Source of the DNA: a virus
Direction: 5' to 3' (one strand)
DNA: 27,434 bases
IMG/VR virus record: IMGVR_UViG_3300035698_024015
Span: 1 to 27,434 of that record
Below, one piece after another: positions 1 to 27,434 of the stretch. Below the pieces are notes generated by a model, which did not search any database, had not been told where the DNA came from, and saw nothing but the letters and a program-made list of their open reading frames with translations. The number at the start of each line of letters is the position of its first letter. The stretch's first letter is position 1. Position numbers and translations under genes: made by a program.

Positions 1-345
1 CGAATATTTTTACTGGAGGAACTGCGAATGTTCCAATTATTAATTTAGTAAATTCTCCATCAGTAAATAATTTTACTGCAAGTGGAAATACAGATTTAAA
101 TGTACTTTCAGCTGATACAATTTTTTCAGGAAGTACGGATTTGTATGATATTTTTTCAACTACCGATGAAGATGATAAAACAAGAGTTCAAGGTGGAACA
201 AATATAAGTACAGGTGGAACTGCGAATGTTCCAATTATTAATTTAGATGATAATATTTTTTTAAGCTCTGTTTCTGCTGGAACTATGTCTGCTGGCACAA
301 TTTTTTCAGGAAGTACAGATTTATATGACATATTTATAACAGAGT
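1..345 (+). repeat. Imperfect tandem repeat in the fibre gene
   Basis: Bases 21-47 recur identically at 219-245 (offset 198). A second block starting near 117 recurs near 297 (offset 180) with a few changes. The two copies encode matching peptide segments, so this is an in-frame duplication of about 60-66 residues. More copies may lie before the window. Confidence 0.7.
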
Positions 346-1706
346 CAGGAAGTGCTATATGGACAGATGATGGAACAGATGTAAAACCAGTAAATGTTAC
401 AAGAAATATAGATACAAATGGCTATTATAAACAGGGTGCTGTTCATCTTGTAAGTCAAGATAATACGTTAAATAATTTATCTGTGGGAAATACTAATCCA
501 GCAACGGTATCTGGTAAAGATAATGTATTTATAGGTTTAACAGCAGGAGGTAATGTTACATCTGGTCGTAGAAATACTGCTATTGGATATAAGTCTTTAT
601 TTACAACTACAACTGGTGCTGAGAACATTTCGATCGGTTGGCAAGCTTTATATAACAATAATGTCGGTCGCAATATAGCAATAGGTAGCCTATCATTGTT
701 TAGCAATACTAGTGGTGAAGGACATACGGCGGTTGGCTATCAATCATTATATACTATTACAACATCTGATCATTGTACCGCAATAGGAAATGGTGCGTTA
801 CGGATGAATACCAGTCGGCGTAATTCGGCGGTTGGCTATTGGGCATTAAAAAATAATTCTACAGGAACGGAAAATGCAGCGTTTGGCTATGCAGCGTTGA
901 GTAATAATTTAACTAAAAGTTATAATGTTGCTGTTGGGTCTAATGCAATGTTATCATCTAATGGTACAGCTAATATAGGAGTTGGAGCATATGTATTAGT
1001 CGGAAATACTGGTAACCATAATTTGTCGATGGGATACTACGCAATGTATCAAAACGCTGGTAATTATAATATCTCTATTGGAAATGAAACTCTAAAAGCT
1101 AATACAACTGGTGGGCAAAATGTTGTTATAGGATATAAAGCAGGTTTTTTTAATGTTGACGGAGATGGTAGTGTCTTCCTAGGATATAATGCAGGATACA
1201 GTGAAACGGTAGGCGCCAGGCTGTATATAGCAAATAGTAACACTTCTACACCTCTAATATATGGAGAGTTCGATACAGCTAGCCACGGATTTCCTTTTGT
1301 AAAGATTAACGATTTCTTAAAGTTAAACCCAATAGCAACTGCACCAACAAGCCCTGAAGAAGGTATGGTATATTCAAATAGTGCAGATAATACAATTAAA
1401 TATTATAATGGAACTAAATGGGATACTTTAAATCCATCAGTACAATATATAACAACATCTGCGAGCACATATGCACTAAATGTGACCACAGATACTATTT
1501 TATTTGTTGGAGCAAACTGCACAGTAACAATAGATACTGATATGTTAACAGCCCAGGTAGATGTTACAATAATCTCACAAGGTGTTTTTACAATCACAGC
1601 TAATACAGAAGGAGTTGAATTGATTAACGGACAAGCAACGCAAAACATAAGTGCTTATGATGCAATGAACTTTTGTACTGATGGAATAAATTATTATATT
1701 AAATAA
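1..1706 (+). CDS. Tail fibre / adhesin with YadA-head-like repeats (5' partial)
   Basis: The reading frame is open from base 3, so the gene begins before the window; the first TTG/ATG codons inside it are not its start. Visible parts, in order: an N-terminal region with two copies of TGGTANVPIINL and two of TIFSGSTDLYDIF; about a dozen units of the kind NTAIGYKSL, HTAVGYQSLY, NAAFGYAAL (roughly 517-1240), which is the pattern of YadA-type adhesin heads and of many phage fibres; a segment with STPLIYGEF; a short APTSPEEGMVY...KYYNGTKWDTL module; and a beta-rich C-terminal tip of about 90 residues. By analogy it is a trimeric extracellular fibre, with the last module as candidate receptor-binding tip. 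No chaperone domain is seen. The next gene starts 13 bases downstream. Fibre identity is fairly sure; its place on the virion is not. Confidence 0.75.
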   Translation, partial: NIFTGGTANVPIINLVNSPSVNNFTASGNTDLNVLSADTIFSGSTDLYDIFSTTDEDDKTRVQGGTNISTGGTANVPIINLDDNIFLSSVSAGTMSAGTIFSGSTDLYDIFITESGSAIWTDDGTDVKPVNVTRNIDTNGYYKQGAVHLVSQDNTLNNLSVGNTNPATVSGKDNVFIGLTAGGNVTSGRRNTAIGYKSLFTTTTGAENISIGWQALYNNNVGRNIAIGSLSLFSNTSGEGHTAVGYQSLYTITTSDHCTAIGNGALRMNTSRRNSAVGYWALKNNSTGTENAAFGYAALSNNLTKSYNVAVGSNAMLSSNGTANIGVGAYVLVGNTGNHNLSMGYYAMYQNAGNYNISIGNETLKANTTGGQNVVIGYKAGFFNVDGDGSVFLGYNAGYSETVGARLYIANSNTSTPLIYGEFDTASHGFPFVKINDFLKLNPIATAPTSPEEGMVYSNSADNTIKYYNGTKWDTLNPSVQYITTSASTYALNVTTDTILFVGANCTVTIDTDMLTAQVDVTIISQGVFTITANTEGVELINGQATQNISAYDAMNFCTDGINYYIK

Positions 1707-1719
1707 AAAAATTAAAATT

Positions 1720-3048
1720 ATGAGTAATTTTGGAGCAATAACACAAAACGTAATAGCTGATGATAATAATAGCACAGTTGCTAATATAGATTTAGGTGCT
1801 ACTTGGAGCGGAATATCTACATCAACATTAGGTGTGGTTGGATTACAATATTCAATTAAAACAGATCAAAATTGCATTGTTTATATAGATCAATCTCCTG
1901 ATGGAATTAATTGGGATTTATGTGATAATTTTAACATTATAGCAACTAAAGGTGGTGTTGGTTGGACCACTCAGGCGATTAGTTCTTATGTAAGGGCTAG
2001 GATAGAAAATGTCGGATTTACTGGGACAACATATATGAGAACTCAAATGGCATTATGCCCAATTGTTGATGCTGTACCAAGAGCATTAAGTGAGGACGGT
2101 AGATTAAAGAGTGAATGTCACATATCAAATCCAAATGATAGGCACGCTTGGGTTTCTCATCAAAATGAATTATTAACAACACCAGTTTATAGATTAGTGG
2201 GGACTTCTTTTAATGGAGAAAATGACCCTAATTTTTGGACAGAGGATAATTCTGATGGAGGTGCAATTGCTTATGGAGGATTAGCTACATTAACAACGTC
2301 AACCGATACTGCTGGAACTGCGATATTAAATTCTGTAAAAAAAGGACGTTTTGTTACAGGGTCTTCAAACAAAATAGCAGGAGCATTAAGACTTACAACA
2401 TTACCAGTAGCAGGTAATGTAAGAAGAGTAGGATCTTATGATGATAATAATGGATTCTTTCTTCAGTTAAGTGGAGCAACGCTAGGAATAGGGCATAGAA
2501 AGGAGACTTCGGACATAATTGTTAACAACGGTTCTTTCAATGGAGATTATGGAACTACCGTTAATTTTGATACTGAAATAGGTACAAATGCCTTTAAAAT
2601 TATGATTGAATATGGACCTTTATTTGCCCAATATTTTGTGGATGATATTTTACTACATTCAATAAAAGCAACAACAACAACATTAGTAGAAACACTTACA
2701 TTGCCTATTAGAATAGAAAATTACAATACTGGTTCAGCTGTAAATAATGGTGTTTCTGTATTTAATACTTCTATTTTTAGAGTCGGGGAATTATATACAT
2801 CTACCACATATAAATATATGAGTGGAGCAGATACAAGTGTTTTGAAATATGATGCAGGAACTCTACATTCAATTATAGTTTCAGACAATGCTGGTAATGC
2901 AGATATATATGATGGAACTGATGATACAGGAAAAGTAATTGCTGAAATGGATTTATTATCAGGAACATATGTTTTTAATTTAGACTTTTCAGATGGGTTA
3001 TATGTTGAAACATCAATAGGAGCAAACATTACAATAGTATATGAATAA
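1720..3048 (+). CDS. Beta-rich phage structural protein, probably fibre or baseplate appendage
   Basis: The 442-residue protein is rich in Thr, Ser, Asn and Gly and has no signal peptide or membrane segment. Residues 1-125 form a beta-type module with IDQSPDGINWDL, a pattern seen in carbohydrate-binding-like phage appendage domains. The middle (about 155-345) looks like a concanavalin-type sandwich (GFFLQLSGATLGIGHRKE, then YFVDDILLHSI). The C-terminus has a repeat-like end (VSDNAGNADIYDGTDDTG ... LDFSDGLYVET) that I recall from other phage structural proteins. It lies 13 bases after the fibre gene and has the A-rich leader typical of this genome, so the two are probably co-transcribed. The exact role is unknown; an accessory fibre, fibre adaptor or decoration protein is possible. 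Confidence 0.55.
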   Translation: MSNFGAITQNVIADDNNSTVANIDLGATWSGISTSTLGVVGLQYSIKTDQNCIVYIDQSPDGINWDLCDNFNIIATKGGVGWTTQAISSYVRARIENVGFTGTTYMRTQMALCPIVDAVPRALSEDGRLKSECHISNPNDRHAWVSHQNELLTTPVYRLVGTSFNGENDPNFWTEDNSDGGAIAYGGLATLTTSTDTAGTAILNSVKKGRFVTGSSNKIAGALRLTTLPVAGNVRRVGSYDDNNGFFLQLSGATLGIGHRKETSDIIVNNGSFNGDYGTTVNFDTEIGTNAFKIMIEYGPLFAQYFVDDILLHSIKATTTTLVETLTLPIRIENYNTGSAVNNGVSVFNTSIFRVGELYTSTTYKYMSGADTSVLKYDAGTLHSIIVSDNAGNADIYDGTDDTGKVIAEMDLLSGTYVFNLDFSDGLYVETSIGANITIVYE

Positions 3049-3082
3049 AAATAAAATAAATAATAAATAAAAATTACATATT

Positions 3083-3424
3083 ATGAATGGAAATGGATTA
3101 AGAAAAATAGAATTAGATTTAGGATTAGAATTTGGTCTTAAAAAACACCTTATAGTAACAAATTTAAATATTAATTTGGGAGAAATTGATAAGGGGATTT
3201 TAAATAAAGAACGTCAATGCATTGAAGTTGAATATTATGTTACGTGGACAGATGAATTATCTAATACTATTGTTAAGCAAGAATGCGGAATGTATATAAA
3301 TGATAATTCAGATTCAGAAAATCTATTTTTAGATAAATGGGATACAATGATATCACAAAATGAATTTGGTAAATTAATTTCAGATGGAATATTATATTAT
3401 TTAACAACTGTGGTATTTAAGTGA
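3083..3424 (+). CDS. Hypothetical small protein next to fibre genes
   Basis: This 113-residue protein is not one I recognise. It is acidic and soluble, with alternating hydrophobic residues that suggest beta strands (KKHLIVTNLNINLGEID, CIEVEYYVTWTDE) and no membrane segment. The start ATG follows an A/T-rich leader like those of its neighbours, and it reads in line with the two fibre-type genes before it. It could be a fibre-associated or baseplate component; only its position supports this. Confidence 0.6.
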   Translation: MNGNGLRKIELDLGLEFGLKKHLIVTNLNINLGEIDKGILNKERQCIEVEYYVTWTDELSNTIVKQECGMYINDNSDSENLFLDKWDTMISQNEFGKLISDGILYYLTTVVFK

Positions 3425-3479
3425 TAATTTTCTTATGTTATTTGTGTATTTTATTGTTTATTTTGTTTTTTTTTAATGA

Positions 3480-3490
3480 TATATTTATAA
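3480..3490 (+). promoter_or_regulatory. TATATTTATAA promoter-like element before the terminase
   Basis: Exact copy of an element found in front of seven genes in this window. It resembles the Bacteroidota -7 box TAnnTTTG. Here the start codon is 57 bases beyond the element, so the leader is longer than at most other copies. A TTG at 3454-3456 is a weak -33 candidate. Confidence 0.4.
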
Positions 3491-3547
3491 TAGAAGCGGT
3501 TAATTTTTTAATTTAGAGAAAATTAGATATCGTTATAAAAATTATTT

Positions 3548-5683
3548 ATGGAATTAGATCAATATCAAAAAGAATATTTAAGGTGTTCAGCAGATCCAAA
3601 ATATTATTTAAATAATTATGGATATGTTTTTGATGTAGATAAAAACAAGATTGGAAAAATGACTTGTTACGAGTATCAAAACAATTGTCTTGATGATTTT
3701 CATAAGCATACAAATAATATAATTTTAAAAAGCCGACAGTGTTTACCAAAAAACACTTTGATTGATACCCCAAAAGGAAGAAAAGTTATACAAAATTTAA
3801 AAAAGGGCGATAAAGTTTATTCATTTAATAGAGATACAAGAACAAAAGAATGTGATTTTATTGAACAATCTTGGGAAAGTGGTGAAATGCAATGTGTAAG
3901 GTTTTATTTAAAAAATGGAAAAAGTTTTGAAGTTGGTGAAAATCATCCATTTTTAGTAAATGGAAAAGGGTGGGTTAAATCAAAAGAATTGCAAGATGGC
4001 GATGAAATTGTTAATGCAGATTCACAAAGAAAATCTATTATAGATAGGGTTATTGATACAATTAAGAAAAAAACATATGACATTTCTGTTATTAAAAATG
4101 AAAATTTTTTAATAGATGGTATGGTGACTCATAATACAGGTCTTTCTGTTGTCACTGCTGGATATGTTGCTTGGAGGTTGATTTTTAGAAAAGATGAAAA
4201 AATATTAATTATTGCCAATGATGGAGATGGTGCAGTTAGGTTTTTAACCACAGTAAAGCAGTTTGTGGACTATACGCCAAAATGGTTATTGCCAGGAGAT
4301 GGAGATCCTTTATTAAGAAATCAAAAATTTATACAATTAAAAAATGGTTCATATGCACAAGCTAAAGCAAGTAGTTCACAAGCTGGCCGTGGAGATTCTT
4401 TAACTTTATTGGTTTTAGATGAAACTGCTTTTATTGAGCATGCTGATAGTATATGGATGGGAGCTGGTATGGCTTTATCAAGAACTAATGGAAAATGTAT
4501 TATGATTTCAACTCCAAATGGAACTCAAAATCTTTATCATAATACATGGGAAGGTGCAGAAGAGCGTATAAATGATTTTAATTTTAAAAGAGTTCATTGG
4601 ACTGAAAATACTTTTTGTGCTAAAGGGTTAGAAAAAAGAACTGGTGCAGATGGTGAAACTGTATGGTGGAGTCCTTGGTATGAAAAAGAATGTATAAGAT
4701 TAAAACGTGATAGGGTTAAAATAGCTCAGGAGTTAGATTTGTCTTTTGAGGGTTCTAAAAGATTGGCAATAGAGAATGATTTAGTTTCAAAATATGAAAA
4801 AAGGTTTTTATTGCAAGAATATAAAGACATAGAAAATAATAAAACTTATTATGATTATAAAAATAAATTTGGAGAGCGATTTGTTGATTATGAAACAGAG
4901 TTTTGGGTTTTTAAAAAATATGAAAAAGGACATAAATATTTAATTGGATGTGATGTTGCCAGAGGAGACGGAAAAGACTTTTCAACAATACAAGTTGTTG
5001 ACATAGACACATTGGAAGTTGTTGCAGAATTTAGGGGACTTATTTCTCCTGATTTATTTGCTGTTTTAATTTATAATGTTGGAATGGATTATGGAGAGGC
5101 ATATGTTGTTGTGGAGTGTAATAGTTTTGGTTTAGCAACAGCGTTTGATTTGAATAGAAAAATGAATTATTCAAGGATGTTCTTTTCTAAGAATATTCAA
5201 GAGATTTATGTTAGACCACATGATTATAAAGTTGATACTGATGAAAGCATACCAGGGTTTCAAACAACTAAAAAAACAAGGCCATTGGTTGTTAATAATT
5301 TACGTTCACATTTGAGAAGTGGTGAGCTTAGAATTTATTCTAAAAGAGTATTAGGTGAATTAAAATCATTTATACAAAATGGAGATAGAGCAGAAGCAGA
5401 AAGGGGAAAAAATGATGATTTAATTTTTGCACTTGCCATTGCTTTGTTTATTAGAGATACAGATTATAAAAATGCTTCTGCAAGTAGCGAAATGTATAAA
5501 GGAATGTTAGATGCCATAGGATATAGTAGCAATTCTATTTCTGGGGAAAGAAGTAATACAATAAAACAAAATATGGAAAATGTTTCAGATATCCCACCAG
5601 ATGCTGGAGGTATTTTTTTTAGTGAAAATAAGTCAGATTTTAATGATGAAGAGGAAGATGATATTGCTTGGCTTTTAAAATAA
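3548..5683 (+). CDS. terL: Large terminase subunit (T4 gp17-like) with intein
   Basis: This is the ATPase/nuclease that pumps DNA into the prohead through the portal and cuts the concatemer. The 711-residue precursor contains an intein at residues 65-196; without it the enzyme is 579 residues, close to T4 gp17 (610). The intein splits the Walker A loop: N-terminal KSRQ joins C-terminal TGLSVVTAG to give SRQTGLS, matching the SRQLGKT of gp17. Walker B is LLVLDE at 287-292 with E292 as catalytic base; STPNG at 321-325 fits motif III. The RNase H-fold nuclease follows, with D469 (GCDVARGDG), E523 (VVVECN) and D623/D624 (KNDDLIFA). The portal gene lies next, as in many phages. The start follows an A-rich leader and is preceded by a promoter-like element. 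Confidence 0.93.
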   Translation: MELDQYQKEYLRCSADPKYYLNNYGYVFDVDKNKIGKMTCYEYQNNCLDDFHKHTNNIILKSRQCLPKNTLIDTPKGRKVIQNLKKGDKVYSFNRDTRTKECDFIEQSWESGEMQCVRFYLKNGKSFEVGENHPFLVNGKGWVKSKELQDGDEIVNADSQRKSIIDRVIDTIKKKTYDISVIKNENFLIDGMVTHNTGLSVVTAGYVAWRLIFRKDEKILIIANDGDGAVRFLTTVKQFVDYTPKWLLPGDGDPLLRNQKFIQLKNGSYAQAKASSSQAGRGDSLTLLVLDETAFIEHADSIWMGAGMALSRTNGKCIMISTPNGTQNLYHNTWEGAEERINDFNFKRVHWTENTFCAKGLEKRTGADGETVWWSPWYEKECIRLKRDRVKIAQELDLSFEGSKRLAIENDLVSKYEKRFLLQEYKDIENNKTYYDYKNKFGERFVDYETEFWVFKKYEKGHKYLIGCDVARGDGKDFSTIQVVDIDTLEVVAEFRGLISPDLFAVLIYNVGMDYGEAYVVVECNSFGLATAFDLNRKMNYSRMFFSKNIQEIYVRPHDYKVDTDESIPGFQTTKKTRPLVVNNLRSHLRSGELRIYSKRVLGELKSFIQNGDRAEAERGKNDDLIFALAIALFIRDTDYKNASASSEMYKGMLDAIGYSSNSISGERSNTIKQNMENVSDIPPDAGGIFFSENKSDFNDEEEDDIAWLLK
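3740..4135 (+). other. Mini-intein in the terminase Walker A loop (132 residues)
   Basis: Starts at Cys1 (CLPKNTLIDTPKG, block A) and ends in VTHN before Thr+1. Block B is GENHPFLV, with the conserved His but Gly in place of the usual Thr three residues earlier. Block F is YDISVIKNENFLIDG. Penultimate His and terminal Asn are present, so class 1 splicing looks possible. There is no room for a homing endonuclease. Until it is removed the terminase has no intact P-loop. Confidence 0.92.
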
Positions 5684-5730
5684 ATATTTAAATATTTAAA
5701 GAAATTTTTGATTTTATTAAAAAATTTTGC

Positions 5731-5741
5731 TATATTTATAA
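5731..5741 (+). promoter_or_regulatory. TATATTTATAA promoter-like element before the portal gene
   Basis: Exact copy of the shared element, ending 12 bases before the portal ATG. TTTG at 5707-5710 lies 20 bases upstream, the spacing expected for a Bacteroidota -33/-7 promoter. This is the best-formed copy. It implies a very short leader. Confidence 0.5.
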
Positions 5742-5753
5742 AAAAATAAATTA

Positions 5754-7775
5754 ATGGATAATCAAAAAAGTATATTTAGTGGTGTTTTAGATGCCCTTAA
5801 TGGAAATAGAAGAAAAAAGACTACTATTGATATTAATGATCCAAATTATAGACCAACACAAACAGCTCCAAAGGTAGATACATCTGGAGGAGTAGAAAAT
5901 GCACAACAACAATTTTTAGATTGGCAAGTAACAAAAATTGCACATGATTTATATACAAGGACTGTATATTATGATACAGACAGAATTTCGGCATATCAAG
6001 ATTTTAGAGCAATGGATGGTACGCCTGAAATAGCAGCAGCTTTAAATATAATAAGAGATGAGTGTCTTACGCGCTCTGAGCGGGGAAATATATTAGAGGT
6101 TTATTCAGAAAATCAAAGAGTAAAAGAAGTTTTAAATGATTTATTTAAAAATATTTTAAATGTAGATTTTAATTTAAGATTATGGATTAGAGATTTAGTA
6201 AAATATGGAGATTATTTTGTAATGTTACAAGTTGACAAAGAACTTGGTATTTATGACTTTTTAACATTACCAATGGAAGAAGTTCACAGAGAAGAAGGTT
6301 ATGATGGACGAGTAGATTCTGTTAGGTTTAGATGGGAAACAACTGGTGATTATTTTGAAGAATGGCAAGTAGCACATTTTAGATTATTAGAAGATTCAAG
6401 AAAGCTTCCATATGGAAGGTCTTTGTTAGATTCATCAAGAAAACTTTGGAAACAACTTCAGTTAGCTGAGGATGCAATGTTAGTTTATAGAATTACAAGA
6501 GCACCAGAGAGAAGAGTTTTTTATGTTGAAGTTGGTAATTTACCAGACCCTGATGTAAAAACATATATGGGAAAAGTACAAAATCAAATTAGAAAACAAT
6601 CAATGGTTGATCAGAGAACTGGAAATGTTGCTCAAAAGTATAATCCACAAAACGTAACAGAAGATTATTGGATTCCAATTAGAGGTGATAAATCTTCAAG
6701 AATAGATACTTTACCAGGAGCTTCAAATTTAGATCAAATCCAAGATATTGAATATCTTCAAGGTAAATTATTCGCAGCATTACAGGTACCAAAGACATAT
6801 TTAAACTTTTCAGAAGGTATGCAGGGTGGTAGTACTTTGTCTCAGGCTGATTTAAGGTTTGCACGTACAATTAATTCTATTCAAGAGGCAATTTTATTAG
6901 AATTAAGAAGAGTTGCAAATGTTCATTTGTATTTTTTAGGTTTAAATGATGATATTGATAATTTTTCTTTGTCATTAACAAATCCTTCAACACAACAGGA
7001 ATTGTTAAAACTAGAAACAATGAAATCTAGATTAGAGGTATTTAAAGATTTCTTTTCACATGAAGCTACATCTCCAGCTTCTTATACTTGGGCAATGGAA
7101 AATATATTAGATTTTTCAAAATCTGAAATTAAATTAATATTAAAACAGAAAAAGGTTGAGAAAAAAGTATTTGCTGAAATTGAAAGTGCCGTTGAAACAT
7201 ATAAGAAAATTGGATTATTCGATGAATTAGATAATAGATATGAAGATGCAAATGCACAAGTTGAACCTGGCTCTGGTGAAGAGTTTGATGATGGAGAAGG
7301 TGATGAACTTGGTGGAGGTGGTGGTGGAAGCTTTGGTGGTGGTGGAAGTTTTGGTGGTGGTGACTTAGGTGGGGAAGATTTAGGTGGAGGCGAAACAAAG
7401 GAAGATGAAATAGAACCAGAAGAAGAAGAAGAAGAAAAAGAAGAAGAACCTTTATCAGAAAATATAAAGCGTAATATTATTCTTGAGAGAAATATTAATG
7501 AATTATTAGAATTAAAAGAAGAAAAAAGAACAAAACAAATAAAAGAACAAAATAAAAATGTTTTGTTTGATAAAAATAAACAACTAACAAATGCTTCGAA
7601 AAAACTAATAGAATCTATTGAAAAGCGTGGAGATAGTTTTAGTAATTTTGAAATAATAGATAATGAGTTAGAATTAACTGGTAGCAAAAAAACTTTACTA
7701 GAAAGAAATGATGAGCATAATGAAAAAACTTTAGAGATTTTTGAATCTTTAGATAAATTATCAGAAAATGACTGA
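5754..7775 (+). CDS. Portal protein (T4 gp20-like)
   Basis: The portal forms the dodecameric ring at the head vertex, through which DNA enters and to which the terminase and neck dock. The family signature is clear: YQDFRAMDGTPEIAAALNI near the N-terminus, LVKYGDYFVML, the RLLEDSRKLPYGRSLLDSSR stretch, YRITRAPERRVFYV, and LPGASNLDQIQDIEYLQGKL with VPKTYLNF. The core (about residues 40-450) is gp20-sized. After residue 515 comes an unusual tail: a Gly-rich run (about 520-547), a Glu-rich run (about 550-575) and a charged helical end, making the protein 673 residues against 524 in T4. It follows the terminase by 70 bases with its own promoter-like element and overlaps the next gene by 8 bases. 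The function of the tail is unknown. Confidence 0.92.
   Translation: MDNQKSIFSGVLDALNGNRRKKTTIDINDPNYRPTQTAPKVDTSGGVENAQQQFLDWQVTKIAHDLYTRTVYYDTDRISAYQDFRAMDGTPEIAAALNIIRDECLTRSERGNILEVYSENQRVKEVLNDLFKNILNVDFNLRLWIRDLVKYGDYFVMLQVDKELGIYDFLTLPMEEVHREEGYDGRVDSVRFRWETTGDYFEEWQVAHFRLLEDSRKLPYGRSLLDSSRKLWKQLQLAEDAMLVYRITRAPERRVFYVEVGNLPDPDVKTYMGKVQNQIRKQSMVDQRTGNVAQKYNPQNVTEDYWIPIRGDKSSRIDTLPGASNLDQIQDIEYLQGKLFAALQVPKTYLNFSEGMQGGSTLSQADLRFARTINSIQEAILLELRRVANVHLYFLGLNDDIDNFSLSLTNPSTQQELLKLETMKSRLEVFKDFFSHEATSPASYTWAMENILDFSKSEIKLILKQKKVEKKVFAEIESAVETYKKIGLFDELDNRYEDANAQVEPGSGEEFDDGEGDELGGGGGGSFGGGGSFGGGDLGGEDLGGGETKEDEIEPEEEEEEKEEEPLSENIKRNIILERNINELLELKEEKRTKQIKEQNKNVLFDKNKQLTNASKKLIESIEKRGDSFSNFEIIDNELELTGSKKTLLERNDEHNEKTLEIFESLDKLSEND
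7311..7450 (+). repeat. Low-complexity Gly/Glu-coding tract in the portal gene
   Basis: Runs of GGT/GGA triplets (7311-7390) are followed by GAA triplets (about 7420-7448). Both are simple-sequence tracts prone to in-frame length change. They encode the flexible Gly-rich linker and acidic run of the portal tail. Confidence 0.8.
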
Positions 7776-7986
7776 GGATTATCATAATATTAAAGAGAAC
7801 TATTCTCTTTTGAAAAAAACAAAAGAGGAATTAAAAGATAATATGGATGCTTTTTTAATTAATCCAACGCCAAGAGGCAATAGTGCAAAGGTTCAACATA
7901 AAATAACTGCTATTAGAACTATTTCTAAATCATTAAGAGAGAGCATAAAAAAGCAAGCACAAGATTATAAAAGTGATTATAGTTAA
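7768..7986 (+). CDS. Small helical protein overlapping the portal gene
   Basis: This 72-residue, charged, probably all-helical protein is not one I recognise. Its ATG lies inside the portal gene's last codons (8-base overlap), which suggests translational coupling and a role tied to the portal or head. The central NPTPRGNSAKVQHKITAIRT looks like a loop followed by a helix. By position it could be a small head-assembly or scaffold-type factor, but nothing in the sequence proves this. Confidence 0.6.
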   Translation: MTEDYHNIKENYSLLKKTKEELKDNMDAFLINPTPRGNSAKVQHKITAIRTISKSLRESIKKQAQDYKSDYS

Positions 7987-8028
7987 AAAATAATTTAAGT
8001 TTTTCTAAAATTTTTAATAAATTTTTTA

Positions 8029-8039
8029 TATATTTGTAA
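8029..8039 (+). promoter_or_regulatory. TATATTTGTAA promoter-like element before dnaE
   Basis: One-base variant of the shared element. It matches the Bacteroidota -7 box TAnnTTTG exactly. The dnaE ATG lies 27 bases beyond it. No clear -33 TTTG is seen. Confidence 0.45.
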
Positions 8040-8066
8040 AAAATTAATTTTCTTTAAAGATTTTAA

Positions 8067-11000
8067 ATGAAAGATTTAAATTTAGATAATTTAGGTTTTG
8101 GCGAAACAAAAAATCAAGCCAACAATCCAAACAATATAAACCAAACAAATAGTTATACTCCATTTGTACATACTCATTTGCATACATTTCATAGTATTTT
8201 AGATGGATGTGGGAGTATTGATGATTATATTAAGCTTGCAAAAAAGTTTAATCATCCAGCCATAGCAATAACAGATCATGGAACATTAAGTGGTACATTT
8301 GAATTTTTCACAAAATGTAAAAAAGCAGGGATTAAGCCAATATTAGGAATGGAAGCTTATGTAAATGATAATATGGGTGAGTTTGAGGAGAAAAAATACG
8401 AGGGAGGAAACGCACATCAAATTATTTTAATAAAAAATAAAGCAGGTTTTATTAATGCAAATAAATTAGCATATAAGTCTTTTAAAGAAGGATTTTATAG
8501 AAGAGGAAGAATAAAAACAGAATGGCTACTTGAACATAAAGATGGTTTAATTATAACAACATCTTGTGTTGCTGGAAAAGTTGCAAAATTATTATTTGAT
8601 AATAAGGAAATTGAAGCAGAAGAATATTTTATAAAATTAAAAAGTGAATTTGGTGGTGATTTTTATGCAGAACTCCAACTTAATGAATTAGCTATTCAGA
8701 AGCGATATAACAGCTTTTTGATTAAAATGGCAGATAAGCATAAGGTTAAGTTGATAATAGCATCAGATGTACACTATGCATATCCAGAGGACGTAGATCT
8801 ACAAGACACATTGATAGCTATCAACCAAAAGAAACAACTTGATAGTTCATTTAAATTAAGTACTAGAAGTTTATATTACGCATCTTCTAAGGATATAATG
8901 GACTTTAATTATAATTATGGTTATAATTATTCAGAAAATTTTATAAATTATTGTTTAAGTAATACGTTAGAAATTGCTGATAAATGTAATTTTGAGTTTG
9001 AAGTTGGTGTAGAAAAATATCCAAAATATGAACCAACTCAGGATGTTATAGATTACTTTAAAACAGAAAATTCAACAGAAATAATTCAAAAACTTGCATT
9101 TGCTAAATTAAAGCAAAAAATTAGAGAGTATCAAAAAAACGGTATTGTAAAAATTGATAATAATGTTATTAAGGAATATGTTGATAGATTAAACTATGAA
9201 ATGCAAATTATTTCTGATAAAAAAATGCTAGACTATTTTCTTGTTAATTGGGAAATAATTAGAGATTATAGAGCAAATGGATTAGATGTTGGTGCTGGTA
9301 GGGGAAGTGCGGCTGGTTGTTTATTAACATGGTGTTTAGATATAACAAAAATTGATCCATTACGATTTAATCTTTATTTTGAACGTTTTTTAAATCCAAC
9401 AAGAAATTCTCCTCCTGATTTAGATATAGATTTTAATAAAGATACCGATGATGTTATAGATAAGTTTTTAATTGAAAAATATGGAGAAGATAGAATTTTA
9501 TCTGTTTCTACTTTTTCTACATTTAGTGAAAAAGGTTGTTTGAAAGATGTTGTTAGAGCACATCATGGTCCAGATGCAACAGGATATGATTCAGTAGCAT
9601 TTCAAATAACAAAAGAAATGCCAAACTGGTTAAAAGCAGATTATTCTTTGCGTGATTGGTTTGAGTTTTGGCCAAAAGAAAAAGAGTGTAGCTCAGAAGT
9701 GAGAAATTGGTTAACAGATGGCAATAATCAAACAATTTTAAATCAAACATTAAGGTTGCAAGGGCAAGTTAGAGGAATTAGTCAACATGCAGCAGGTGTT
9801 GTCATAACACCAACAGAATGTTGGAATGATGTTCCAACTAATATAATAGCATCTAATAAAAGTATTGTTACTGCATACCAAGAGTCTGATGGAAGTGGCA
9901 AAGACTTGTCTGCTTTAGGTATATTAAAGCTTGATATGTTAAAATTAGAAACATTAAATGTTATTCGAGAATCAGTTGGTTTGGTGAAAAAACATAAAAA
10001 CATTGATATTGCTAATAAGGTTGATAATGTTGATTTAAATGATAAAAGTTTATATGCAGAATTAAGGCTTGGTTTAAACCATGGTATTTTTCAGTTTGAA
10101 AGCCATGGAATGAATGCTCTAATTAAAGGAATATCTGTGGAGAATTTTGATGAATTAGTTGCTGCAAATGCTTTATATAGACCAGGCCCAATGGGTATTG
10201 GCGCACATGAAGATTATGTGAAAAACAAATTTAACCCAAAAAACATTAGATATATACATCCAATTTTTGAAAACATATTGGGAGAATCAAATGGGGTTTT
10301 GATTTTTCAAGAGCAAGTAATGTTTATAGCTAATCAGATTGGTGGAATGAGTTTAGGTGAAGGAGATATGTTAAGAAGAGGTATGGATAAAGCATCAAAA
10401 ATGATTGATAAAGAGTCTAAGGGAGAAAAATTAACAGCACAAGAAGTAAATAGCACAAAGTATCAAAATTTTTTAAAGTATTGGAATATGTTTTTAGATG
10501 GTGCTATAAAAAACGGATATCAACAACAAACAACAGAGTTAATTAAATCTTGGATGATTAAGTATTTAGGTTATTCATTTAATAAATGTTTGACAAAAAA
10601 CCATGTGGTTTGTGTAAAAAACAAAGGTGAAACACTAATAAGTAATGTTAGTGTTGGAGATTTTGTGTTGGGATACAATACAAAAATAAAAACAGATGAA
10701 TATAATAAAATAAAAGAAATACATCATAATGGAACAAAGACTGTTTATAGGATAAAAACAAAAAAAGGAAATGTTTTAGAGTGTACATTAGATCATAAAA
10801 TAATGACTGATTTTGGAATGGTTACTTTGGGTGATATTTTAAATAATGGGTTTAAAGTAAAAATTAACACAAAAAAGCTAGATGAAATTATTGAATATAA
10901 TGAAATAGGAGAAATGGAAACGTTGGATTTGGAAATTGATAGTGAATTTCATAATTTTTATGCCAACAACATATGCGTTTCAAATAGTCATTGTGTTTCT

Positions 11001-11942
11001 TATAGTTATATTGGAATGCAAACTTTATTTTTGAAACATTATTATCCAACAGAATTTTATACATCACTTCTAAATCATCCAAAATCTTTTAATAAAAAAG
11101 AAGAAGGGCATAAATGGTTATCCAATGTTCTTATTTCAGCAATGTCAAAAGGAATAAGAATAAAAAAACCATCAAGAAAATCTGGTTGGAGATGGACAAT
11201 GACTGGAGAAAAAGAAATTTCAATGGGATTTCAAGGTGTTAATGGTCTTGGGAAAAAAGCATATGATGAACTAATGAGATTTTTGCAATTAGAACAAATA
11301 ACATTTGAAAATATTACATTAACAACATTTTTTAATTTCCCATTTTCTGTTTTTAATAAAACTGCTTTTGGTGTTTGTTTAAAAGCAGGCGTATTTGATG
11401 ATTGGTCTAATTCTAGAGAAGAGTTAATGAAGTTAAAACAAAAAAAGAAAAAAAAGAAAGACCCAAACCAAATGGCGTTATTTGATTTGTCATCTGATGA
11501 GTTTGAAATATCTTTAAAAAACACACAGGGAAAAATAACTTCAGATGAACAAAAGAAAGTTGATTTTATAGAAGTTTGTAATTTTGATTTAGACAGAATA
11601 GAAGAACTATTATCTATAAAAAAATATTTAAGTGAAAAAGCAAAAAGAACAATTGAAAGTATATTAAATTTTACTAAAAATGATTATTACTTTTTCTCTA
11701 TTGATGAAATAAGAGAAGATTATTCAAAGAATGGAAAAGTTTATTTGACAATTAAAGTTGGAGATGGAATTAGTTATACAACACTAAGAGTTTTCCCCCC
11801 TAGAAAAGAAACCAAAGGAAGTTTATTTGAAACTGTAAAAAATACAGCAGAAATTGGTGGGATATATGTTTCGCAGTTTGAAAAAAACAAAAAAGGTTTT
11901 ATTAATTTTAAAAGAGATGCTCAATTTAAAAAAATAAAATAA
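8067..11942 (+). CDS. dnaE: DNA polymerase III alpha subunit, family C, with intein
   Basis: This is a phage-encoded replicative polymerase of bacterial type. The 1291-residue precursor has an intein at 841-973; the spliced product is 1158 residues, the size of E. coli DnaE. Order of parts: N-terminal PHP domain (H35-T-H37, ITDHG at 68-72, GMEAYV, ASDVHYA); palm with GAGRGSAAG, PPDLDIDF giving D451 and D453, and D623 in LKLDMLKLETL; fingers with RPGPMGIGAH and FQEQVM; the YSFNK/SHCVSYSYIGMQ element split by the intein; a helix-hairpin-helix region; the clamp-binding motif QMALF at 1135-1139; and an OB-like end (KVYLTIKVGD). I see no exonuclease insertion in the PHP domain, so this is the DnaE, not the PolC, type. 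Proofreading would have to come from the PHP domain or another protein. rnhA follows one base after the stop. Confidence 0.95.
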   Translation: MKDLNLDNLGFGETKNQANNPNNINQTNSYTPFVHTHLHTFHSILDGCGSIDDYIKLAKKFNHPAIAITDHGTLSGTFEFFTKCKKAGIKPILGMEAYVNDNMGEFEEKKYEGGNAHQIILIKNKAGFINANKLAYKSFKEGFYRRGRIKTEWLLEHKDGLIITTSCVAGKVAKLLFDNKEIEAEEYFIKLKSEFGGDFYAELQLNELAIQKRYNSFLIKMADKHKVKLIIASDVHYAYPEDVDLQDTLIAINQKKQLDSSFKLSTRSLYYASSKDIMDFNYNYGYNYSENFINYCLSNTLEIADKCNFEFEVGVEKYPKYEPTQDVIDYFKTENSTEIIQKLAFAKLKQKIREYQKNGIVKIDNNVIKEYVDRLNYEMQIISDKKMLDYFLVNWEIIRDYRANGLDVGAGRGSAAGCLLTWCLDITKIDPLRFNLYFERFLNPTRNSPPDLDIDFNKDTDDVIDKFLIEKYGEDRILSVSTFSTFSEKGCLKDVVRAHHGPDATGYDSVAFQITKEMPNWLKADYSLRDWFEFWPKEKECSSEVRNWLTDGNNQTILNQTLRLQGQVRGISQHAAGVVITPTECWNDVPTNIIASNKSIVTAYQESDGSGKDLSALGILKLDMLKLETLNVIRESVGLVKKHKNIDIANKVDNVDLNDKSLYAELRLGLNHGIFQFESHGMNALIKGISVENFDELVAANALYRPGPMGIGAHEDYVKNKFNPKNIRYIHPIFENILGESNGVLIFQEQVMFIANQIGGMSLGEGDMLRRGMDKASKMIDKESKGEKLTAQEVNSTKYQNFLKYWNMFLDGAIKNGYQQQTTELIKSWMIKYLGYSFNKCLTKNHVVCVKNKGETLISNVSVGDFVLGYNTKIKTDEYNKIKEIHHNGTKTVYRIKTKKGNVLECTLDHKIMTDFGMVTLGDILNNGFKVKINTKKLDEIIEYNEIGEMETLDLEIDSEFHNFYANNICVSNSHCVSYSYIGMQTLFLKHYYPTEFYTSLLNHPKSFNKKEEGHKWLSNVLISAMSKGIRIKKPSRKSGWRWTMTGEKEISMGFQGVNGLGKKAYDELMRFLQLEQITFENITLTTFFNFPFSVFNKTAFGVCLKAGVFDDWSNSREELMKLKQKKKKKKDPNQMALFDLSSDEFEISLKNTQGKITSDEQKKVDFIEVCNFDLDRIEELLSIKKYLSEKAKRTIESILNFTKNDYYFFSIDEIREDYSKNGKVYLTIKVGDGISYTTLRVFPPRKETKGSLFETVKNTAEIGGIYVSQFEKNKKGFINFKRDAQFKKIK
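10587..10985 (+). other. Mini-intein in DnaE (133 residues)
   Basis: Begins at Cys1 (CLTKNHVVCVKNKG), carries block B as CTLDHKIMT with Thr and His in place, block F as LDLEIDSEFHNFYAN, and ends in CVSN before Ser+1. The penultimate residue is Ser, not His; other DnaE inteins also lack that His. There is no endonuclease domain. The insertion point FNK/SH is three residues after the AEY/CFNK point of the cyanobacterial split DnaE intein, so it is the same conserved element but a different site. Confidence 0.92.
11469..11483 (+). other. Sliding-clamp-binding motif QMALF in DnaE
   Basis: Encodes residues 1135-1139, followed by DL. It fits the QxxLF consensus by which bacterial polymerase III alpha binds the beta clamp, and it lies in a Lys-rich flexible segment after the fingers, where such motifs occur. 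It suggests the enzyme uses a beta-type clamp from the host or from elsewhere in the phage genome. Confidence 0.75.
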
Positions 11943-11943
11943 A

Positions 11944-12393
11944 ATGAAACAAGATTTTTTAATATATACAGATGGTGCTTGTAAAGGAAACCCTGGCGTT
12001 GGGGGTTATGCTTATGTGGTTTATGATTTAAATGGTGTTGAATGGCATAAAGGTTCTGGAAAACAAAAACTAACAACAAATAACCAGATGGAATTGACAG
12101 CTGTTATTGAGGCTTTGAAAAAACTTAAAGAAACATATAAAAGTTTTAATGCTAATGTTTTTTCTGATAGTTCTTATGTTGTAAATTGTTTTATTGATGG
12201 GTGGTTTGAAAAATGGGAAGAAAATGGTTGGAAAACATCAAAAAATAAAAAAGTTTTTAATAAAGAATATTGGATTGTGTTAAAAAAATTAACCAATGAG
12301 TTTGGCGTTTCTTTTAATAAAGTTCCAAGAAATGATAAGAATATTCAAAAAGTAGACAGAATAGCAAAACAACAAACAGTGAACCATAGCTAA
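11944..12393 (+). CDS. rnhA: Ribonuclease HI
   Basis: The enzyme cuts the RNA strand of RNA-DNA hybrids and here probably removes lagging-strand primers. At 149 residues it is close to E. coli RNase HI (155). The four acidic catalytic residues are visible: D10 in YTDGACKGNPG, E50 in NNQMEL, D75 in FSDSSYV and D138 in KVDRIAKQ. The conserved His of the flexible loop is absent: that position reads KVPRNDKN instead of a VKGH-type motif, so turnover may be slower. The tryptophan-rich substrate handle is present (GWFEKWEENGWKT). The gene follows dnaE after one base, indicating co-translation of two replication proteins. It ends about 170 bases before the end of a convergent gene; in that gap I see no gene and no convincing terminator. 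Confidence 0.93.
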   Translation: MKQDFLIYTDGACKGNPGVGGYAYVVYDLNGVEWHKGSGKQKLTTNNQMELTAVIEALKKLKETYKSFNANVFSDSSYVVNCFIDGWFEKWEENGWKTSKNKKVFNKEYWIVLKKLTNEFGVSFNKVPRNDKNIQKVDRIAKQQTVNHS

Positions 12394-12564
12394 TGGAAAT
12401 TGAGTTCTTTTTTTAAAAAAACCATTATATACTCCTTCTAAAATTTTTAATGAACTTTGTAGTGATTGTTAATTTATTTCCTTTAACCAAGAATAATCTT
12501 CCTTTTTTTAAGTTGTGTTAAGGATGAGATTTGTTTTATATTTAGATGAAGATAAAGAAAAAAG

Positions 12565-13164
12565 TTAGCAAATAGTTTCTAGCATAGAATATTTGTAACC
12601 ATCATATGTATTATCGATTGTGTTTCTTATAATTTTTATGTTTTTTTGATCTAGTACAAGTTCTATTATAGTGTTAGAAGTTTCAGTTATCCATTCTTTT
12701 TTTAGAGAATTAGATAATTCTATTTCTTTATGTTTAAATTCTTTTAATGAAAGATTGTCTTTGTGGAAATTATTACTGATGTATATTTTAATTTTTGCAG
12801 CAATTTCTTTTTTTTGAGTAATTATATTATTCTCTTCAGTTATTTTTGTAATGTAATTTATTAAGTTGAATTTTGCAAGATTAATTGTTGAACTTATTAT
12901 TATTCTTGCTTGACTTTCGTTTATTTCTTCAATGTATTTTTTTGTAACTATTTTTAAATATTTTAAAATTTCTTGATTTGTTTCTTCTGATTTTGAAATT
13001 TGTTTTTTTAATAAGTTTTTAAATTCAAATTCATCAAGCTTTTCTATTTTTTGTTTTTTAATTCTATTATTATCTTTTATCGTTTGATATATTAAATATA
13101 TTGTAAATAAAACAATGGCCCCCCAAGAACCAAAAGTTTCTGTAAGTTTAACTAATTCTTCCAT
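12565..13164 (-). CDS. Single-helix membrane protein with long helical tail, unknown function
   Basis: This is the only minus-strand reading frame in the window that does not sit inside another gene. The 199-residue protein has one hydrophobic segment near the N-terminus (WGAIVLFTIYLIYQTI, about 14-29). The segment is flanked by acidic residues before it and by KDNNRIKKQK after it, which predicts the long C-terminal part to be cytoplasmic. The rest is charged and helix-rich, probably coiled coil. Its start follows an A/T-rich leader like those on the other strand. It lies convergent to rnhA and divergent from the nuclease gene at 13246. I do not recognise a family. The predicted topology is opposite to that of T4 holin, so I do not call it a holin; a membrane-tethered host-takeover or exclusion factor is possible. 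Confidence 0.55.
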   Translation of the reverse strand: MEELVKLTETFGSWGAIVLFTIYLIYQTIKDNNRIKKQKIEKLDEFEFKNLLKKQISKSEETNQEILKYLKIVTKKYIEEINESQARIIISSTINLAKFNLINYITKITEENNIITQKKEIAAKIKIYISNNFHKDNLSLKEFKHKEIELSNSLKKEWITETSNTIIELVLDQKNIKIIRNTIDNTYDGYKYSMLETIC

Positions 13165-13224
13165 TATACTATAATTTTCTTTTTTTAATAAATAATAAAA
13201 AATATTTAAAAACCTGTTTTTTTA

Positions 13225-13235
13225 TATATTTATAT
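13225..13235 (+). promoter_or_regulatory. TATATTTATAT promoter-like element before the nuclease gene
   Basis: Matches the shared element at 10 of 11 positions and ends 10 bases before the ATG at 13246. No well-spaced -33 box is apparent. It may drive the chain of genes from the nuclease through the three repeat paralogues. Confidence 0.4.
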
Positions 13236-13245
13236 GTAAAAAGAA

Positions 13246-13695
13246 ATGGCAATAAAAGGAAAGGGAATGAAGAAATTATATCGCATAGCAAAAAAACAAA
13301 CTAAACAGCCATTAAATGTCGGTAAAAAAAATGAATATATTAAAAAACAATCTAAAAAAATGTCAAAAAAACTTACTTGGCCAGAAAGAGAGTTTTTAAA
13401 ATTAATGAAAGAGTTAACAATTAAAGTAGAATCGCAAAAAATAGTTGGTGGGAAAATATATGACTTTTATATTCCAGAAAAAAATATTTTAATTGAAGTT
13501 GATGGAGATTATTGGCATGGAAATCCAGATGTTTATGAAGAAAAAAATAAAATGCAAAAAAGAAATGTAAAAAATGACCAATTTAAAAATGTGATTGCCA
13601 AAGCATATGGATATGAAATAGAACGAGTTTGGGAGAAAAATTTAAAAGAAGACTATTTACAAACAAAAAAAAGATTTCTAAATTTGTTAAAATGA
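13246..13695 (+). CDS. Vsr/DUF559-like PD-(D/E)XK endonuclease, candidate free-standing homing enzyme
   Basis: The 149-residue protein has a very basic N-terminal tail (about 1-42), which may bind DNA, followed by a compact nuclease domain. Likely active-site elements are E47/E49 in WPEREF, D73 in IYDFYIP, E84 and D86 in LIEVDGDYWH, and H91. This is the layout of Vsr-like and DUF559-like nucleases, a group that includes free-standing phage homing endonucleases. The end (YGYEIERVWEKNL) is also typical. The family does mismatch nicking, homing or restriction-like cutting; which applies here cannot be told. It starts the gene chain that holds the repeat paralogues, sharing an ATGA overlap with the first. 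Two endonuclease-free inteins lie upstream, so action in trans on intein-free alleles is conceivable. Confidence 0.75.
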   Translation: MAIKGKGMKKLYRIAKKQTKQPLNVGKKNEYIKKQSKKMSKKLTWPEREFLKLMKELTIKVESQKIVGGKIYDFYIPEKNILIEVDGDYWHGNPDVYEEKNKMQKRNVKNDQFKNVIAKAYGYEIERVWEKNLKEDYLQTKKRFLNLLK

Positions 13696-14111
13696 GAAAT
13701 AATCTAAAAAATATAATAAAAAAAGAAGTAAAAAACATTTTGTTAGAAAATGAAGAAATCTTTGTTCCACATAATTTAAAAGGAAGAAAAGAGAAACGTT
13801 TACAACAAATATATAAAATGTTGCAACAAAAACATATTGAAGGAGATTTAGATTTAAGTGATACAGATATAATACACATTGGAAAATTGGAGACTATTAG
13901 TGGTAGTTTATGGTTAAGAGATACAAAAATAACATCATTTGGAAATCTTAAATATATTGGACAGAGTTTACAGATAGAGAATACGCCAATAACATCATTT
14001 GGAAACCTTGAAGATGTTGGATGGGAGATATATTCAGAAAACACACCAAATTTATCATGGGATGATATACCAAAACACTTACATTACAAAGTACTAGGAA
14101 AAAATAAATGA
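13692..14111 (+). CDS. Leucine-rich-repeat-like paralogue 1 (3 units)
   Basis: First of five related proteins. I place the start at 13692, not at the ATG at 13629, because it overlaps the nuclease stop as ATGA and gives the same N-terminus as paralogues 2 and 3. The 139-residue protein has an amphipathic leader (MRNNLKNIIKKEVKNILLE), a conserved head (EEIFVPHNLKGRKEKRLQQI ... QQKHIEGDLDL), three 20-residue units of the ITSFGNLKYIGQ type, and a C-terminal cap (ENTPNLSWDDIPKHL). The units put Leu/Ile at regular places, which suggests a small right-handed or LRR-like solenoid. The stop overlaps the next start (ATGA). Function is unknown; similar repeat proteins occur in phages, but I know of no assigned role. 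Confidence 0.75.
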   Translation: MRNNLKNIIKKEVKNILLENEEIFVPHNLKGRKEKRLQQIYKMLQQKHIEGDLDLSDTDIIHIGKLETISGSLWLRDTKITSFGNLKYIGQSLQIENTPITSFGNLEDVGWEIYSENTPNLSWDDIPKHLHYKVLGKNK

Positions 14112-14761
14112 AAAATAAATTACGACATATAATAAGAAAAGAGGTGAATAATTTTTTATCAGAGGGAGAAGAAATCTTTGTTCCGCATAACTTAGAAGGA
14201 AGAAAGGAAAAACACTTACAACAAATACGTAAAACATTACAACAGAAACACATTGAGGGTGATTTAGATTTAAGCGATATGGATATAACTCATCTTGGTA
14301 AAATGGAAACTATTAATGGAAAATTAATATTAGATAACACACCAATAACATCACTTGGAAATTTAAAAGGAGTTGGGGGGTATTTATTGATAAAAAATAT
14401 ACAAATAACATCACTTGGAAATTTGAAATATGTTGGAGGGTTACGGATATACAATACTTCAATAACATCACTTGGAAATTTAAAAGGAGTTGGGGGGAGT
14501 TTAAATTTAAAAGACACAAAAATAACATCACTTGGAAGTTTAAAAGAAGTAGGTAATTGGCTATGTTTAAGAAACACACCAATAATATCTCTTGGAAATT
14601 TGGAATATGTTGGTATGGATTTAGATTTAACAAACACGCCAATAGCATCACTTGGGAATACACTCAAGGTTGATGAGTGGATAGATTTAGAGAATACGCC
14701 AAATTTATCTTGGAATGACATACCAGAACATTTATATGATAAAGTGCAAGGAAAAAAATAA
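14108..14761 (+). CDS. Leucine-rich-repeat-like paralogue 2 (7 units)
   Basis: The 217-residue protein has the same plan as its neighbour: leader MKNKLRHIIRKEVNNFLSE, head EEIFVPHNLEGRKEKHLQQI, then seven units (HLGKMETING, SLGNLKGVGG, SLGNLKYVGG, SLGNLKGVGG, SLGSLKEVGN, SLGNLEYVGM, SLGNTLKVDE) and the cap ENTPNLSWNDIPEHL. The third spacing is one residue short (57 instead of 60 bases). Start and stop are fixed by overlaps on both sides (ATGA, then TAATG). The last two units and cap closely match those of paralogue 3, while middle units differ, which points to internal gain or loss of units by recombination. Function unknown. Confidence 0.78.
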   Translation: MKNKLRHIIRKEVNNFLSEGEEIFVPHNLEGRKEKHLQQIRKTLQQKHIEGDLDLSDMDITHLGKMETINGKLILDNTPITSLGNLKGVGGYLLIKNIQITSLGNLKYVGGLRIYNTSITSLGNLKGVGGSLNLKDTKITSLGSLKEVGNWLCLRNTPIISLGNLEYVGMDLDLTNTPIASLGNTLKVDEWIDLENTPNLSWNDIPEHLYDKVQGKK

Positions 14762-15660
14762 TGAAGAATAAGTTGAGATATATAATAAAAAAAGAAGTAA
14801 AAAACATTTTGTTAGAAAATGAAGAAATCTTTGTTCCATATAACTTAGAAGGAAGAAAAGAGAAGCGTTTGCAACAAATATATAAAATATTGCAACAGAA
14901 GCATATTGAAGGTGATTTGGATTTAAGTGGTATAGATATAACTCATCTTGGGAAACTAGAATCTGTTAGCGGGAACTTAAATTTAAGCGAAACAAAAATA
15001 ACATCACTTGGAAATTTAAAAGAAGTTGGGGGGTATTTATGGCTAAAGAGAGTATCAATAATATCACTTGGAAATTTGTTTAGGGTTGGAAGTACTTTAA
15101 GTTTATTTGACACAAAAATAACTTCACTTGGAAATTTAAAAGAAGTTGGTGGAAATTTAAATTTAGAAAGAACATTAATAACCTCGCTTGGATACATAGA
15201 AGAAGTTAATGGGAGTTTGTTTTTAGAAAACACACCAATAGTTTCTCTTGGAAACTTAAAAGAAGTTAGGGGAAATTTAAATTTAATCAATACAAAAATA
15301 ACTTCACTTGGAAATCTGAAAAAAGTTGGTGGAGATTTAGATTTAAGAAATACACAAATAATATCACTTGGAAAACTAACCGAAGTTATAGGAAATTTAG
15401 ATTTAAGAGGCTCGGAAATATCATCACTTGGAAACCTAAAAAAAGTTGTGGGATACTTATGGTTAGAAAACACACAAATAACATCTCTTGGAAATTTGGA
15501 ACATGTTGGTATGGATTTAGATTTAACAAACACACCAATAGCATCACTTGAAAACAAGCTCGAAGTTGATGAATGGTTAGATTTAGAAAATACACCAAAT
15601 TTATCTTGGGATGATATACCAAAACATTTATATGATAAAGTAATAAGAAAAAAGAAATAA
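14761..15660 (+). CDS. Leucine-rich-repeat-like paralogue 3 (11 units)
   Basis: Longest member, 299 residues. Leader MKNKLRYIIKKEVKNILLE, head EEIFVPYNLEGRKEKRLQQI, then eleven units of exactly 20 residues with the core ITSLGNLKEVGG, then the cap ENTPNLSWDDIPKHL. Each unit alternates a strand such as GDLDLRNTQ or GYLWLENTQ with the ITSLGNL turn, as expected of a solenoid with a Leu/Ile core. The start overlaps the previous stop by one base (TAATG). Leader and head are almost the same as in paralogue 1, so duplication is recent. The next gene, 20 bases on, has a similar leader but no repeats. Confidence 0.8.
   Translation: MKNKLRYIIKKEVKNILLENEEIFVPYNLEGRKEKRLQQIYKILQQKHIEGDLDLSGIDITHLGKLESVSGNLNLSETKITSLGNLKEVGGYLWLKRVSIISLGNLFRVGSTLSLFDTKITSLGNLKEVGGNLNLERTLITSLGYIEEVNGSLFLENTPIVSLGNLKEVRGNLNLINTKITSLGNLKKVGGDLDLRNTQIISLGKLTEVIGNLDLRGSEISSLGNLKKVVGYLWLENTQITSLGNLEHVGMDLDLTNTPIASLENKLEVDEWLDLENTPNLSWDDIPKHLYDKVIRKKK
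14941..15600 (+). repeat. Eleven 60-base repeats in paralogue 3
   Basis: The motif wcwTCwCTTGGAAA recurs at a strict 60-base period (near 14943, 15003, 15063 and so on to 15543). Related copies occur in the other four paralogues. The long DNA-level similarity offers many sites for in-frame recombination within and between the genes. Confidence 0.88.
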
Positions 15661-15680
15661 AAATTTTAAAATTAAATTAT

Positions 15681-16115
15681 ATGAAAAAAATAATACGAAA
15701 AATAATAAAAGAAGAAATTGATAAAATATTTGAATTTACTACGGCAGAAATAAAAGAAAAAAGAGAAGATGTCAGCGGGGATATAGAACGAATGGATAAA
15801 AACATTAATCGCATTAAAGGTGAAATTGAAGTTGTTAAATCAAATAAACAAAATATCCAGAAAACAAGAGGAAACATAAAAGATGTTAATCCAGAAGTTG
15901 AAAAATTAAAAAAACAATTATCAGGAAAAGAGTTTGAAAAATATAAAGATATTGAAAAAGAGAAAACAGATTTATTAAAAGATTTTGAACAGGAAAAAGC
16001 AGAAGATTTAAAAAATAAATCTCAAGTAGATATGTTACAACCATCTGAAACAAACATGGAAACTAGTACAGAAGCAGGACAGCCTTCAACGCCAGATGCA
16101 CCAAGCATTCCATAA
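15681..16115 (+). CDS. Coiled-coil protein with leader like that of the repeat paralogues
   Basis: The 144-residue protein begins MKKIIRKIIKEEIDKIFE, closely resembling the leaders of the three repeat proteins before it. A long charged helical region follows (about 20-115, probably coiled coil, with RMDKNINRIKGEIEVVKSN), then a Pro/Ser/Thr-rich disordered end (TSTEAGQPSTPDAPSIP). No other domain is seen. It starts 20 bases after paralogue 3 and ends about 80 bases before the first baseplate-type gene. The shared leader on an otherwise unrelated protein suggests a sorting or assembly tag, for instance for packaging into the prohead. I do not recognise the family; scaffold-like or internal head protein is a guess. 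Confidence 0.65.
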   Translation: MKKIIRKIIKEEIDKIFEFTTAEIKEKREDVSGDIERMDKNINRIKGEIEVVKSNKQNIQKTRGNIKDVNPEVEKLKKQLSGKEFEKYKDIEKEKTDLLKDFEQEKAEDLKNKSQVDMLQPSETNMETSTEAGQPSTPDAPSIP

Positions 16116-16163
16116 TAATTGAAAAAATATTGATTTTTTGTTGATTTTATTTTTTTTTCATTA

Positions 16164-16174
16164 TATATTTATAA
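16164..16174 (+). promoter_or_regulatory. TATATTTATAA promoter-like element before the first baseplate-type gene
   Basis: Exact copy of the shared element, 20 bases before the ATG at 16195. A TTG at 16141-16143 lies 20 bases upstream and could serve as -33 box. This placement also argues against a start at 16138, which would lie upstream of the element. Confidence 0.45.
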
Positions 16175-16194
16175 TAAAATTAAAAAAAAATATT

Positions 16195-17037
16195 ATGGAA
16201 GAAGAAAAAAAAGAAATTATCTTAGGCAATAATAAGACAACACAAGAAATGAGTAAAGATATTCCAAACGAATTCATAGATACAGAATTTAAAGTTCCTA
16301 CTGAAATGGTAAAGTTACCATCAAAAGGTGTTTTTTATAAAGATAATATAAAAGAAGTTGAGGTAAAATATTTGACTGCTGAGGAAGATGATGTTTTATT
16401 TTCTCCAGAATTAATAAAAAGCGGAAAAGTATTAGATGCACTTTTGCAAATTGCAGTTGTAGATAATAAAATTGATCCTTCAGATATGCTTATTGGGGAT
16501 AGAAATGCAATTCTTATTTATTTAAGAAAAACAGGTATAGGAAATATTTATCAGCCAGGCAAAATGACTTGTCCATCTTGTGGTGAAAAATATTTACCAG
16601 ATGTAGATTTGGATAAATTAAAAGAAAAATGGTTAGAAGATATGCCAGACGAAAATGGTTGGTATAGTTTTTTATTACCAAAAATGGAAAAAAACATTAA
16701 ATTTAGAATGTTAACAGGTAGAGATGAAAACAAAATTTCTAAAGCATCTGAGAGTGGAAAAAAAGCACGTAGAGGAAAATATAAAGTTTCTAAAGGAATA
16801 ACAGAAAGATACAAACTTCAAATTATGGAAGTTGAAGGGAATAAAGATAAATTATATATTTCTAGATTGATTTCTGCAATGCCAATGAAAGATTCTGCTG
16901 TGTTTAGAGAATATGTAAAAATAATATCACCAGGTGTTGATTTTGATTATATATTTGAATGTAAAAAATGTGGTCATTCATATGAAGACAGTGTTCCGAT
17001 GACATATAAACTTTTTTATCCAGATGCAGATTTGTAA
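16195..17037 (+). CDS. Baseplate hub-type protein with zinc site, copy A (T4 gp26-like family)
   Basis: I start the protein at 16195 (MEEEKKEI), giving 280 residues. An earlier in-frame ATG at 16138 would add a Phe/Ile-rich stretch translated from a promoter-like region. The family signature is VKLPSKGVFYKDNIKEVEVKYLTAEEDDVLFSPEL (shown by its ends, LPSKGVFY and LTAEEDDVL), then LLIGD-like MLIGDRNAILIYLRKTGIG. Two CxxC pairs, C126/C129 (CPSC) and C256/C259 (CKKC), probably bind one zinc ion. This pattern is common in T4-type baseplate hub proteins annotated as gp26-like, which help build the central hub before tail assembly. It is paralogous to the following gene. Family assignment is from memory of the motif pattern and is moderately sure. 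Confidence 0.65.
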   Translation: MEEEKKEIILGNNKTTQEMSKDIPNEFIDTEFKVPTEMVKLPSKGVFYKDNIKEVEVKYLTAEEDDVLFSPELIKSGKVLDALLQIAVVDNKIDPSDMLIGDRNAILIYLRKTGIGNIYQPGKMTCPSCGEKYLPDVDLDKLKEKWLEDMPDENGWYSFLLPKMEKNIKFRMLTGRDENKISKASESGKKARRGKYKVSKGITERYKLQIMEVEGNKDKLYISRLISAMPMKDSAVFREYVKIISPGVDFDYIFECKKCGHSYEDSVPMTYKLFYPDADL

Positions 17038-17112
17038 AAAATATTTGTGGTGAAAATTTTGTATATCTTTTGAGTTTTTAAAAACTAATAAAATAGATGG
17101 ATTTGACATTGA

Positions 17113-18168
17113 ATGAATAATAAAAAAACATATAAAGAGATATTGATTGAATTACAAGAATCTGTTAACGATGTTAATAAAAGTTTTTATGATATTAAAA
17201 AAGAACAACAAAAGCTAAAAAATAAAGAGCATGTTTCACAACTTTTTAGTGTTGTTAATCTCCCATCAGAAGGAAAGTTTTATGAAGATAAAAGAAAATC
17301 AGTTTTAATAAGATATTTAACATCAATTGAAGAAAACATATTAACAGATGAAATGTTAATGGAGTCTGGAAGGGGTTTGAAGATGGTTTTGCAAAATCTT
17401 ATTGTGGATGATGTTGATGTAGATGATTTAATATCAGGGGATTTCCAATCTCTTTTAATATTTTTACGTTCTACTGCATATGGAGATGTAATAAAATTTG
17501 AACCAACTTGTCCATTTTGTAATAAAGAATCAGAAAATCAATTTGAATTATCTTCACTTGAGTTTAAAAAACAAAAAAACACACCAAATTCAAATGGTAA
17601 ATATCATGTTGCTTTCCCAGAAATTAATATGAAAATAACAACATTGCCAATGACTTTTGGTAGTGAATTAGAAAAAGAAAACGAAGAAGATGAACATTAT
17701 GTTTATAATGATGAGAATGGTAAAGTTAAAATAAAACGAGAAAGAACAACATCATTAGCTTATTGCATAGATGATATAAATGGAGAAAAGAATAGGTCTA
17801 ATATAAAAAAAATAATAAGAAGCCTTCCAAAAAAATATACAGATGAATTAAATAAATTTATTAAAAATAATGAAATAGGAGTTCAAGAATATATTAATTT
17901 AAATTGTGAGTTTTGTGGAAAAGAATTTAAACAAGAAATGAAAGTTGGGTTTAATTTTTTATCATTACCATATTCATATAGACAATCTATGTTAGAAGAA
18001 CTATTTATATTAACTTACTATGGAAGGGGTTTTACATATAAAGATGCAGCTCAAATGCCAGTTTATGAAAGAAAATGGTTTATTAAAAAAATAAACGAAA
18101 CATTACAAAAAAAATCAGAGGCAGAAAAACAAGCATATAGTAAAGCAAAAAAGAAATCGAAAAAATAA
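17113..18168 (+). CDS. Baseplate hub-type protein with zinc site, copy B
   Basis: The 351-residue paralogue of the preceding gene has the same opening (VNLPSEGKFYEDKRKSVLIR, LTSIEENILTDEML), the same SGDFQSLLIFLRSTAYG motif, and two CxxC pairs, C133/C136 (CPFC) and C265/C268 (CEFC). It adds an N-terminal helix (about 40 residues) and a C-terminal region (RQSMLEELFILTYYGRGFTY ... YERKWFIKKINE) with a Lys-rich end. That tail is frequent in T4-type baseplate proteins. Two adjacent diverged copies suggest two non-equivalent subunits in the hub. No shared promoter element precedes it, so it is probably read from the upstream gene across 75 bases. The 140 bases after it hold no intact gene. Confidence 0.65.
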   Translation: MNNKKTYKEILIELQESVNDVNKSFYDIKKEQQKLKNKEHVSQLFSVVNLPSEGKFYEDKRKSVLIRYLTSIEENILTDEMLMESGRGLKMVLQNLIVDDVDVDDLISGDFQSLLIFLRSTAYGDVIKFEPTCPFCNKESENQFELSSLEFKKQKNTPNSNGKYHVAFPEINMKITTLPMTFGSELEKENEEDEHYVYNDENGKVKIKRERTTSLAYCIDDINGEKNRSNIKKIIRSLPKKYTDELNKFIKNNEIGVQEYINLNCEFCGKEFKQEMKVGFNFLSLPYSYRQSMLEELFILTYYGRGFTYKDAAQMPVYERKWFIKKINETLQKKSEAEKQAYSKAKKKSKK

Positions 18169-18180
18169 TTTTCCATAAAA

Positions 18181-18303
18181 TCAATGCAACCTTTTGATAT
18201 TTTTTACGTATAGTTTAATGAATTTATCAATATTTTGACAATTCATCCAACGACTAAAGTGTGTTGGCTTTTTTATTGAATTGATCGTAAAAAGCGAATA
18301 AAA
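18181..18303 (-). pseudogene. Possible remnant of a minus-strand gene
   Basis: In the gap after the second baseplate-type gene, the minus strand reads a stretch of about 40 codons ending at a TGA (complement of 18181-18183). It includes KKPTHFSRWMNCQNIDKFIK. The HFSRWM...I.KFI spacing faintly recalls the KilA-N/MSV199 domain (for example KxFSxW...TxELI). There is no start codon of its own in the gap. It could equally be chance in noncoding DNA. Confidence 0.2.
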
Positions 18304-18310
18304 AAACAAA

Positions 18311-18856
18311 ATGATTAAAGAAGAAATATTTGTTCCACATAATTTAGAAGGAAGAAAAGAACAACGTTTGCAACAAATATATAAGATGTTGCAACAAAAA
18401 CATATTGAAGGAGATTTAAATTTAGATAATATGGATATAACTAATCTTGGTAAATTGGAATCCATTAGCGGTTGGTTAAGTTTAAACAATACAAAAATAA
18501 CATCTCTTGGAAATTTAAAGGAAGTTGGTAGTTATTTATATTTAGAAAACACACCAATAACATCTCTTGGAAATCTTAAAGAAGTTGGGGGATACTTATG
18601 GTTAGAAAACACACCAATAACATCTCTTGGAAACCTAACCAAAGTTGGGGATTTATATTTAAGAAATATACCAATAACTTCTTTTAGAAACCTAACCAAA
18701 GTTGGGGGATATTTAGATTTACAAAACACGCCAATAAAATCTCTTGAGAATTTACAAGAAGTTGGGTATAATTTGTATTTAAAAGACACACCAAATTTAT
18801 CCTGGGAAGATATTCCAAAACATTTACATTCTAAAGTAAAAGGAAAAAAGAAATGA
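18311..18856 (+). CDS. Leucine-rich-repeat-like paralogue 4 (6 units)
   Basis: The 181-residue protein begins directly at the conserved head (MIKEEIFVPHNLEGRKEQRL) and lacks the amphipathic leader of paralogues 1-3. Six units follow (NLGKLESISG, SLGNLKEVGS, SLGNLKEVGG, SLGNLTKVG, SFRNLTKVGG, SLENLQEVGY), one of them short, then the cap KDTPNLSWEDIPKHL. Its stop overlaps the next start as ATGA. It sits on the other side of the two baseplate-type genes from paralogues 1-3. Missing the leader means that, if the leader is a sorting tag, this copy stays elsewhere or is degenerate. Function unknown. Confidence 0.75.
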   Translation: MIKEEIFVPHNLEGRKEQRLQQIYKMLQQKHIEGDLNLDNMDITNLGKLESISGWLSLNNTKITSLGNLKEVGSYLYLENTPITSLGNLKEVGGYLWLENTPITSLGNLTKVGDLYLRNIPITSFRNLTKVGGYLDLQNTPIKSLENLQEVGYNLYLKDTPNLSWEDIPKHLHSKVKGKKK

Positions 18857-19170
18857 AAAACACAACAGAAGAAGAAATCTTTGTTCCATATAATATAGAA
18901 GAAAGAAAAGGGAAGCGTTTGCAACAAATATATAAGATGTTACAACAAAAACACATTGAGGGGGATTTGGATTTAAGAGATATGGATATAACGCACCTTT
19001 GGAAACTGGAATCTATTAGTGGTTTTTTAGATTTAGAAAGAACAAAAATAACATCTCTTAGAAATCTAAAGGAAGTTGGGGAGTATTTAGATTTAGAAAA
19101 CACATTAAGTTTATTCTGGGATGATATACCAGAATATTTACATTCTAAAATAGTAGGAAAAACAAAATAG
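18853..19170 (+). CDS. Leucine-rich-repeat-like paralogue 5 (2 units, shortened)
   Basis: This is the shortest member at 105 residues: MKNTTE, then the head EEIFVPYNIEERKGKRLQQI, two units (HLWKLESISG, SLRNLKEVGE), and a diverged cap (ENTLSLFWDDIPEYL). The Gly of the SLGNL turn is replaced by Trp or Arg in both units, so the solenoid may be degenerate. It lacks the amphipathic leader. The ATGA overlap with paralogue 4 shows the pair is translated together. It may be a decaying copy or a minimal capped version. Confidence 0.7.
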   Translation: MKNTTEEEIFVPYNIEERKGKRLQQIYKMLQQKHIEGDLDLRDMDITHLWKLESISGFLDLERTKITSLRNLKEVGEYLDLENTLSLFWDDIPEYLHSKIVGKTK

Positions 19171-19190
19171 AAACTTTAAAATAAATAAAT

Positions 19191-19601
19191 ATGTATTTAA
19201 TTCAAAGAGGAAAATTTAAAAAATCAGATCACAAAAAAGGAATTGATTCTATTTTAAAGTTTGATTATATGAGAAGTTCAGAGTTTGAGTGGGGAGCATT
19301 GCCAGAATCGTTAAAAAGAATACGTTCAAACATTAAAAAATATAAATACTTTGATGTTAATATTAAAGATAAATCAATTACGATATTTTCAACACTAAAT
19401 GAAAAAGATATTGTTAAAAAACTCAATTCTCTTGCGAATAATGAATTTCATCTAAAAGAATTTTCTGCATTTGATGATTATATAAAAAGCTCAGGAAGTT
19501 TTAGAGATAAGTTTGATTTTTGGTGGGATATTAATGGTGATTCTATGTTTTGGAAGAAAAACAGTGATTTTAAAAATGATTTTAAAAACTTAATAAAATA
19601 A
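19191..19601 (+). CDS. Conserved-looking phage protein with FDYMRSSEFEWGALP motif
   Basis: The 136-residue soluble protein carries KKGIDSILKFDYMRSSEFEW followed by GALPESLKRIR near its N-terminus. I recall similar stretches (DYMGSAEFEFGALP type) in uncharacterised proteins of large phages, without a known function. The C-terminal half contains many aromatic residues (FDDYIKSSGSFRDKFDFWWD). No membrane segment or known catalytic motif is seen. It lies 20 bases after paralogue 5 and 7 bases before the next gene, so it belongs to the same transcript. Function unknown. Confidence 0.65.
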   Translation: MYLIQRGKFKKSDHKKGIDSILKFDYMRSSEFEWGALPESLKRIRSNIKKYKYFDVNIKDKSITIFSTLNEKDIVKKLNSLANNEFHLKEFSAFDDYIKSSGSFRDKFDFWWDINGDSMFWKKNSDFKNDFKNLIK

Positions 19602-19608
19602 AAAAATT

Positions 19609-20154
19609 ATGGAAAATAAAGAAGTGGTTAAAAAAGAAACACAAAAGAAAAACATTGCTATTACGCTATTTAATACTCTTTATGTTGTTTTGTTTTGTTT
19701 TGGAGTTGTGTTAATTGTGTTTAAGTTTTTTAGTTATCCATATTTATTTGAGGGTGTTGTTTTTTTGTTTTTGGGAGCCACAGGTTTTTTTGTTACAAAT
19801 ATAATTGTTGTATTAAACAAACTTGTTGACATATTTTTAACACAAGCATCAAATCAAAAAACAATAATTGATAATATAGCAAACCTACAAAAGAAGCAAG
19901 GATATATGTCTAATTCAATTATTGGCAATTTTGGAGATGGAATGATGAAGTCTATTAAAATTGATGATACTGATGGAACGAATTTGCAAGAACAATTAAA
20001 AATGGCGTTTGAAGAAATGAACCAAGGCGATAAAGGTTATGAACACTATTCTCTTGAAAGATTGCAAATTGAAATAGATAAAGCAATAGAAAATGATGAT
20101 TTTGAAAAAGCTGCTGTTTTGCAAAAAATACAAAATAGTAAAAAAGAAAGTTGA
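19609..20154 (+). CDS. Two-helix membrane protein with UVR-like C-terminal motif
   Basis: The 181-residue protein has two hydrophobic segments (about 17-40 and 46-70) joined by a short turn, a helical linker, and a cytoplasmic-type tail. The last 30 residues (SLERLQIEIDKAIENDDFEK followed by AAVLQKIQ) match the spacing of the UVR motif of UvrB/UvrC, a two-helix protein-binding element also found in other proteins. Lys residues before helix 1 suggest both ends lie in the cytoplasm. The role is unknown: a membrane anchor that recruits a partner through the tail would fit, as would a spanin or holin accessory, though nothing specific to lysis is seen. It is translated 7 bases after the previous gene. 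Confidence 0.6.
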   Translation: MENKEVVKKETQKKNIAITLFNTLYVVLFCFGVVLIVFKFFSYPYLFEGVVFLFLGATGFFVTNIIVVLNKLVDIFLTQASNQKTIIDNIANLQKKQGYMSNSIIGNFGDGMMKSIKIDDTDGTNLQEQLKMAFEEMNQGDKGYEHYSLERLQIEIDKAIENDDFEKAAVLQKIQNSKKES

Positions 20155-20256
20155 TAAATTTTTTAAAAAGACTGATTGTTTTAAAGATGACTAAAAAGTT
20201 CAACGTTCTGTTAGAACATTAAATGTAGTTTAAATTAAAAATTTAAAAAATTTTCA

Positions 20257-20267
20257 TATATTTATAA
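20257..20267 (+). promoter_or_regulatory. TATATTTATAA promoter-like element before the 428-residue gene
   Basis: Exact copy of the shared element, 14 bases before the ATG at 20282. A small perfect hairpin (GTTCT/AGAAC, 20205-20217) lies about 40 bases upstream in the same gap, without a T-run. Confidence 0.45.
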
Positions 20268-20281
20268 AAAATAAAAACAAT

Positions 20282-21568
20282 ATGAATTTTCTTAATGAGC
20301 TAGATAATCAAGACAAAAAATACAATAAAGTTTTTGAGGGCATTTTTAATAAAAATAAAAATTCAAATAAAATATTAACTTATGCAAAAGGTGGTGGATA
20401 TAATTTAAATGGAAATTATATACGACAATTAACAAGCGATGGGTCAATATTAACTAATTGGGATGGTACGTGGCAAGATAAACAGTTTAATTGGCTTCCA
20501 AATGCAACATTTGAAGCTAATGATATTTTTATTAAATACAAAGAAATTATTTTTTCTGGAATATGGGAAAGTGGTGATTTTTATGGAAAATCTTTTTATG
20601 GGGCTAGTTCTTTATTTAAGGGTGGGACTTTTCACGGAGAAATATACAAATCTCCAAACAAATCATTTTTAACAAACCCAGAACAGTATTATTCTGGGAA
20701 ATTTATAGATAATAAAGATGGGATATTAGGACGAATTGATTTTGCTCAAGAGCATAAAAGTGTAGATGTTATAGAATTAATACAAATACCTGTTGGATGG
20801 TTTTTTGAATTAAGTGATGTCAATGGGAAAAAATTAACTATTCAAATATTGAAACGATTAGATGAAATAAGTACTGAGTTTAAATTTTTGCTATTACCAT
20901 TAAGAAAAGAGGTAACAATAAAATGGGAAGATATCAGATCTCAATATAAGAATAATGGTATTTTAACAAAGGGAAAACCTTTCTCTTTGTTTAAAAGTAA
21001 TCATATTGAAAAAGTTGTGAATATTGCTATTAAAAAAATTGTACCAATTTTAATTAGTTTTGCTTCTGATGAAAATTTAAAAAAATTTTTACAGTATAAA
21101 GGAGAACCATTAACATTTGAAGTAGAGCCGTTTTGTTCCGAAGCAAAAGTGTTTATTGAAAAATTTATTGTTGATTTAAAAAAGGGAGATGTTAATAAAT
21201 TATTGCTAGACTTAAAAGAAAAAATAAAAAATGGCGAAATAACTGGGTATAATAAATTTAGTTATTTGGGAGATGTGTTTAATAAGACAAGAGGAAACGA
21301 TAATTTAGATAAAAACACAATGGATGAGTTAGAATATTTAAATAATATTGTTAGTTATGTTGGAGGAAGTGCTGAGGCTAAAAATAAAACTGGAAATTTT
21401 ATAAATGTTAAAAATCGTATCTCTAAAAAAATAAAAGCATTCTTACAAATTGATGCTAATTTAAAAGTAAAAGAAAGTGATTCCGATGAACAAGGTAGTG
21501 TTGATGATGTTGAAAAAACAAGTCAACAAAAGAAAAACGAGTTTCTAAATAAAACAAAGAAAGTTTAA
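20282..21568 (+). CDS. Unknown 428-residue protein, MORN-like N-terminal half
   Basis: I do not recognise this protein. Residues 30-150 are Gly- and aromatic-rich with short recurring motifs (GGGYNLNGNYI, SGIWESGDFYGKSFYG, FKGGTFHGEIY, YYSGKFIDNKDG), resembling a MORN-type or other beta-hairpin repeat. Residues 160-330 look mixed alpha/beta (IPVGWFFELSDVNGKKLTIQ). The end is charged and likely disordered, with KNRISKKIKAFLQI before it. No membrane segment is seen. It has its own promoter-like element and is followed by the repeat-containing gap at 21594. Its place just before the tail genes suggests a structural or assembly role, but this is position only. Confidence 0.6.
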   Translation: MNFLNELDNQDKKYNKVFEGIFNKNKNSNKILTYAKGGGYNLNGNYIRQLTSDGSILTNWDGTWQDKQFNWLPNATFEANDIFIKYKEIIFSGIWESGDFYGKSFYGASSLFKGGTFHGEIYKSPNKSFLTNPEQYYSGKFIDNKDGILGRIDFAQEHKSVDVIELIQIPVGWFFELSDVNGKKLTIQILKRLDEISTEFKFLLLPLRKEVTIKWEDIRSQYKNNGILTKGKPFSLFKSNHIEKVVNIAIKKIVPILISFASDENLKKFLQYKGEPLTFEVEPFCSEAKVFIEKFIVDLKKGDVNKLLLDLKEKIKNGEITGYNKFSYLGDVFNKTRGNDNLDKNTMDELEYLNNIVSYVGGSAEAKNKTGNFINVKNRISKKIKAFLQIDANLKVKESDSDEQGSVDDVEKTSQQKKNEFLNKTKKV

Positions 21569-21593
21569 GTTTGGCTGGAATGGTTTAATATTT

Positions 21594-21709
21594 ACCCACT
21601 TTTTAAAAAAATATTTCTTTATAATTAAGAAAAGTGTTAAAATAAAGTGGAAAATTAACAAAAATTAACATTTAACCCACTTTTTAAAAAAACATTTCTT
21701 TATAATTAA
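21594..21709 (+). repeat. Direct repeat of 35 bases in the gap before the membrane-protein gene
   Basis: Bases 21594-21628 recur at 21675-21709 with one mismatch (period 81). Each copy begins ACCCACTTTTTAAAAAAA and ends TTTCTTTATAATTAA. Between them is a short tandem AAAATTAACA pair (21651-21670). The AT-rich core TTTATAATTAA could be a promoter, so this may be a tandem promoter or operator pair. The shared TATATTTATAA element is absent here. Confidence 0.85.
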
Positions 21710-21727
21710 AAATTAAATAATAAAAAA

Positions 21728-21784
21728 AGGAGTTTGTTATGATTATTTTAAGAAGATTAATAAAAGGTTTAATTTATGTAGGAG
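21728..21784 (+). promoter_or_regulatory. Two Shine-Dalgarno sites, each before an in-frame ATG
   Basis: AGGAG at 21728-21732 stands 6 bases before ATG 21739, and AGGAG at 21780-21784 stands 5 bases before ATG 21790. Both sites read AGGAGTTT. Most other genes in the window lack such a site. Both ATGs are in one frame, so two forms differing by 17 residues could be made. Confidence 0.65.
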
Positions 21785-22275
21785 TTTCTATGAGTTATAC
21801 ATTTAAAACAACATCTACAAAATTGTTAGATAATGTTGAATATTATGAATATTTAAACGGCGATTCAACACTATATTCTAATATAGGAGTTATTGTAGGA
21901 TTTTTGTTTATTATGTTTGCCGCTGTTGGCGTGTATTTTATAAGTACTGCTGTAAATGGAGTGGAGAATATTGATAAATATGAAAGTTCATGGGCAGAAC
22001 ATTTTTCTGGAGGAGGTGATTGTTCATATGTAAATGATGAAAATGGAAATGTAGATGGTAAATATGAGGGAATAGAATCAATGCAAGATTTTAGAAGTTC
22101 TGTTCTTAATTCAATGTCACAAAGCAAAGCTGCTTCTGAATATACAAAAACAGCTTGGTTAGATGGAGTAATGAGTAATCCAGCAGAAACAGCAAACCAA
22201 AGTACTATTAATTACGTAAATTCAAAACTAAACTCAATGAGCCAGAGTGCTGGATATGAATGGTTGAAATCTTAG
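21739..22275 (+). CDS. Single-helix membrane protein of unknown function, two possible starts
   Basis: Starting at 21739 the protein has 178 residues; starting at 21790 it has 161 (MSYTFKTTSTKLLDN). The extra N-terminus of the long form, MIILRRLIKGLIYVGVS, is basic and amphipathic. One strong hydrophobic segment (NIGVIVGFLFIMFAAVGVYF, about residues 53-74 of the long form) is followed by a soluble C-terminal part rich in Ser, Asn and acidic residues (SMQDFRSSVLNSMSQSKAAS). I recognise no family. The gene stands alone between a duplicated upstream sequence and a hairpin terminator and has Shine-Dalgarno sites, unlike its neighbours. Paired starts and a membrane helix recall dual-start holins, but the soluble domain is long for that. 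Confidence 0.65.
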   Translation: MIILRRLIKGLIYVGVSMSYTFKTTSTKLLDNVEYYEYLNGDSTLYSNIGVIVGFLFIMFAAVGVYFISTAVNGVENIDKYESSWAEHFSGGGDCSYVNDENGNVDGKYEGIESMQDFRSSVLNSMSQSKAASEYTKTAWLDGVMSNPAETANQSTINYVNSKLNSMSQSAGYEWLKS

Positions 22276-22304
22276 TTTTAAAATTATAGTTTATAAATAT
22301 GTTT

Positions 22305-22335
22305 AAAAGCAATCTTTAATAGGTTGCTTTTTTTT
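22305..22335 (+). terminator. Rho-independent terminator
   Basis: AAAAGCAATC (22305-22314) pairs with GGTTGCTTTT (22322-22331), a 10-base stem with one G-T pair and a loop of 7. A run of eight T residues ends at 22335. It lies 30 bases after the membrane-protein gene and insulates it from the tape measure gene. Confidence 0.8.
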
Positions 22336-22378
22336 GTTGTTATAGTTTTTAAATATTTACAAAGAATTTTTTATTGTT

Positions 22379-22389
22379 TATATTTATAA
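22379..22389 (+). promoter_or_regulatory. TATATTTATAA promoter-like element before the tape measure gene
   Basis: Exact copy of the shared element, 13 bases before the ATG at 22403 and directly after a terminator, which strengthens its reading as a promoter. TTTA at 22356-22359, 19 bases upstream, is a one-mismatch -33 candidate. Confidence 0.5.
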
Positions 22390-22402
22390 TAAAAACTGAT
22401 TA

Positions 22403-25400
22403 ATGGCAAAGAATGGCGATATGAATGCTGCAAGTTATAAAAAAGCATTACAAGCGGCAGATAATCTTATAAAAAAGCAAAAAACATTAAACACACAGTC
22501 AAAATTGTTTGATGCTACATGGGATAGTATTGCAACAAATTTCACCAAAACATCTGGTTCAGATTGGTCTAAAGAAGTATTGAAGTCAGTAAAGGATATT
22601 CATAATGAAGTTGATCAGCTTTCAGATATGAAACTGAAGTTAGGAGAAGTTGGCGATGCATTAAATAGAGGATTTATAAAAGCCTCAGAATCAATAATTG
22701 GTACAGATGGAAAAATTGAAGGTGTTTTAGAAACATTTGCAAATACATTTAAAACAAAGTCAAGTGTAATAAACAATGATATTTCTAGTTTGTTGGAAGG
22801 TAGTCTTAAAGATTCTGGTGGAAAATTATATGATGAACTACAACAAGATATGAAAAATGTAGGTGGTTTAACTGATGAACGAATAAAAAAAATAGCAGAA
22901 TCTTATAAATTAGAAGTAGAACAAGTAAAAAACATAGCAAATGTTATAAAAGATAAAGATATAAGTTCATTAAAAGCATATGAAAATGTGGAATCTTCAA
23001 TTGAAGGTCTTAATAATATTAAGGATGAAAATTTAAGAAAAAGTTTTGCAATGGCTTTGGCAGAAAAGGACTTGGCAAAATTTGTTGATCAACATGGAAA
23101 AAAAGCACTTGATATATTGGAAACGCAAGGTATTCTTAATGGTGAGATTGGGAAAGGTTCAATTAATTATTTAAAAACAAAAAAAGGAGTAGATGAATAT
23201 GAGCAATCTATTCAAAAAGCAACAAAATCACAGTTTAGACTTGAAAAAGGACTTAAAAAAATGGCAGAAAATTTTGCCAAAGAGATTATTCCAAGAATGT
23301 TTGAGTTTGATAAAATGATAAATGATACTCAGAAAGATTTTGGGATTGAGATGGATGAGAATAGTGGAAAAATGTCAGATTTAGTTATAAAAACAACTAA
23401 ATTTGGAATGTCTGTTGAGGATACTGCTATGTTTATGGGGTCTTTGGGCACTGAATTAAGAACAACTAATTTTGATGTTTTAGCTGGGGCAGCAGATGAT
23501 TTAAAAGCAGTTCAAAAAGCAACTGGTATTTCTGCTGAGAATCTTGGTATAATGACTGGTGAAATGATGAGAGCTGGATCTTCATCAGAAGATGTTGAAG
23601 AAGCGATTGCAAATGCTAATGCTAATGCTAAATTGTTTGGAGTAAACTCAAAAAGAGTATTAGATGGAATGGCAAAAAACATTGATAAAATGCGTACAAT
23701 GGGTTTTGTTGGAGGAGTAGAAAGTTTGCAGAAAATGGTAATTGAGGCTGAAAGATTAAGGATTAATGTTGATGAGATTTTTGATATGTCTGGAAAGGCA
23801 AGAAATATACAAGGTGCAATGGAAATGGCGGCAGAATTACAACTTGCTGGTGGTTCTTTTGCGAATATTAATCCAATGGATTTGCTTTCTGCTGCAAGAA
23901 AAGGTCCAGAAGAAATGCAAAAAATATTATCTTCTATGGGAGATGATATTGGGAGTTGGAATAAAGAAACTGGAGAATATTCATTTGATCCAGTTGATGC
24001 AGAAAGATTACAAATAGTGGCAAATGCAACAGGCGTTTCTCTTGATTCTATGACAAAGATGATTCAGAAAAAAGCAGAAGTTACAAAAAAAACACAGTTT
24101 ATGCCAGATTTGGCCTTTGATGGATTTACTGATGCAAATGGAGACACATTAACCTCAGAGTCTGTTAAAGATATGTTGGCAGAAAGTATTGATATAAAGG
24201 GAGATATAAAACCAGGAAGTCTTTTAAGTGATAGTGGGATAAAAGATTTATCCAAATTAACAAACGATCAGTTAAAAGGAATAATGGATCAAAAAACACG
24301 TGAAGAAAAAAACTTAGAAAAACAAGCAGAGGAAAATATGGCATTTCAAGAAGCGGCAACTGCTTTTAAAAATACTTTATTAAATCTTTTTACTAAATTG
24401 CAACCTGCATTAGAAGGATTAACAAAAGGTCTTCAATGGGTTACAGAAAAATTAAGTCCAGTAGGAATGGCAATAACTGCTGCATTATTATCATTTGTTG
24501 CTTTTGGTCCTAAATTAATAGGTTCAATTGGAAAAATGGTTTTTGGATTAAAAAACATGGGTTCTGTACTTAAATCTGGCAGTATTTCAGGTGCTATGCA
24601 AAACAATATTTTGTCAAAAGGTAGTGGAGGAACAAATAAAATAGTTTCCTCTGCAAATGCTGCACAAGTTTCAGATAGTAAAGTGCCAAAGTCTAGAACA
24701 AGCGGTTTAACAACTTTATCAACAGGTCTTAAGTCTATGGGTAGAAAAGGTGTTATAAAAGGTATTTTAAATACTGCATTGGCAGGTCCAGCTTTATTGC
24801 TTTTGTTACCAGGTATGCCTACATTGTTTTTAATGGCAGGTGTTGGTGCATTAGGAAAACTTGTTGAACTAGGATTTAGATCAATGGGGAAGGGAATTTC
24901 TGCTCTTGGTAATTATAAGGGCATATGGAAAGGAATTGCAGTTATGGCAGTTTTAGGTTTATCTTTAATTCCGTTTGCATATGCAGTAACTCTTCTTGCA
25001 AGTGTTAGTTGGGATGGGTTATTAAAAGCTGGTATTGCAATACTTGGTTTTGTTGCGATAATCGCATTATTAGGTGCAATTGTAACTGGTGGTGGATTTA
25101 TTCTTATAGGAGTTGGAATTCTTGCTTTAGTTGCCATAGCTGCAACAATGTTGTTGGTTGGTGTTATGTTTTCTGTGTTTGGAGACAGTATAAGTAATTT
25201 AACAGAAATTGATTGGGGTGTTTTAGGAGAAATGGGAATTGCATTATTAAAATTATCAGGTGCATTGATAGCGTTTTCAATAGCAGGTATGTTTTTTATG
25301 AATCCAATTGCATTGTTGGGAATGACAATTATGCTTGGTGTTTTAAGTTCTATGGGAAATATTTTAGCTCCACTTGCTGATTCTTTAGAAAAAGGGTCAA

Positions 25401-25690
25401 GTTCACTTGAAACAATGGCAAGTAGTGTTGAAAAACTAAATAAAGCACTTGGTGAGTTAGATTTTGAAAAATTAGAGGAATTAAAAGAAATTTCCAGAGG
25501 TCTTGCAATGGCATCTATGGGAAGTTCTGGTAAATTAATATCAGCATTGGAGAAGTTCACAAGTTCAACACAAAGACAAGGGACAAGTACAGGAAAAGGT
25601 AAAACAAATAAGCTAGTAATCCAACTTACAATGCCTAATGGAAGAGTTATGGAAGAGCATATTATTGAAGATATAGATAAAGTTAGTTAA
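22403..25690 (+). CDS. Tail tape measure protein
   Basis: The protein sets tail length during assembly and leaves the tail tube on infection. Its 1095 residues have the usual layout: a long helical N-terminal half rich in Lys, Glu and Ala (for example MAKNGDMNAASYKKALQAAD); a middle with repeated Met-rich helices (TKFGMSVEDTAMFMGSLGTE, MTGEMMRAGSSSEDVEEAI); then a stretch of hydrophobic segments (about 680-990, such as GFVAIIALLGAIVTGGGFIL and GVGILALVAIAATMLLVGVM) that could insert into the host membrane; and a polar end. It is much longer than T4 gp29 (590), so a longer tail is expected if the length rule holds. No lysozyme or peptidase motif is seen. The next gene starts 6 bases after the stop. 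Confidence 0.85.
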   Translation: MAKNGDMNAASYKKALQAADNLIKKQKTLNTQSKLFDATWDSIATNFTKTSGSDWSKEVLKSVKDIHNEVDQLSDMKLKLGEVGDALNRGFIKASESIIGTDGKIEGVLETFANTFKTKSSVINNDISSLLEGSLKDSGGKLYDELQQDMKNVGGLTDERIKKIAESYKLEVEQVKNIANVIKDKDISSLKAYENVESSIEGLNNIKDENLRKSFAMALAEKDLAKFVDQHGKKALDILETQGILNGEIGKGSINYLKTKKGVDEYEQSIQKATKSQFRLEKGLKKMAENFAKEIIPRMFEFDKMINDTQKDFGIEMDENSGKMSDLVIKTTKFGMSVEDTAMFMGSLGTELRTTNFDVLAGAADDLKAVQKATGISAENLGIMTGEMMRAGSSSEDVEEAIANANANAKLFGVNSKRVLDGMAKNIDKMRTMGFVGGVESLQKMVIEAERLRINVDEIFDMSGKARNIQGAMEMAAELQLAGGSFANINPMDLLSAARKGPEEMQKILSSMGDDIGSWNKETGEYSFDPVDAERLQIVANATGVSLDSMTKMIQKKAEVTKKTQFMPDLAFDGFTDANGDTLTSESVKDMLAESIDIKGDIKPGSLLSDSGIKDLSKLTNDQLKGIMDQKTREEKNLEKQAEENMAFQEAATAFKNTLLNLFTKLQPALEGLTKGLQWVTEKLSPVGMAITAALLSFVAFGPKLIGSIGKMVFGLKNMGSVLKSGSISGAMQNNILSKGSGGTNKIVSSANAAQVSDSKVPKSRTSGLTTLSTGLKSMGRKGVIKGILNTALAGPALLLLLPGMPTLFLMAGVGALGKLVELGFRSMGKGISALGNYKGIWKGIAVMAVLGLSLIPFAYAVTLLASVSWDGLLKAGIAILGFVAIIALLGAIVTGGGFILIGVGILALVAIAATMLLVGVMFSVFGDSISNLTEIDWGVLGEMGIALLKLSGALIAFSIAGMFFMNPIALLGMTIMLGVLSSMGNILAPLADSLEKGSSSLETMASSVEKLNKALGELDFEKLEELKEISRGLAMASMGSSGKLISALEKFTSSTQRQGTSTGKGKTNKLVIQLTMPNGRVMEEHIIEDIDKVS

Positions 25691-25696
25691 AAAATT

Positions 25697-27434
25697 ATGT
25701 ATAACGAATTTGAATTTCTGGATGATAAATATTATAGAGAACAAAAAATTGAAAAGTTTTTTGGTGAATTTTCTTCTGAAGCAAGAAAAAAGTTACTATC
25801 AAAAAACTTAAACAAAACTGAAAGTCCTTATGATTTTTATTATAATACAACAAGAAAAGAAAATCTTTCTAAGAATGTATTGAACTTAAATAAAGACTTA
25901 GATGAATTTTCTGAAAATATTAGAAATCAACAGTTGGCTAAAATATTGCCTAATATTTTTAGATTAGAAGAAAGTTCAAAAGAATTTAGGGAATCGATGG
26001 TTCACAGAAACAACCTTCACAATAACATTGATAAGTTGGCTAATATTTCAGCAGAAAAAAGAAAAGATTTATTATCCAAAAACAATGGAAGTGACACAGA
26101 TTTATTGGGAATATCAACTGTGTTTAGAAGAGATGATTTAGCAAAAAATAGTAATGATTTATCAGAAGAATTGATAAAATCTTCCGAAAGAAGTGAATAT
26201 AGAGATAACAATCTTAGTAAAAATCAAAAAATAGAAAATGATTTAGAAGATAATTCGAAGATTCATAGGAAACAGGGTTTATCTGTTAATGTTAAAATTA
26301 ATAATGATATAGATGAAGTTTCTGATAATTTTAGAAATAACAATTTATCAAAAAATATTCAGAAAACATCTTCCTTAGAGAATAGTTCAAGTTTTTATAG
26401 AAATGAAGATTTATCTAAAAACACTCTAATAGAAAATAAGTTTGAAAATTCTTCTAATATTTATAGAGAAGAGGATTTGTCAAAAAATATTCCAATAAAT
26501 AATGATTTAATAGAGCAGTCAAATGAATATAGAGATGAGGATATTGCAAAAAATATTTCAATAGAAAATGATTTTAATTTATCATCTCAACGGTTTAAAA
26601 ATAATAATATAGCAAAAAATGTTTTAAAAACAAGTGATTTAGAAGCATCGTCTGTTTATTATAGAAATAATAATTTAAAACTAAATCAAGAAATTGTTAC
26701 CAAGGAAGATGGTGAAAATGTTTCTGATATTTATCGCAATAAACTTTTAAGTCAAAATGTTGTATTGGAAAATGATTTAGAAAAGCAATCTCAAGATTTC
26801 AGAAAAGACGATTTATCTAAAAATGAAGAAATTGTTAATAGTTTAGAAAAAAATGCCATTGTTCATAGAGAAGAAAATTTATCTTCTAATGAAAAAATCA
26901 CAAATGATTTAGAAAAAAAATCTATTTCATATAGAGAAGATGATTTATCTTATAATGAAAAAATCACAAATGATTTAGAAAAAAAATCTATTTCATATAG
27001 AGAAGATGATTTATCTTATAATGAAAAAATCACAAATGATTTGGAGAATGATTCTGTTTCATATAGGGAAGATGATTTATCTGCTAATGAAAAAATCACA
27101 AATGATTTAGAAAAAAAATCTATTTCATATAGAAAAGATGATTTATCATTTAATATACCTATAAACACAAATTTAGAAAATGATTCCATTTCTTACAGGA
27201 ATGATGATTTAGGGTTTAACATACCTATAAACATAAATTTAGAAAACGATTCCATTTCTTATAGAGATGATGATTTATCTGCAAATGTACCTATAAACAC
27301 AGATTTGGAAAACGATTCTGCTCCTTATAGGAATGATGATTTATCTACAAATGTACCTATAAACACAGATTTAGAAAACGATTCTGCTCCTTATAGGAAT
27401 GATGATTTATCTACAAATGTACCTATAAACACAG
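25697..27434 (+). CDS. Giant 22-residue-repeat protein (3' partial)
   Basis: The frame opens at ATG 25697 behind an A-rich leader and is still open at the window edge after 579 codons. Nearly the whole visible protein is made of about 25 degenerate to near-identical units with the core SISYREDDLSYN followed by a linker such as EKITNDLEKK. Early units vary (SSEARKKLLSKN, SSNIYREEDLSKN); late units are almost identical at DNA level. It is strongly charged and helix-prone, with no membrane segment or signal peptide. A 22-residue period equals two 11-residue hendecads, which would suit an extended coiled coil; this is inference. Its place right after the tape measure suggests a tail or baseplate component, perhaps a long fibrous one. 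I do not recognise the family. Confidence 0.7.
   Translation, partial: MYNEFEFLDDKYYREQKIEKFFGEFSSEARKKLLSKNLNKTESPYDFYYNTTRKENLSKNVLNLNKDLDEFSENIRNQQLAKILPNIFRLEESSKEFRESMVHRNNLHNNIDKLANISAEKRKDLLSKNNGSDTDLLGISTVFRRDDLAKNSNDLSEELIKSSERSEYRDNNLSKNQKIENDLEDNSKIHRKQGLSVNVKINNDIDEVSDNFRNNNLSKNIQKTSSLENSSSFYRNEDLSKNTLIENKFENSSNIYREEDLSKNIPINNDLIEQSNEYRDEDIAKNISIENDFNLSSQRFKNNNIAKNVLKTSDLEASSVYYRNNNLKLNQEIVTKEDGENVSDIYRNKLLSQNVVLENDLEKQSQDFRKDDLSKNEEIVNSLEKNAIVHREENLSSNEKITNDLEKKSISYREDDLSYNEKITNDLEKKSISYREDDLSYNEKITNDLENDSVSYREDDLSANEKITNDLEKKSISYRKDDLSFNIPINTNLENDSISYRNDDLGFNIPININLENDSISYRDDDLSANVPINTDLENDSAPYRNDDLSTNVPINTDLENDSAPYRNDDLSTNVPINT
26891..27434 (+). repeat. 66-base tandem repeats
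   Basis: GAAAAAATCACAAATGATTT begins at 26891, 26957, 27023 (3' end GATTTG) and 27089, an exact 66-base period. A second, related set follows (AACGATTCTGCTCCTTATAG at 27311 and 27377) up to the window edge. Period 66 keeps the frame at 22 codons. More copies probably lie to the right. Confidence 0.92.

Follow-up and report, generated by a model that had tools for sequence, protein, structure and literature searches.

The window, by which the whole stretch of DNA under analysis is meant (27,434 bases of a viral genome from IMG/VR), carries five paralogous genes, A to E, whose products are built of leucine-rich repeats (LRRs; Table 1). The original prediction had described paralogues with 3, 7, 11, 6 and 2 units, three standing before and two after a pair of T4-type baseplate genes, with overlaps of 1 or 4 bases. 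This is borne out by the translations of the open reading frames and by the coordinates, the overlaps being 4 bases for A/B, 1 base for B/C and 4 bases for D/E. Directly 5' of the block lies a homing-endonuclease-like ORF, which overlaps gene A by 4 bases. Between gene C and the baseplate pair, there is an ORF for a coiled-coil protein that was absent from the earlier description; Pfam and PHROG profile searches with its product gave coiled-coil matches only, and no LRR. A T4-type portal is also encoded. Neither a prohead protease nor a capsid gene was found in the 27,434 bases, which are a fragment of a genome. A pair of insertions was also noticed in the window (3548-5683 / 8067-11942): a terminase-like ORF holds an intein (Hint/intein domain), and the DNA polymerase III alpha ORF has an intein-style insertion, as judged by eye.

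Table 1. Features of the window, with positions counted from its first base; the leader is the N-terminal segment described in the text, and an arrow marks a predicted cut.
Feature	Position	Strand	Details
Sequence examined			IMG/VR fragment, 27,434 bases; G+C 28%
T4-type portal			PF07230, E 2.5e-72
Homing-endonuclease-like ORF (DUF559/Vsr fold)	13246..13695	+	PF04480, E 1e-6; phrog_559, E 1.6e-12; phrog_9084
LRR gene A	13692..14111	+	139 aa; 3 units; with leader
Leader of A	13692..13748	+	residues 1-19, MRNNLKNIIKKEVKNILLE; predicted cut LLE↓N; PSSM 14.7 bits
LRR gene B	14108..14761	+	217 aa; 7 units; with leader
Leader of B	14108..14164	+	MKNKLRHIIRKEVNNFLSE; predicted cut LSE↓G; PSSM 18.1 bits
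LRR gene C	14761..15660	+	299 aa; 11 units; with leader
Leader of C	14761..14817	+	MKNKLRYIIKKEVKNILLE; predicted cut LLE↓N; PSSM 18.9 bits
Coiled-coil ORF	15681..16115	+	144 aa; between C and the baseplate pair
Leader of coiled-coil ORF	15681-15734	+	residues 1-18, MKKIIRKIIKEEIDKIFE; predicted cut IFE↓F; PSSM 24.5 bits
T4-type baseplate protein 1	16195..17037	+	PF12322, E 3.6e-9; phrog_150, E 1.6e-12
T4-type baseplate protein 2	17113..18168	+	PF12322, E 9e-12; phrog_150, E 1.9e-12
LRR gene D	18311..18856	+	181 aa; 6 units; without leader; start MIKEEIFVP
LRR gene E	18853..19170	+	105 aa; 2 units; without leader; start MKNTTEEEIFVP

The repeat unit is 20 residues long, except in units B3 and D4, which have 19. 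In the alignment of the paralogues, columns 21-60 are mostly invariant. The head and cap said to be common to all five are indeed present, the head being nearly invariant and the cap a feature of every C-terminus; the exact versions given for them do not extend to gene E, the most diverged paralogue, which has the head EEIFVPYNIEERKGKRLQQI and the cap SLFWDDIPEYL. A profile of the family finds a relative on another contig with an E-value of 1e-80, and chance similarity is therefore excluded.

The repeats form an LRR solenoid, a kind of structure that is already known. In Pfam, the products of B, C and D exceed the curated cut-off for the Receptor L domain (PF01030; E 1.9e-8 for C), while A matches it weakly and E gives no match, as both are short. 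An AlphaFold2 model of C, built with seven relatives, has a solenoid with a mean pLDDT of 87.4 and strands recurring every 20 residues, together with a helical cap at residues 29-44 and a C-terminal helix at 288-293. Its N-terminus is a separate helix (residues 2-19), and a low-confidence linker spans residues 14-28. The fold-based PDB matches are LRR proteins. By profile, the best PDB match is 8z5u, an LRR protein in the polar flagellar motor (E 1.9e-30), followed by SspH1 (1.5e-8), IpaH7.8 (6.5e-6) and, more weakly, YopM (3e-3). The solenoid of a binding-type fold that had been predicted is thus identified as LRR by Pfam, by AlphaFold2 and by PDB fold and profile matches. An enzyme fold was also considered and rejected: Pfam, PHROG, AlphaFold2 and the PDB fold search gave LRR matches only, with no enzyme family among them.

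SspH1, IpaH7.8 and YopM are bacterial LRR proteins that are delivered. They resemble the proteins of the window in their 20-residue units, but the latter are products of phage genes, are devoid of a ligase domain and would have to follow another delivery route. Similarly, the flagellar motor protein 8z5u has the same unit type, although it is part of a bacterial machine and its matched part, unlike A-C, has no leader of the type described below. Two phage entries also match the LRR proteins of the window, namely A0A6J7X691, a 'Leucine-rich repeat' protein of an uncultured Caudovirales (36% identity by fold match), and the phage LRR family phrog_21719 (E 2.5e-8). A leader and chained paralogues are not part of the descriptions of either.

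Within the units, variation peaks at positions 1, 10, 14, 16 and 18, and I2, L5, L8, V11, L15, L17 and T20 are conserved. A solenoid whose core is fixed and whose faces vary would be expected to show this; going by the LRR pattern, the variable faces would be oriented outward. The variable surfaces proposed earlier find their support in this concentration of the variation. The proposed ongoing diversification, in contrast, finds no support. Among the paralogues, purifying selection acts on the cap that they share (dN/dS 0.05-0.29), and adjacent units are 65.4% alike as against 64.7% for distant ones. The final two units in B and C are exceptional in this, being alike at 93% and 82%. Recent unit duplication was accordingly rejected, as neighbours are no closer than distant units, save for this shared end block.

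Gain and loss of units and of whole genes, another part of the original prediction, stands insofar as the numbers differ in relatives. The IMG/VR contig 3300035698_021947 (G001) has a single LRR gene of 5 units, with 65% identity in the best segment; it stands behind a pair of large ORFs, in what looks like a structural block. An ORF at the end of this contig resembles the first ORF of the window (42% over 55 residues), and the two therefore probably have their gene neighbourhood in common. Two more distant LRR paralogues, with a different N-terminus, are present on contig 3300006128_000101 (L006). Judging from these contigs, copy and unit number vary among phages, slowly enough for the units to have diverged. 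A search of IMG/VR with the baseplate gene returned no sister phages. In the temperate phage Edno5, LRR proteins are encoded in the early region, adjoining recombination genes. A much larger array, in which about nine or more LRR ORFs follow one another, was seen in another setting, at 948-11389 of a contig (L008) whose bin is labelled as an uncultured Clostridia MAG. On L006, the two LRR paralogues and a NUDIX-like ORF (993-1940, 9983-10678 and 11424-12017) all start with MTLxEK and reach an L-x-E, which is possibly a second type of leader. The same contig has a portal-like ORF of 1372 aa (2904-7022), apparently with several intein-like insertions.

A leader of around 19 residues, MKxxLRxIIKxEIxxxLxE, is present on A, B and C as well as on the unrelated coiled-coil ORF; the starts of A-C are variants of MKNKLRxIIKKEVxNxLLE. 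It is absent from D and E, where there is no room for it, since the open frames begin just 3 (D) and 6 (E) codons upstream. On G001, it again occurs on the LRR gene and on one unrelated ORF, and the spacing is the same in all of these. In IMG/VR, the pattern containing the ATG was found at 13 places, mostly true N-termini of unrelated proteins. The core pattern without the ATG was found in at least 120 stretches, as against 10 for a reversed-codon control, and 82 of 95 core matches among those listed sit no more than 20 residues from the first ATG. This core scan yields at least 116 proteins with an N-terminal leader, at least 91 of them with non-redundant cargo. Some contigs have 3-5 neighbouring leader genes, and few known domains came up when 95 leader proteins were compared with Pfam (both among the matches listed). 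With a position-specific scoring matrix (PSSM) of the IMG/VR leaders, the four leaders of the window score 14.7-24.5 bits, whereas the best internal segment reaches 7.6. The possibility that the leader reflects chance or a general N-terminal composition is ruled out by the reversed-codon control and the N-terminal versus internal counts.

Cultured phages (GAP32, a cyanophage and Caulobacter phages) encode homologues of one cargo, that of protein L125. Several of these alignments begin at query residue 22, right after its LITE site, which gives the leader the look of a module joined on to the cargo. A cultured phage having both the leader and proteomics data did not turn up. Leaders were also seen on an ORF resembling, by eye, an ADP-ribosyltransferase (L052, 2265-2786) and on a DHH-family ORF (L061, 17691-18566; DHH E 6.5e-4), enzymes that may possibly be packaged cargo.

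The end of the leader calls to mind the internal proteins of phage T4. These bear capsid-targeting propeptides of 10-19 residues, and gp21 cleaves T4 substrates after L/I-X-E, while gp23 of T4 sheds a propeptide of 65 residues (PMC9026906). Among the matches listed, [LI]xE occurs within 9 residues past the core in 62 of 91 leader proteins (68%), with its E mostly at the fifth or sixth residue, whereas later windows of the same proteins have it in 2-8 of 81-91 each, i.e., about 2-9%. In the same set, A, G or S follows the E in 30 of the 62, as against 12.5 expected (p 6.5e-7). By sequence, the [LI]xE at the leader end matches the gp21 motif, and the leader length fits the T4 range. Some details count against a protease site. 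In A and C, the predicted cut is followed by N and not by one of A, G or S, and about a third of the leader proteins among the matches listed have no [LI]xE at the usual place. Further, L/I-x-E is short, and could belong to the helix for another reason.

A link to T4-type head genes was seen in the relatives. Among the leader contigs listed, the S77 prohead protease is present on 17 of the 37 longer than 20 kb and on 8 of the 10 longer than 100 kb, as against none of 9 control contigs, the controls being few and partly short. The T4 portal is likewise present on 17. That the protease is found in under half of these contigs, which are fragments, counts against the link; G001, likewise a fragment, has no S77 protease. 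Twelve of the protease-bearing contigs are 70 kb or longer, and on 8 of these the scanned leader gene lies within 20 kb of the protease, with 3.56 expected (p 0.007; among the matches listed). In addition, the major capsid proteins (PF07068) of 15 leader phages have a recurrent [LIV]xE in their N-terminal region, near residues 9, 35 and 60. These are putative cut sites, and the region matches that of the gp23 propeptide of T4.

As the IMG/VR leader contigs were picked by pattern, tests on sequences not so picked matter. A 484-kb phage, LR756508, which has the closest baseplate gene among annotated phage records, gave no match to this LRR family. By the PSSM, 27 of its 668 ORFs have the leader, with 1.5 expected from internal segments. 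Ten of the 44 ORFs within 20 kb of its protease are leader ORFs as against 17 of the 624 elsewhere (p 2e-6), an enrichment of around 10-fold. The majority of the remaining leader ORFs are found at 187-221 kb, not far from the baseplate gene (226.6 kb), and the fact that many leader genes adjoin tail genes, and not head genes alone, counts against a role in the head. In the dense runs of small leader ORFs of LR756508.1, at 140-162 kb (head genes) and 187-221 kb (before the baseplate gene), nearly all are without known function. Its S77 prohead protease gene (156480-158204; L193, 9480-11204) is split by a LAGLIDADG intein, an unusual place for one.

We propose, with a probability of about 0.5, that A-C are internal head proteins with a cleavable capsid-targeting leader; on infection they would be ejected into the host, and the LRR would there bind a target. 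This reading draws on the presence of the leader on unrelated cargo, the [LI]xE followed by a small residue, the clustering at the protease, the sites in the capsid proteins and the portal of the window. From the LRR fold, the leader common to unrelated proteins, the protease-like site and, in relatives, the association with head genes of the T4 type, all read from sequence, we infer docking, cleavage, packaging, ejection and target binding of A-C. The phage would be a T4-headed myovirus, probably a very large one. The leader, an amphipathic helix of around 19 residues, would dock A, B and C onto the prohead core, and a T4-type (S77) prohead protease would then cleave after L/I-x-E at its end. 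The mature proteins in the head would consist of a short helical cap and the LRR solenoid. They would leave the head with the DNA, and the solenoid would bind a host or defence target via its variable strand faces, with unit and gene number determining how large and how many the binding surfaces are. The leaderless D and E may act in the producing cell or enter the particle by another route; that they are as conserved in the cap as A-C, yet leaderless, counts against packaging. The original prediction had offered host-factor binders, decoys against defence proteins or exchangeable particle components as possible roles. For A-C, the leader points to head packaging and ejection, which gives the role of particle component or host-factor binder a concrete form, while D and E could take any of these roles.

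By these features, A-C probably belong with the capsid-targeted internal proteins of the T4 type. Like IPI, IPII, IPIII and Alt of T4, they carry a short N-terminal leader that is found on unrelated proteins and has L/I-X-E at its end, and the leader of around 19 residues compares with 10-19 in the T4 internal proteins (PMC9026906). A T4-type portal is present in the window, and a T4-type protease and capsid are present in relatives. The differences from the T4 internal proteins are the core LRxIIKEEI, the LRR cargo and the up to 27 leader genes in one genome, and the packaging of A-C is a predicted one. The head proteins of SPN3US and phiKZ also have N-terminal propeptides, cut by the prohead protease after x-x-E, and many of them are ejected (PMC10052503). 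Unlike the leader proteins, however, they have mostly long propeptides and belong to a different head lineage, and the motif in SPN3US is A-x-E (PMC10052503).

Other explanations of the locus have to be weighed against this one. All five LRR proteins may be intracellular binders or decoys acting against host or defence proteins, with the leader as an extra interaction helix. The LRR is a binding fold, D and E are leaderless, and the Edno5 LRR proteins lie in an early region beside recombination genes, all of which would suit such a role. Yet the leader is carried by unrelated proteins, a protease-like site and a link with head genes go with it, and A-C sit in a late structural block with the baseplate genes; we regard this account as rather unlikely. 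The position in that block could also mean that A-E are accessory proteins of the tail or baseplate, with the leader as a tail-docking helix. The paralogues flank both T4_baseplate genes, the second leader cluster of LR756508 (187-221 kb) adjoins a baseplate gene, two leader genes follow a tail-sheath-like ORF on contig G004, and the closest solved relative is the LRR protein of the polar flagellar motor. Against these stand the strongest leader enrichment in the vicinity of the prohead protease, the prohead-protease motif in which the leader ends and a cargo far too diverse for a single tail position, so that a tail role is considered improbable.

The diversity of the cargo, mostly without known function, would fit a helix for sorting or docking elsewhere (for example, at a replication compartment, the host membrane or RNA polymerase), in which L/I-x-E is just the end of the helix. 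Among the matches listed, the absence of [LI]xE from its usual place in about a third of the proteins, and the many leader contigs in which T4 head genes were not seen, agree with this. The small residues after the E, the similar sites in the N-terminal regions of capsid proteins and the clustering of leader genes at the protease do not, and such a destination appears quite improbable. There is, moreover, the nuclease-like ORF overlapping gene A by 4 bases, and copy number varies across relatives, as would be the case if the paralogues arose by selfish or neutral amplification through recombination near a homing-endonuclease-like gene, their number having no selected function. The purifying selection on the cap (dN/dS 0.05-0.29), the five intact frames and the divergence of the units make this highly improbable.

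The packaging of A-C and their ejection may be one instance of something broader. With chances that we take to be even, LRxIIKEEI...LxE is a widespread, undescribed code for capsid targeting in environmental T4-headed and huge phages, serving up to dozens of cargoes per phage (LRR binders, enzymes and proteins without known function) and delivering, at this locus, a set of LRR binders graded in length. In huge and environmental phages, the majority of genes have no assigned function. A readable address tag would flag, from sequence, the proteins that enter the host at the onset of infection, when defence is met. The question of which phage proteins are ejected would become computable and quickly testable, a packaging tag beyond T4 would be on offer, and the leader gives A, B and C a concrete proposed role. 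The core letters of the leader returned nothing from the open-access literature, and no description of phage LRR proteins or of capsid targeting in metagenomic phages was found in the open literature, outside which most subscription papers lie. The leader family, its consensus, its spread and its LRR cargo appear to be undescribed in the open literature. Among annotated phages, one full-length leader protein found no match, and a tblastn search with the short leader matched LR756508 alone.
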